From contig JAHQRK010000030.1 of NCBI GenBank assembly GCA_019828595.1, forward strand, positions 310,001 to 374,000: DNA of 64,000 bases, written 5' to 3'. The number at the start of each line of letters is the position of its first letter. Position 1 is the stretch's first letter. Source of the DNA: Aphanomyces cochlioides. Its lineage: Eukaryota; Oomycota; Saprolegniomycetes; Saprolegniales; Verrucalvaceae. The notes below the pieces were generated by a model that was not told the origin of the DNA, made no database searches, and worked only from the letters and a program-made list of their open reading frames with translations. This document shows positions 1 through 64,000 of this stretch, piece by piece. The translations under genes and the position numbers were made by a program.

Positions 1-228
1 TTTTTCACAGCCTGAATCGCCATGCAACATTTTCTTTCTGCCATGGTTCCTCCAAATTACCCCACACCCAAGTCTATTTCGGTTAAGCAACACTGGACGA
101 TTTTCCACAAGAACCTTCCAAGGTCACATTTCGCAACACATATTTATTATGCGACCTATGAAGCCAAAATCGAAAGTCTAGTTTGCGGCCCTTTTGGGCC
201 ATATTAATTCTTTAATATACTCAGTTAA
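1..228 (+). mobile_element. 3' end of a tRNA-Ala-targeted LINE copy (cut by window edge)
   Basis: The sequence matches the last 228 bp of the full-length element at 9555-18787 and ends with the same terminal bases (cagttaa) directly against tRNA-Ala position 28. A GGCCC-TTTT-GGGCC hairpin lies at 187-200. The 5' side is outside the window. Confidence 0.93.
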
Positions 229-274
229 CCGCTTAGCATGCGGGAGGTACAGGGATCGATACCCTGCTTCTCCA
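229..274 (+). pseudogene. tRNA-Ala(AGC) 3' half (positions 28-73), split by LINE
   Basis: The sequence is the anticodon arm, variable loop, T arm (B box) and 3' acceptor strand of tRNA-Ala. The 5' half would lie upstream of the LINE, outside the window. Confidence 0.93.
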
Positions 275-275
275 G

Positions 276-347
276 GCGTCTGTAGTATAGTGGTCAGTAC
301 TTCACGTTGTGGCCGTGACATCCCGGGTTCGACTCCCGGCAGGCGCA
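276..347 (+). tRNA. tRNA-His(GTG)
   Basis: Same sequence as the copy at 1108-1179. The anticodon stem TCACG/CGTGA frames loop TTGTGGC. It is intact, although the tRNA-Ala in front of it is split. Confidence 0.95.
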
Positions 348-1033
348 TCTTTTTAGCTTCTTTCTATTCAGGACACTACTCTTTCACGCGATCTCCTTTT
401 CACCTCTGTAGGACACTTCTTTTCCAACATTATCTGTATTCAACTTGACAAGTATACACTGTCCACAATGGAAAATATAACAGTTAGACTTTGAACAGTA
501 TATTTCTTGGAATCACTTGGTCGATGTGCAATGAAATGGTTGAACCAGAATGTGTACAGCACTTTGAATGGTGTTTGTGGTCGCGTCACATGGATAAAGA
601 AGGATAGAAAACATCTCTTTTGTTGTCAATCGCTTGACACTTTTTGGTGTGAACGGTTCGTGTCCCATCGGTCGAAATCGTTTTTTGCTCATAACTTTTG
701 CAATATTGCTCCGATTGACCTCAAACTACTTGCAAACTCTTGCTTTTGAAAAGCTCTATCGATTCACACCCTCAGATACCAAAAAAAGACGACCAGAAAT
801 CGACGTACTGTCAAAAAACGGGTTTGCAACAGCTTCATCCACACCAACGAGTTCTCCAACAAGCCGACAAGAAATCGACAGTCTCCACGGGACATTTTGG
901 CATACAAGTATCCCGTAGACACGACGAATGCCTGGTTGCAAAAGGGTCGTCACAATCTATCCTTGTACAGACAAGAACAAGAAAGTGGACGATTTGGCGG
1001 ACTTGATGCACAGACACAAAAGAACAGTAAAAA

Positions 1034-1106
1034 GGGGATGTAGCTCAGATGGTAGAGCGCCCGCTTAGCATGCGGGAGGTACAGGGATCGATACCCTGCT
1101 TCTCCA
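1034..1106 (+). tRNA. tRNA-Ala(AGC)
   Basis: A 73-nt cloverleaf: acceptor GGGGATG/CTTCTCC, D arm GCTC/GAGC, anticodon stem CCCGC/GCGGG around TTAGCAT (anticodon AGC), T arm CAGGG/CCCTG, discriminator A. The acceptor contains the G3:U70 pair that is the identity element for alanyl-tRNA synthetase, and one T-T mismatch at 6:67. A-box and B-box sequences are internal. It is followed by a single G and then tRNA-His, so it is probably the first member of a dicistronic Pol III transcript. The 17 bp at positions 28-44 (1061-1077) are the segment duplicated by the LINE in the split copies. Confidence 0.97.
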
Positions 1107-1107
1107 G

Positions 1108-1179
1108 GCGTCTGTAGTATAGTGGTCAGTACTTCACGTTGTGGCCGTGACATCCCGGGTTCGACTCCCGGCAGGCGCA
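1108..1179 (+). tRNA. tRNA-His(GTG)
   Basis: A 72-nt cloverleaf: acceptor GCGTCTG/CAGGCGC, anticodon stem TCACG/CGTGA around TTGTGGC (anticodon GTG), T arm CCGGG/CCCGG, discriminator A. The base before it (1107) is G and would be G-1, the extra base that histidyl-tRNA synthetase needs; in most eukaryotes it is added after transcription. A T5 terminator lies at 1182-1186. Confidence 0.97.
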
Positions 1180-1181
1180 TC

Positions 1182-1186
1182 TTTTT
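1182..1186 (+). terminator. Pol III T5 terminator after tRNA-His (representative)
   Basis: Five T lie 2 nt after the tRNA-His discriminator base. The same run follows every tRNA-His in the array. No T run separates tRNA-Ala from tRNA-His, so one transcript should carry both. Confidence 0.8.
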
Positions 1187-1865
1187 AGCTTCTTTCTATT
1201 CAGGACACTACTCTTTCACGCGATCTCCTTTTCACCTCTGTAGGACACTTCTTTTCCAACATTATCTGTATTCAACTTGACAAGTATACACTGTCCACAA
1301 TGGAAAATATAACAGTTAGACTTTGAACAGTATATTTCTTGGAATCACTTGGTCGATGTGCAATGAAATGGTTGAACCAGAATGTGTACAGCACTTTGAA
1401 TGGTGTTTGTGGTCGCGTCACATGGATAAAGAAGGATAGAAAACATCTCTTTTGTTGTCAATCGCTTGACACTTTTTGGTGTGAACGGTTCGTGTCCCAT
1501 CGGTCGAAATCGTTTTTTGCTCATAACTTTTGCAATATTGCTCCGATTGACCTCAAACTACTTGCAAACTCTTGCTTTTGAAAAGCTCTATCGATTCACA
1601 CCCTCAGATACCAAAAAAAGACGACCAGAAATCGACGTACTGTCAAAAAACGGGTTTGCAACAGCTTCATCCACACCAACGAGTTCTCCAACAAGCCGAC
1701 AAGAAATCGACAGTCTCCACGGGACATTTTGGCATACAAGTATCCCGTAGACACGACGAATGCCTGGTTGCAAAAGGGTCGTCACAATCTATCCTTGTAC
1801 AGACAAGAACAAGAAAGTGGACGATTTGGCGGACTTGATGCACAGACACAAAAGAACAGTAAAAA

Positions 1866-2325
1866 GGGGATGTAGCTCAGATGGTAGAGCGCCCGCTTAG
1901 CATGCGGGATTTTTATCAAGACTTTTGTATACAAATTTTCAAGTCCTCCACAGTCAACCCGAAATTGCCTCGTATCTCGCCACCACCAACTCGGATCAAG
2001 ATGGTCATGAAAAGAAAGTTGCTTGTATGGCTCTTCTCTATACTCTTGAATTTTTTCACAGCCTGAATCGCCATGCAACATTTTCTTTCTGCCATGGTTC
2101 CTCCAAATTACCCCACACCCAAGTCTATTTCGGTTAAGCAACACTGGACGATTTTCCACAAGAACCTTCCAAGGTCACATTTCGCAACACATATTTATTA
2201 TGCGACCTATGAAGCCAAAATCGAAAGTCTAGTTTGCGGCCCTTTTGGGCCATATTAATTCTTTAATATACTCAGTTAACCGCTTAGCATGCGGGAGGTA
2301 CAGGGATCGATACCCTGCTTCTCCA
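1866..2325 (+). pseudogene. tRNA-Ala(AGC) split by a 370-bp LINE tail
   Basis: The 5' half (positions 1-44) is 1866-1909 and the 3' half (positions 28-73) is 2280-2325. Positions 28-44 are therefore present on both sides of the insertion as a 17-bp target duplication. Confidence 0.95.
1910..2279 (+). mobile_element. 5'-truncated LINE copy (370 bp)
   Basis: It matches the last 370 bp of the full-length LINE (from about 18418) with the identical 3' terminus. It holds no ORF of the element, only 3' UTR. 5' truncation is the usual outcome of incomplete target-primed reverse transcription. Confidence 0.95.
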
Positions 2326-2326
2326 G

Positions 2327-2398
2327 GCGTCTGTAGTATAGTGGTCAGTACTTCACGTTGTGGCCGTGACATCCCGGGTTCGACTCCCGGCAGGCGCA
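2327..2398 (+). tRNA. tRNA-His(GTG)
   Basis: Same sequence as 1108-1179; it follows a split tRNA-Ala. Confidence 0.95.
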
Positions 2399-3084
2399 TC
2401 TTTTTAGCTTCTTTCTATTCAGGACACTACTCTTTCACGCGATCTCCTTTTCACCTCTGTAGGACACTTCTTTTCCAACATTATCTGTATTCAACTTGAC
2501 AAGTATACACTGTCCACAATGGAAAATATAACAGTTAGACTTTGAACAGTATATTTCTTGGAATCACTTGGTCGATGTGCAATGAAATGGTTGAACCAGA
2601 ATGTGTACAGCACTTTGAATGGTGTTTGTGGTCGCGTCACATGGATAAAGAAGGAAAGAAAACATCTCTTTTGTTGTCAATCGCTTGACACTTTTTGGTG
2701 TGAACGGTTCGTGTCCCATCGGTCGAAATCGTTTTTTGCTCATAACTTTTGCAATATTGCTCCGATTGACCTCAAACTACTTGCAAACTCTTGCTTTTGA
2801 AAAGCTCTATCGATTCACACCCTCAGATACCAAAAAAAGACGACCAGAAATCGACGTACTGTCAAAAAACGGGTTTGCAACAGCTTCATCCACACCAACG
2901 AGTTCTCCAACAAGCCGACAAGAAATCGACAGTCTCCACGGGACATTTTGGCATACAAGTATCCCGTAGACACGACGAATGCCTGGTTGCAAAAGGGTCG
3001 TCACAATCTATCCTTGTACAGACAAGAACAAGAAAGTGGACGATTTGGCGGACTTGATGCACAGACACAAAAGAACAGTAAAAA

Positions 3085-3157
3085 GGGGATGTAGCTCAGA
3101 TGGTAGAGCGCCCGCTTAGCATGCGGGAGGTACAGGGATCGATACCCTGCTTCTCCA
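3085..3157 (+). tRNA. tRNA-Ala(AGC)
   Basis: Intact copy, same sequence as 1034-1106. Confidence 0.96.
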
Positions 3158-3158
3158 G

Positions 3159-3230
3159 GCGTCTGTAGTATAGTGGTCAGTACTTCACGTTGTGGCCGTG
3201 ACATCCCGGGTTCGACTCCCGGCAGGCGCA
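3159..3230 (+). tRNA. tRNA-His(GTG)
   Basis: Same sequence as 1108-1179; one G separates it from the intact tRNA-Ala. Confidence 0.96.
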
Positions 3231-3916
3231 TCTTTTTAGCTTCTTTCTATTCAGGACACTACTCTTTCACGCGATCTCCTTTTCACCTCTGTAGGACACT
3301 TCTTTTCCAACATTATCTGTATTCAACTTGACAAGTATACACTGTCCACAATGGAAAATATAACAGTTAGACTTTGAACAGTATATTTCTTGGAATCACT
3401 TGGTCGATGTGCAATGAAATGGTTGAACCAGAATGTGTACAGCACTTTGAATGGTGTTTGTGGTCGCGTCACATGGATAAAGAAGGATAGAAAACATCTC
3501 TTTTGTTGTCAATCGCTTGACACTTTTTGGTGTGAACGGTTCGTGTCCCATCGGTCGAAATCGTTTTTTGCTCATAACTTTTGCAATATTGCTCCGATTG
3601 ACCTCAAACTACTTGCAAACTCTTGCTTTTGAAAAGCTCTATCGATTCACACCCTCAGATACCAAAAAAAGACGACCAGAAATCGACGTACTGTCAAAAA
3701 ACGGGTTTGCAACAGCTTCATCCACACCAACGAGTTCTCCAACAAGCCGACAAGAAATCGACAGTCTCCACGGGACATTTTGGCATACAAGTATCCCGTA
3801 GACACGACGAATGCCTGGTTGCAAAAGGGTCGTCACAATCTATCCTTGTACAGACAAGAACAAGAAAGTGGACGATTTGGCGGACTTGATGCACAGACAC
3901 AAAAGAACAGTAAAAA

Positions 3917-3989
3917 GGGGATGTAGCTCAGATGGTAGAGCGCCCGCTTAGCATGCGGGAGGTACAGGGATCGATACCCTGCTTCTCCA
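3917..3989 (+). tRNA. tRNA-Ala(AGC)
   Basis: Intact copy, same sequence as 1034-1106. Confidence 0.96.
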
Positions 3990-3990
3990 G

Positions 3991-4062
3991 GCGTCTGTAG
4001 TATAGTGGTCAGTACTTCACGTTGTGGCCGTGACATCCCGGGTTCGACTCCCGGCAGGCGCA
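3991..4062 (+). tRNA. tRNA-His(GTG)
   Basis: Same sequence as 1108-1179. Confidence 0.96.
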
Positions 4063-4748
4063 TCTTTTTAGCTTCTTTCTATTCAGGACACTACTCTTTC
4101 ACGCGATCTCCTTTTCACCTCTGTAGGACACTTCTTTTCCAACATTATCTGTATTCAACTTGACAAGTATACACTGTCCACAATGGAAAATATAACAGTT
4201 AGACTTTGAACAGTATATTTCTTGGAATCACTTGGTCGATGTGCAATGAAATGGTTGAACCAGAATGTGTACAGCACTTTGAATGGTGTTTGTGGTCGCG
4301 TCACATGGATAAAGAAGGATAGAAAACATCTCTTTTGTTGTCAATCGCTTGACACTTTTTGGTGTGAACGGTTCGTGTCCCATCGGTCGAAATCGTTTTT
4401 TGCTCATAACTTTTGCAATATTGCTCCGATTGACCTCAAACTACTTGCAAACTCTTGCTTTTGAAAAGCTCTATCGATTCACACCCTCAGATACCAAAAA
4501 AAGACGACCAGAAATCGACGTACTGTCAAAAAACGGGTTTGCAACAGCTTCATCCACACCAACGAGTTCTCCAACAAGCCGACAAGAAATCGACAGTCTC
4601 CACGGGACATTTTGGCATACAAGTATCCCGTAGACACGACGAATGCCTGGTTGCAAAAGGGTCGTCACAATCTATCCTTGTACAGACAAGAACAAGAAAG
4701 TGGACGATTTGGCGGACTTGATGCACAGACACAAAAGAACAGTAAAAA

Positions 4749-4821
4749 GGGGATGTAGCTCAGATGGTAGAGCGCCCGCTTAGCATGCGGGAGGTACAGG
4801 GATCGATACCCTGCTTCTCCA
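4749..4821 (+). tRNA. tRNA-Ala(AGC)
   Basis: Intact copy, same sequence as 1034-1106. Confidence 0.96.
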
Positions 4822-4822
4822 G

Positions 4823-4894
4823 GCGTCTGTAGTATAGTGGTCAGTACTTCACGTTGTGGCCGTGACATCCCGGGTTCGACTCCCGGCAGGCGCA
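4823..4894 (+). tRNA. tRNA-His(GTG)
   Basis: Same sequence as 1108-1179. Confidence 0.96.
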
Positions 4895-5580
4895 TCTTTT
4901 TAGCTTCTTTCTATTCAGGACACTACTCTTTCACGCGATCTCCTTTTCACCTCTGTAGGACACTTCTTTTCCAACATTATCTGTATTCAACTTGACAAGT
5001 ATACACTGTCCACAATGGAAAATATAACAGTTAGACTTTGAACAGTATATTTCTTGGAATCACTTGGTCGATGTGCAATGAAATGGTTGAACCAGAATGT
5101 GTACAGCACTTTGAATGGTGTTTGTGGTCGCGTCACATGGATAAAGAAGGATAGAAAACATCTCTTTTGTTGTCAATCGCTTGACACTTTTTGGTGTGAA
5201 CGGTTCGTGTCCCATCGGTCGAAATCGTTTTTTGCTCATAACTTTTGCAATATTGCTCCGATTGACCTCAAACTACTTGCAAACTCTTGCTTTTGAAAAG
5301 CTCTATCGATTCACACCCTCAGATACCAAAAAAAGACGACCAGAAATCGACGTACTGTCAAAAAACGGGTTTGCAACAGCTTCATCCACACCAACGAGTT
5401 CTCCAACAAGCCGACAAGAAATCGACAGTCTCCACGGGACATTTTGGCATACAAGTATCCCGTAGACACGACGAATGCCTGGTTGCAAAAGGGTCGTCAC
5501 AATCTATCCTTGTACAGACAAGAACAAGAAAGTGGACGATTTGGCGGACTTGATGCACAGACACAAAAGAACAGTAAAAA

Positions 5581-5653
5581 GGGGATGTAGCTCAGATGGT
5601 AGAGCGCCCGCTTAGCATGCGGGAGGTACAGGGATCGATACCCTGCTTCTCCA
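5581..5653 (+). tRNA. tRNA-Ala(AGC)
   Basis: Intact copy, same sequence as 1034-1106. Confidence 0.96.
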
Positions 5654-5654
5654 G

Positions 5655-5726
5655 GCGTCTGTAGTATAGTGGTCAGTACTTCACGTTGTGGCCGTGACAT
5701 CCCGGGTTCGACTCCCGGCAGGCGCA
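5655..5726 (+). tRNA. tRNA-His(GTG)
   Basis: Same sequence as 1108-1179. Confidence 0.96.
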
Positions 5727-6412
5727 TCTTTTTAGCTTCTTTCTATTCAGGACACTACTCTTTCACGCGATCTCCTTTTCACCTCTGTAGGACACTTCTT
5801 TTCCAACATTATCTGTATTCAACTTGACAAGTATACACTGTCCACAATGGAAAATATAACAGTTAGACTTTGAACAGTATATTTCTTGGAATCACTTGGT
5901 CGATGTGCAATGAAATGGTTGAACCAGAATGTGTACAGCACTTTGAATGGTGTTTGTGGTCGCGTCACATGGATAAAGAAGGATAGAAAACATCTCTTTT
6001 GTTGTCAATCGCTTGACACTTTTTGGTGTGAACGGTTCGTGTCCCATCGGTCGAAATCGTTTTTTGCTCATAACTTTTGCAATATTGCTCCGATTGACCT
6101 CAAACTACTTGCAAACTCTTGCTTTTGAAAAGCTCTATCGATTCACACCCTCAGATACCAAAAAAAGACGACCAGAAATCGACGTACTGTCAAAAAACGG
6201 GTTTGCAACAGCTTCATCCACACCAACGAGTTCTCCAACAAGCCGACAAGAAATCGACAGTCTCCACGGGACATTTTGGCATACAAGTATCCCGTAGACA
6301 CGACGAATGCCTGGTTGCAAAAGGGTCGTCACAATCTATCCTTGTACAGACAAGAACAAGAAAGTGGACGATTTGGCGGACTTGATGCACAGACACAAAA
6401 GAACAGTAAAAA

Positions 6413-8752
6413 GGGGATGTAGCTCAGATGGTAGAGCGCCCGCTTAGCATGCGGGACGACTTGACTTTATCCGTTCACCCAAAATGGCAAAACTATCGAC
6501 AACTCTGGCATTGCTCTGACGATCATTTCAGACATTCTAATGGTCATCAGGGTTGCTAGACATCCCAAGCAGACAAACGCAAGCGTTAGATTGCAAAAAA
6601 GTGCAGTGGTTCTCTCACAACAACACTTTGAAAATTGTTACGACGTCTCCCCCTGGGGGCGAAATCTCAAAATCGAGTGCACACTTTTTGTTCGGGAAAA
6701 TTGCGCCACGGTGCCTAAAAGATTCTCCCATGTCTCCTCCTCAAGATGTGCCAGTTTGCGAGTGCTCAAACCTCGCCAAACTCGCGAAACAAAATTCGAA
6801 AGGAAATTCGACCCGGTGACACCCATTTTGAACCGGTTTCAACCCGTCACCAAAAGTGAAATTTCTCTCGACCTACTGCGTGGATTTCTACGTTTAGTGG
6901 CTTGTTATCTCAGTTGAATCGAGCTCTATGCCGACACCAACTAGCACATATTGCAGATCTATGGTTCAAAACCACGAACCCATTTTGGACTGTCACCCAA
7001 ACCGGTGAAACACCAGGACAACTCGAACGCTTTCCCTACGGTCACCGAGTGACATCTAGGGGTCTAGTGGGTGGCTCCACCACTTATTACGACTAGCCAA
7101 AGCGTTAGAACGCCCTGAAACATCCTGGTTTGCTCGCAATCCTCAATCCAAAATGTCAACCGCCCCTATCCACCGGCTACAAAACCTTAAGTCGGCTACA
7201 GGTCGCAAATCATTTCCTATCGACCGGCTATGACTCTTTTCCATCCTATCATGGCTAGACGAGTGTTTTAAGCCATCAAGAGCGATGATTGAAGCCCTGG
7301 AACCTACTTGCCGTCGCCCCGACAACTTTTGGTGAAATGGCTAAAACTCATCGGAATGGCTCCTGAACGCAAATCAACTCCGATCGCCCAACTTAGAGTT
7401 GGAGAGGCTCGAGAATGTCCTCGCGATGGATTTGAGCTATCAAGCACCATGATAGCAGCACAGGAACCCAACTTCCGATTCCAAACCATTTTGAGCCGAT
7501 AAGGCTCCAAAACGACCATCGTAGCTCATTTCAGCTACACGACTCTATATGCACCGATTAATATGGTGCATCCACCGCTAGCCTCCATTGATGGAGGACA
7601 CCAAGTATGGCTATCTATCTCATAGCCGTTCGGAAGTTATGACTCCTTCAAATTTGGCCGCCGAGACGCCCGATTGGAAAAACCACTGGTTTTGGCTAGC
7701 GCTCTCCCGCTACACACTACCTATGGCGATTCTAATGGTGCGCTATCCTTCGTACGTATCGTCGCTACGATTCTGCCAAGTGGCTCCATGCACCGCGGCG
7801 CCGTTCGAAATCCAGCTCCGACGATGCTCGCGCTCGAGACCTATCCGCGCATGGCGCATGTCAAAATGGCACCTCCCAAATATTTTACCCTTTTTTATTA
7901 TTTTTGGGAGGTTTACCCCAAAAGCCCAACCCACAAGGGATTTTCCCTCTATCTCGCCACCTTCAACTCCGACGAAGACGCTCCTGAAATCAACTTTGCT
8001 TGTCATGGAACGACCGACCTCGTTGATTTTTTTGGCTGGTCAAATCGTCCAAGAACATTTTATTTTGGATGGTCTTTTCTCTCAAACCCAGCTTTTCCCA
8101 TGGTTCCAGCGATTTAATTCGGCCTCCTGAGGTCGAATTAAATTGGCCACGACCTTTTTGGATTTTTTGGGCTCCTACCTCTTGCCAATTTATTTTCCTT
8201 GGGCCTGATTTTACTCTGTTTCGACCCTTTTGTCAATTTTTGGCCTTCCTCTCCTGTCGATTTATTTATTCATGGATCGACCCCAACTCAAGCTTTTATT
8301 TACTTGGCCTTTTTCACTGCGTACCTCCACTTGGAATTTTTATCAAGACTTTTGTATACAAATTTTCAAGTCCTCCACAGTCAACCCGAAATTGCCTCGT
8401 ATCTCGCCACCACCAACTCGGATCAAGATGGTCATGAAAAGAAAGTTGCTTGTATGGCTCTTCTCTATACTCTTGAATTTTTTCACAGCCTGAATCGCCA
8501 TGCAACATTTTCTTTCTGCCATGGTTCCTCCAAATTACCCCACACCCAAGTCTATTTCGGTTAAGCAACACTGGACGATTTTCCACAAGAACCTTCCAAG
8601 GTCACATTTCGCAACACATATTTATTATGCGACCTATGAAGCCAAAATCGAAAGTCTAGTTTGCGGCCCTTTTGGGCCATATTAATTCTTTAATATACTC
8701 AGTTAACCGCTTAGCATGCGGGAGGTACAGGGATCGATACCCTGCTTCTCCA
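6413..8752 (+). pseudogene. tRNA-Ala(AGC) split by a 2250-bp LINE copy
   Basis: The 5' half is 6413-6456 (positions 1-44) and the 3' half is 8707-8752 (positions 28-73). The duplicated 17 bp are the same as at the other LINE insertions. Confidence 0.95.
6457..8706 (+). mobile_element. 5'-truncated LINE copy (2250 bp, 3' UTR only)
   Basis: It matches the full-length element from about 16535 to its end with scattered differences, for example near 6541-6545 and 7335-7352. At those sites it agrees with the copy at 27322-29492 and not with the full-length copy, so it did not come directly from that copy. It contains no ORF1 or ORF2 sequence. Open frames of up to 180 codons inside it shift between copies and look non-coding. 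Confidence 0.95.
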
Positions 8753-8753
8753 G

Positions 8754-8825
8754 GCGTCTGTAGTATAGTGGTCAGTACTTCACGTTGTGGCCGTGACATC
8801 CCGGGTTCGACTCCCGGCAGGCGCA
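8754..8825 (+). tRNA. tRNA-His(GTG)
   Basis: Same sequence as 1108-1179; it follows a split tRNA-Ala. The spacer of this unit lacks one T near 9160. Confidence 0.95.
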
Positions 8826-9634
8826 TCTTTTTAGCTTCTTTCTATTCAGGACACTACTCTTTCACGCGATCTCCTTTTCACCTCTGTAGGACACTTCTTT
8901 TCCAACATTATCTGTATTCAACTTGACAAGTATACACTGTCCACAATGGAAAATATAACAGTTAGACTTTGAACAGTATATTTCTTGGAATCACTTGGTC
9001 GATGTGCAATGAAATGGTTGAACCAGAATGTGTACAGCACTTTGAATGGTGTTTGTGGTCGCGTCACATGGATAAAGAAGGATAGAAAACATCTCTTTTG
9101 TTGTCAATCGCTTGACACTTTTTGGTGTGAACGGTTCGTGTCCCATCGGTCGAAATCGTTTTTGCTCATAACTTTTGCAATATTGCTCCGATTGACCTCA
9201 AACTACTTGCAAACTCTTGCTTTTGAAAAGCTCTATCGATTCACACCCTCAGATACCAAAAAAAGACGACCAGAAATCGACGTACTGTCAAAAAACGGGT
9301 TTGCAACAGCTTCATCCACACCAACGAGTTCTCCAACAAGCCGACAAGAAATCGACAGTCTCCACGGGACATTTTGGCATACAAGTATCCCGTAGACACG
9401 ACGAATGCCTGGTTGCAAAAGGGTCGTCACAATCTATCCTTGTACAGACAAGAACAAGAAAGTGGACGATTTGGCGGACTTGATGCACAGACACAAAAGA
9501 ACAGTAAAAAGGGGATGTAGCTCAGATGGTAGAGCGCCCGCTTAGCATGCGGGACTTTCGTTTTTGCTTTGTAGGTTAAACTACCACAGCCCCCCAACGG
9601 AAAATCTTGCTTTTTAGGTGCTTTCGACAACGTC

Positions 9635-12160
9635 ATGGCCTCTAGCGCGGAAAAAACCATCCTTTCGACGGTGTCTCGATTCGCTCAACGTGAATCGACG
9701 CCTGACCCTAGCCAAGCGACGCCCGGTCCGAGCCGAGAAGCCGCTGAAAAACCTCCTTCCTCTAGGAACAGCGCCGCTGCGTCCGACTCTCTTCGTAGGG
9801 AAAATGTTTCCAACCAAGATGGTGTTGACTTAGGTGGTGACACTGGTCCAAATATGGACAAAAAAAATGGACCCGATGATGCAGGAATGGGTATGGATAT
9901 TAATGGTTCCAACGAAAAACCTGCCTCTGACGCCAATGGTGGCAAATTACCCAAGGATTCTGACAAGCCTGGGGAGAATATTACCCATCCTGACGGCACC
10001 CCTCATGGACGAGTTTTACCTAATTCGAAAAATCCCTCCAAAGATGGGACAAACTCTCCTGCCAAACCCTCCAACCCCAAAAAACAAGCTTCGTCCAACA
10101 ACGAAGGCAAAAAAACCAACTCGAAGAAAAATAATGTATGGGAAGGAGCCCGCCATGTGAAAACCCAATTGGTTCGCAACACTGGTGGGCATCCCATTGA
10201 CGACTCTGAATTGGAAGAATTAATTCGACAAGCTCGAGAATTCCGCCAAAACCCTACTGCTATGGATGAATTCATTGAAGACATCTTGAAAACTCCATCC
10301 TCGAAGGCTTGCACTGTGGACATTCCTCTGGGAGAAGCTTTCCGTCAAGTCAAGGACTACCAAATCCGAGCGAATTTAATTACCCAAAACCCGGGTACGC
10401 TTTGGGAATCGAAATTCAAGGAAATTCTGTTCCACAAGAAAAACCCGACTACTCTCTCTTTGACGTTTTATGACGATGATCTATTGCGCAAAACTTGTGG
10501 AACCTCCCTTCGTCTGGGAAAACAAGAATTTACTGTGCCTGAATATTCTCCCCACTCGAAACTTTATTTTATTACTTTCAACAACCTGGTGGATCACGAT
10601 ATTCAAAAAGCGATTTTGAAAAAGTTGGAAGAGCTCACTCACTGCGTCATTGTTGGTTTTAACCCCAGTACTGACAATTTATTACGCTCGACCCAATTTC
10701 GAGTCCTTTTTGACTCCGAAACTCCTCCTTTGGCATTGGTACCAGATGATGGAGGCGAGCCTCTGAGAGAAATCGAGATCCAAAACCAAGTTTATGTTTT
10801 TCAACATAAAATTCGGTCCCTCAATCAAACGGTCCCTCCCAGCGTTCAAGCTAGACTGGAAAAAGCCAAACAAAAAGACGACGCTAAAAAGAATACAGAC
10901 CATGTCGAGGAAAACGCTACAGAGGAAAAAACTGATGCTCCCGAAAATCCATCGACAGAAAACCAACCACCCAACACCCCGAAGGAAAATACTGGCACAA
11001 CTGGAAACTCCGAATCCCCTAATGCCGATCCCAAGGAAAATCAAAATGGCAAGGAAAACTTTGTCGACCTGTCAAGCGATGTGGACATGGAACAAGAGGA
11101 GAAATCAAATATCGAAGAGGAAGAAATGGTAGCTCAACCCAAGAAGATATTAAATCCTCCACAATCACCCAAGGGCTCGAGCGAGAATAATATTATTCTC
11201 ACAGACAAACCCAATTTATCCCAGGACGAATTTAAACCAACTCGAGCCGGTTTAATTCAAGGTCCCCAATACAAAATATCAGCTACCTCGATTCCAACAC
11301 AAAATCGATTCGCTATCCTCAGCTCAGACGACTCTGACGTGACAACTTCAGGCACAACGGTTCCTCGATTCCATCTTGATATCGTTCCTACCGACACGCC
11401 CAAAAAACGTCCTGCTTCGTCCCCAAAATCAACGATACCCAAAAAAATTCCAGCCTCTACGAAACCAGCAGGAGCCAAAGTGAAGGCTCAAATCACAGAG
11501 CTGAAGAAAAAACTGAATGAATCTACCAACCCATTGGTATTTCATGATGAAACCCTCAACCAACCTGGCTTTATTGGAAATATCTATATGGACCCAAAAT
11601 CTCGCAAAATCGCATCCAATTTAATTGCCTCGAGAGGAATTATACGTTTAATGGCTGGAGAAAATCCCATGCAAGCTATTGATGAAGAACGATTTACCTC
11701 GTACTACCAAAAACAGCATGGCCATCCTCCTCCTGAAAATTACAGCCCCACAAATCTATTCCAAAGTTTGTGTCCAAATGACGAAGACTACCACATGAGA
11801 AGATCTCTAGCAGCAATCGATCTATTTCTGTCCAACAGAGCACCTGAAGCTTATACGAACGATGAGTATATTAATCTGTGCCTGAAAGACAAAGTCCACC
11901 GTTGGCCCAATTGCAATTTAATCACGGACGCCTCCTTGATTAAATTAATTTCCAGTCCCGCTGCTGGAAACCTGGTGCAACATCATAAAATTGAAGAAGA
12001 GTTGAGCCATATTGTGAAAGATCTGGCACTCCAAACAATTGACCCTACGAAGTGTTTTGACTCGGATACTGATGCCTTGTTAACTTTACTTCCGGACGAA
12101 AAGGCTCCTGAACTCGACTACAAAGAACTTGGCGATGGTGACAATGCAGACTCCAATTGA
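9635..12160 (+). CDS. LINE ORF1 protein (nucleic-acid-binding, gag-like), 841 aa
   Basis: The first ATG after the 80-bp leader opens this frame. Residues 1-170 are low-complexity (Ser, Pro, Asn, Lys, Gly). A globular segment at about 180-400 contains an RRM-like pattern: a strand around 271-280, then KLYFITFNN near 309-317, then FRVLFD. Residues about 400-620 are again low-complexity and charged. A second folded part at about 625-841 ends the protein. I see no CCHC knuckle. By position and composition it is the ORF1 of the element, expected to bind element RNA and help assemble the RNP; the RRM assignment is inference from the pattern alone. ORF2 lies 100 nt downstream in another frame, so the translation mechanism of ORF2 (reinitiation or other) is open. 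Confidence 0.85.
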   Translation: MASSAEKTILSTVSRFAQRESTPDPSQATPGPSREAAEKPPSSRNSAAASDSLRRENVSNQDGVDLGGDTGPNMDKKNGPDDAGMGMDINGSNEKPASDANGGKLPKDSDKPGENITHPDGTPHGRVLPNSKNPSKDGTNSPAKPSNPKKQASSNNEGKKTNSKKNNVWEGARHVKTQLVRNTGGHPIDDSELEELIRQAREFRQNPTAMDEFIEDILKTPSSKACTVDIPLGEAFRQVKDYQIRANLITQNPGTLWESKFKEILFHKKNPTTLSLTFYDDDLLRKTCGTSLRLGKQEFTVPEYSPHSKLYFITFNNLVDHDIQKAILKKLEELTHCVIVGFNPSTDNLLRSTQFRVLFDSETPPLALVPDDGGEPLREIEIQNQVYVFQHKIRSLNQTVPPSVQARLEKAKQKDDAKKNTDHVEENATEEKTDAPENPSTENQPPNTPKENTGTTGNSESPNADPKENQNGKENFVDLSSDVDMEQEEKSNIEEEEMVAQPKKILNPPQSPKGSSENNIILTDKPNLSQDEFKPTRAGLIQGPQYKISATSIPTQNRFAILSSDDSDVTTSGTTVPRFHLDIVPTDTPKKRPASSPKSTIPKKIPASTKPAGAKVKAQITELKKKLNESTNPLVFHDETLNQPGFIGNIYMDPKSRKIASNLIASRGIIRLMAGENPMQAIDEERFTSYYQKQHGHPPPENYSPTNLFQSLCPNDEDYHMRRSLAAIDLFLSNRAPEAYTNDEYINLCLKDKVHRWPNCNLITDASLIKLISSPAAGNLVQHHKIEEELSHIVKDLALQTIDPTKCFDSDTDALLTLLPDEKAPELDYKELGDGDNADSN

Positions 12161-12260
12161 CTCGCCAACACACAAAATCAATTAAAACCACAATCACCAC
12201 ACCCCGACCCAAACCAACACAACGACTTGAAGTCAAAAAATCAAAACCCAAATATTAATC

Positions 12261-15200
12261 ATGACCGTGACCACAATTAACGCGCTACCACAAGCCATTA
12301 TCGACTGGGATATTAGCTTGTTTTCTCTCAACACAAATGGTCTCTCCAACTCTTTCCACCACCTTCTCAAGAACTTTCTCCTCAAAAACTCTATCTCACT
12401 TATCCAAGAAACTCGACTGCCTTACCCCAGCGACCATGGCAAAATCAATTTCTACTGGAAAAAACATACCAACCAACAAGGCACTTTCTTCTACGAGGAG
12501 CCAATTTATTCCATCAGCAATACCTCTCATCCTACTGGAGGCCTTGCTACATTTATTCATCCTGACTGCCCTCTGGACAATTGCACCAATTTAAACCACT
12601 CTTGGGACAAACCTCTCCTCCGTGGTCGTTATTTACTTATATCGGCCACTCTGGACAATATCCCGGTTTTTATTCACAACATCTATGCTCCGTACGACTA
12701 TCACGACCGTGTGGATTTTTTTAATGATCTGCCTCGCGATTTTCCACCCGAAGCTTTTCATATTGTTGGTGGCGACTTTAACGTTATTTTCTCCCCAACA
12801 TTAGATTCATGCCGTCCTTCGACTCATGCGACTCATGGCTCATATGAACTCAACCTATGGCTACAAGATTTACACCTCGTTGACATTTTCCGTCAACAAA
12901 ATCCACTGAAACGTGCTTTCACAAGTCCAAAATTTGTCAATCGGCTTGACTATATTTTCATCTCGTCTGCTATGGCATCCCTACGTCATCTGAAATTTCG
13001 TCACCTGGAACTAATTCCTCATGCTGACCACACTCCCTGCAAATTATTGACCAAACGTCCAGCAGTATCAATGGGACCTGGTCCATGGAAAACACCACAA
13101 TGGGTTCTCAACAATGACAAGGCCAAATTCATTATCTCTCGTCAACTTGAAACCTTCCTTACCAAGACCCAATTAAACTCAAATGTTGGTCTACATTTCG
13201 ACACCATGATCACCAACATGCGAAATCAATTAAAATACCTACACGACGAGTTGGTCGAAAATCAACAAAGGCCTCTCAAGAAATTATCTATGGATTTGGC
13301 TTTATTGATTCGGGATTACCAAAACGCCCCATGTGCGTCCTTGATGGCACGTATCAAAACAATTCAAGCTGCCATACATGAATACCATGACAGGAAAAAA
13401 GTCCTACGGGAAGATACTGCTATGCAAACTCATCTCGAGAAAGCGGAAAGGTGTACCAAATTTCACCTGAAGCCACCTCGCACAATCCCTTTACAAAAAT
13501 CTCCCTTCAAGGCACTCAAAATGTCCAATGGAAATATTGCTTCTGATCAACAATCAATTTCCTCGACACTCCACGAGTTTTATTCTGACCTGTATGGCGA
13601 CCATGAGGCAGTTGACAAGGAAAGAATGGCCAAGTATTTAAAAACTCTGATATCTCGCCGACTCAATATCGACGACAAGAGATTTATTGGGGCTCCTCTC
13701 ACGGCAAACGAATTTTATTTTGCCATTAAACACTCCAAACGGAATTCAACTCCTGGGCCAAATTCACTGCCCTACGAAATTTTGAAAATGTTTCCCCATG
13801 AATGGTCCCTGGCTTTGGAAATGCTATACTATTACCAAATCAACTCTCACTCCAACTTGGCACCCTCCCAATTGACAAGTTTAATTGTACTGCTGTACAA
13901 AAAGGACGACAAACTACTCCCAAAAAATTACCGTCCCATCAGCTTGGTCAATATCGACGTGAAAATCCTCACAATGGTCCTTGCAGAACGAATGCAGAGA
14001 ATCATTCAGTCGATAGTCCACCCGGATCAAACAGGTTTTATTCGTGGTCGATCAATCCAAACCAATTTACTGCGCTTGGAAGACCTGAATCACTTTATGA
14101 AGTTTTATTCCTCCGAGTCTATTGTGGCCCTCTTGGACTTTGAAAAAGCCTTTGATAGGGTCAACCATTCCTATTTATTGGCAACCCTGAAGGAATTTAA
14201 TTTTCCACCGTCCTTTCTCAACATGGTCAAAGTGCTTTATTCAAATCGTCGTGGACGAATTATTGTCAATGGACATTTATCCAACCCATTTAAGATCCAA
14301 CGTGGTGTTTTACAAGGCGACCCATTATCACCTCTTTTATTTGTCTTGGCGCTAGAACCTATGTGTTTAGCCATACGCAAGAGAAAAGATTTGGGCATAC
14401 GAATTGGTCATCACACTCACACCGGGAGCTATTATGCAGACGACTCCCAATTGTACTCCAAAAATACATCGACGTTGCAACTCCAACTCGACATCGTCAA
14501 AAAATTCTGTGATATCTCTGGTTTCAAGTTAAATCTCTCCAAGACAGAATTATTAACCCATGCCAATTTACCTCCAGACCTGGCACCTTTGGCTATTACT
14601 GATGACAAACCTGCTAAATCGTTGGGCCTTTTAATTTCTCCCAACATCACAGCCACAACACGTTTAAATTCGCTATTGGAGAAATTGGTCTCAAGAACAC
14701 AACTATGGTCTTATCGAGCACGAACCCTACCCGGAAAAGTGACAATCCTAAGGTCAATTTGTTTTCCTGTGCTCTGGTATCAACTCCAATTTATTCCGAT
14801 CGACAAAGAATATGCCAAACTATTCGACAAGGTCGCCAAGCAATTTATTCACGGCGATACAATTGATCCATATTCGACTCAACGTTATTTGCATCAATTC
14901 AACTCGGACATTATTTTCCTTCCAAAAGCACAAGGTGGTCTCGGATTTAAATCGTCTACCCACTGGTGGTCAAAACTACACCGGGTCATGACCTTTAAAT
15001 GCTTCAAGCTACTCCTAGCACCACCTCACAACTCGTATGGTCAAACGAAATTGCCAGCATGGCTATCCATTGGAGAATATTTACTCTCCAGAGCCTTCAG
15101 TCCATGGGGAAATTTTTATGATCTCCTTTTCATGAGTCCACACTCTAGTATGTACAAAGCCATATCACACCAAGATAAGGTTCCACCTCTCTGGTCAGCA

Positions 15201-16346
15201 TTTACTCGACTATGGTTATCCTTATCTCCAACCCCACTTAAATTTCCCACAGTACAAGTCGATGGAAATTTTCCACTTTGGCACAATCAATTCTTACCCT
15301 TGGAGAAAACTGTCTTTGAACACTGCTATCCAAAGACTTATGATTATGCTGTATCACTGGCAAAATTAAATTTTACCCATGTTCGCCACCTACTCGATGA
15401 AAATGGCAATCTTATGGATCGGAAAATCCTGTTAGATTGGATTAAATCTCAATGCTCAAGACGCCATTTAGCCACTCCCGATCATAAATGGTGGTATGCT
15501 CTACACGGGAGACTTAAAGCTATTCTACCATCTCCACCCGAGGACACAGAAATTAATTTTCGTCAGCCTACACCTTATCGGCAAACGGCTACCGAAATTA
15601 CTTGGGCTGGAAATTTTAAAGACGGCTTTTTACCCTTTATTGATGCCACCTTGGATGATTTAACTCATGAATTTAAATCCAAATCAGCTCAGGAGGTTTT
15701 ACCCACAGCGCATTTATTGGTACCCTCGGATTTTTATGCCCACAAGGAAAATATTAAAGTGGTCGCATTCTACAGGCAGCCCAAATTTATTCTGCCAACG
15801 TATAGTGCTTTCATATATCGACTGCTTATACGAGCCTTACCTCTCCGATACAAATTCAAGTACTCGGACGATATCCCGAACACTTGTATTTTTTGTCATG
15901 AAGTGGAGACGTATAAACATTTCACCTTGGACTGTCCATATACTCGAGCATGTTGGAGTCCATTTAAATCCATGGCCAGATCCCTTAACTTTACTTGGCC
16001 AACTACCATGGAAAAAATATTCTTCTCTCCTATAGCACTCCAAGACAAAGACCTCCAAGCTGGATTTAATTTGCTGTGGCCAATTTTTTTATCTTGTATT
16101 TGGTATACAATATGGAAAACTCGGTGCGACCGGATTTACCGTCCAGATTTACCTAACAAAACACCTATGACGATATCCAGCTTAGCAGGACACATTATAA
16201 AGCGGCATCTGTACCAAGTCAATCGAGCCTCCTTGGACGACTCCACGAAGGCTTCCTTGACATCGGTGCTTCATAGTTTGCACCAGAATGAGTGGTTCTC
16301 TGCCCAAATCTTACCACAATCTCAAAACGAGACCTTGGAACCTTAA
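12261..16346 (+). CDS. LINE ORF2: APE endonuclease-reverse transcriptase, 1361 aa
   Basis: The N-terminal APE-type endonuclease has its key residues: N24/N26 (SLNTNG), E50 (QETR), Y142 (IYAP), D172/N174 (GGDFN), D230 (RLDYIF) and D256-H257 (HADHTP). The reverse transcriptase (about 480-760) shows NYRPISL, D626 in LLDFEKAFDRV, QGDPLSPLLF, YADD at 725-728 and LNLSKTE. A C-terminal CCHC finger is C1209-x2-C1212-x7-H1220-x4-C1225. No RNase H was seen. The expected role is to nick the tRNA-Ala gene and reverse-transcribe element RNA there. The endonuclease is the candidate determinant of the strict target choice. The start ATG fits directly before the endonuclease fold. The frame is fully open. 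Confidence 0.96.
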   Translation: MTVTTINALPQAIIDWDISLFSLNTNGLSNSFHHLLKNFLLKNSISLIQETRLPYPSDHGKINFYWKKHTNQQGTFFYEEPIYSISNTSHPTGGLATFIHPDCPLDNCTNLNHSWDKPLLRGRYLLISATLDNIPVFIHNIYAPYDYHDRVDFFNDLPRDFPPEAFHIVGGDFNVIFSPTLDSCRPSTHATHGSYELNLWLQDLHLVDIFRQQNPLKRAFTSPKFVNRLDYIFISSAMASLRHLKFRHLELIPHADHTPCKLLTKRPAVSMGPGPWKTPQWVLNNDKAKFIISRQLETFLTKTQLNSNVGLHFDTMITNMRNQLKYLHDELVENQQRPLKKLSMDLALLIRDYQNAPCASLMARIKTIQAAIHEYHDRKKVLREDTAMQTHLEKAERCTKFHLKPPRTIPLQKSPFKALKMSNGNIASDQQSISSTLHEFYSDLYGDHEAVDKERMAKYLKTLISRRLNIDDKRFIGAPLTANEFYFAIKHSKRNSTPGPNSLPYEILKMFPHEWSLALEMLYYYQINSHSNLAPSQLTSLIVLLYKKDDKLLPKNYRPISLVNIDVKILTMVLAERMQRIIQSIVHPDQTGFIRGRSIQTNLLRLEDLNHFMKFYSSESIVALLDFEKAFDRVNHSYLLATLKEFNFPPSFLNMVKVLYSNRRGRIIVNGHLSNPFKIQRGVLQGDPLSPLLFVLALEPMCLAIRKRKDLGIRIGHHTHTGSYYADDSQLYSKNTSTLQLQLDIVKKFCDISGFKLNLSKTELLTHANLPPDLAPLAITDDKPAKSLGLLISPNITATTRLNSLLEKLVSRTQLWSYRARTLPGKVTILRSICFPVLWYQLQFIPIDKEYAKLFDKVAKQFIHGDTIDPYSTQRYLHQFNSDIIFLPKAQGGLGFKSSTHWWSKLHRVMTFKCFKLLLAPPHNSYGQTKLPAWLSIGEYLLSRAFSPWGNFYDLLFMSPHSSMYKAISHQDKVPPLWSAFTRLWLSLSPTPLKFPTVQVDGNFPLWHNQFLPLEKTVFEHCYPKTYDYAVSLAKLNFTHVRHLLDENGNLMDRKILLDWIKSQCSRRHLATPDHKWWYALHGRLKAILPSPPEDTEINFRQPTPYRQTATEITWAGNFKDGFLPFIDATLDDLTHEFKSKSAQEVLPTAHLLVPSDFYAHKENIKVVAFYRQPKFILPTYSAFIYRLLIRALPLRYKFKYSDDIPNTCIFCHEVETYKHFTLDCPYTRACWSPFKSMARSLNFTWPTTMEKIFFSPIALQDKDLQAGFNLLWPIFLSCIWYTIWKTRCDRIYRPDLPNKTPMTISSLAGHIIKRHLYQVNRASLDDSTKASLTSVLHSLHQNEWFSAQILPQSQNETLEP

Positions 16347-18787
16347 AAGGCATGTTATATTGCAACCTTTGAAGAAATTCACCTAAGTCACCCAAACCAA
16401 TGGGAAAACTCAAAGTGGATTTTCTCGCGACCCACTTGGCCTTTTCATGCGTTTGATGGCTCGTTAGCCCCAGCTAACAGAGCTCTATGAACACACCAAG
16501 TAACTTTATCTCATGCCGAGTCGTTCACAAAATCGACTTGACTTTATCCGTTCACCCAAAATGGCAAAACTATCGACAACCCTGGCATTGCCCTGACGAT
16601 CATTTCAGACATTCTAATGGTCTTCAGGGTTGCTAGACATCCCAAGCAGACAAACGCAAGCGTTAGATTGCAAAAAAGTGCAGTGGTTCTCTCACAACAA
16701 CACTTTGAAAATTGTTACGACGTCTCCCCCTGGGGGCGAAATCTCAAAATCGAGTGCACACTTTTTGTTCGGGAAAATTGCGCCACGGTGCCTAAAAGAT
16801 TCTCCCATGTCTCCTCCTCAAGATGTGCCAGTTTGCGAGTGCTCAAACCTCGCCAAACTCGCGAAACAAAATTCGAAAGGAAATTCGACCCGGTGACACC
16901 CATTTTGAACCGGTTTCAACCCGTCACCAAAAGTGAAATTTCTCTCGACCTACTGCGTGGATTTCTACGTTTAGTGGCTTGTTATCTCAGTTGAATCGAG
17001 CTCTATGCCGACACCAACTAGCACATATTGCAGATCTATGGTTCAAAACCACGAACCCATTTTGGACTGTCACCCAAACCGGTGAAACACCAGGACAACT
17101 CGAACGCTTTCCCTACGGTCACCGAGTGACATCTAGGGGTCTAGTGGGTGGCTCCACCACTTATTACGACTAGCCAAAGCGTTAGAACGCCCTGAAACAT
17201 CCTGGTTTGCTCGCAATCCTCAATCCAAAATGTCAACCGCCCCTATCCACCGGCTACAAAACCTTAAGTCGGCTACAGGTCGCAAATCATTTCCTATCGA
17301 CCGGCTATGACTCCTTTCCATCCTATCATGGCTAGACGAGTGTTTTAAGCCATCAAGAGCGATGATTGAAGCCCTGGAACCTACTTGCCGTCGCCCCGAC
17401 AACTTTTGGTGAAATAGCTAAAACACATCGGAATGGCTCCTGAACGCAAATCAACTCCGATCGCCCAACTTAGAGTTGGAGAGGCTCGAGAATGTCCTCG
17501 CGATGGATTTGAGCTATCAAGCACCATGATAGCAGCACAGGAACCCAACTTCCGATTCCAAACCATTTTGAGCCGATAAGGCTCCAAAACGACCATCGTA
17601 GCTCATTTCAGCTACACGACTCTATATGCACCGATTAATATGGTGCATCCACCGCTAGCCTCCATTGATGGAGGACACCAAGTATGGCTATCTATCTCAT
17701 AGCCGTTCGGAAGTTATGACTCCTTCAAATTTGGCCGCCGAGACGCCCGATTGGAAAAAACACTGGTTTTGGCTAGCGCTCTCCCGCTACACACTACCTA
17801 TGGCGATTCTAATGGTGCGCTATCCTTCGTACGTATCGTCGCTACGATTCTGCCAAGTGGCTCCATGCACCGCGGCGCCGTTCGAAATCCAGCTCCGACG
17901 ATGCTCGCGCTCGAGACCTATCCGCGCATGGCGCATGTCAAAATGGCTCCTCCCAAATATTTTACCCTTTTTTATTATTTTTGGGAGGTTTACCCCAAAA
18001 GCCCAACCCACAAGGGATATTTTCCCTCTATCTCGCCACCATCAACTCCGATGAAGACGCTCCTGAAATCAACTTTGCTTGTCATGGAACGACCGACCTC
18101 GTTTGATTTTTTTGGCTGGTCAAATCGTCCAAGAACATTTTATTTTGGATGGTCTTTTCTCTCAAACCCAGCTTTTCCCATGGTTACAGCGATTTAATTC
18201 GGCCTCCTGAGGTCGAATTAAATTGGCCACGACCTTTTTGGATTTTTTGGGCTCCTACCTCTTGCCAATTTATTTTCCTTGGGCCTGATTTTACTCTGTT
18301 TCGACCCTTTTGTCAATTTTTGGCCTTCCTCTCCTGTCGATTTATTTATTCATGGATCGACCCCAACTCAAGCTTTTATTTACTTGGCCTTTTTCACTGC
18401 GTACCTCCACTTGGAATTTTTATCAAGACTTTTGTATACAAATTTTCAAGTCCTCCACAGTCAACCCGAAATTGCCTCGTATCTCGCCACCACCAACTCG
18501 GATCAAGATGGTCATGAAAAGAAAGTTGCTTGTATGGCTCTTCTCTATACTGTTGAATTTTTTCACAGCCTGAATCGCCATGCAACATTTTCTTTCTGCC
18601 ATGGTTCCTCCAAATTACCCCACACCCCAAGTCTATTTCGGTTAAGCAACACTGGACGATTTTCCACAAGAACCTTCCAAGGTCACATTTCGCAACACAT
18701 ATTTATTATGCGACCTATGAAGCCAAAATCGAAAGTCTAGTTTGCGGCCCTTTTGGGCCATATTAATTCTTTAATATACTCAGTTAA
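16347..18787 (+). other. LINE 3' UTR (2.44 kb) with terminal hairpin
   Basis: Long and without conserved ORF. Its end is kept in all four truncated or partial copies. A perfect GGCCC-TTTT-GGGCC hairpin lies at 18746-18759, 28 nt before the 3' terminus, and is present in every LINE copy. The terminal taatatactcagttaa resembles the SINE terminus. By analogy with other LINEs the 3' end is probably what the RT recognises. Confidence 0.8.
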
Positions 18788-18834
18788 CCGCTTAGCATGC
18801 GGGAGGTACAGGGATCGATACCCTGCTTCTCCAG

Positions 18835-18906
18835 GCGTCTGTAGTATAGTGGTCAGTACTTCACGTTGTGGCCGTGACATCCCGGGTTCGACTCCCGGCA
18901 GGCGCA
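18835..18906 (+). tRNA. tRNA-His(GTG)
   Basis: Same sequence as 1108-1179; it follows the LINE-split tRNA-Ala. Confidence 0.95.
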
Positions 18907-19592
18907 TCTTTTTAGCTTCTTTCTATTCAGGACACTACTCTTTCACGCGATCTCCTTTTCACCTCTGTAGGACACTTCTTTTCCAACATTATCTGTATTC
19001 AACTTGACAAGTATACACTGTCCACAATGGAAAATATAACAGTTAGACTTTGAACAGTATATTTCTTGGAATCACTTGGTCGATGTGCAATGAAATGGTT
19101 GAACCAGAATGTGTACAGCACTTTGAATGGTGTTTGTGGTCGCGTCACATGGATAAAGAAGGATAGAAAACATCTCTTTTGTTGTCAATCGCTTGACACT
19201 TTTTGGTGTGAACGGTTCGTGTCCCATCGGTCGAAATCGTTTTTTGCTCATAACTTTTGCAATATTGCTCCGATTGACCTCAAACTACTTGCAAACTCTT
19301 GCTTTTGAAAAGCTCTATCGATTCACACCCTCAGATACCAAAAAAAGACGACCAGAAATCGACGTACTGTCAAAAAACGGGTTTGCAACAGCTTCATCCA
19401 CACCAACGAGTTCTCCAACAAGCCGACAAGAAATCGACAGTCTCCACGGGACATTTTGGCATACAAGTATCCCGTAGACACGACGAATGCCTGGTTGCAA
19501 AAGGGTCGTCACAATCTATCCTTGTACAGACAAGAACAAGAAAGTGGACGATTTGGCGGACTTGATGCACAGACACAAAAGAACAGTAAAAA

Positions 19593-19667
19593 GGGGATGT
19601 AGCTCAGATGGTAGAGCGCCCGCTTAGCATGCGGGAGGTACAGGGATCGATACCCTGCTGCTCTCCA
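19593..19667 (+). tRNA. tRNA-Ala(AGC) variant with 2-nt insertion in the 3' acceptor strand
   Basis: Identical to 1034-1106 up to the T arm. GC is then inserted near 19659-19660, so the 3' acceptor strand is two bases too long. The acceptor helix would be bulged, so it may not be functional. It is the only uninterrupted tRNA-Ala copy in the window that differs. Confidence 0.85.
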
Positions 19668-19668
19668 G

Positions 19669-19740
19669 GCGTCTGTAGTATAGTGGTCAGTACTTCACGT
19701 TGTGGCCGTGACATCCCGGGTTCGACTCCCGGCAGGCGCA
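19669..19740 (+). tRNA. tRNA-His(GTG)
   Basis: Same sequence as 1108-1179; it follows the variant tRNA-Ala. Confidence 0.95.
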
Positions 19741-20426
19741 TCTTTTTAGCTTCTTTCTATTCAGGACACTACTCTTTCACGCGATCTCCTTTTCACCTCT
19801 GTAGGACACTTCTTTTCCAACATTATCTGTATTCAACTTGACAAGTATACACTGTCCACAATGGAAAATATAACAGTTAGACTTTGAACAGTATATTTCT
19901 TGGAATCACTTGGTCGATGTGCAATGAAATGGTTGAACCAGAATGTGTACAGCACTTTGAATGGTGTTTGTGGTCGCGTCACATGGATAAAGAAGGATAG
20001 AAAACATCTCTTTTGTTGTCAATCGCTTGACACTTTTTGGTGTGAACGGTTCGTGTCCCATCGGTCGAAATCGTTTTTTGCTCATAACTTTTGCAATATT
20101 GCTCCGATTGACCTCAAACTACTTGCAAACTCTTGCTTTTGAAAAGCTCTATCGATTCACACCCTCAGATACCAAAAAAAGACGACCAGAAATCGACGTA
20201 CTGTCAAAAAACGGGTTTGCAACAGCTTCATCCACACCAACGAGTTCTCCAACAAGCCGACAAGAAATCGACAGTCTCCACGGGACATTTTGGCATACAA
20301 GTATCCCGTAGACACGACGAATGCCTGGTTGCAAAAGGGTCGTCACAATCTATCCTTGTACAGACAAGAACAAGAAAGTGGACGATTTGGCGGACTTGAT
20401 GCACAGACACAAAAGAACAGTAAAAA

Positions 20427-20499
20427 GGGGATGTAGCTCAGATGGTAGAGCGCCCGCTTAGCATGCGGGAGGTACAGGGATCGATACCCTGCTTCTCCA
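20427..20499 (+). tRNA. tRNA-Ala(AGC)
   Basis: Intact copy, same sequence as 1034-1106. Confidence 0.96.
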
Positions 20500-20500
20500 G

Positions 20501-20572
20501 GCGTCTGTAGTATAGTGGTCAGTACTTCACGTTGTGGCCGTGACATCCCGGGTTCGACTCCCGGCAGGCGCA
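20501..20572 (+). tRNA. tRNA-His(GTG)
   Basis: Same sequence as 1108-1179. Confidence 0.96.
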
Positions 20573-21258
20573 TCTTTTTAGCTTCTTTCTATTCAGGACA
20601 CTACTCTTTCACGCGATCTCCTTTTCACCTCTGTAGGACACTTCTTTTCCAACATTATCTGTATTCAACTTGACAAGTATACACTGTCCACAATGGAAAA
20701 TATAACAGTTAGACTTTGAACAGTATATTTCTTGGAATCACTTGGTCGATGTGCAATGAAATGGTTGAACCAGAATGTGTACAGCACTTTGAATGGTGTT
20801 TGTGGTCGCGTCACATGGATAAAGAAGGATAGAAAACATCTCTTTTGTTGTCAATCGCTTGACACTTTTTGGTGTGAACGGTTCGTGTCCCATCGGTCGA
20901 AATCGTTTTTTGCTCATAACTTTTGCAATATTGCTCCGATTGACCTCAAACTACTTGCAAACTCTTGCTTTTGAAAAGCTCTATCGATTCACACCCTCAG
21001 ATACCAAAAAAAGACGACCAGAAATCGACGTACTGTCAAAAAACGGGTTTGCAACAGCTTCATCCACACCAACGAGTTCTCCAACAAGCCGACAAGAAAT
21101 CGACAGTCTCCACGGGACATTTTGGCATACAAGTATCCCGTAGACACGACGAATGCCTGGTTGCAAAAGGGTCGTCACAATCTATCCTTGTACAGACAAG
21201 AACAAGAAAGTGGACGATTTGGCGGACTTGATGCACAGACACAAAAGAACAGTAAAAA

Positions 21259-21703
21259 GGGGATGTAGCTCAGATGGTAGAGCGCCCGCTTAGCATGCGG
21301 GTAGGGGGGAAATTGGCTCAGTGGTAGAGCACACGCTTCGTAAGCGAGAGGTCACCGGTTCGATCCCGGGCTAGGACGAGGGATTTGCAACCCCTCCACC
21401 CCCCTGTCCGAAAGCACGGTATTTAATGGGATGTATGTGATCGGGAAACTTAAGTGCGCCTCGAACTTACAAGAGAAGGATTGTCCGGAAGCGGTTACCG
21501 GAATGAAAGTGTCAGTTTAATGTGGCCGTTCTGTAAAAACGTGTCGAATCGCTGTACTACCGAAAAGGTAGAACTATCAAGACAAAGCCGTTAGACCTGG
21601 TCCAGCTGAGTTAAAGTAGTTCATATCCACTATAACCTAGGTAATATACTCAATAAACCGCTTAGCATGCGGGAGGTACAGGGATCGATACCCTGCTTCT
21701 CCA
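21259..21703 (+). pseudogene. tRNA-Ala(AGC) split by SINE copy 1
   Basis: The 5' half is 21259-21301 (positions 1-43) and the 3' half is 21658-21703 (positions 28-73). The duplication is 16 bp, one base (A44) shorter than at the LINE insertions. Confidence 0.95.
21302..21657 (+). mobile_element. tRNA-Ala-targeted SINE, copy 1 (356 bp)
   Basis: The head (about 21307-21378) resembles tRNA-Thr: D arm GCTC/GAGC, loop TTCGTAA (anticodon CGT) and T-loop TTCGATC. It has an A-box-like TGGCTCAGTGG (21314-21324) and a B box GGTTCGATCC (about 21357-21366). The acceptor strands do not pair, so it is not a working tRNA gene. An unrelated body of about 260 bp follows. The last 17 nt, ending taatatactcaataaa, match the LINE terminus at 14 positions. 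There is no poly(A) tail and no T4 run. The insertion site is the same tRNA-Ala position as the LINE. Together this indicates a Pol III SINE moved by the LINE machinery. Confidence 0.88.
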
Positions 21704-21704
21704 G

Positions 21705-21775
21705 GCGTCTGTAGTATAGTGGTCAGTACTTCACGTTGTGGCCGTGACATCCGGGTTCGACTCCCGGCAGGCGCA
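21705..21775 (+). tRNA. tRNA-His(GTG), 1-nt deletion in the variable loop
   Basis: Same as 1108-1179 except that one C is missing before the T stem (around 21752), which leaves a 3-nt variable loop. It may fold poorly. Confidence 0.88.
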
Positions 21776-22461
21776 TCTTTTTAGCTTCTTTCTATTCAGG
21801 ACACTACTCTTTCACGCGATCTCCTTTTCACCTCTGTAGGACACTTCTTTTCCAACATTATCTGTATTCAACTTGACAAGTATACACTGTCCACAATGGA
21901 AAATATAACAGTTAGACTTTGAACAGTATATTTCTTGGAATCACTTGGTCGATGTGCAATGAAATGGTTGAACCAGAATGTGTACAGCACTTTGAATGGT
22001 GTTTGTGGTCGCGTCACATGGATAAAGAAGGATAGAAAACATCTCTTTTGTTGTCAATCGCTTGACACTTTTTGGTGTGAACGGTTCGTGTCCCATCGGT
22101 CGAAATCGTTTTTTGCTCATAACTTTTGCAATATTGCTCCGATTGACCTCAAACTACTTGCAAACTCTTGCTTTTGAAAAGCTCTATCGATTCACACCCT
22201 CAGATACCAAAAAAAGACGACCAGAAATCGACGTACTGTCAAAAAACGGGTTTGCAACAGCTTCATCCACACCAACGAGTTCTCCAACAAGCCGACAAGA
22301 AATCGACAGTCTCCACGGGACATTTTGGCATACAAGTATCCCGTAGACACGACGAATGCCTGGTTGCAAAAGGGTCGTCACAATCTATCCTTGTACAGAC
22401 AAGAACAAGAAAGTGGACGATTTGGCGGACTTGATGCACAGACACAAAAGAACAGTAAAAA

Positions 22462-22906
22462 GGGGATGTAGCTCAGATGGTAGAGCGCCCGCTTAGCATG
22501 CGGGTAGGGGGGAAATTGGCTCAGTGGTAGAGCACACGCTTCGTAAGCGAGAGGTCACCGGTTCGATCCCGGGCTAGGACGAGGGATTTGCAACCCCTCC
22601 ACCCCCCTGTCCGAAAGCACGGTATTTAATGGGATGTATGTGATCGGGAAACTTAAGTGCGCCTCGAACTTACAAGAGAAGGATTGTCCGGAAGCGGTTA
22701 CCGGAATGAAAGTGTCAGTTTAATGTGGCCGTTCTGTAAAAACGTGTCGAATCGCTGTACTACCGAAAAGGTAGAACTATCAAGACAAAGCCGTTAGACC
22801 TGGTCCAGCTGAGTTAAAGTAGTTCATATCCACTATAACCTAGGTAATATACTCAATAAACCGCTTAGCATGCGGGAGGTACAGGGATCGATACCCTGCT
22901 TCTCCA
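22462..22906 (+). pseudogene. tRNA-Ala(AGC) split by SINE copy 2
   Basis: The 5' half is 22462-22504 and the 3' half is 22861-22906, with a 16-bp duplication of positions 28-43. Confidence 0.95.
22505..22860 (+). mobile_element. tRNA-Ala-targeted SINE, copy 2 (356 bp)
   Basis: Same sequence and same junctions as the copy at 21302-21657. Confidence 0.88.
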
Positions 22907-22907
22907 G

Positions 22908-22979
22908 GCGTCTGTAGTATAGTGGTCAGTACTTCACGTTGTGGCCGTGACATCCCGGGTTCGACTCCCGGCAGGCGCA
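22908..22979 (+). tRNA. tRNA-His(GTG)
   Basis: Same sequence as 1108-1179. Confidence 0.95.
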
Positions 22980-23665
22980 TCTTTTTAGCTTCTTTCTATT
23001 CAGGACACTACTCTTTCACGCGATCTCCTTTTCACCTCTGTAGGACACTTCTTTTCCAACATTATCTGTATTCAACTTGACAAGTATACACTGTCCACAA
23101 TGGAAAATATAACAGTTAGACTTTGAACAGTATATTTCTTGGAATCACTTGGTCGATGTGCAATGAAATGGTTGAACCAGAATGTGTACAGCACTTTGAA
23201 TGGTGTTTGTGGTCGCGTCACATGGATAAAGAAGGATAGAAAACATCTCTTTTGTTGTCAATCGCTTGACACTTTTTGGTGTGAACGGTTCGTGTCCCAT
23301 CGGTCGAAATCGTTTTTTGCTCATAACTTTTGCAATATTGCTCCGATTGACCTCAAACTACTTGCAAACTCTTGCTTTTGAAAAGCTCTATCGATTCACA
23401 CCCTCAGATACCAAAAAAAGACGACCAGAAATCGACGTACTGTCAAAAAACGGGTTTGCAACAGCTTCATCCACACCAACGAGTTCTCCAACAAGCCGAC
23501 AAGAAATCGACAGTCTCCACGGGACATTTTGGCATACAAGTATCCCGTAGACACGACGAATGCCTGGTTGCAAAAGGGTCGTCACAATCTATCCTTGTAC
23601 AGACAAGAACAAGAAAGTGGACGATTTGGCGGACTTGATGCACAGACACAAAAGAACAGTAAAAA

Positions 23666-24110
23666 GGGGATGTAGCTCAGATGGTAGAGCGCCCGCTTAG
23701 CATGCGGGTAGGGGGGAAATTGGCTCAGTGGTAGAGCACACGCTTCGTAAGCGAGAGGTCACCGGTTCGATCCCGGGCTAGGACGAGGGATTTGCAACCC
23801 CTCCACCCCCCTGTCCGAAAGCACGGTATTTAATGGGATGTATGTGATCGGGAAACTTAAGTGCGCCTCGAACTTACAAGAGAAGGATTGTCCGGAAGCG
23901 GTTACCGGAATGAAAGTGTCAGTTTAATGTGGCCGTTCTGTAAAAACGTGTCGAATCGCTGTACTACCGAAAAGGTAGAACTATCAAGACAAAGCCGTTA
24001 GACCTGGTCCAGCTGAGTTAAAGTAGTTCATATCCACTATAACCTAGGTAATATACTCAATAAACCGCTTAGCATGCGGGAGGTACAGGGATCGATACCC
24101 TGCTTCTCCA
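23666..24110 (+). pseudogene. tRNA-Ala(AGC) split by SINE copy 3
   Basis: The 5' half is 23666-23708 and the 3' half is 24065-24110. Confidence 0.95.
23709..24064 (+). mobile_element. tRNA-Ala-targeted SINE, copy 3 (356 bp)
   Basis: Same sequence and junctions as 21302-21657. Confidence 0.88.
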
Positions 24111-24111
24111 G

Positions 24112-24183
24112 GCGTCTGTAGTATAGTGGTCAGTACTTCACGTTGTGGCCGTGACATCCCGGGTTCGACTCCCGGCAGGCGCA
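24112..24183 (+). tRNA. tRNA-His(GTG)
   Basis: Same sequence as 1108-1179. Confidence 0.95.
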
Positions 24184-24869
24184 TCTTTTTAGCTTCTTTC
24201 TATTCAGGACACTACTCTTTCACGCGATCTCCTTTTCACCTCTGTAGGACACTTCTTTTCCAACATTATCTGTATTCAACTTGACAAGTATACACTGTCC
24301 ACAATGGAAAATATAACAGTTAGACTTTGAACAGTATATTTCTTGGAATCACTTGGTCGATGTGCAATGAAATGGTTGAACCAGAATGTGTACAGCACTT
24401 TGAATGGTGTTTGTGGTCGCGTCACATGGATAAAGAAGGATAGAAAACATCTCTTTTGTTGTCAATCGCTTGACACTTTTTGGTGTGAACGGTTCGTGTC
24501 CCATCGGTCGAAATCGTTTTTTGCTCATAACTTTTGCAATATTGCTCCGATTGACCTCAAACTACTTGCAAACTCTTGCTTTTGAAAAGCTCTATCGATT
24601 CACACCCTCAGATACCAAAAAAAGACGACCAGAAATCGACGTACTGTCAAAAAACGGGTTTGCAACAGCTTCATCCACACCAACGAGTTCTCCAACAAGC
24701 CGACAAGAAATCGACAGTCTCCACGGGACATTTTGGCATACAAGTATCCCGTAGACACGACGAATGCCTGGTTGCAAAAGGGTCGTCACAATCTATCCTT
24801 GTACAGACAAGAACAAGAAAGTGGACGATTTGGCGGACTTGATGCACAGACACAAAAGAACAGTAAAAA

Positions 24870-25314
24870 GGGGATGTAGCTCAGATGGTAGAGCGCCCGC
24901 TTAGCATGCGGGTAGGGGGGAAATTGGCTCAGTGGTAGAGCACACGCTTCGTAAGCGAGAGGTCACCGGTTCGATCCCGGGCTAGGACGAGGGATTTGCA
25001 ACCCCTCCACCCCCCTGTCCGAAAGCACGGTATTTAATGGGATGTATGTGATCGGGAAACTTAAGTGCGCCTCGAACTTACAAGAGAAGGATTGTCCGGA
25101 AGCGGTTACCGGAATGAAAGTGTCAGTTTAATGTGGCCGTTCTGTAAAAACGTGTCGAATCGCTGTACTACCGAAAAGGTAGAACTATCAAGACAAAGCC
25201 GTTAGACCTGGTCCAGCTGAGTTAAAGTAGTTCATATCCACTATAACCTAGGTAATATACTCAATAAACCGCTTAGCATGCGGGAGGTACAGGGATCGAT
25301 ACCCTGCTTCTCCA
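24870..25314 (+). pseudogene. tRNA-Ala(AGC) split by SINE copy 4
   Basis: The 5' half is 24870-24912 and the 3' half is 25269-25314. Confidence 0.95.
24913..25268 (+). mobile_element. tRNA-Ala-targeted SINE, copy 4 (356 bp)
   Basis: Same sequence and junctions as 21302-21657. Confidence 0.88.
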
Positions 25315-25315
25315 G

Positions 25316-25387
25316 GCGTCTGTAGTATAGTGGTCAGTACTTCACGTTGTGGCCGTGACATCCCGGGTTCGACTCCCGGCAGGCGCA
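25316..25387 (+). tRNA. tRNA-His(GTG)
   Basis: Same sequence as 1108-1179. Confidence 0.95.
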
Positions 25388-26073
25388 TCTTTTTAGCTTC
25401 TTTCTATTCAGGACACTACTCTTTCACGCGATCTCCTTTTCACCTCTGTAGGACACTTCTTTTCCAACATTATCTGTATTCAACTTGACAAGTATACACT
25501 GTCCACAATGGAAAATATAACAGTTAGACTTTGAACAGTATATTTCTTGGAATCACTTGGTCGATGTGCAATGAAATGGTTGAACCAGAATGTGTACAGC
25601 ACTTTGAATGGTGTTTGTGGTCGCGTCACATGGATAAAGAAGGATAGAAAACATCTCTTTTGTTGTCAATCGCTTGACACTTTTTGGTGTGAACGGTTCG
25701 TGTCCCATCGGTCGAAATCGTTTTTTGCTCATAACTTTTGCAATATTGCTCCGATTGACCTCAAACTACTTGCAAACTCTTGCTTTTGAAAAGCTCTATC
25801 GATTCACACCCTCAGATACCAAAAAAAGACGACCAGAAATCGACGTACTGTCAAAAAACGGGTTTGCAACAGCTTCATCCACACCAACGAGTTCTCCAAC
25901 AAGCCGACAAGAAATCGACAGTCTCCACGGGACATTTTGGCATACAAGTATCCCGTAGACACGACGAATGCCTGGTTGCAAAAGGGTCGTCACAATCTAT
26001 CCTTGTACAGACAAGAACAAGAAAGTGGACGATTTGGCGGACTTGATGCACAGACACAAAAGAACAGTAAAAA

Positions 26074-26518
26074 GGGGATGTAGCTCAGATGGTAGAGCGC
26101 CCGCTTAGCATGCGGGTAGGGGGGAAATTGGCTCAGTGGTAGAGCACACGCTTCGTAAGCGAGAGGTCACCGGTTCGATCCCGGGCTAGGACGAGGGATT
26201 TGCAACCCCTCCACCCCCCTGTCCGAAAGCACGGTATTTAATGGGATGTATGTGATCGGGAAACTTAAGTGCGCCTCGAACTTACAAGAGAAGGATTGTC
26301 CGGAAGCGGTTACCGGAATGAAAGTGTCAGTTTAATGTGGCCGTTCTGTAAAAACGTGTCGAATCGCTGTACTACCGAAAAGGTAGAACTATCAAGACAA
26401 AGCCGTTAGACCTGGTCCAGCTGAGTTAAAGTAGTTCATATCCACTATAACCTAGGTAATATACTCAATAAACCGCTTAGCATGCGGGAGGTACAGGGAT
26501 CGATACCCTGCTTCTCCA
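26074..26518 (+). pseudogene. tRNA-Ala(AGC) split by SINE copy 5
   Basis: The 5' half is 26074-26116 and the 3' half is 26473-26518. Confidence 0.95.
26117..26472 (+). mobile_element. tRNA-Ala-targeted SINE, copy 5 (356 bp)
   Basis: Same sequence and junctions as 21302-21657. Confidence 0.88.
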
Positions 26519-26519
26519 G

Positions 26520-26591
26520 GCGTCTGTAGTATAGTGGTCAGTACTTCACGTTGTGGCCGTGACATCCCGGGTTCGACTCCCGGCAGGCGCA
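26520..26591 (+). tRNA. tRNA-His(GTG)
   Basis: Same sequence as 1108-1179. Confidence 0.95.
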
Positions 26592-27277
26592 TCTTTTTAG
26601 CTTCTTTCTATTCAGGACACTACTCTTTCACGCGATCTCCTTTTCACCTCTGTAGGACACTTCTTTTCCAACATTATCTGTATTCAACTTGACAAGTATA
26701 CACTGTCCACAATGGAAAATATAACAGTTAGACTTTGAACAGTATATTTCTTGGAATCACTTGGTCGATGTGCAATGAAATGGTTGAACCAGAATGTGTA
26801 CAGCACTTTGAATGGTGTTTGTGGTCGCGTCACATGGATAAAGAAGGATAGAAAACATCTCTTTTGTTGTCAATCGCTTGACACTTTTTGGTGTGAACGG
26901 TTCGTGTCCCATCGGTCGAAATCGTTTTTTGCTCATAACTTTTGCAATATTGCTCCGATTGACCTCAAACTACTTGCAAACTCTTGCTTTTGAAAAGCTC
27001 TATCGATTCACACCCTCAGATACCAAAAAAAGACGACCAGAAATCGACGTACTGTCAAAAAACGGGTTTGCAACAGCTTCATCCACACCAACGAGTTCTC
27101 CAACAAGCCGACAAGAAATCGACAGTCTCCACGGGACATTTTGGCATACAAGTATCCCGTAGACACGACGAATGCCTGGTTGCAAAAGGGTCGTCACAAT
27201 CTATCCTTGTACAGACAAGAACAAGAAAGTGGACGATTTGGCGGACTTGATGCACAGACACAAAAGAACAGTAAAAA

Positions 27278-29538
27278 GGGGATGTAGCTCAGATGGTAGA
27301 GCGCCCGCTTAGCATGCGGGATCTAATGGTCATCAGGGTTGCTAGACATCCCAAGCAGACAAACGCAAGCGTTAGATTGCAAAAAAGTGCAGTGGTTCTC
27401 TCACAACAACACTTTGAAAATTGTTACGACGTCTCCCCCTGGGGGCGAAATCTCAAAATCGAGTGCACACTTTTTGTTCGGGAAAATTGCGCCACGGTGC
27501 CTAAAAGATTCTCCCATGTCTCCTCCTCAAGATGTGCCAGTTTGCGAGTGCTCAAACCTCGCCAAACTCGCGAAACAAAATTCGAAAGGAAATTCGACCC
27601 GGTGACACCCATTTTGAACCGGTTTCAACCCGTCACCAAAAGTGAAATTTCTCTCGACCTACTGCGTGGATTTCTACGTTTAGTGGCTTGTTATCTCAGT
27701 TGAATCGAGCTCTATGCCGACACCAACTAGCACATATTGCAGATCTATGGTTCAAAACCACGAACCCATTTTGGACTGTCACCCAAACCGGTGAAACACC
27801 AGGACAACTCGAACGCTTTCCCTACGGTCACCGAGTGACATCTAGGGGTCTAGTGGGTGGCTCCACCACTTATTACGACTAGCCAAAGCGTTAGAACGCC
27901 CTGAAACATCCTGGTTTGCTCGCAATCCTCAATCCAAAATGTCAACCGCCCCTATCCACCGGCTACAAAACCTTAAGTCGGCTACAGGTCGCAAATCATT
28001 TCCTATCGACCGGCTATGACTCTTTTCCATCCTATCATGGCTAGACGAGTGTTTTAAGCCATCAAGAGCGATGATTGAAGCCCTGGAACCTACTTGCCGT
28101 CGCCCCGACAACTTTTGGTGAAATGGCTAAAACTCATCGGAATGGCTCCTGAACGCAAATCAACTCCGATCGCCCAACTTAGAGTTGGAGAGGCTCGAGA
28201 ATGTCCTCGCGATGGATTTGAGCTATCAAGCACCATGATAGCAGCACAGGAACCCAACTTCCGATTCCAAACCATTTTGAGCCGATAAGGCTCCAAAACG
28301 ACCATCGTAGCTCATTTCAGCTACACGACTCTATATGCACCGATTAATATGGTGCATCCACCGCTAGCCTCCATTGATGGAGGACACCAAGTATGGCTAT
28401 CTATCTCATAGCCGTTCGGAAGTTATGACTCCTTCAAATTTGGCCGCCGAGACGCCCGATTGGAAAAACCACTGGTTTTGGCTAGCGCTCTCCCGCTACA
28501 CACTACCTATGGCGATTCTAATGGTGCGCTATCCTTCGTACGTATCGTCGCTACGATTCTGCCAAGTGGCTCCATGCACCGCGGCGCCGTTCGAAATCCA
28601 GCTCCGACGATGCTCGCGCTCGAGACCTATCCGCGCATGGCGCATGTCAAAATGGCACCTCCCAAATATTTTACCCTTTTTTATTATTTTTGGGAGGTTT
28701 ACCCCAAAAGCCCAACCCACAAGGGATTTTCCCTCTATCTCGCCACCTTCAACTCCGACGAAGACGCTCCTGAAATCAACTTTGCTTGTCATGGAACGAC
28801 CGACCTCGTTGATTTTTTTGGCTGGTCAAATCGTCCAAGAACATTTTATTTTGGATGGTCTTTTCTCTCAAACCCAGCTTTTCCCATGGTTCCAGCGATT
28901 TAATTCGGCCTCCTGAGGTCGAATTAAATTGGCCACGACCTTTTTGGATTTTTTGGGCTCCTACCTCTTGCCAATTTATTTTCCTTGGGCCTGATTTTAC
29001 TCTGTTTCGACCCTTTTGTCAATTTTTGGCCTTCCTCTCCTGTCGATTTATTTATTCATGGATCGACCCCAACTCAAGCTTTTATTTACTTGGCCTTTTT
29101 CACTGCGTACCTCCACTTGGAATTTTTATCAAGACTTTTGTATACAAATTTTCAAGTCCTCCACAGTCAACCCGAAATTGCCTCGTATCTCGCCACCACC
29201 AACTCGGATCAAGATGGTCATGAAAAGAAAGTTGCTTGTATGGCTCTTCTCTATACTCTTGAATTTTTTCACAGCCTGAATCGCCATGCAACATTTTCTT
29301 TCTGCCATGGTTCCTCCAAATTACCCCACACCCAAGTCTATTTCGGTTAAGCAACACTGGACGATTTTCCACAAGAACCTTCCAAGGTCACATTTCGCAA
29401 CACATATTTATTATGCGACCTATGAAGCCAAAATCGAAAGTCTAGTTTGCGGCCCTTTTGGGCCATATTAATTCTTTAATATACTCAGTTAACCGCTTAG
29501 CATGCGGGAGGTACAGGGATCGATACCCTGCTTCTCCA
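27278..29538 (+). pseudogene. tRNA-Ala(AGC) split by a 2171-bp LINE copy
   Basis: The 5' half is 27278-27321 (positions 1-44) and the 3' half is 29493-29538 (positions 28-73). Confidence 0.95.
27322..29492 (+). mobile_element. 5'-truncated LINE copy (2171 bp, 3' UTR only)
   Basis: It begins 79 bp further into the element than the copy at 6457 and has the same 3' terminus. It agrees with the 6457 copy where both differ from the full-length element (for example near 28118-28140), so these two share a source other than the full-length copy in this window. Confidence 0.95.
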
Positions 29539-29539
29539 G

Positions 29540-29611
29540 GCGTCTGTAGTATAGTGGTCAGTACTTCACGTTGTGGCCGTGACATCCCGGGTTCGACTCC
29601 CGGCAGGCGCA
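29540..29611 (+). tRNA. tRNA-His(GTG)
   Basis: Same sequence as 1108-1179. Confidence 0.95.
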
Positions 29612-30297
29612 TCTTTTTAGCTTCTTTCTATTCAGGACACTACTCTTTCACGCGATCTCCTTTTCACCTCTGTAGGACACTTCTTTTCCAACATTATCTG
29701 TATTCAACTTGACAAGTATACACTGTCCACAATGGAAAATATAACAGTTAGACTTTGAACAGTATATTTCTTGGAATCACTTGGTCGATGTGCAATGAAA
29801 TGGTTGAACCAGAATGTGTACAGCACTTTGAATGGTGTTTGTGGTCGCGTCACATGGATAAAGAAGGATAGAAAACATCTCTTTTGTTGTCAATCGCTTG
29901 ACACTTTTTGGTGTGAACGGTTCGTGTCCCATCGGTCGAAATCGTTTTTTGCTCATAACTTTTGCAATATTGCTCCGATTGACCTCAAACTACTTGCAAA
30001 CTCTTGCTTTTGAAAAGCTCTATCGATTCACACCCTCAGATACCAAAAAAAGACGACCAGAAATCGACGTACTGTCAAAAAACGGGTTTGCAACAGCTTC
30101 ATCCACACCAACGAGTTCTCCAACAAGCCGACAAGAAATCGACAGTCTCCACGGGACATTTTGGCATACAAGTATCCCGTAGACACGACGAATGCCTGGT
30201 TGCAAAAGGGTCGTCACAATCTATCCTTGTACAGACAAGAACAAGAAAGTGGACGATTTGGCGGACTTGATGCACAGACACAAAAGAACAGTAAAAA

Positions 30298-30370
30298 GGG
30301 GATGTAGCTCAGATGGTAGAGCGCCCGCTTAGCATGCGGGAGGTACAGGGATCGATACCCTGCTTCTCCA
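30298..30370 (+). tRNA. tRNA-Ala(AGC)
   Basis: Intact copy, same sequence as 1034-1106. Confidence 0.96.
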
Positions 30371-30371
30371 G

Positions 30372-30443
30372 GCGTCTGTAGTATAGTGGTCAGTACTTCA
30401 CGTTGTGGCCGTGACATCCCGGGTTCGACTCCCGGCAGGCGCA
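30372..30443 (+). tRNA. tRNA-His(GTG)
   Basis: Same sequence as 1108-1179. Confidence 0.96.
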
Positions 30444-31129
30444 TCTTTTTAGCTTCTTTCTATTCAGGACACTACTCTTTCACGCGATCTCCTTTTCACC
30501 TCTGTAGGACACTTCTTTTCCAACATTATCTGTATTCAACTTGACAAGTATACACTGTCCACAATGGAAAATATAACAGTTAGACTTTGAACAGTATATT
30601 TCTTGGAATCACTTGGTCGATGTGCAATGAAATGGTTGAACCAGAATGTGTACAGCACTTTGAATGGTGTTTGTGGTCGCGTCACATGGATAAAGAAGGA
30701 TAGAAAACATCTCTTTTGTTGTCAATCGCTTGACACTTTTTGGTGTGAACGGTTCGTGTCCCATCGGTCGAAATCGTTTTTTGCTCATAACTTTTGCAAT
30801 ATTGCTCCGATTGACCTCAAACTACTTGCAAACTCTTGCTTTTGAAAAGCTCTATCGATTCACACCCTCAGATACCAAAAAAAGACGACCAGAAATCGAC
30901 GTACTGTCAAAAAACGGGTTTGCAACAGCTTCATCCACACCAACGAGTTCTCCAACAAGCCGACAAGAAATCGACAGTCTCCACGGGACATTTTGGCATA
31001 CAAGTATCCCGTAGACACGACGAATGCCTGGTTGCAAAAGGGTCGTCACAATCTATCCTTGTACAGACAAGAACAAGAAAGTGGACGATTTGGCGGACTT
31101 GATGCACAGACACAAAAGAACAGTAAAAA

Positions 31130-31202
31130 GGGGATGTAGCTCAGATGGTAGAGCGCCCGCTTAGCATGCGGGAGGTACAGGGATCGATACCCTGCTTCTC
31201 CA
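31130..31202 (+). tRNA. tRNA-Ala(AGC)
   Basis: Intact copy, same sequence as 1034-1106. Confidence 0.96.
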
Positions 31203-31203
31203 G

Positions 31204-31275
31204 GCGTCTGTAGTATAGTGGTCAGTACTTCACGTTGTGGCCGTGACATCCCGGGTTCGACTCCCGGCAGGCGCA
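31204..31275 (+). tRNA. tRNA-His(GTG)
   Basis: Same sequence as 1108-1179. Confidence 0.96.
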
Positions 31276-31961
31276 TCTTTTTAGCTTCTTTCTATTCAGG
31301 ACACTACTCTTTCACGCGATCTCCTTTTCACCTCTGTAGGACACTTCTTTTCCAACATTATCTGTATTCAACTTGACAAGTATACACTGTCCACAATGGA
31401 AAATATAACAGTTAGACTTTGAACAGTATATTTCTTGGAATCACTTGGTCGATGTGCAATGAAATGGTTGAACCAGAATGTGTACAGCACTTTGAATGGT
31501 GTTTGTGGTCGCGTCACATGGATAAAGAAGGATAGAAAACATCTCTTTTGTTGTCAATCGCTTGACACTTTTTGGTGTGAACGGTTCGTGTCCCATCGGT
31601 CGAAATCGTTTTTTGCTCATAACTTTTGCAATATTGCTCCGATTGACCTCAAACTACTTGCAAACTCTTGCTTTTGAAAAGCTCTATCGATTCACACCCT
31701 CAGATACCAAAAAAAGACGACCAGAAATCGACGTACTGTCAAAAAACGGGTTTGCAACAGCTTCATCCACACCAACGAGTTCTCCAACAAGCCGACAAGA
31801 AATCGACAGTCTCCACGGGACATTTTGGCATACAAGTATCCCGTAGACACGACGAATGCCTGGTTGCAAAAGGGTCGTCACAATCTATCCTTGTACAGAC
31901 AAGAACAAGAAAGTGGACGATTTGGCGGACTTGATGCACAGACACAAAAGAACAGTAAAAA

Positions 31962-32034
31962 GGGGATGTAGCTCAGATGGTAGAGCGCCCGCTTAGCATG
32001 CGGGAGGTACAGGGATCGATACCCTGCTTCTCCA
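31962..32034 (+). tRNA. tRNA-Ala(AGC)
   Basis: Intact copy, same sequence as 1034-1106. Confidence 0.96.
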
Positions 32035-32035
32035 G

Positions 32036-32107
32036 GCGTCTGTAGTATAGTGGTCAGTACTTCACGTTGTGGCCGTGACATCCCGGGTTCGACTCCCGGC
32101 AGGCGCA
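32036..32107 (+). tRNA. tRNA-His(GTG)
   Basis: Same sequence as 1108-1179. Confidence 0.96.
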
Positions 32108-32793
32108 TCTTTTTAGCTTCTTTCTATTCAGGACACTACTCTTTCACGCGATCTCCTTTTCACCTCTGTAGGACACTTCTTTTCCAACATTATCTGTATT
32201 CAACTTGACAAGTATACACTGTCCACAATGGAAAATATAACAGTTAGACTTTGAACAGTATATTTCTTGGAATCACTTGGTCGATGTGCAATGAAATGGT
32301 TGAACCAGAATGTGTACAGCACTTTGAATGGTGTTTGTGGTCGCGTCACATGGATAAAGAAGGATAGAAAACATCTCTTTTGTTGTCAATCGCTTGACAC
32401 TTTTTGGTGTGAACGGTTCGTGTCCCATCGGTCGAAATCGTTTTTTGCTCATAACTTTTGCAATATTGCTCCGATTGACCTCAAACTACTTGCAAACTCT
32501 TGCTTTTGAAAAGCTCTATCGATTCACACCCTCAGATACCAAAAAAAGACGACCAGAAATCGACGTACTGTCAAAAAACGGGTTTGCAACAGCTTCATCC
32601 ACACCAACGAGTTCTCCAACAAGCCGACAAGAAATCGACAGTCTCCACGGGACATTTTGGCATACAAGTATCCCGTAGACACGACGAATGCCTGGTTGCA
32701 AAAGGGTCGTCACAATCTATCCTTGTACAGACAAGAACAAGAAAGTGGACGATTTGGCGGACTTGATGCACAGACACAAAAGAACAGTAAAAA

Positions 32794-33238
32794 GGGGATG
32801 TAGCTCAGATGGTAGAGCGCCCGCTTAGCATGCGGGTAGGGGGGAAATTGGCTCAGTGGTAGAGCACACGCTTCGTAAGCGAGAGGTCACCGGTTCGATC
32901 CCGGGCTAGGACGAGGGATTTGCAACCCCTCCACCCCCCTGTCCGAAAGCACGGTATTTAATGGGATGTATGTGATCGGGAAACTTAAGTGCGCCTCGAA
33001 CTTACAAGAGAAGGATTGTCCGGAAGCGGTTACCGGAATGAAAGTGTCAGTTTAATGTGGCCGTTCTGTAAAAACGTGTCGAATCGCTGTACTACCGAAA
33101 AGGTAGAACTATCAAGACAAAGCCGTTAGACCTGGTCCAGCTGAGTTAAAGTAGTTCATATCCACTATAACCTAGGTAATATACTCAATAAACCGCTTAG
33201 CATGCGGGAGGTACAGGGATCGATACCCTGCTTCTCCA
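32794..33238 (+). pseudogene. tRNA-Ala(AGC) split by SINE copy 6
   Basis: The 5' half is 32794-32836 and the 3' half is 33193-33238. Confidence 0.95.
32837..33192 (+). mobile_element. tRNA-Ala-targeted SINE, copy 6 (356 bp)
   Basis: Same sequence and junctions as 21302-21657, but separated from the other five copies by a LINE-bearing unit and three uninterrupted units. Confidence 0.88.
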
Positions 33239-33239
33239 G

Positions 33240-33311
33240 GCGTCTGTAGTATAGTGGTCAGTACTTCACGTTGTGGCCGTGACATCCCGGGTTCGACTCC
33301 CGGCAGGCGCA
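33240..33311 (+). tRNA. tRNA-His(GTG), last of the array
   Basis: Same sequence as 1108-1179. The spacer after it breaks off at 33842. Confidence 0.95.
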
Positions 33312-33842
33312 TCTTTTTAGCTTCTTTCTATTCAGGACACTACTCTTTCACGCGATCTCCTTTTCACCTCTGTAGGACACTTCTTTTCCAACATTATCTG
33401 TATTCAACTTGACAAGTATACACTGTCCACAATGGAAAATATAACAGTTAGACTTTGAACAGTATATTTCTTGGAATCACTTGGTCGATGTGCAATGAAA
33501 TGGTTGAACCAGAATGTGTACAGCACTTTGAATGGTGTTTGTGGTCGCGTCACATGGATAAAGAAGGATAGAAAACATCTCTTTTGTTGTCAATCGCTTG
33601 ACACTTTTTGGTGTGAACGGTTCGTGTCCCATCGGTCGAAATCGTTTTTTGCTCATAACTTTTGCAATATTGCTCCGATTGACCTCAAACTACTTGCAAA
33701 CTCTTGCTTTTGAAAAGCTCTATCGATTCACACCCTCAGATACCAAAAAAAGACGACCAGAAATCGACGTACTGTCAAAAAACGGGTTTGCAACAGCTTC
33801 ATCCACACCAACGAGTTCTCCAACAAGCCGACAAGAAATCGA

Positions 33843-35845
33843 GTGATGCACTCTCAATATTCTTTACAATGAAGCAAACTCATAAACTCGAAATTTCACT
33901 TGGTTGTTGTTTGCATTCTTTTTGGCGAGAGTCACACGATCACACGCCAGCTTACGTTCATGTTGTAAAATCACTCACCGCTGAATACAAGTAAAGTACC
34001 TCGAAGTATTGAAACTCTTCAACTACATCGACACCGTGTGCCAGCTTTTTTGGTTGCAGTCATGCCCACAAATTTTAATATGGATATTAGGAACTCCGGG
34101 GCACTTGACACCACTTTGAAAATGTCAGCCCGATGCATGAGCCTGGGATGAGAGAGTCAGATTACTTCGCAGAGTTTGCAAAACCTTGGCTGGAACTAAG
34201 TCAGCTAACCGATATTTTAGTTAATGATTCATAGTTACAAAAAGCCTGCTACTGTTGCTGAGCTAAATGGCTGTGGGGCGAATTTTATTAATTTGGTTGT
34301 TTGTTCAAGTTTGTCAAGCTTATTTGGAAGAGAATGAAAGAGTTTCATCAATGCCACCTTCTCAATCTGAACCCGCCTCTTCTTCTCGAACATGTAATTC
34401 TTCATTCGACTCGACTATCCGAACAATGTCTAACGTTAGTTTTCGCGTCAAACAAAGATTTCTCAACATGGGGTAACTTGCTGTTTCGACAACTTTCAAT
34501 CAATCCAAATTCATAGATGAAATGGAATTTACAACTGACCAGGCCTGGCCTTTGTTGCGAGATACCAGATTTCAGTTTGTCCTGCTCTCACTGGAAGTGC
34601 AAAACGAGCACTATAACCAACTATTCTGGCTGGCAACCATTGAATTTTCATTGCATCAACTTGGTTGCTTCTATTAAATGTCACCGAGGAGCAACTGAAA
34701 GTCAATGTCCAGCCTTTTGAACATTCTCTTTACAACCCGTTTACGCAATGAAACGATTTGATGATTAATCGTGCAATCCACTCCATGGAAGAAGATGAAA
34801 CGATCATGGCTTTCCAGTTAGAGTTTAGGGTGCGTCTGGCAAAATTTCAAAATCAATATGCAATTTTCAGCTAAATTGGGATCAACGATTTATGGCATAT
34901 TCAAAATGAAGGTTTTACCTCCATTTCGTAAAATGGCATTTTGGAGCCTCCACTGAGTATATCCCAACCAAAAATATTGGACTTGGTGCAAAACTCTTGG
35001 AGATAAACAAGTTCATATTTTGACCTCAATTATTGAATTTGGCCTCAAAATGGCATTTTGGGCTGATTTATTGTAATATTTTCGGTTGCCAGACGGGCCC
35101 TTAATGCCTGGAACGAATTCAACGGACTTCTGATCTTTGAACTCACATTGGTGCTCTGGATACGCTCGTTATCCCCCTCGCAAAACTGATTAGCCCTCCG
35201 GCTGAGCGAACATTTCTTCTTTTCATTCGAGACTAGCTGCGCGCGACCACAACATCAATTTGGCTGCCATATCGCGCGGTACACCGTAGGAATGTCAAGA
35301 CAACATCCATGCTTCTTCGAGCAGTCAACTCTTAACCTTCGTGTGGTTGCAAAAGAGGGGACGGGTCTTTTACTCTCTTCATCTCAAGCAATCGCCATCC
35401 CTTTGCTTCTTGATTTCATCTCGCACTCTACAGCTTGTAAAAGTCTTTAGAACAACGCAGTCTGGTGTAAATTCTATCTCCACATGCCTCGAAAAACCTC
35501 GTGAATTCGAAAGCTGTCCACTTATGTCGAACAATACAAGGCAGTTTCAAGTATGCCATCACGTCAGAGCATTAAACTTGTGGCAAGATCATCACGAAAC
35601 ATGTTTCCTTTGCCTGAAATCGCATGATGGAGTTATAGAAGTTTTTCGCCCTGCTCATTTCGCCCAACTTCTCTGATAGTAAAAATTAACTGTATAAATT
35701 TATGCAATATTAAGTTTGATTGTATCGTACTTAACAAATATACGAAATCAAATATGCTGTCAAATACGTACTTAATTAAATTATCAAAAAAGTCCAAATC
35801 ATCGAGTTTTGCAGCTAAACACGACCTTTTGGAAATGGCCGAATC
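33843..35845. other. unique flank of the array, no gene recognised
   Basis: AT-rich single-copy sequence. ORFs on both strands are short, overlapping and without recognisable motif. No tRNA or repeat unit is present. Confidence 0.6.
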
Positions 35846-35995
35846 ATACCTTCTCGGCCTTTTGGCTAAGATCAAGTGTAGTATCTGTTCTAATCAGTGT
35901 GAAAACTGATTTCCATACTTTGTATGGAGTTTTTTTCACATTCATTTTTATAGACTCCGGCTGGACAGTTCGCTTGCGACTGCCAACTGGATAAG
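35846..35995 (+). ncRNA. U2 spliceosomal snRNA
   Basis: The 5' region is nearly canonical U2: it begins ATACCTTCTCGGCC, runs through TTTTGGCTAAGATCAAG, and then has the branch-point-recognition sequence GTAGTATCTGTTC. Stem-loops follow: ATCAGT/ACTGAT (IIa) and TCCATAC-TTT-GTATGGA (IIb). A T-rich stretch (GTTTTTTTC or ATTTTTAT) could be the Sm site. The 3' stems are divergent, so the end is approximate. U2 pairs with the intron branch point during splicing. This is consistent with the many small introns proposed for genes at 44-60 kb. Confidence 0.9.
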
Positions 35996-38697
35996 TTTCC
36001 GAGGGCCCAGCACTCCTCCCTTGTGAAGCCTAACCCACACCTCTCTCTCCACTCCATCTTCATCTTCGTCCCCACCATGTCATCCTGCTAAATTCTTTCG
36101 GGAGCGAAGCGACCCGCGAGCGCTAGCGAGGTTTGTTGTAGGATTTTGAGGTTGGTTTGGTACTGTGTGAGTGATTGGAATGTGTAGTGAGGTGAATTGA
36201 TTTTTTCGTGTCGTTGTGAATAAAAAATCTAGCAATTGTGAACGTTCATGACGGCATGAGCGCTAGACATATTGATTTGTCAATAGATTTTGTCTGACAG
36301 TCTATCTAATACGACGACGTTTCAAGGAGATGTCGTGCACATAAAGGCAGTACGCACATGTGGCCTTTTCTTGTTTGGACTTATACCGATACTCAGTCGT
36401 CCATCATATCTTCCAATCTCTCACTCTTCATCCCAACTGCATATTCAATATCAGTGCTAGTCTTCTTGCGAACAGTGGAGACGCCAGCGTCTGCACTGAA
36501 TATTCAGTGTTGGGGAGTTGTGTACTGCAGCAGTGGGTAGTGTTTGACGGGCTTTTTGGACCTGTTGATACACTGAGTATTGATATTGCTGGTGAAGGGG
36601 AATAAAAGTACATACAGAGGCTGGAGCTATTGAAGCCTTATTTTCTCTGAATGCGATGACATGGATAGTTTCAGGAGCATGGCTTTGTTGAAAGAGTTTT
36701 TGTCGAGAAGTTTCCTGGTTGTGGGAAATGCAGAGTGAAAATTATTGCCTGGGAAAGAGAGTATGTGTGGCTATTGAGGAAATTATACTAAACCTTATGG
36801 CTGGGTTGTGTAGCTGTGGCTTTCGGTGGCTTAACTTTGTGGGTTTGCAATGTTGGTTGCTGCAAACTGCGACTTTCCCCTTTCGTTTACACGGGTTTTC
36901 TGCTTGCATTTCAAAGACCGGCTGGTGCTTTATTGGAGCATTTGCAAGTTTGTTGGAGGTTGCAAGTGTGCTGGGCACTTAAAAGTGTATTTCTGTAGTT
37001 GTTTAGTCGGCGCAGTCAGGGTGATATTCGTGGTAGTTGTCTCGGCTCTTTTAACTTTTTATGCACTTAAGCCTATTTAGTTCCTATTTGTTTAACAGAC
37101 ACCAAGAGTCTAGCATCATTGGGGTTTGGTAGCAACATCGAACCTGATGGAACTTTAGAGCTAGCGTGGTGTATTTAGTATCAGCTGCTTCCCCTTATTC
37201 CATCTCCTTTTTAGTCGTTTTTCAAGCTGAGCTTCCAGACTGCCACCGTGGCTTTGACATTTGGCTGCCTGCAACAAACCCCAAGCGATTTGAACATCGT
37301 CAATCATTGACAGAGTCTCAAGGGGAAAACGCGAATATCGAGGTTCTCCCTGTATAATTTACGACGTTTTCGTCGACATTTGGAGATACAAAGCACTCTG
37401 CTCCCCACGAGATTGGCATTAATACCTTAAGTACTTGAGAGGTCAATCAATGAATATCTTCCAGCTAATGAGCCAAGATAGTACATGTTGGCCGAAAACA
37501 CATCCGGGGGGGGATATAACTCGGGCGTATTACTTACTCCTTCGTGTGCATTTTGAGGGGCTGCTGTATTTCTTAGACAATGCATGTACGATGGGCAGCT
37601 GCATCAATATCTAAACGGCGATGACAGCTTTGCACGTTGGTTATTACTTTCGCTACTGAACACTGCCCTTCTTGACTTCGTTGGAATTCTTCGGCAAGAG
37701 GGCGTCGCGTCTAATCCTCTTCCCCAGCTAGCAGCAAAACTCCAATCATGATATTCTAAATGTTTATTCAGTTCTTTGTTTTATCGTTCTATGGTAGTTC
37801 ATATGTTAATGCAGATGCGAGTAAATTGCGGGTCGTTTCTTTCATAGTTTTATCCTCCAAGCAATCGAATCATAAGCCTAAAGACGACTTCAGATAGTCA
37901 ATTTTCAACGCGTTCTTTCAAGTCTACGTAGATTTACTCGTTTATTCAATGGCTGATAGTCGGATTTTTCCGAGAAAGGAGCATGCCATATGACGAAAGG
38001 GTTTGCATGTGCGCTATCGATATACGCTATCGACTGGGTGCTGTTCAACTGGACTGGAATTAATAATACATCGCAGTTTTCCGAAATTGCACATTACTTC
38101 GTCGTATTTCGGAGCTGCATTTGCAATAAATTCACTGCAGTCGAAATGGAGTATTCCTGCATTTCAATGTCTTACGACACGTCTCCGCAACATATTCTTC
38201 ATGATTCGTATTTCTCTCATGTTATCCCATCAAACTTAAAGTTAAGAGGCAATCATGGTGGGCTATATTCCTTGAAAACTATCCTTCAATCGAGAAAAAA
38301 TAATTCCTTGATATCCTTGTCACAGGAAAACTCACATATATTTCACTTAAATCACTTTTCATTCTCGAGTGATTTATGAGATATCTCACATTATTCTGCC
38401 GAAATGAGCTCTCTGATATCCTGTCTCGATGTTTCCAGTGTCTCCCAAAAGCTCATGCACTTTTATCCATCATAAAATTCCGAATTTCCCAATATTCATT
38501 GAGATTATTGAAATACCAATAAATCAAAACTCAATTTTCGACTTTTTAATTCCATTTTTCAAAATTTAGCAGTGTTCCACAGCATATAATTACAAAAAAT
38601 AAATTGCATGTTGAATTTAATGGGGTGATAGCTGTGTACATTTGTTGTCAGGACAACTCTTGGCCCTTCACCAGCTGTCTCAACCAACATTGCAGCC
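35996..38697. other. no gene recognised
   Basis: AT-rich sequence with only short overlapping ORFs (up to about 129 codons) that carry no motif or codon pattern I would trust. Confidence 0.55.
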
Positions 38698-39183
38698 ATG
38701 CTTTCAAATGCTTGGATGGCTCCACTAGCCGCTCCCGTCAACGCCGCGATCGCTGTGTCCGCGGCTGCTGCAGTGCTAACGCCAATTTGTACACCGCCCC
38801 CGCTGAGCTCGTGCTTGCATGGCTATTTGTGCCAATTTAATCACACACAATGCTCCTGTATGTGCTACAGTCAAGACGGTCCCGTGCTCCGACGGCCTTG
38901 CTCGTTTGACACGCAATGTCCACTCGGCCAGGTTTGCTTTGCGGGCGAGTCATGGTGTGGATTTTGTGTCGTCAAGCACCAGCCCAAGCGAACCAAGCCC
39001 ACAGCGCATAAAAGTATATTGCAGTCGCCTCAGCCGACCAAAACCAATCGCTTCGAGCTACTTGCGCCAGCACTGGCGTATTATTCAAGCCAAGATATGG
39101 CACTCGTGTTAATCCTTGGGTTTTGCACGGGCGCGGCGTTTGCCAGCGTTCTCCTGTGGCCACTTCTCCAATTTCGCGGATGA
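38698..39183 (+). CDS. small cysteine-rich membrane protein, 161 aa (family of unknown function)
   Basis: An Ala-rich hydrophobic N-terminus (about 8-28) may act as a signal sequence. A cysteine module follows (C-x-C-x-C near 52-56), then a second one with RRPC, QC, VCFAG and GFC (about 65-92). After a basic linker, a C-terminal hydrophobic segment (about 133-157) looks like a membrane anchor. The gene at 41780-42322 has the same layout and the same second module, so both belong to one family and this frame is real. I do not recognise the family. A secreted or surface location is inference from the hydrophobic ends and paired cysteines. Upstream exons cannot be excluded. Confidence 0.65.
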   Translation: MLSNAWMAPLAAPVNAAIAVSAAAAVLTPICTPPPLSSCLHGYLCQFNHTQCSCMCYSQDGPVLRRPCSFDTQCPLGQVCFAGESWCGFCVVKHQPKRTKPTAHKSILQSPQPTKTNRFELLAPALAYYSSQDMALVLILGFCTGAAFASVLLWPLLQFRG

Positions 39184-41779
39184 ATGTTTCCATTAGTCGC
39201 GATGTATTAATCTATTTATCCCAGCTCCAAGACAAGGACAAGGACTTGATCTACACGCTCTCCATCTTACGGGAGGCAAGAAAACAGTGTTAGAGATCTT
39301 CCCGCAGAGAGCAAGAAGGTCAAATGCTGGCGTATTGTAGTCTATTTATAGACTTGTTTTTCGAATATTCTTTATTTTTAGAGACGCCGCAAGATCCAAA
39401 ATTAAACGATTCGACCGTTTAATCTGTTATCTTGAAAATTTCAAACAGGATCTCCATCGTATCTCATCTCGCTTGCGTATTTGCATATCATTTATGAGAT
39501 TCGTCGGATTCCTCGCGCTCTTCTCCCTCGCGAAGAAGCCAACGAGCGCGCCTAAAAGTGGATTTTATGAACGAGATCTTCCCCCTTTTGGGGCCATAAT
39601 TTCTGTCGATTTCGTGCAATTTTTCAGAGTCCTTTAGGAAATTCCAGCAGAGCGATCGAGTGCATGCAACATGTTGAGAGCTCCACGCCCTTTACTTTTT
39701 ATCGTTGACGAAGTGAAGCAGTTAAAAGAAGTATCATGTTGACTAAGCTTTTCTTAGCGTGAATATATTCCGATTAAATACGAAAATGAGATTGATAATT
39801 CATTTTTCGGATGAAATAGTGACGCGCACAGGAGGAAAAACAGAGATACTTTATTCCAACCTTCTAGAAACCCCTCCGTCGTCTTAGACGACAAGACACA
39901 GCTCTCGTCTTTGGCTGTTTGTCTCGTCTTGAATCGCAACGACGGCGGCACTGTTAAATAGAGTCTTTTTTGCAAAATAGTTGAAAGTTCGTTGGATATA
40001 CGAGAGCCTTCTTCGTTTGTTGCATTGCATTGACAATCCCACAATCCATTCCGAGTGTCACAGTGAAGTTCTCGTGTAAATTGTTGCGATTACGTTGAAC
40101 TTGTGTATGGGGTGACGACGCTGCTCAATTACCTGCGACTGCTATTTAAATTGTCGGAATTGATTATAGCAGTGCGATAATTTTGCAAGTGCACCCCCCC
40201 CCCGTGGACTTGAAGTCGCAGCTTCCGCCACACAAATCCCCCAAAGCAACTCAATGTCTGGGGGAGTTGGGGGGGCCTTTAATAAGTTAAAACAAGGAAT
40301 ATGAAGCATGTATTCTAAATTAACAGAAATTTAATGACAGCTCGTCGCATTCTTTATCCCTGGAGGATATAAATATATTGAGCTGCTGGGAGCACGTATA
40401 ATATCAATCTAGCGGGAACACTGCACTCTATCACAGTGTTCACTGTGCTTCCAGTGTTTTCAATTGTACTTTACTCCAGAGGATAACATTTTTCAATAGT
40501 ATGGATTCAACAATTCATTCCAAATCATGTTTTACTAGATCTGTTTCAAATTACTGACGACAGTCTTCGTAATTGTTGATCCAAATTATCGCCAGTAATA
40601 TGAAACAAATACAGTAAATAATTGATTTTCTACTATTTATTCATTTTTTTCATAATTCGACATTATGGATATCCTCACCTGTGTCGGTAAGTGTGTAATA
40701 TCAACGCGTGTGGGAAATCTCACACAATTGATGGCATTTTTCAAAATTCGTGGCTTTGACATATCGCACTCGCCCTGATTTAACTGGCGCGGTCCACGCA
40801 ATGCTTTCTTCTCTATCAGCTCTACACAGTACACATGGCGAGAAACAGTCGAAAATCGAGGGGTGCAGGGGTTTCTTACTAATCCAACTGGACTTGTGAG
40901 AACACGCAACTTGACTCTTTCATGTCTGACCCCCCCCCACTTCTTTCCAGTTCCTTTCAGCCATGACACGACATCATACTCCGTAGAATAACAAGCTGTA
41001 AGATAGAATCCGCCATGAATACAACGCAAGGATGGCGCTGGGGGTTTTTTCTCTGAATTTCCAAGTCCTTGAGGAATTCTAGCTCCACATCAAAGCTTGT
41101 ACCTTTGTCCTCGCCATTGAAATCGGCTGCTTGTCGACGAGTTTCGCAGCCTTCTGGTTTAATTTGAGGGGGGGGGGCGTTGCAATGGGTGCGGAGGATA
41201 AGTGACAATCCCCCAACAAGAGCGACAATGAGTCAGTCAATGTCTGACTCGGAATCAATCATCTCGATCTCCTGGTCGTTCCTGCTTGATCGAGAGAAAG
41301 CCTATGATAGATAGTCAACGACTGCCATTCGCAGCAGTAATACGCAGTCGCCACGGCCACCACCACATTGCATCGTGCACGAATCTCATCTATCAGCACT
41401 ACACTGTACAAATCCCCAAAATGGGGGTGCAGGGTTATCCCATGGACCAAAGTATACTTCCACCTCGCTCTACGTGAAGAGGACGCGATTCAAAGTGGGT
41501 TGGATTGCAAAGTACCGTTGATTTCACCGACTTGACGCTGACTGACGGCGGCTAGACGCTGGCCAACGCTTGAAATGTGGATTTTTTGGAATAGATAATG
41601 GCTTCATTTTTGAAGTTTTTTCGGGCCTTTTCGTCAATTATATCTCTTCCGAAATACTACATGTAGTTGGAGTACTCGCGGCAGGGTGGCTACTGGTACA
41701 CGGTACGGCCATGAGTGGCGACATTTGGAGCAGCTTTGCTCATTTTTTACATTGCACCATATTGGAGACGACTGACAGC
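39184..41779. other. no gene recognised
   Basis: Intergenic sequence between the two cysteine-rich paralogues. Minus-strand ORFs at 40637-41029 and 40957-41208 overlap in different frames and show no known domain. C-runs and G-runs occur near 40195, 40932 and 41170. Confidence 0.5.
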
Positions 41780-42322
41780 ATGCTGCTCCTGCATGTATTT
41801 TTCATCTGGGCTTGGTTCTTTCCACTGCATTGGCAAGTCGTCGCCAAGGCGGAAGAACCCGCTCCGTGTGTTGTGCCACGTCATTGTTCGATTGGCTTTG
41901 CATGCGTGTTCAATTCGACAGGAGCTTGTACTTGTACGTGCCATGAAGCGACACCAGCAACCAATTTCGCAGCAGCGACCGATTCAGCACCGCAAGCAAC
42001 GAACGACGGGCCACTGTTACGACGACCTTGTACAAATTCAACGCAGTGTCCACCGTTTCACGTGTGTTTTGCTGGGGACACATGGGCAGGATTTTGTGTT
42101 CGCCATCACAATCAAACGAAAAAAATGACTGACGCGTCAACGAAACCACTGCCAAGTCGCAAGAAACTTCGACATAACAAAGCTGTCGCGACGATTCAAA
42201 ACGAAGCGAAAACCAAACAAGACGACTCGAACATGGATTTGTTCTCCCTTCAGCAAATGCGCTTTGAATTGGGTCTTGTCCTCGTTGCAATCATCGTCCT
42301 GATGCTCAAAATGACCAGATGA
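41780..42322 (+). CDS. small cysteine-rich membrane protein, 180 aa (paralogue of 38698-39183)
   Basis: Starting at this ATG the protein has a typical hydrophobic signal peptide (about 1-21). A cysteine module ending C-x-C-x-C follows, then a linker and the module RRPC-x6-C-x5-VCFAG-x2-W-x-GFC shared with 38698-39183. A basic, polar stretch leads to a C-terminal hydrophobic anchor (about 161-176). The frame stays open upstream to 41570; an earlier ATG at 41711 would add 23 residues, but the later ATG gives the cleaner signal sequence. The two genes lie about 2.6 kb apart in the same orientation and look like an old tandem duplication. Function unknown. Confidence 0.7.
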   Translation: MLLLHVFFIWAWFFPLHWQVVAKAEEPAPCVVPRHCSIGFACVFNSTGACTCTCHEATPATNFAAATDSAPQATNDGPLLRRPCTNSTQCPPFHVCFAGDTWAGFCVRHHNQTKKMTDASTKPLPSRKKLRHNKAVATIQNEAKTKQDDSNMDLFSLQQMRFELGLVLVAIIVLMLKMTR

Positions 42323-44077
42323 CAAGCCCCACGTGCGAGCTTTGTTGCTACAATTCTTCATAACTTATACCAACCATCCATCTAACTAAGGATATCAATA
42401 TAAATTGTGTGTTAATACCTTTTTAGTCGAGTTGATTCCAGTCTAGCATGGATAACGAGATGAAAGTTCCAAACTCCAGCTTGAATATACACAAGACCAA
42501 CAATTTCTCCAGAGATGTCGAGCCGAATGCAACAGAACGCTAGGTAGGATTGCAATTTGTCTGCGTAAGAACTACACAATCCATGAAAAAAATTCGCAAC
42601 GAGAATAACTGAATATGCATTTCACATACCAAATATGACAAAATGACGCACTTGTCAATGACAAAATCCATGCCATTGCCAACGAGTCGATGGCTGGTTT
42701 ACCCAAGTATTTATCCATAAATTGATGGCCACTGTCGAGAATGGTCGAGGGGAAATCTGAGACTTTTTTGTCTTCGTAAAGATTGGCGAACGATTCGATT
42801 ACCCTAAAGATCGATCCCCTGTAAGTTTTTTCACGATCAACGACCAGGATGTGAAAGAGATGAACTAGGAGGAGGATCTTTCTCGACCTATCTTTCATCT
42901 CAACGCGTCGTGAATTGTATGAGCCAACCATTGCTATTAATAGCTAGACGATGGGACAGGATCTACAGTATGTCGGTCGTGAGTAATTCCAAAGTTTCCA
43001 TAAAATGCACCTTTCCGTGAATCTTGGAGGTGTACACTACTGTAGGCAAACCTCAACAAAGGGGAAAGATCTTCGTCCAGTCGATCGTTTCTCTACATGG
43101 CAGCTCGACCCATTTTGGCTCTTCTTGCAGTTTCTCGAGACAGGAACAAAGATCTCGGAATAGCAGCACGAGATCTTTGGCGCATTTTTTTTGTTGAGCT
43201 CGTCAGACAGCCACATGAAGCATTAATTCCAAAGTGAAATGGATCCAACGCCGAGGTGATATTTTTGTCTTCAGGACCTGCCCAGTCTCTGCTATGTGAC
43301 TTTTATGGACCTATTGTCACTGGCCTGGCCAACACAGTGGCCACTCAAACATACCGCTGAACATTTGATTCCACCCAACCATTGAAATTTGAATTGCGTC
43401 GAGGATATGCAAGCAACCTTGACTTTAACACGTCTTCGACGACACTGCAGTATTTAAGTCAGACTGATTTAGAAAACGGTTCAATGGGACCTTACATGAC
43501 AAATGGTTTGGTTGTTCCTTTTGTGAGGAAGTCGACTGCAGAGATGAAGCCAAGCCCACTTGAATTTATTCCTAAATATGGCAGAGCGTTAGTTCAGAGT
43601 GAAATCTCCAAGAGTGATCACTTACTTAACCGAGGGGGGATTGAAGGGGGAACCAAACAGGGGATGATGTGATCGAGGGGGGAGTTGGGGATCGCTGGGG
43701 GAACCAAGGGGTGAAGTCAAGGACGGCTTGTATGAACTTACTCGGTCTCTAGTGCAAGCGTGCTCGCCATTTTTGATGAAGACATGGACTGCATCGAAAT
43801 TGACTTTTGGCCATGTTGACTTCCCTCCCCCACCTTTGGGTGAGGGATACGCTTGGAATTGTGTCGTGGAGTGTCGACGATTTTCCCTTCCTGTGGGTGC
43901 GATGGAATGTTGGAAGAGGCCATGCTGGCTTTACTCATCGAATGCTTTGCCCTTTGACATGTATTTTGACGTGCAGTGAAAAATCGATCCATGTTATACA
44001 GCGAAGGGAAATCGGTCATTGATCTCGAAAGAATAAAACGAAAGTCTATTCAGCCAACATATAAAATCAAAACATAC
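42323..44077. other. intergenic, one weak minus-strand ORF
   Basis: A minus-strand frame at 42572-42931 (119 codons, ATG start) is the only longer candidate. It has no recognised domain and could be an exon of a decayed gene. Otherwise nothing was seen. Confidence 0.4.
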
Positions 44078-47000
44078 TTAGGAAATAGTGCATTCACACG
44101 TGCGTTCAAGATCGTGCGTGGTAGTAGATGACGAAGACGAGGAGGTGGGACGAAAGAAGGGCCACCACATCTACAAAAGGTTAAATGAGAACAGCAATTC
44201 CACAAATGAGCTCTTACTTCATCAGAGAAGGTCAAACGCGTTGGATGGGGATGACGACGAGGCGGCGACGGTTGGCGAGTCCATGCAATGAACATTTGCT
44301 GTGGAGACATTCGAGCAGTAGACACTACGTCACGTTCGTCCTCTTTCTTGGATTGCCAAGCAGAGATTGCACGTTCGCATGTCCACAGTACCATGCCTGT
44401 GGATGGGTCATACAAACGACCCAGCCCTTGCACGAGAGTCTTCACTTGGACAAGACGATCGAGCTGTTCGATTGCAGCTGCTCGGACATTTGCGTTGGCA
44501 GCGGTCGAGCCATGCGCCTGCATCGCCCAGACAAGCACATCCAAGTCAAAGATGCGGGCAGTCTCTTGTGCTTGACGGATACGCGTAGCTACAACCTCGT
44601 TCTCATTCGATTTGGAAGGGCGCAGAAGCTGGATGCCGGATTGAAGAAAAGGCATTGATGCCACCAAAAAACGAGCGAAGACTTCCGAATTCGTCTCAAA
44701 ACGAACAGAAGCGTGCCATGACGGGACGCCTTGCACTTCATCGATAGCATGAAGGTACACTGTCTTGTCCAGCCAAGCGGCAGGGAGAGCTGATCCTCCA
44801 ACACTGCGATTTTGGCGCACAGCGCGCATTAAATACTTGAGCAAACTGAGAGTTCGCTCCATAGCAAGGGCAATTTGATCATCTTCGACCACATGTGACT
44901 GCGACGAGGAGAGATCCGTAGATAAGAGTATAAATGAGGTTGGCACACGGAGATCAGTGCCGGGGACGACTAAGCCACGCAAAATCGACTGCTTCAACGA
45001 TGCCACGCTTTGCATTTCCGTCAGTTCGAGAACTGCCACTTCGTGGATCTTGACAGGCTCTTCAACGGGTGGAGTGTTGTCGGTTTGAAGCGATCTTTTG
45101 GATGGATCGACGAGCAAGAGTCGCATAACTAATGCGTGCAAAGGCGAATTGGCTTCCAAGACATCTGTGGTGCAGACGGGTCGCCTACCATTATAGATCC
45201 ACATCCCCAAAGCCCATGCGTCCATTGCAGGCTTTGCCAATGTCTCTTTGGGATGACTTGAATACTCTACGCAGTACGTGAGACATTGTTGAAGTGAATA
45301 AAAACAACCTGGAGCGAGGAATGGAGCTTCCAAGGATGAAGAGGGGACAATAGCGCCAACTGGGATAGTCGCTTCGAGATTTCCAAGAACAACACGTCCG
45401 TTGTCAAGCTCAAGCAGATTACGGCCACAAACATCAGTGTGAACGAGTCCTTGACTGTGCAAATGGGTCAATGCCTCCACAACGTGCTCAACCAAGACTG
45501 GAGATACATTCACTTTGTCCAATGTGCGTCGGATTGGGGGACAAACAAGGACATATGGGTACAAGCCGAGATTAATCGTCGCATCGGGGGCCATCCAGGA
45601 ATCAACATTAGTAGTTAGCGCTGACCACAAATCCACGACAAACTGCTCGTTCAAGCTATGACGAGCAGCTTGTTCAGCCTCGTAATCTTCTTGACGCTGA
45701 ATACACTTCAGGGTGACTCGGGCACTTCCCAGTTGCCCAATCAATTCTTTTTTTGCATCGTAATTGCCTTTTTCAATTACTCCAACGAGTGCTTGAATCG
45801 CCTATAAGTTGTGAGCCTTCAAAAAACGAATGGGTGACAAATACCTCACTCAAGCCCAAGCGATGAGCGTAGGCAAGCAGTGCCTCCTTCTCGAGGTCTT
45901 TGCCAAAGATTTCCTCGTACAAGTCGTGGTCGATTGCTTCAATCAATACTGAAGTTGGCGTGACTTGAATGGTTTTGCCCAGTTCAAATCGGCCACTAAA
46001 GTACACTTGATCCTTCAAGAACTTTTGTGTCTTGTCGTCCGTGATTTCAAGAGCGGTGCGTCCACGACGATCTTGTTCGAAAGCCAACACACGGCACCAT
46101 GCAGTACCAGGTACAAGTTTGGCAATGCTTTGTACCATTTCTAATCGAAGAGTTTGAGGTACTGGTGTTGCTGCATCCAAAAATGTTGTCCACGAATAGT
46201 TGTGATTGATCTTGACTTGAGTGTTCGGGTTAACTGGCAAATCTTGCATCAAAAGTGCTTGTGCCGCATCTCTCGACAAAGAAGGAGCAATCAACTCAAG
46301 CACAAGTTTATTCTACTCAGTTGGTCAAAGAATGGAAAAGGGTAATTGATTTACCTCAAACAACAAGTTGTAAGAGCCCTCACTCAATTTCTCAACAAGA
46401 TAATTTGCTGCCTTGAATTGGTGGTTGGACAGAGCAATCTCGAGCGTGGAAGCATCCTACATTGAGTTTGGAAATATTAATTGACACAATGCTGCCTACT
46501 GGGGTGAATGTTGATGTCTCGAGCAACATGTTAATCAAGTCAATATGCCCATGAGCCACAGCTTCTTGAGCAGAACTCGCAACGAATGTCTAAAACAAAT
46601 TCAAGCATCTGGCATTCGAAGTTTGACGTACATGATTCGCTCCATCTCCAGACATAAGACGGACAATATCGACAAAACCATGCCGGGCTGCAATTGCCAT
46701 GGGTACTACTCCATTCTGGAAAAAAGTGACTACCAAAACTTCATTTTGGATAACATACTGCATCAGGAACTTGCTCGGCTTCATGCTCCAACAGAGCGAC
46801 AACAACGTCAAATTGGCCTTGGTTGCATGCAGTCCACAATGCCGTCTCGTGTGCCTACACATACCTGAGTATGTGCTCTGTTGTATCAAATATCAATACC
46901 TGGTTGACTGCGTTGACATCCACAGGATGCATTAATAGTGTCAGCACAACAGGAAGATGCCCATAGTGGCTTGCAAGAATCAGAGGGGTGGAGCCATTCT

Positions 47001-47657
47001 ATAAATTGAAAAGTCATCTCGTCGGCTCGTCCATCTGAAAACGTACTGTATCTTGAGGGCCATCGATGGATATGTCGTCGTATTCCAAGAGCAGGCGGAC
47101 AACATCGAGAAATCCCAGGCGCGAAGCCAGGGCGAGGGGTGTGCATTCCACCTAAAGAAAATTGTCAAGTTGGCTCGTCACAGTTCACGATCGAACAGGC
47201 ATGGGTTCGTCCTCGATTTGAATTTCGCCGACAGCATTGATATCCCAGTGGTCAATCAGCTCACGTAGATGCTCGATATCGCGCGAGGCGACCGCTTCAA
47301 GCATGGGTTTCTACAAGAGCGGCCTTTTAGCCCTGGGGGCGAAGCGAGGGAAAGTACATATGGAGTGCTATCGACGCTCTTCGAATCAGGTTCGTCCTGT
47401 ACAATTTCCCAGGGGAGGGGCTGCGCGGGGGGCACGACCACCATGTGCTCCAACAAGTCTTCATCGTCAGACGCATGTACTGCCACGGAAATGTCCTCTA
47501 CGAGCAATGTCATGAGCATAATCAATCGCTTGGGAAATGTATCCATCGTACCCATCTTGTTTCTCGTCCTTTCCAGAAGCGCGCAAATTTCAAAATGACG
47601 CCAGACAGAGAATGCAAGCAATGTTCTCTTGGGGAAAAATCCCCTTGTCGATTGCAT
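44078..47657 (-). CDS. ankyrin-repeat protein with kinase-like domain, 11 exons, about 1044 aa
   Basis: Splicing ten GT-AG introns of 42-48 bp gives one open frame, all in phase 0. Exons (high to low): 47358-47657, 47197-47310, 47047-47151, 46900-46998, 46759-46854, 46632-46715, 46500-46589, 46355-46456, 45845-46312, 44218-45801, 44078-44170. Exons 2-8 encode ankyrin-type repeats (for example STPLILASHYGH and TALWTACNQG), roughly one per exon. Exon 10 has a protein-kinase fold: VTLK in the N lobe, HTDVCGRN as catalytic loop, DAWALG and VDPSKR in the C lobe. The DFG motif is replaced (VVLGNLEA), so metal binding should fail and a pseudokinase is likely. Such fusions are a large oomycete gene class of unclear role. 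The start ATG is the least certain part. Confidence 0.8.
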
Positions 47658-50600
47658 GGATGCATTTCCAACATATTCTAAAATATTTTAAAATACGTTC
47701 CAACTACATTTAAAATTCCTGATAGATCATCGTGTGGCACCCTTTCTCTTAACGTAAAGCCGTTCGTGTTTCTCAAGCCATCCACGCAATATACTCCAGC
47801 TCGAATCGTCTGGGACCCATTGAGACTGACTGTTTATCGCTCTTATCATGCTATTTATGGCTTCCTCTCGTTCAAATGCGATCTATAGATACTTCAAACC
47901 CAAATCCAATAATCGAAACCTCAGCTAAAGCCCTACGATATCATTTCCGATGCAAACAACGCAGAGTACATTAATATCGTCTATAAAGAGGCATTAATCT
48001 ATTCTAAACACAAGCTGCTGGTCTCGTCAGACTTGAACGTACAAGGTTGTCCTGCCCATCTTATTGTGTAACTCAACCTTCAGTAGGAAATTTCCTAACT
48101 CAAATCGTCCTTATGGAACTGATATTAGGATTCGATTCCCACCTCACGATTTAATCAATTTGGAGTCTGATTGGCTGATTCGAGATCTGTCGCACGCGAC
48201 GCTAACAATCTCGCGCATCTCGCGCGCCAATTTGCGTCCTTAGCGGTCCAAATCACCCCGCGCGAGCGGTTCAATGAGCGTCTTTACATCTCTTCGATGG
48301 GGCCCACCGAAAGAAGCACGCTTTGCGCTCGGTGGAGCAGTCAAAACGAGCGTTTTTCTCACAGTGCCTGTACCTGCGTTTGTCACATCAAGTCGACAGA
48401 TCGACCCATGTTTGTGTACGTCTTGGATCGTCGAAAACTCCACTAATGCGTTCAAACGTCTCTTTCTAGGTCATTTCGACGTTCTAGAGAGAGGAAAACA
48501 GCCAGAGAGCGCGGGGCAAGATGGAGAAGAAGCGCGCGCGTCGTCCGATGATGGATGGGGAATTGCGTCAAGGACCAACATTCTGCAAGATACCAAATCG
48601 TCGTAACTGATTGGCTTAGAACGTTGGTCACAATGAACACTTCAGAAGTGTGAAATTTATTGAAACCATGGCAGGACAGAGGGATCAAGATGCGCCACAA
48701 GGTTTGAATTCATTGTGCTGGGAGAAGTTGGCCAACTCACCGGGCAGTGATGTCCGTTGCTCTTCACGAGGACGAGGTAGGAGATCTTGTCGCGTCTGGC
48801 GTCACTGCTAAATGATCTGCAACAGTCATGTACATGGCGTACAATGTACATCCATTCTCGAGCCACGTCGACCGTTATGGTAGCAAAGCGACTTCAAGCC
48901 GCGACATGGCCAAGAGGAGATGGTTTATGGACATCTTTCAAACTTCTCGCTGTATGACGCAGAAGAACGGTATGTTCAACGTTCTCACAGTTGACAACGT
49001 AGATAGCTTCAACAAAATGCGATCTTTCGACCCGCCGACTCAATCTCCACACGCGAAAGCCACTGTCCTGTTCCATCATCGATGGCGACAGCATGACATG
49101 AACGAATATGCAATGTACTTTCAAAGGTCGGCGAGCTGAAGCGGATTTTTCGTCGATTCGATCCCCACTCTTCAAGAATCTTGTACCTGTCGATATTACC
49201 CTCGACCACGCCACTGGAATGCTGGCTTTACAAGTTGCCGTATTTTATGGCATCCAACCCTTTGACGCGCTCGCTGTCTGGCGTCGACCAGCTTTCTTCC
49301 CCATGAAGAGTGGAATTAGCGGCGCCGTGAATGCTCGCTTCAAGGCGTAATCGATACGAAGGCGTCTCGACAAAACAGAAAATTACTAGGCAATGGTCCC
49401 AAATGCTTGAAACCAACATGAGCACAACGAATGACATATTCCCTCTCTCGCTGGCTGTGCAACTCACTGTAGCTTATGTTTCCCTTTTGATTCAAGTGCC
49501 TCCAGTCCCTCCATTATTTCGAGGCCTCTTGGCTGATGTAAGAGCCAAGAGACTCTACTTACAGCATTTAATTCGCTTCCCCCAGGTTTCGACGCGTTCT
49601 TGTCCTGCTTCAGACGAGTTCGCTTCTTTGTTATTGTTTCATCGAGAAACGAGATGTTAGTGTCCCCCGCATCCCTTGACAAAGTGGCAGAAAGTTTTAC
49701 TCTTTCCCAGATAAATCGCGCGAATTTTCACTCTTTCCCAAATTAAATTTACCATTTCCCATACGGAAATTTGACCCCATCATGAATTTCTACTTGCGAT
49801 TCCCACGAAGACTTACTTTACATTATACGTAAAGTGTATGTGTAAAGTAAAGTGTAAGGTTCACACAATCACTTTGACAGATATGTGTAAACTGAAACTT
49901 GGTTGATATTTGGAACTTCGTTCGTTCCCACTCTCTCTCACACCATGAGTAAGATCAAGCAACCTATGAGACTTGAGATACGTGTTAATTCCTTTCTTGC
50001 GCTCGAAGTTCCCAAGCAGAATGACTAGGCTCAGAGGCAGTGACCTGTATGGCGAGTACATTCCTCATTGGGGAGAAGGTAACAGCTATAAACTGTAGCA
50101 CGCGAGTACATCAAGGAAATTCATTGAGAAAATAGAGAGTCGGAATCCTTGACAACGATTGCTTTGTAGAGCAGGCAGTTCATTTGGAGATTCTTGAGCA
50201 GGAACGTTGCTGGACTGAAAGCCTGAACATCAAAATGGGTCAATTGTCTCTGAGTTTTTCTTCATCTTGAGCATCGAGGAAGGCTTCTTCACAGTGGCCA
50301 CACGTCCAATCGAGGAAGCTCCAAGCACTGGCTGTAAGCCATTCTGACATCCACCGACGTGGATGAAGCTCCATCTATCCAAGTGGCAAACGTATAAAGC
50401 TTTATGCTGAGCTTCAGCCAAACTACACCAGACAGATTGGAGCCCTGGGAGCCAGCAATCTCATCGCAACTCAAATGTCCATTGCATGCCACCAAATGCA
50501 ACGACCTCTGGACAAACAGCATCATGGTGAGAGTTTTGAATTCTCTTGTATCGAGCTTGCGGCAGCGCCATGAACCAGTCACACGCTCGTAAATTTTTCA

Positions 50601-50784
50601 AATGTCCATGTCACAAAGCCAAACTATTGGAGTCCTCACGTCCTTGTCCATGGAATTACAATGAGATCTGCGCAAAGACTTCACTCTTTTTAGTTGTTCT
50701 TCTTGGTTACAAAGGTGCTTAGCTTGGCCAAGAAAAAGTGCTTGGACATTTTTAGCCTTGGTGGAAGGACTATGAAGGATCCGT
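47658..50784. other. no intact gene; possible remnants of a minus-strand gene
   Basis: Minus-strand open patches at 49464-49682, 49009-49209, 48894-49214, 48657-48866 and 50230-50582 abut in changing frames, which would fit a decayed multi-exon gene. None shows a domain I can name. A TTTAC/GTAAA-rich patch lies near 49810-49865. Confidence 0.4.
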
Positions 50785-52589
50785 TTAGGCTTGATATCTG
50801 TCAAAATACGCTTGAACTGCTTCATTGCCAAGATCACGAGCCGTTTGACCAGCCTAGCCAGCACACAAAATGGAGAATTCCATGATGATGAGATCTCTAC
50901 CTCAGTCTCGAGATGGACATTCGCACCAGCTTCTAAAAGTAATTCGAGAACTTGTATATCTCCATGATAACCAGCCCAATGAAGCGGAGTCCAGCCATAC
51001 TATGCCAAGTGAATATGAAAATTAAAGCGTGAATTGTTCGTTACCTAGTTGACAGCATTCACAGAGGCACCGTGAGCTAGCAATATCTTCACAATTTCGA
51101 AATGTCTTCCGGCTACCGCCGCCACAAGTGGCGTTCCAGCCATCTATGACGCTCCTATCGATGAATAGCATTGGGTTTTGCATACTTGACAAGCTGTATT
51201 GACAGAGGCATCGTGGGCCAGCAGAAACTTCACAGTTTCTAAATAAGTATATGTCCACCGCTCGCTGCACCATGCAGCGGCGTTTCTCCACACTATTATC
51301 ATGACACGACGTTAGCCTAGTTGTACTGTACCGCGGCAGCCATGTCGTCGGCGGCACCATGGGCTAGCAGAAACTTCACAATGTCCAAATGTCCCTTGGA
51401 TGCGTGCTGTCATGCCATTCTAGTTGAATATTTTAAGAAGATCAAGTTTAAAAGTATTGGTTTACCCGTAAAGCTGCGTGGACTGGAGCACCTTGCGCGA
51501 CCAAAAACTTCACAATTTCCAAATGTCCATTGGATGAAGCTGAAAGTAGTGGCGTCCAACCGACCTAGTCGAAAGAAATAAGGTTGCTTCCAATGTAATT
51601 CGTCTTGTTTTGCGTTGTCTGGTGCCCTGACCGAAGCGCCATGTGCCAGCAGAAATTTCACACTTTCCAAATGTCCATTGAAACACGCGACAAGTAACGG
51701 CGTTCTGCCTTTCTAATATCAAGTTAATGAGGATATTCCTTGGCTTTACCTTGTCAGCAGAGTTGACGGAAGCTCCATGAGCGCACAGTTCCTGAACAAT
51801 GGTGAAATGACCAGGGTTTACAGCTTGAAACACAAAAAGTCGGTCTTTCTACTCCAAGCAACGGCTGGGATAATCCAAACAGACGCCTGTGTTTACCTTT
51901 TGAGCGTGGTGACTAGGAAATCTAGTGCCAACTCGTGGCCATTCCAACGTGGAGAGCTTCCAACAGCGGCGTCCATCCGAACTATTCCCAGCAAGTAAGA
52001 TGATACAAAAGCAGCAATAGAATGTACCTTGTCCGATGTATTCACAGCGGCACGACGAGATAAAAAGTCCACAAATATCCTTTAAACGCCGCCAGATGCA
52101 GCGGCGTCTGGCCAATCTATCCCATGAAAATGAAACCACTGACGAGGGGCGTCAAAGATGTACGTGGTTGGATTTATTCACAGCTGCACTGTGCATCAGT
52201 AATTCCTTCACAACTTTCAGATGTCCACGCCAAGACGCTTCATGCAGAGCAGTCCAACGATCCTATTCCAAGCGAATGACGAGAATTTCATCAAGTTTTA
52301 CCTCGTCTAGCTCATCGACTGTCGCTCCATGGGCTAGAAGCACTTGGACAAGAGTTAAATGACCGCCTCTTGAAGCCATGTGGAGGGGAGTATAGCCGCT
52401 CTATGTAGTCCATTTCAGTGCGATGTGGATGAGGTGCAAGGGCGCTACTTGGTCTTTGAAATTGACATTTGCACCGCTGTCAGCGAGTAGAGACTGGACT
52501 TGGACGAGATTTCCATCCCACGCAGCCTTCATGAGCTTCTCGTCGGTCGTTGAGGTATCAAAGAGCTTCTTGATGATGGAATGCAGCAT
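50785..52589 (-). pseudogene. ankyrin-repeat gene with one repeat per exon, disrupted
   Basis: The ATG at 52589 opens exon 1 (52449-52589), which is followed by about eleven 33-residue ankyrin exons separated by introns of about 40-50 bp. Intact repeats include SGYTPLHMASRGGH, DRWTALHEASWRGH, VGWTPLLSASSNGH and YGWTPLHWAGYHGD. The last exon ends TARDLGNEAVQAYFDRYQA, stop at 50785-50787. At least four repeats are frameshifted (near 52090, 51930, 51400 and 51245). One repeat ends in TAG where CAG is expected before the donor (near 51045). One intron seems to have a GC instead of a GT donor (near 51625). It was therefore once an ankyrin scaffold gene and is now broken, unless assembly indels are responsible. 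Confidence 0.7.
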
Positions 52590-53392
52590 TTTGACTGCTG
52601 AATTCACTTGGATTCTCAATCGCAAAATAACCTGAACATGGCTTGAATGATTTGGCGTTCCCCACGTGAATTAACGACCGCGTGGCACGCAGTGGCAGCA
52701 GCCGACGGAAGCGGACAAACTGGCTCCTGTTTAGCTATTGCAGGTATCAGCACGATCGAGTTTGTATCGAGTCTTTCATGGAGCAGAAAGACAAGATAGC
52801 AGCAGAATTAGGAGATTCTATCGTGACGAAATGAATAGAATGTGTGGTTGGCATGGATGGACGCCCGGTTGTGAAGAAATATTCACAACCCGACGACAGT
52901 TTTGATCGTGTGAACTTAGCGTACAAATTTACAACGTTAAATTTTACGGAAAATTGTGTATAGTAAACTTTACTTCACAATTCACTTTACAGTTTGGAGA
53001 AAGTGTCGGAGGACTGCTCAAAACTGCAGGCGATTTGCGCAAAAGTGTCGGAGATTGCTCAAAACTATAGAAGTGTCGGAAGTCTACTGGAGTGTTGGAA
53101 CGAGTTTGGAGCATGTATGACTTTGTATTGACGAAACGTCGAGTGGATCGTGAAACGGTGAAAATGCTTGTCCAATTGTACATAAATTCTGAAGCGAAGG
53201 CATTGTTGATATCATGATGGGTAACCCAAGGGATTGTGACTGTAGCGACGATGAGGAAGAGTCAAAGGAAGAACCAAAGGACGAATCAGCCCGACAATGA
53301 ACATTACATTTTACACTTTACACTTTACGTGAAATTTGTGCAGTACACGTACACTAAATTTTACTTTACGTAAAATGACATTCCCAAAACCA
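52590..53392. other. AT-rich intergenic stretch with TTTAC/GTAAA clusters
   Basis: Clusters of TTTAC and GTAAA lie near 52920-52995 and 53305-53375 and also near 49810-49860. I could not align them into clean terminal inverted repeats. No coding region is seen. Confidence 0.4.
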
Positions 53393-53930
53393 ACGTCAGC
53401 GGGATTCTTCGACGGGCTCCTTGAGCCATGCCATGATAGAGTGAACGACAGCCCCTGTGTCCTCGCCGTCGAAATATAGAATCACTCCAGGAGCCCCGCC
53501 CCCCTGCTGTCGGTCGCGAGATTACCTCCATTTGATCCTGCCCAGCGCCGCTCAGGTGCAATTTCCAAGGGAAACATTAGTCTCCCAGTATGTTTTCAGC
53601 TCTTTCATGGCTCGTAGGCGAACCTTTGTGAGGATTCGCGTACTGAATCGCGCTTGGATAGCCCGAAAATCCAATTTTCATGACGCTTCCTACTTGATCA
53701 TAAGTGCGATAGAGGAAAATTGATAATGTGTCTGTCTTGTTGGTCGTCGCACCACGAGCTACAAGTTCCAACGGCACAGGCTCCTGTTCTACAAGAATTT
53801 TAACGTCAATATGGGTAGTGGTTGCAACGTGATGCAACATGCTGAAAGATCCTTCACAACATTGAGATGGCCATTGTTTGCAGTCCAGTGGCGAGTTTCC
53901 ATCCTAATCGGCCACAACTACGTCCTAATC
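53393..53930 (-). pseudogene. degraded ankyrin-type gene fragment
   Basis: On the minus strand a broken ankyrin repeat (pieces HWTANNGHLNVVKDL and DGNSPLD in two frames, around 53850-53900) is followed by open patches. These end with a frame reading ILYFDGEDTG...MAWLKEPVEESR and a stop at about 53393. Frames change at least twice. No function can be assigned. Confidence 0.4.
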
Positions 53931-54108
53931 CGTGAGAACTTATTCTTGAATTGCAGACCACGTGGCTTTCCCCACTGACACGACGGCGTTGGAGGTTGGA
54001 TAGGCCACTGGATCAATGACAAAGAGGGCATAGAATGCCGAGTTTCTCGATCTCCTGCCCTTGTAGGAGTGTCAAACATTAAGTCTACCCACTACCACAA
54101 TGACGCCC

Positions 54109-54297
54109 TCAATTGAGATCCTCACGACAGCTCCATCCAGCACAACAACCAAGAATACTCAAGCTTTTGCAGTGCATTTCAGTGTCACTGGGTCGAGCAT
54201 TAGGATGCAGCTGCCAGCATTTTGCGAAGGATCTTACAACGTAGTACTTGATCACGGATTGGTGTTTATACGACGATGTCAATTCAATCGCGCCCAT
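54109..54297 (-). pseudogene. kinase C-lobe fragment
   Basis: The minus strand reads FAKCWQLHPNARPSDTE, matching the end of a protein-kinase domain (compare CWQLHPTARPS in the fragment at 57070-57715). Nothing else of the domain is attached. Confidence 0.5.
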
Positions 54298-54502
54298 CCT
54301 TGCGACTGCATTGTGTCAGACGCATATTTGCGATCCAAAACGCCAATATTCTCCATGGGAAGCAGCTTCTGCATGGTTTGAGCCTTGTCGGCGCCGTGTC
54401 TGACGGGAAATAGCCTCCGACGGATGCTCTTGCTTCAAGTTGATATTTGTCATTTTCCACCTATCTCGGCTAACAATCGCCAAGCTTAACTACAGGTCCG
54501 CG

Positions 54503-55601
54503 ATGGTCCATTTCGAGCGTGAAATAGCGTCAGACGTGGCGTCTCCCCACAGTTGGATCCAAACTTTTGGTCGAGCAGCGCCAGCAGTTGCTTCAGCTGA
54601 ATTCAACCGATCGTCCCATGGCAGACATTGCAGTACGATTCAGTGGAGAATTTACCTCCGAAGCCACCAAGGAACCAACTTAAAAGCGCCAAGTCAGTCA
54701 GATTTTCAAGCGCACAGTGACGCCATGAACCAAGTCCATGACAATGCCGACCTCGACTTGACAAGTATATTGGAACCGTGGGAACTATCGCCAGAAGACA
54801 TCCAAGTCGATCTCAACGACATGAAAACGATCTTGGGCATCGGTGGCTTTGCGACGGTCTTCAAGGGAACTTACCAAGGGCAATCTGTGGCTGTGAAACG
54901 ATTAGATCGAGTGCATGGCGACAATTTGGTCGAATTCAGAAATCTCATTGCCAAGGAAATCAATGGCTGGAAGGAGATTTCGCATGAGCCGTACATTTTG
55001 ACGCTCATCGGTGTCTGCACGACGATTTCAGCGCCGATTATCGTGACTGAATTGTGCCAAACCAACATCCGACGCTACGTTCGAGACCGCCCAGAGACGC
55101 TGCTCCCAGTGGTGTATCAATTCGCCAAAGGTCTAGCCTCGATCCACGACGCGAATATGATCCACCAGAATTTAAAAGGCGACAATGTCCTCGTTACATT
55201 TCAAAAGACGGTCGTCATTGCGGATTTTGGAGAGAGTAAGATGTAACTCCTGACACTCAAGCTTGTGGAACTTTGAATTGGATGAGTCCTGAGCAGTATT
55301 TGAATCCCCAAAGCATGACGACCAAGACGGACATTTGGTCGTTTGGGATGACGCTGTGGGAAGTTTTGTGCGATGACATTCCATATCGAGGCTGCATTGA
55401 GTATGAATTTCGCCATGAGATTTTCCACTCTGAAGACGATGATCGACCTAAGAAACCTGACGACTTGATCCACAGCTGGAGCCATTGTGGACTTTGATCA
55501 CAATGTACTGGCATTTGAATCCTGACGCTCGACCAAGTGCTGTTGAAATCGTCAAGTTTCTCGCACTACAGCGCTCAAGTAGTAGAAACCCCATAATGTA
55601 G
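54503..55601 (+). pseudogene. TKL-like protein kinase, frameshifted
   Basis: The frame reads through a kinase N lobe: GIGGFATVFKG (glycine loop), VAVKRL (Lys), then IHQNLKGDNVLV and IADFGES. In the catalytic loop HRD has become HQN, so the catalytic base is lost. A stop follows just after DFGESKM. The domain then resumes in another frame (CGTLNWMSPEQ, then TDIWSFGMTLWE) and shifts again near 55480 (to EPLWTLIT, then HLNPDARPSA), ending at TAG 55599-55601. Two frameshifts plus HQN mark a pseudogene. The true N-terminus may begin at the ATG at 54724 or in lost upstream exons. It is closely related to the inverted fragment at 57070-57715. Confidence 0.75.
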
Positions 55602-57069
55602 ATGGAATCGTCTACTCTTTTCCGTGATAACTACCGCTGTCATGACATCAATTCGGGAGATTTGATGGACTAAGTGGTAGATAAAAGAGCGGCCAACAGA
55701 AGGTGAAATTGTCGAGGTGCTTGAATATTTCGACAGCTCTCAAACTCCATGCCCTTCAATACAACAAGACTTATCGAGGGTAATACATGCATATAAGTAT
55801 AATAGCTTTTGTGTGGAGCAGGACGCCCACAACTCGATCGCTCCACCATATTTTGCGGAGACTTGTGGAGCTCTTGTCTGCGCGATACCGTGATAGGATC
55901 GGTGTAGACTTCATGAAGCGCCAAGGATCCCTAAGCCTACTCCATTCGAGATGAACCAAGTTGACAATTATCATCATCTTCTAATGACCGCTTGGCGTTG
56001 AAAAGATGGTCAAAACAAATCGAATCAATCATGAAAAAACTGGAATATGTTGTGGGATAGCAGCTTGGGGCGACGGGATATCAGCACTTTCCGTGAATCG
56101 AGTCGATCTTTACCATAGACACAAATGTGGGATGGTCGGATCAGTGAAGTCCGAGCTTCTCGCCGCAAGAAAAGGGGGTGGAAGGTTAGAGGTCGCCTGG
56201 GGCTTTTAGGTGAGCCAGACGCGATCGAAGGAAATGGAGAGGCACGACTGTGGGTTGAAAGTCCGCAGTAGTTGACCGCTGCTGGGGGAATGGACGGTGG
56301 GGAGGACCGGGAAGGGGGTTGGTTGCTCGGTCGCCCACGAGCTACGCCTAGCGTTGACTGGCGTTGGTGAGGGCGATTGACAGTGCGGGTTTTCGACAGA
56401 CCCACGGAACTCCTGCAAACTTCTTGGCGCTTAAACTCTCTCGACGGGACGCCACAAACTTAGAGGTTCATTCAACGCCAGCCAAAAAGAGCTCTGTCTA
56501 ACTACTGCCTCTGTTCCCTAAGCTACTCCTAACTTCGCACGCACGCTCCGTAATTGTCTCCGTCTCGCTCCACGATTGGTCTCTGACCTTTACTCACTCA
56601 CTCAATTGGCCATAAGTCTTGGCAGCACGTTCGCAGCAGGCCACCACACTGACTGCAAGCCTGGTTGGCCGCCCTCCATTGGTGGCCACTGCTCTGGCTT
56701 GTTGGGCTCTGCTTTTCCACTTGTACTGCTTGCTCCTTGGTCATAATTCCTGGACAATCCGGCACTGCAATCCACTCGTAGTCCGTCGCGATTGGCGACC
56801 TTCCAGCCAATAGATCATCGCTCTTTGTGTCAACCTACGCGTTGGATCGGTTTCGCGAGTGGCGGCTCGCTTTGCCACACAAATGAAGAAGTCCATTTTC
56901 ATACTTCAAACTCATCGTATTTCCCATAAAAGTTTGTTTCTTTGGCTTCGATGATACGGTGGATATTTTAAAGGCAATACCAGCGCTGGCTGCCCCAAAC
57001 CCCATCGCTCTAGAGTTTATCTTTTGTCGTAACACAGCTGAATATCTTGTCAATACGAAAGAGTTTTGT
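55602..57069. other. no gene recognised
   Basis: Only short overlapping ORFs without motif on either strand. Confidence 0.5.
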
Positions 57070-57715
57070 TTAGCTCTTATGATGAATTGAAGTGAGTTCT
57101 TCATGCCACGCTGTAGACTTATCAACATTACGGGATTTGTAGTTCAGTGCCGTACTTGGAGTCGTAAGAAACACTACAATTTCCACTGCACTTGGTCGAG
57201 CAGTAGGATGCAACTGCCAGCATTTCGTGATCAAAGCCCACAATGGCTCAAGCTCTTCAGGTTTTTCAGGGCGATCGTCTTCCCATGGGAAAATTACGTC
57301 TGGAAATTCTTTTTCATGGGCAACTCGGTATGGAATATCATTGCATAAATTTTCCCACAGCGACATCCCAAACGACCAAATGTCCGACTTGGTCGTCACA
57401 CTTTGGGGTCGTAAATAAGTTCCACAAGCTTGAGTCTCGGCGGTTCTATCTTCCGACAGTAGACTCTCTCTCCAAAGGCAGCTACGACGACCGTCTCCTC
57501 GAATCTTTTAAATTCCCGTGGATCATATTGGCGTCGTGGATCGAGAGACCTGACCTTTCGCGAATTGATACACCACTGGAAGCAGCATCTGACGTCGGTC
57601 TCAGACGTAGCGGCAGATGTTAATTTGGCACAATTCAGTCAAGAGAATATCGTCGTGCAGACGGCGATCATCGAGTCGTTTGACGGCGACAGGTTGCCCT
57701 TGGTAAGTTCCCTAA
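57070..57715 (-). pseudogene. TKL-like protein kinase remnant
   Basis: The minus strand contains, in order and in changing frames, TYQGQPVAVKRLDD, LPVVYQFAKG, TQACGTY and TKSDIWSFGMSLWENLC, ending with CWQLHPTARPSAVEIV. A large part of the N lobe and catalytic loop is deleted or scrambled. It is a decayed relative of 54503-55601 in opposite orientation. Confidence 0.65.
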
Positions 57716-57863
57716 GCCACAAGTCGTGTGCCGCAAGGACAAGATCATTCGAGACAAAATGAGTCAGTCGCTACCATCGCCACCACCGGCCGAGTCGTCG
57801 CTACAAGGGCCAGGCTGACCACAAGATGTTTTGTCGGTGGCGCCGCTTCCCGGGATTTTCTTG

Positions 57864-58433
57864 ATGTCGGGCAAACTGGGAGATAATGCCGTCAACTCGC
57901 CGGAGCATTCTCCACTGCCACAGGACAACGAGTCCGATGATGAGACTCCGTTTGATGCAAGCACTCCTGGGCCGTTCAGCAACGACCCCATCGAGGAGCT
58001 GAAGAACCAAGTCAACCACATCAATCACATTCTGGTACGACTCGACAAGCAAGATGCGGCCATCATTGAGATAAATGACCGCGTGGCGACACAAGTCTCC
58101 ACCACAGAGCGACTCAACCGCCAACTTGTTCAGCAAAAGTCGTCCATCGACAGCGTGGCGAATAGCGTGGTGCAGTATGGTCGGGCCGTGGTCAAACTTG
58201 CAGCAGATCTTGACAGCCTCCGACTCGCCGTACAATCCCAAGGACGCTCGCCATGTCGCCGCCCGGACGTCGAATTATGCAGTATGCTGACAAACAAGGG
58301 CCATCCGTGTCGCAATTCCTTGGCGCGCTGTCCATATCGTCGCTCTGGGATGCATCCAGCTCAGCCAACTGACAGTCCATCATCATCACAGACCGAATTT
58401 TCACCAGACGAGCCAACAGAACAGCCATCATAG
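57864..58433 (+). CDS. hypothetical coiled-coil protein with Cys-rich tail, 189 aa
   Basis: The first in-frame ATG gives an acidic, Pro/Ser-rich N-terminus, a heptad-patterned coiled-coil region (about 45-130), a short Cys-rich stretch (CSMLTNKGHPC, then CPYRRSG, about 142-165) and a polar tail. The frame is open a little further upstream (to 57831) without ATG. I do not recognise it. The next coding region begins 8 nt after the stop in another frame, so both could belong to one spliced or frameshifted gene. Confidence 0.5.
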   Translation: MSGKLGDNAVNSPEHSPLPQDNESDDETPFDASTPGPFSNDPIEELKNQVNHINHILVRLDKQDAAIIEINDRVATQVSTTERLNRQLVQQKSSIDSVANSVVQYGRAVVKLAADLDSLRLAVQSQGRSPCRRPDVELCSMLTNKGHPCRNSLARCPYRRSGMHPAQPTDSPSSSQTEFSPDEPTEQPS

Positions 58434-58441
58434 TCAATTCC

Positions 58442-59026
58442 TTGAGCAACACGACATCTTTCTTCTTCATTTTCCTTTTCACCATCGTTGTCGCTCATCT
58501 TCTTCTGGCCATCGCTCTCAACCACCAAGACAATACGGATCGGTTGCATCAAGCAATTGTCGCGGCCAACCAGCAGCTGGGGCAAGGGCTGCAAACTTTT
58601 CACACCCACCTGGATGACCACAAGACTGAAGTGCAAGCGCGCATTCGGGAAGCTCACCACCAGCAAGACACATTCAGCTACACAATCGCCGAGCATGCTC
58701 AACTGTTCCGTCAATTGCGGCACCAGATCGCGCTGAAGGACCGTGAAATCCGCCAACTGCAAGAGCGCCATACCGAGCTCGCCCAGGGTGTCATGCGATT
58801 GAATGAGTTGCTGGCGCAGCACTTGAAACGATATCCCCTGGACCATCGCGATGCCAATCGTGACATGAGGGGGCACATGGGCGCCCCATGCTTGGGGATT
58901 ACGCCAGGAGATTTGCCTAACACGCCATCGTGCTCCCATTACAAGGACGAGTGCCCCTTCGGATACAGTTATCACATCGACGGCCATGGTCCTCGCATTG
59001 ACTTCCCCGCGCTGCCCCTCGACTGA
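58442..59026 (+). CDS. hypothetical membrane-anchored coiled-coil protein, about 194 aa
   Basis: The open frame starts with a strongly hydrophobic segment (about residues 6-26, FFFIFLFTIVVAHLLLAIAL), followed by a long heptad-patterned coiled coil (about 35-125) and a C-terminal part with a few cysteines. There is no ATG before the hydrophobic segment, so the start is unknown; the frame is open back to about 58372 and may be an internal exon. Not recognised. Confidence 0.45.
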   Translation: MSNTTSFFFIFLFTIVVAHLLLAIALNHQDNTDRLHQAIVAANQQLGQGLQTFHTHLDDHKTEVQARIREAHHQQDTFSYTIAEHAQLFRQLRHQIALKDREIRQLQERHTELAQGVMRLNELLAQHLKRYPLDHRDANRDMRGHMGAPCLGITPGDLPNTPSCSHYKDECPFGYSYHIDGHGPRIDFPALPLD

Positions 59027-59235
59027 TCGGCTCGCTTGACACGCTTAGAATCTTCGTAGTATAATCCCATTGGCCGATAATACAGGAGCATTTGTTGATC
59101 GATTTCATGAGTCAGTTTGTTCACGGATTCTGTGCACCGTCCTCGCTAACCAACTGACCGATGCCATCAAAGGGCTCTGACGGAGCCAAGCCATCAGGCT
59201 CACAATCCAACTAGCTCGCGCCCCAGCCAGCCGTC

Positions 59236-60410
59236 ATGTCGTCCTTCCAAGCCGCTTTGAGTATAGCCGCGTCGGAGCTCACCACCGAGCTTGGAAACCA
59301 CACTCTGCGCCTCCAAGGGGTCTTCCCTGGTGCCGCCTCTCCGTTAGCCGACCTCCCTTCGCTTGCGCACGCAACTGTTGATACGCTCGCCAACTCCCGG
59401 CAGCTGATCACACGTGACGCTCGAGGATGGATTCAGGATTCGAAGGCACGCCAAGAGTTCATCTCCATCGCCCATTCCTTGCTGCTCAGGAACAGTCACC
59501 AACTCGCGGCCAGCGTTCTGGCTACAGCGCAAGCAACGCAGCAAATCAGCGTTCTTGAGGAGCAAGTGGGGACCCAAGCAAGTCTCATTCAACTACAGGA
59601 GAGCCGCATTGAGGCGCAGGGGCGGCAAATCGACGCGTTGGAGGCTCAGGTACTAATATCCACTCGCCCTTGTTGAAGCAATTCGTGTAGCTGAAGGCCC
59701 TGTCGGAGGCGAAGGGGTCTGAGGCCTTATCAAGCATCGTTGTCGCGCCTGCCAGTGGCCAGGATCTCTCCAGTGCGGGTGTTGACCTCGGTCCACCCAT
59801 AGACACGCCACCAAGTTCACCTGTCGCGCGCATGCGCAAAGCCATTCGGGAGTCTGTGACGATCGATTCTGACGGAGCAGCCACACCGCCGGCTGACCAG
59901 GACGATGATCTCTTTGCGGCCCCCGCATCTCCTGTGGTAGACAACTCTGACGACTCTGACTATGAGATAGTGGAGAACCCGGGAGCCGCGACAAAGTCGT
60001 ATTGGGTGTACGAGGACAAAACATCAGCAGAAGCTCAGCGCTACCGCCAAGCCATGGACGAGAAGCTGTGTGACCACCGCTACCCTGGGAAGGAAGACCA
60101 GCACTGCGCTCTACCTCTGGCGGATTGCATGGAACGTAGACTTGGCCACCACGGGGAGCAATGTCGCTGGATCACGACGAAGCATATGGCTCGCTGCAAG
60201 GCCCCAATCAAGCAATGTTCCCAACATCGCAACCACCTCCAGGCAAATTGTATCGCCGCGAGTTTTCCACTCGCCCAAAAGGAGTCGAAGCCCGACGCTT
60301 TTTCCTATGCGAATACCGATCTTACAAGCAGGAGTTCATGGGCCCCGACAAGAAGAAACCACGCATCATCTAGCTTGAACCAACGACCAAGTTCGGGGCT
60401 ATCGAACTAA
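59236..60410 (+). CDS. hypothetical protein with coiled coil and Cys/His-rich C-terminus, 377 aa, one intron
   Basis: Exon 1 (59236-59649) and exon 2 (59691-60410) join in phase 0 across a 41-bp GT-AG intron. Exon 1 encodes a helical part with a coiled coil near its end (QISVLEEQ, then QESRIEAQGRQIDALEAQ). Exon 2 encodes an acidic low-complexity linker and then a Cys/His-rich region (LCDHRYPG, CALPLADCMERR, HHGEQC, ARCKAPIKQCSQHR) that could bind zinc. It shares with 57864-58433 the layout of a coiled coil followed by a Cys-rich tail. Function unknown. The frame, ATG and intron are well supported by the joined reading. Confidence 0.6.
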
Positions 60411-60718
60411 AAATGGAGCTTTTCGTTGTAGCGTAGCGTAATGATTAATGCTCCACCATCTTGTTCGTCCAATTTTCTCCATAAATCACATGTAATCAAA
60501 TGCATAATACGCACGTTCCCATCACAAAATCAATCAATTTCCATTCCATCACCAACAATTGGGCCATTCGATCCACCTGCACATCACAAAGCCAACCATG
60601 CCAAAGTAATCTCAACAAAATAAAGCATCACAAAACCGGGATAAATGTCAATGTCGGGGGCCTCCGAACCGGAATCTCGGGATATCACGATCCATTTCGA
60701 GTGCCGTTGAGCTGGGAT
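60411..60718. other. intergenic; 3' end of the Ty3/gypsy element expected here
   Basis: The minus-strand pol ends at 60719, so the element's 3' UTR and LTR should lie here or overlap the neighbouring gene. I could not define LTR ends, because the partner LTR is outside the window. Confidence 0.35.
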
Positions 60719-61210
60719 TTACGCTTGATCGTCGTCCTTCGTCTCCTCCTCTTCGATCGGGTGGAGCTCTTCCTGGACCATCATCGCAAGCCGATCAAAC
60801 CCGAGGCGCACTCGCTCAAATTCGTAAATCAGCTCAGACGGCGGAATGTTGACGAGCGCTTCCCATATCCACGGTCCACCCCGGTAAAATTGAACTTCGT
60901 ACTCCTTCGTGCCTTCTGTATATCGCACGTTTCGCACAGCTACAACTTGCGGGCGCGAGCCCAGTACATCGTCGCGGTCGGGTCGTCCACCAAGAAACGA
61001 GTCGTCGGGTAAAGCTAGCTCTTCGTCAAAGTCAATTTCCGACACGTTTTGCAACAATTCCACCGGCCGCTCTAAGTAAACCCGTCGCGGCTTCAACCGA
61101 AAGTCGTGTACAACCGCGTGGAACCGATAGACCTTCCCTGTATGACGCACGTGGGACTCCAATTCGCTTGAATAGTCGTTGGGACGCGACAACACGCGGA
61201 AAGGGCCATC
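60719..61210 (-). pseudogene. Ty3/gypsy pol C-terminus after frameshift, with chromodomain-like tail
   Basis: This frame continues the integrase C-terminus (GPFRVLSRPND, then HTGKVYRFHAVVHDFRLKPR). It ends with a chromodomain-like stretch (RPQVVAVRNVRY, EYEVQF, IWEALVNIPPSELI) and an acidic tail. It lacks its own start and belongs to the pol frame at 61205-64000, from which it is separated by a small indel. Confidence 0.8.
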
Positions 61211-64000
61211 ACTAACTTGACTTTCACGCCGGTCTTGACCTGGTCGATGTACAGCCACACTGCATCACCCACTTTGATGCGCTCGTCCACGTTTTCAGGC
61301 AATTGCTCGTTGTGGCGACGCGCACGGTTAGCGATGGCGGCAGCCACTAAGTCTCGGTTCAGAGCATGGCAATACACTTGCTGCTGGTGGACTTGCAATC
61401 GCCAGCGATAAGCTTCTGGCTCGGCGTCCCCGCGGACTGTTGGCAGGCTCGCAGTGATCGTGGTGTGCGGGTCCCACCCGTGCATGAGGAAGAACGGAGT
61501 CTCCTTGCGCACGACCAACACGGATGTGTTCATCGCGAACACCAGTCTCTCAGCCCAGTCGTCCCAGTCTCTTTGCTTCGGATCCTGAACATAGTGCTTC
61601 ACGGCACGGATCATCACTTGGATCGATCGCTCGGCAAGGCCATTCGCCTGCGGACGGTATGCAAAGATCGGCATCTGCCGCTGCCCCAACATCTCACAGA
61701 AATACTTGAACACGTTCGACATGAAGGAGGGGTCGCGGTCATGGCGCAGTTCGCGGCAGGCTCCAAAGCGGCGGAAAACGACTTCCTCGAAGGCGAGAGC
61801 GACTGTGTGAGCCGTCCGGTTCGGTGTCGCCTTGGTCATGATGAAGCCCGTGAACACGTCGGCGAAGACAATCAGCTGGGTGTTCCCTCTGAACGACGAC
61901 GGCATGTCGGTCGCAGCGTCCATGCACACCACATCCAATGGGCCTTCCGGGGTGAGGTTCCCTGGGCTCAAGGCTCGAAAATTCGGCGGTGGCCTAGCCG
62001 TGTTGCAAACGGCACAGTCGGCGACATAGTCCTTCGTATCGGCGTACATTAGTCTCCAATAGAAGTGGGCTCTTGCGCGCTCATACGTCCGTTGGAACTT
62101 TGCGTGTTCGCCCTGAGCGTCGTCATGACAATGAGCCAGCACCACCTTGACCAGGACTCGCGGAATCACCAGCTTCCATTGCATGCGCACTTCGGGCGAT
62201 CTCTTCGACGACCACTCGACGCGGTATAGAGCCCCTCGCTCGCCGACTTCGAACTGACCGGCTAACTTGGGCAATAGGCGACACTCCGTCTCAGTCAGGT
62301 GGCTGACCTCGCCCCGCAAATAGCACTTAATATTCGCCAACTCTCTTTCTCGGTCTTGTGCCTTGCTCACTCGGTCCAGTCTCAGTGCGGCCATTTTCTC
62401 CGTCGACCTTGCTTGGAACGCCATAATCATCGGGGTTGCAGTGACAGCGGTGGGATGCAGAAGCTCTGGCAGCAGGTTGCGTCGCTGTAGCACTTCCAGG
62501 ACCGACTCATCCAGCACTTGCCCTCCAGCACGGTCTAGCAGCGCGAGTCCAGCCAGCAGATCAGCAGCGCCGTTCCATTCCCGCTTCACGTGGTGAAATT
62601 CCACCTCGGTCGCTTGGTCCCACAGCGCACGGACCCGATCGAGGCAACTCTGCAGGTGGGACTGCTTGCTCTGCATCCACCCCAGTACTTGGTGGATGAC
62701 TAAGCGGGAATCGCCAAATATCACTGGGTTCGCCAGGCTCAGCCTCAAGGTACGCTCCAGAGCCGCAATCAGTCCACTGTACTCCGCAAGGTTAACCGTC
62801 GCACCGGCGAGGACCCTATTTTCTGCCCACAGTACGCTCCAGCCGGGAAGTTGCCAAATCACAAAGCCATAGCTTCCGAACTTCTCCTTTGCTTTAATAG
62901 CACCATCAAAGGCGATCACCACAGCCCGTTCGTCGGGGTCGAATCGTGGCAGAGCGGCTTGCCGTTGGGAAACTTGCACATCCTTGGCTTTATTGGGCTT
63001 GTACACGTCCATATCAGCCAGTGTCAACGCGTCTGGGGGGTGCAGGATGTCCATCAAGCGAATCGGCAGGGCCCATCGTTCGTCCAACTCGACCACTTGT
63101 TCCACGCGAATCGTCCACGGTGACAGGATTGCAGCCCACGGCAGATGATCGGCCTTGCCATGCCAGTCAGCGAGGATCCACTTCAGGAGACCATGCCTAC
63201 TGTAGACCACCAGCTGCTGGTTGCGCAACTCGTAGTAGCAGACCTTGACGGCGCGCAGCAGAGCGAGAGCCTCTTTTGCCCATTCCTCGTAACGCGGCTC
63301 GCCGCCCTTCAGGGTCCGACCACAGAACCTCACGGGATGCAGCACTCCATCATAGTCCTGACAGACTGTCGCCGAAATCGCCCAAGTTGTCGTGTACAAC
63401 AGGATGTGGAACTCTCGGCCAGGATCGGCATGACGCAGGAGCGGTGTCGACGAGTAGGCTGCCTTCAGGTCAGCGAACGCACGGACAGCAGCGGGCGACA
63501 CCAAGCCAAGGCGTAGTTCTTCGTCCGAGATCTCGTACAGACAGCTCGCCAAAATCGAGTAATTCTCGATAAATCGGCTATAAAAATTCAGCGAGCCCAG
63601 GAACCATTGCATATCACGGAGGCACTTCGGGAATGACATGGCTAGGACCGTATCGAGACTCCGCGGCCTTGCTTCCAATCCTCTGCGAGATACAACGTGG
63701 CCAAGGAAATCGGTTGCGAATTTGCCAAACTTGCTCTTCAGGGCCGAGATGCTCACGCCGAAATAGGTCAAGCGCGCCAAGATACGATCGGTCAGCTCCA
63801 CAATGCCATCCCACGAATCAGCGCCGTCGCTTATGTCGTCGGCGAACGATGTGCGGTTAGCCGGCGGTGGAAGCTGCGATAAGTCGCATTTAAATCCCAA
63901 GGTAAACATATCCACCGGCTCACCATCAGCATCATCGTCGGCCACCCCTGGTGGCATGTCCACAAAGCCAAACAACGTGTTCGTAATCATCCGCTGGTAT
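61205..64000 (-). CDS. Ty3/gypsy pol: RT, RNase H, second RNase H, integrase (partial at window end)
   Basis: The frame is open through the window edge (it reads YQRMITN before the first ATG at 63990). Counting from that ATG: RT palm FADD at 48-51 and FGKFATDFLGHVVS; first RNase H near 185-300; a second RNase-HI-type domain starting at D362 (IAFDGA) with AEYSGLIAALE, FGDSRLV and HHVKREWNGAADLLAG; an integrase zinc finger starting at H620 (HCH) and ending CAVC near 660; catalytic D691, D751 and E787, an exact D-35-E spacing. Dual RNase H is known from some oomycete and plant Ty3/gypsy elements. It copies and integrates the element. The reading shifts out of frame near 61210. Confidence 0.92.

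Follow-up and report, generated by a model that had tools for sequence, protein, structure and literature searches.

The window, the whole 64,000-nucleotide stretch of Aphanomyces cochlioides DNA analysed here, carries an array of tRNA genes in which copies of a LINE lie inside tRNA-Ala(AGC). This raises the question of how such an element selects the interior of a tRNA gene. The full-length copy, its target gene, the neighboring tRNA-His gene, and the other LINE copies in the window were as follows.

9511..9554 (+): tRNA-Ala(AGC) nt 1-44, the 5' portion of the gene interrupted by the full-length LINE
9538..9554 (+): target-site duplication of the full-length LINE, 5' copy
9555..18787 (+): full-length LINE, 9,233 bp, within tRNA-Ala(AGC)
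18788..18804 (+): target-site duplication of the full-length LINE, 3' copy
18805..18833 (+): tRNA-Ala nt 45-73, the 3' portion of the same interrupted gene
18835..18906 (+): tRNA-His(GTG) gene, intact like the other 20 of the window
1..228 (+): 3' end of a LINE copy, the remainder lying beyond the window edge
1910..2279 (+): 5'-truncated LINE copy, beginning at LINE nt 8863
6457..8706 (+): 5'-truncated LINE copy, beginning at LINE nt 6980
27322..29492 (+): 5'-truncated LINE copy, beginning at LINE nt 7059

In the window, CCGCTTAGCATGCGGGA followed each of the five LINE 3' ends (228, 2279, 8706, 18787, and 29492), and the common junction at tRNA-Ala position 28 given in the original prediction was thereby reproduced. 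Each of the four 5' junctions (1910, 6457, 9555, and 27322) was preceded by the 17 bp of CCGCTTAGCATGCGGGA, which confirmed that they follow position 44 with a 17-bp duplication. With up to three mismatches, the target 17-mer was found 31 times, compared with 0.09 times expected by chance. The three shorter copies with two junctions were 99.3–99.5% identical to the 9,233-bp copy, and their different starting points agree with the earlier view that the truncated copies are separate events. At the full-length copies L010 and L019, located elsewhere in the genome, an extra A that was not derived from the target preceded CTTTCG; thus, the LINE probably starts with ACTTTCG, and full-length copies may have a duplication of 16 bp rather than 17 bp. 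Separately, ARAGORN called a hybrid tRNA at 9510-9595, composed of the 5' part of tRNA-Ala and the LINE start. As calls were also obtained with 37 of 2000 shuffled LINE starts and 36 of 2000 random host sequences, a control rate of about 2%, the call was too weak for a claim of function and none is made.

The LINE was accompanied by a 356-bp SINE, absent from the earlier count, with six identical insertions in the window at the tRNA-Ala position used by the LINE.

21302..21657 (+): SINE with a tRNA-like head and a LINE-like tail, in the tRNA-Ala site used by the LINE
22505..22860, 23709..24064, 24913..25268, and 26117..26472 (+): four further SINE copies, identical to the first, from array amplification
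32837..33192 (+): identical SINE copy

The SINE head contains A-box-like and B-box-like motifs, and its tail matches the last 16 nt of the LINE tail at 14 of 16 positions; the element thus has the tRNA-like head with Pol III boxes and the tail common to a partner LINE that characterize tRNA-derived SINEs. When 20 loci, mostly with non-tRNA or unclear sites, were scanned with Rfam, only two SINE heads were found; the head in L082 and L084, the two scanned among 13 SINE loci, matched RF00005 at 31.5 bits (cut-off 29). Across the 13 loci, tRNA or tRNA-like sequence followed 11 of 14 SINE tails.

In the window, the tRNA-Ala site directly followed all 11 LINE or SINE tails found, and 10 of the 20 tRNA-Ala genes were interrupted. 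No tail (0/11) was found in the window's spacers or tRNA-His genes. All 21 tRNA-His genes, each 1 bp from a tRNA-Ala, were called intact, and in the tRNA-His sequence the first CC does not occur before nt 38.

The coding capacity of the full-length LINE was determined next to its 3' features.

9635..12160 (+): ORF1, 841 aa
12261..16346 (+): ORF2, 1361 aa, with a predicted APE-type endonuclease, a reverse transcriptase, and a C-terminal zinc-binding stretch
12261..13097 (+): segment modelled as the endonuclease domain by structure prediction, 279 aa
16347..18787 (+): LINE 3' UTR
18767..18787 (+): LINE 3' tail, TTCTTTAATATACTCAGTTAA

No Pfam domain was found in ORF1, which shared 99% identity with a protein of A. 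cochlioides and 90% with an A. euteiches protein. In ORF2, the reverse transcriptase covers residues 547-789, and the zinc-binding stretch (residues 1177-1232) scored below the Pfam cut-off. The APE endonuclease was not reported by the Pfam search of ORF2 and is assigned to its N-terminus, the arrangement of the L1 group, from catalytic residues and model fit. In a 20-row alignment, Y142, D172, N174, D230, D256, and H257 were invariant and N24 and E50 nearly so; the endonuclease model had a pLDDT of 89.7, with LINE-1 endonuclease as the nearest solved structures. LINE-1 ORF2p was also the best solved relative of the whole protein (E 2.9e-66), with the same order of endonuclease and reverse transcriptase, and the L1-like character proposed originally was supported for the protein. 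A non-LTR-type reverse transcriptase and an endonuclease within one ORF, together with the common 3' end, 5' truncations, and target-site duplications, are those of a non-LTR retrotransposon. Judged from sequence and the structural model, the element is an autonomous L1-like LINE with a predicted APE-type endonuclease. LINE-1 lacks a fixed gene target and ends in a poly-A tail, whereas the present element has a fixed 3' end that is not poly-A and a gene target. All 34 scored ORF2 copies were open, at a rounded identity of 100%, and the family is young. In a FastTree of 58 reverse transcriptase rows, none of them named L1, Tx1, or R1, the LINE grouped with A. euteiches elements and 19 forks remained open; a fragment, P0010, had been removed by hand beforehand. 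No relatives of ORF2 were found in the viral contig and genome contig collections.

Whether the choice of tRNA-Ala(AGC) holds beyond the window was determined from the 127 exact LINE 3' ends in the host genome, which also contains 134 SINE 3' ends. Site counts rest on 100 of the LINE ends, the first by contig and not a random sample, and the list is incomplete even in its range, as a match beside L069 is absent from it. Anticodon arms of tRNA genes held 82 of the 100 listed ends, so the proposed location of the LINE inside tRNA genes was upheld. The specificity for tRNA-Ala(AGC) was not, since the 82 sites comprised Ala-AGC (only 35), Val-GAC (21), Ala-CGC (13), Ala-TGC (6), Asp (5), Phe (1), and a Thr-like site (1) known by the 3' half of the gene only. 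The other listed ends lay in tRNA-like sequence (2) or at non-tRNA sites (16). As tRNA-Ala of any type accounted for 54 of the 100 listed ends, copies outside tRNA-Ala (46) fell narrowly short of a majority, whereas the uniform junction of the original prediction gave way to target starts at different nucleotides: nt 28 in Ala, Thr, Arg, and one Asp site, nt 30 in Val and Gly, nt 31 in a second Asp site, and nt 32 in Phe. Further LINE copies hit tRNA-Thr(AGT) and 5S rRNA; the 5S site, seen in the flanks of two copies, lies about 34 nt into the gene, at an Rfam match of 34.8 bits that is below the cut-off of 38.

Empty sites were restored by joining the flanks without the insert at 31 loci; L023, L083, and L093 were dropped because the target start did not recur on their 5' side, and L009, L094, and L095 were left out. 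ARAGORN called the joined flanks as Asp, Ala-TGC, Val, Phe, Ala-CGC, Gly-TCC, Arg-ACG, Ala-AGC, and Thr-AGT, where Gly-TCC and Arg-ACG are target types added by the SINE. At least nine kinds of tRNA are therefore hit by the LINE, the SINE, or both. L093 was assigned to tRNA-Val from its 3' flank only, and L027, a decayed site whose joined flanks were not called tRNA-Ala, was counted as Ala-AGC by sequence. Among the flanks of 10 open ORF2 copies, taken at predicted positions, L096 and L110 gave no 3' end, and L107, L109 (which reads N), and L113 gave no 5' start; L118, read on the wrong side of L034, contributed nothing.

One explanation is that insertion is random, with survival confined to redundant tRNA arrays, where unequal crossing-over spreads the copies. 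Many array copies are indeed amplified and not separate insertions: five of the six identical SINE copies lie in consecutive 1.2-kb units, and six LINE copies on contig C22 recur at 1,555-bp spacing. However, the absence of tails from the spacers and tRNA-His genes of the window, the differing truncations, and the many unlinked tRNA genes hit within the same few nucleotides already contradict this explanation. Counted by hand, 31 distinct sites (5S excluded) comprised 14 tRNA, 2 tRNA-like, and 15 other sites, and 14 of 31 in tRNA by chance has p = 2.6e-24, with 5,429 loose tRNA candidates, 0.5% of the genome, counted as genes. Random insertion is thus extremely improbable.

What the targets have in common is a CC, which opens the target at 99 of the 100 listed ends, 27-31 nt into the tRNA, and at all 16 distinct non-tRNA sites compared with a background of 5.0%; the Phe target has one C only. 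Target-site duplications were mostly 15-18 bp, including several at non-tRNA sites. Recognition of a DNA dyad or cruciform formed by the anticodon stem would be in keeping with the strong hairpin folds at most tRNA sites. It is nevertheless very unlikely, as the Phe site folds weakly, the 5S stretch has no fold at all, and non-tRNA sites showed no clear hairpin enrichment (p = 0.055 for 8 sites, p = 0.20 for 16 sites); hairpin recognition was therefore not supported.

Alternatively, the endonuclease may read a CCGCTT-like motif present in many anticodon arms, by pure DNA sequence recognition and with no Pol III factors. CCGC opens the Ala, Thr, Arg, and first Asp sites as well as 5 of the 16 non-tRNA sites, an over-representation (p = 0.0007) that favours a sequence or annealing preference, and CCGCTTCG occurs at the non-tRNA sites L010 and L014. 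Yet the Val (CCTTGACG), Gly (CCCTTCC), second Asp (CCTGTCA), and Phe targets, and 11 of the 16 non-tRNA sites, have little in common beyond CC. Moreover, CCGCTT is not rare, with 11 occurrences in 30.6 kb of host DNA, both strands counted, although tRNA genes hold the majority of the listed insertions. We consider this explanation rather doubtful.

It is highly likely that the LINE and the tRNA-headed SINE with the same 3' tail target the early part of Pol III genes. From the junctions and established LINE biology, target-primed reverse transcription would proceed as follows. A bottom-strand nick by the APE-type endonuclease would leave CC at the start of the target on the top strand; this point lies 27-31 nt into tRNA genes, on the anticodon arm's 5' side, and some 34 nt into 5S rRNA. 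The freed ...GG-3' end would prime RNA copying at the LINE tail, and a top-strand cut mostly 15-18 nt further on would leave the anticodon arm duplicated. As to the first step, we tentatively prefer, at somewhat less than even chances, that the protein is led to the gene by the Pol III transcription complex or by the promoter of the tRNA gene, after which it uses a nearby CC. Pol III recognition fails to explain the non-tRNA sites, since a B-box-like motif (up to two mismatches) was found downstream of 0 of 16 of them, compared with a background of 7.9%.

Read-through RNA carrying flanking tRNA sequence may further aid annealing. In L064, a second tail copy comes after the LINE tail, with CCGCTTAA between the two, so that CCGCTTAA appears to have been copied behind the tail. 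This case and the CCGC enrichment at non-tRNA sites would also suit RNA-guided annealing as the main selector, in which LINE RNA reading into the 3' half of a tRNA pairs with nicked, similar tRNA genes. That is unlikely, as the copied flank is a single case and the Val, Phe, and Gly sites resemble an Ala read-through so little that a separate source copy would be required for each. Combined with recognition through Pol III, the fullest form of the preferred explanation is that the LINE and SINE use the transcription complex to gauge how far they are from where any Pol III gene (tRNA or 5S) begins, and cut at a suitable CC, so that the anticodon arm of nearly every CC-bearing tRNA type is hit, with the tRNA sequence in the read-through RNA aiding annealing at the next tRNA gene. 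In its entirety, this is possible but doubtful.

Several known elements resemble this system in part. The Dictyostelium non-LTR element TRE5-A hits almost every tRNA gene as well as the 5S gene, and Pol III complexes have been proposed to guide it (PMC5391098). TRE5-A, however, inserts about 47 bp upstream of the gene, whereas here the cut lies inside the anticodon arm, with a SINE at the same site, and not at a fixed distance outside the gene. The original prediction correctly placed TRE elements beside tRNA genes, but as a picture of the known LINEs this was incomplete: PMC4640811 reports NeSL-1_TV in tRNA-Pro, LIN15_SM in tRNA-Arg, and LIN25_SM in tRNA-Glu genes. These are likewise non-LTR elements specific for tRNA genes, but belong among the NeSL-related families with a restriction-like endonuclease and use one tRNA type each; the present LINE hits many types and, judged by the APE domain in ORF2, is not of that group. 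The same paper describes Utopia, target-specific non-LTR elements of oomycetes in U2 snRNA genes; in Phytophthora, the target genes are arrayed and broken ones outnumber intact ones (PMC4640811). Utopia has a restriction-like endonuclease and a U2 target, in contrast to the APE-type enzyme and tRNA genes of the A. cochlioides LINE. Dada elements are DNA transposons with 6-7 bp duplications, and differ in protein and mechanism from the present element with its reverse transcriptase and longer duplications. In searches of the open-access PMC literature, no APE-type LINE in many tRNA types with a SINE partner was found.

The LINE would offer a natural system for understanding how a LINE endonuclease gains target choice, in which the uncut tRNA-His of each repeat serves as an internal control. 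Moreover, the LINE and SINE in tRNA genes are an example of a selfish element persisting in a many-copy gene family. In this stretch of the array, half of the tRNA-Ala genes have been lost to insertions, which bears on why oomycetes retain tRNA arrays of such size; in Phytophthora infestans, tRNA genes number about eight thousand and lie mostly in tandem arrays (PMC9584435).

The window (G000:C24:310001-374000) belongs to a 76.2-Mb genome in 94 contigs. Its first 33 kb consisted of an array of an 832-bp unit carrying tRNA-Ala(AGC) and tRNA-His(GTG), the latter beginning 1 bp past the former within each unit. The features located in the window are as follows.

1-228: end of another LINE copy
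1910-2279: truncated LINE copy
6457-8706: truncated LINE copy
9555-18787: LINE of 9,233 bp
27322-29492: truncated LINE copy
44050-45744, minus: reading frame resembling protein kinases
54440-55246, plus: reading frame resembling protein kinases
61093-63990, minus: domains (RNase H, integrase) from a Ty3/gypsy-like element

The 3' end of every LINE copy in the window directly abutted tRNA-Ala nt 28, and nt 44 preceded all four 5' junctions seen. Among the 20 tRNA-Ala genes starting in the window, the LINE interrupted four and a SINE another six, 10 in total, and tRNA-His was called intact in 21 of 21 copies. At 9510-9595, ARAGORN read a hybrid tRNA-Ala comprising the 5' part of the target and the first LINE bases; the rate of this call in shuffles was approximately 2%.

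The 21-nt LINE tail showed 127 exact genome matches, and targets were counted for the first 100 listed in contig order. Flanks were assigned from coordinates abutting tRNA-Ala(AGC) matches for 25 ends (contig C24) and from sequence for the other 75. Ala-AGC, the target in the original prediction, accounted for 35 of the 100 listed ends (one decayed, locus L027), alongside Val-GAC (21), Ala-CGC (13), Ala-TGC (6), Asp-GTC (5), Phe-GAA (1), a Thr-like target assigned from its 3' half only (1, L035) and tRNA-like sequences (2, L012 and L034). The 16 other ends represented 14 distinct sites, L009 and L010 having one common target sequence and L064 and L065 another. Unlisted contigs contained four further Ala-AGC insertions, LINEs in tRNA-Thr(AGT) (both flanks known for one copy, and a matching 3' flank for another), LINEs in a 5S rRNA gene (on C49 and on C59) and one further other site. 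Array copies with identical flanks were numerous and may reflect amplification instead of fresh insertion. The LINEs at L064 (C23:520688-520838) and L065 (C23:529934-530084) were arranged head to tail in the same non-tRNA target sequence, with CCGCTTAA and additional short copies of the tail behind one LINE.

The 356-bp SINE showed A-box- and B-box-like motifs and a tRNA-like head. Its tail, TAATATACTCAATAAA, was 14/16 identical to the LINE tail and occurred 134 times genome-wide. Thirteen loci with 14 tails were fetched, most picked for lying outside two big arrays, and 11 of the 14 tails were followed by tRNA or tRNA-like sequence, namely, Val (3), Gly-TCC (3), the tRNA-like L084 and L089, and Ala-CGC, Ala-AGC and Arg-ACG (1 each). 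Of the three remaining tails, L082 was flanked by a degenerate tRNA-like stretch resembling the L012 target, and L083 lay elsewhere. At L094 (C15:1336160-1336799), the third, the SINE tail ran straight into CC and another SINE that was shortened at its 5' end. The L012/L082 and L084/L089 targets, near-identical pairs on separate contigs uncalled by ARAGORN, may be further tRNA-derived repeats.

Counted backwards from the anticodon, the target's top strand began at nt 28 for Ala, Thr and Arg and for one Asp site, at nt 30 for Val and Gly, at nt 31 for a second Asp site, and at nt 32 for Phe (31 with a shared A counted). CC opened the target at 99 of the 100 listed LINE ends, Phe being the sole exception. 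It also did so at all 16 distinct non-tRNA sites (14 listed LINE, one unlisted LINE and one SINE), compared with a 5.0% background. The escape of tRNA-His fits this rule because its CC occurs only from nt 38 on (nt 38, 47, 48, 60 and 61). In 5S, the target started at approximately nt 35 by our own count on joined flanks; the Rfam match (34.8 bits) was under the cut-off of 38 because the first part of the gene sits across the insert. Exact target-site duplications were mostly 15-18 bp, reaching 20 bp at L084 and L089; only 7-11 bases were found at L020, L025, L026 and L027, and none at L009 and L023.

The Pfam search returned no domain for ORF1 (841 aa), which shared 99% identity with a protein of the oomycete Aphanomyces cochlioides, the presumed host. 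In ORF2 (1361 aa), it returned the reverse transcriptase RVT_1 (E 7.3e-39), a zf-RVT match slightly under the cut-off, and no endonuclease. Within its N-terminal 279 residues, the positions that are catalytic in APE-type enzymes were invariant or nearly invariant in 20 aligned rows. The model of this region was confident (pLDDT 89.7), and its best structure match was the LINE-1 endonuclease. By sequence, the best solved relative of ORF2 was LINE-1 ORF2p (E 2.9e-66; best R2, E 1.7e-26). The closest ORF2 proteins were one at 93% (ENA source) and seven at 37-45%, four of them from A. euteiches. The best A. euteiches relatives were mismatched, at 43-45% identity for ORF2 versus 90% for ORF1 (P0004 and P0062, the latter related to ORF1). 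All of the scored ORF2 copies, 34 as a lower bound, were open at 100% rounded identity, so the LINE family is young.

LINEs in tRNA genes were already known, namely, NeSL-1_TV, LIN15_SM and LIN25_SM (PMC4640811). TRE5-A inserts beside tRNA genes and at 5S (PMC5391098), whereas the LINE here lies inside tRNA genes. Dada DNA transposons enter tRNA genes near the anticodon. The literature searched reported neither a LINE of the APE type that lies within tRNA genes of many kinds nor a SINE partner of such a LINE inside tRNA genes.

Regarding recognition, a DNA motif by itself did not tie together the sites in Ala, Val, Gly and Phe genes, and target recognition as a hairpin found no clear support. 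Recognition via Pol III fits the tRNA and 5S targets, as with TRE5-A; however, B boxes were found at 0 of 16 non-tRNA sites. The enrichment of CCGC at these sites (5/16) and the copy of CCGCTTAA that separates two LINE tails at L064 point to read-through RNA aiding targeting. Most likely, the element enters Pol III genes by target-primed reverse transcription, in which the bottom strand would be nicked ahead of CC.
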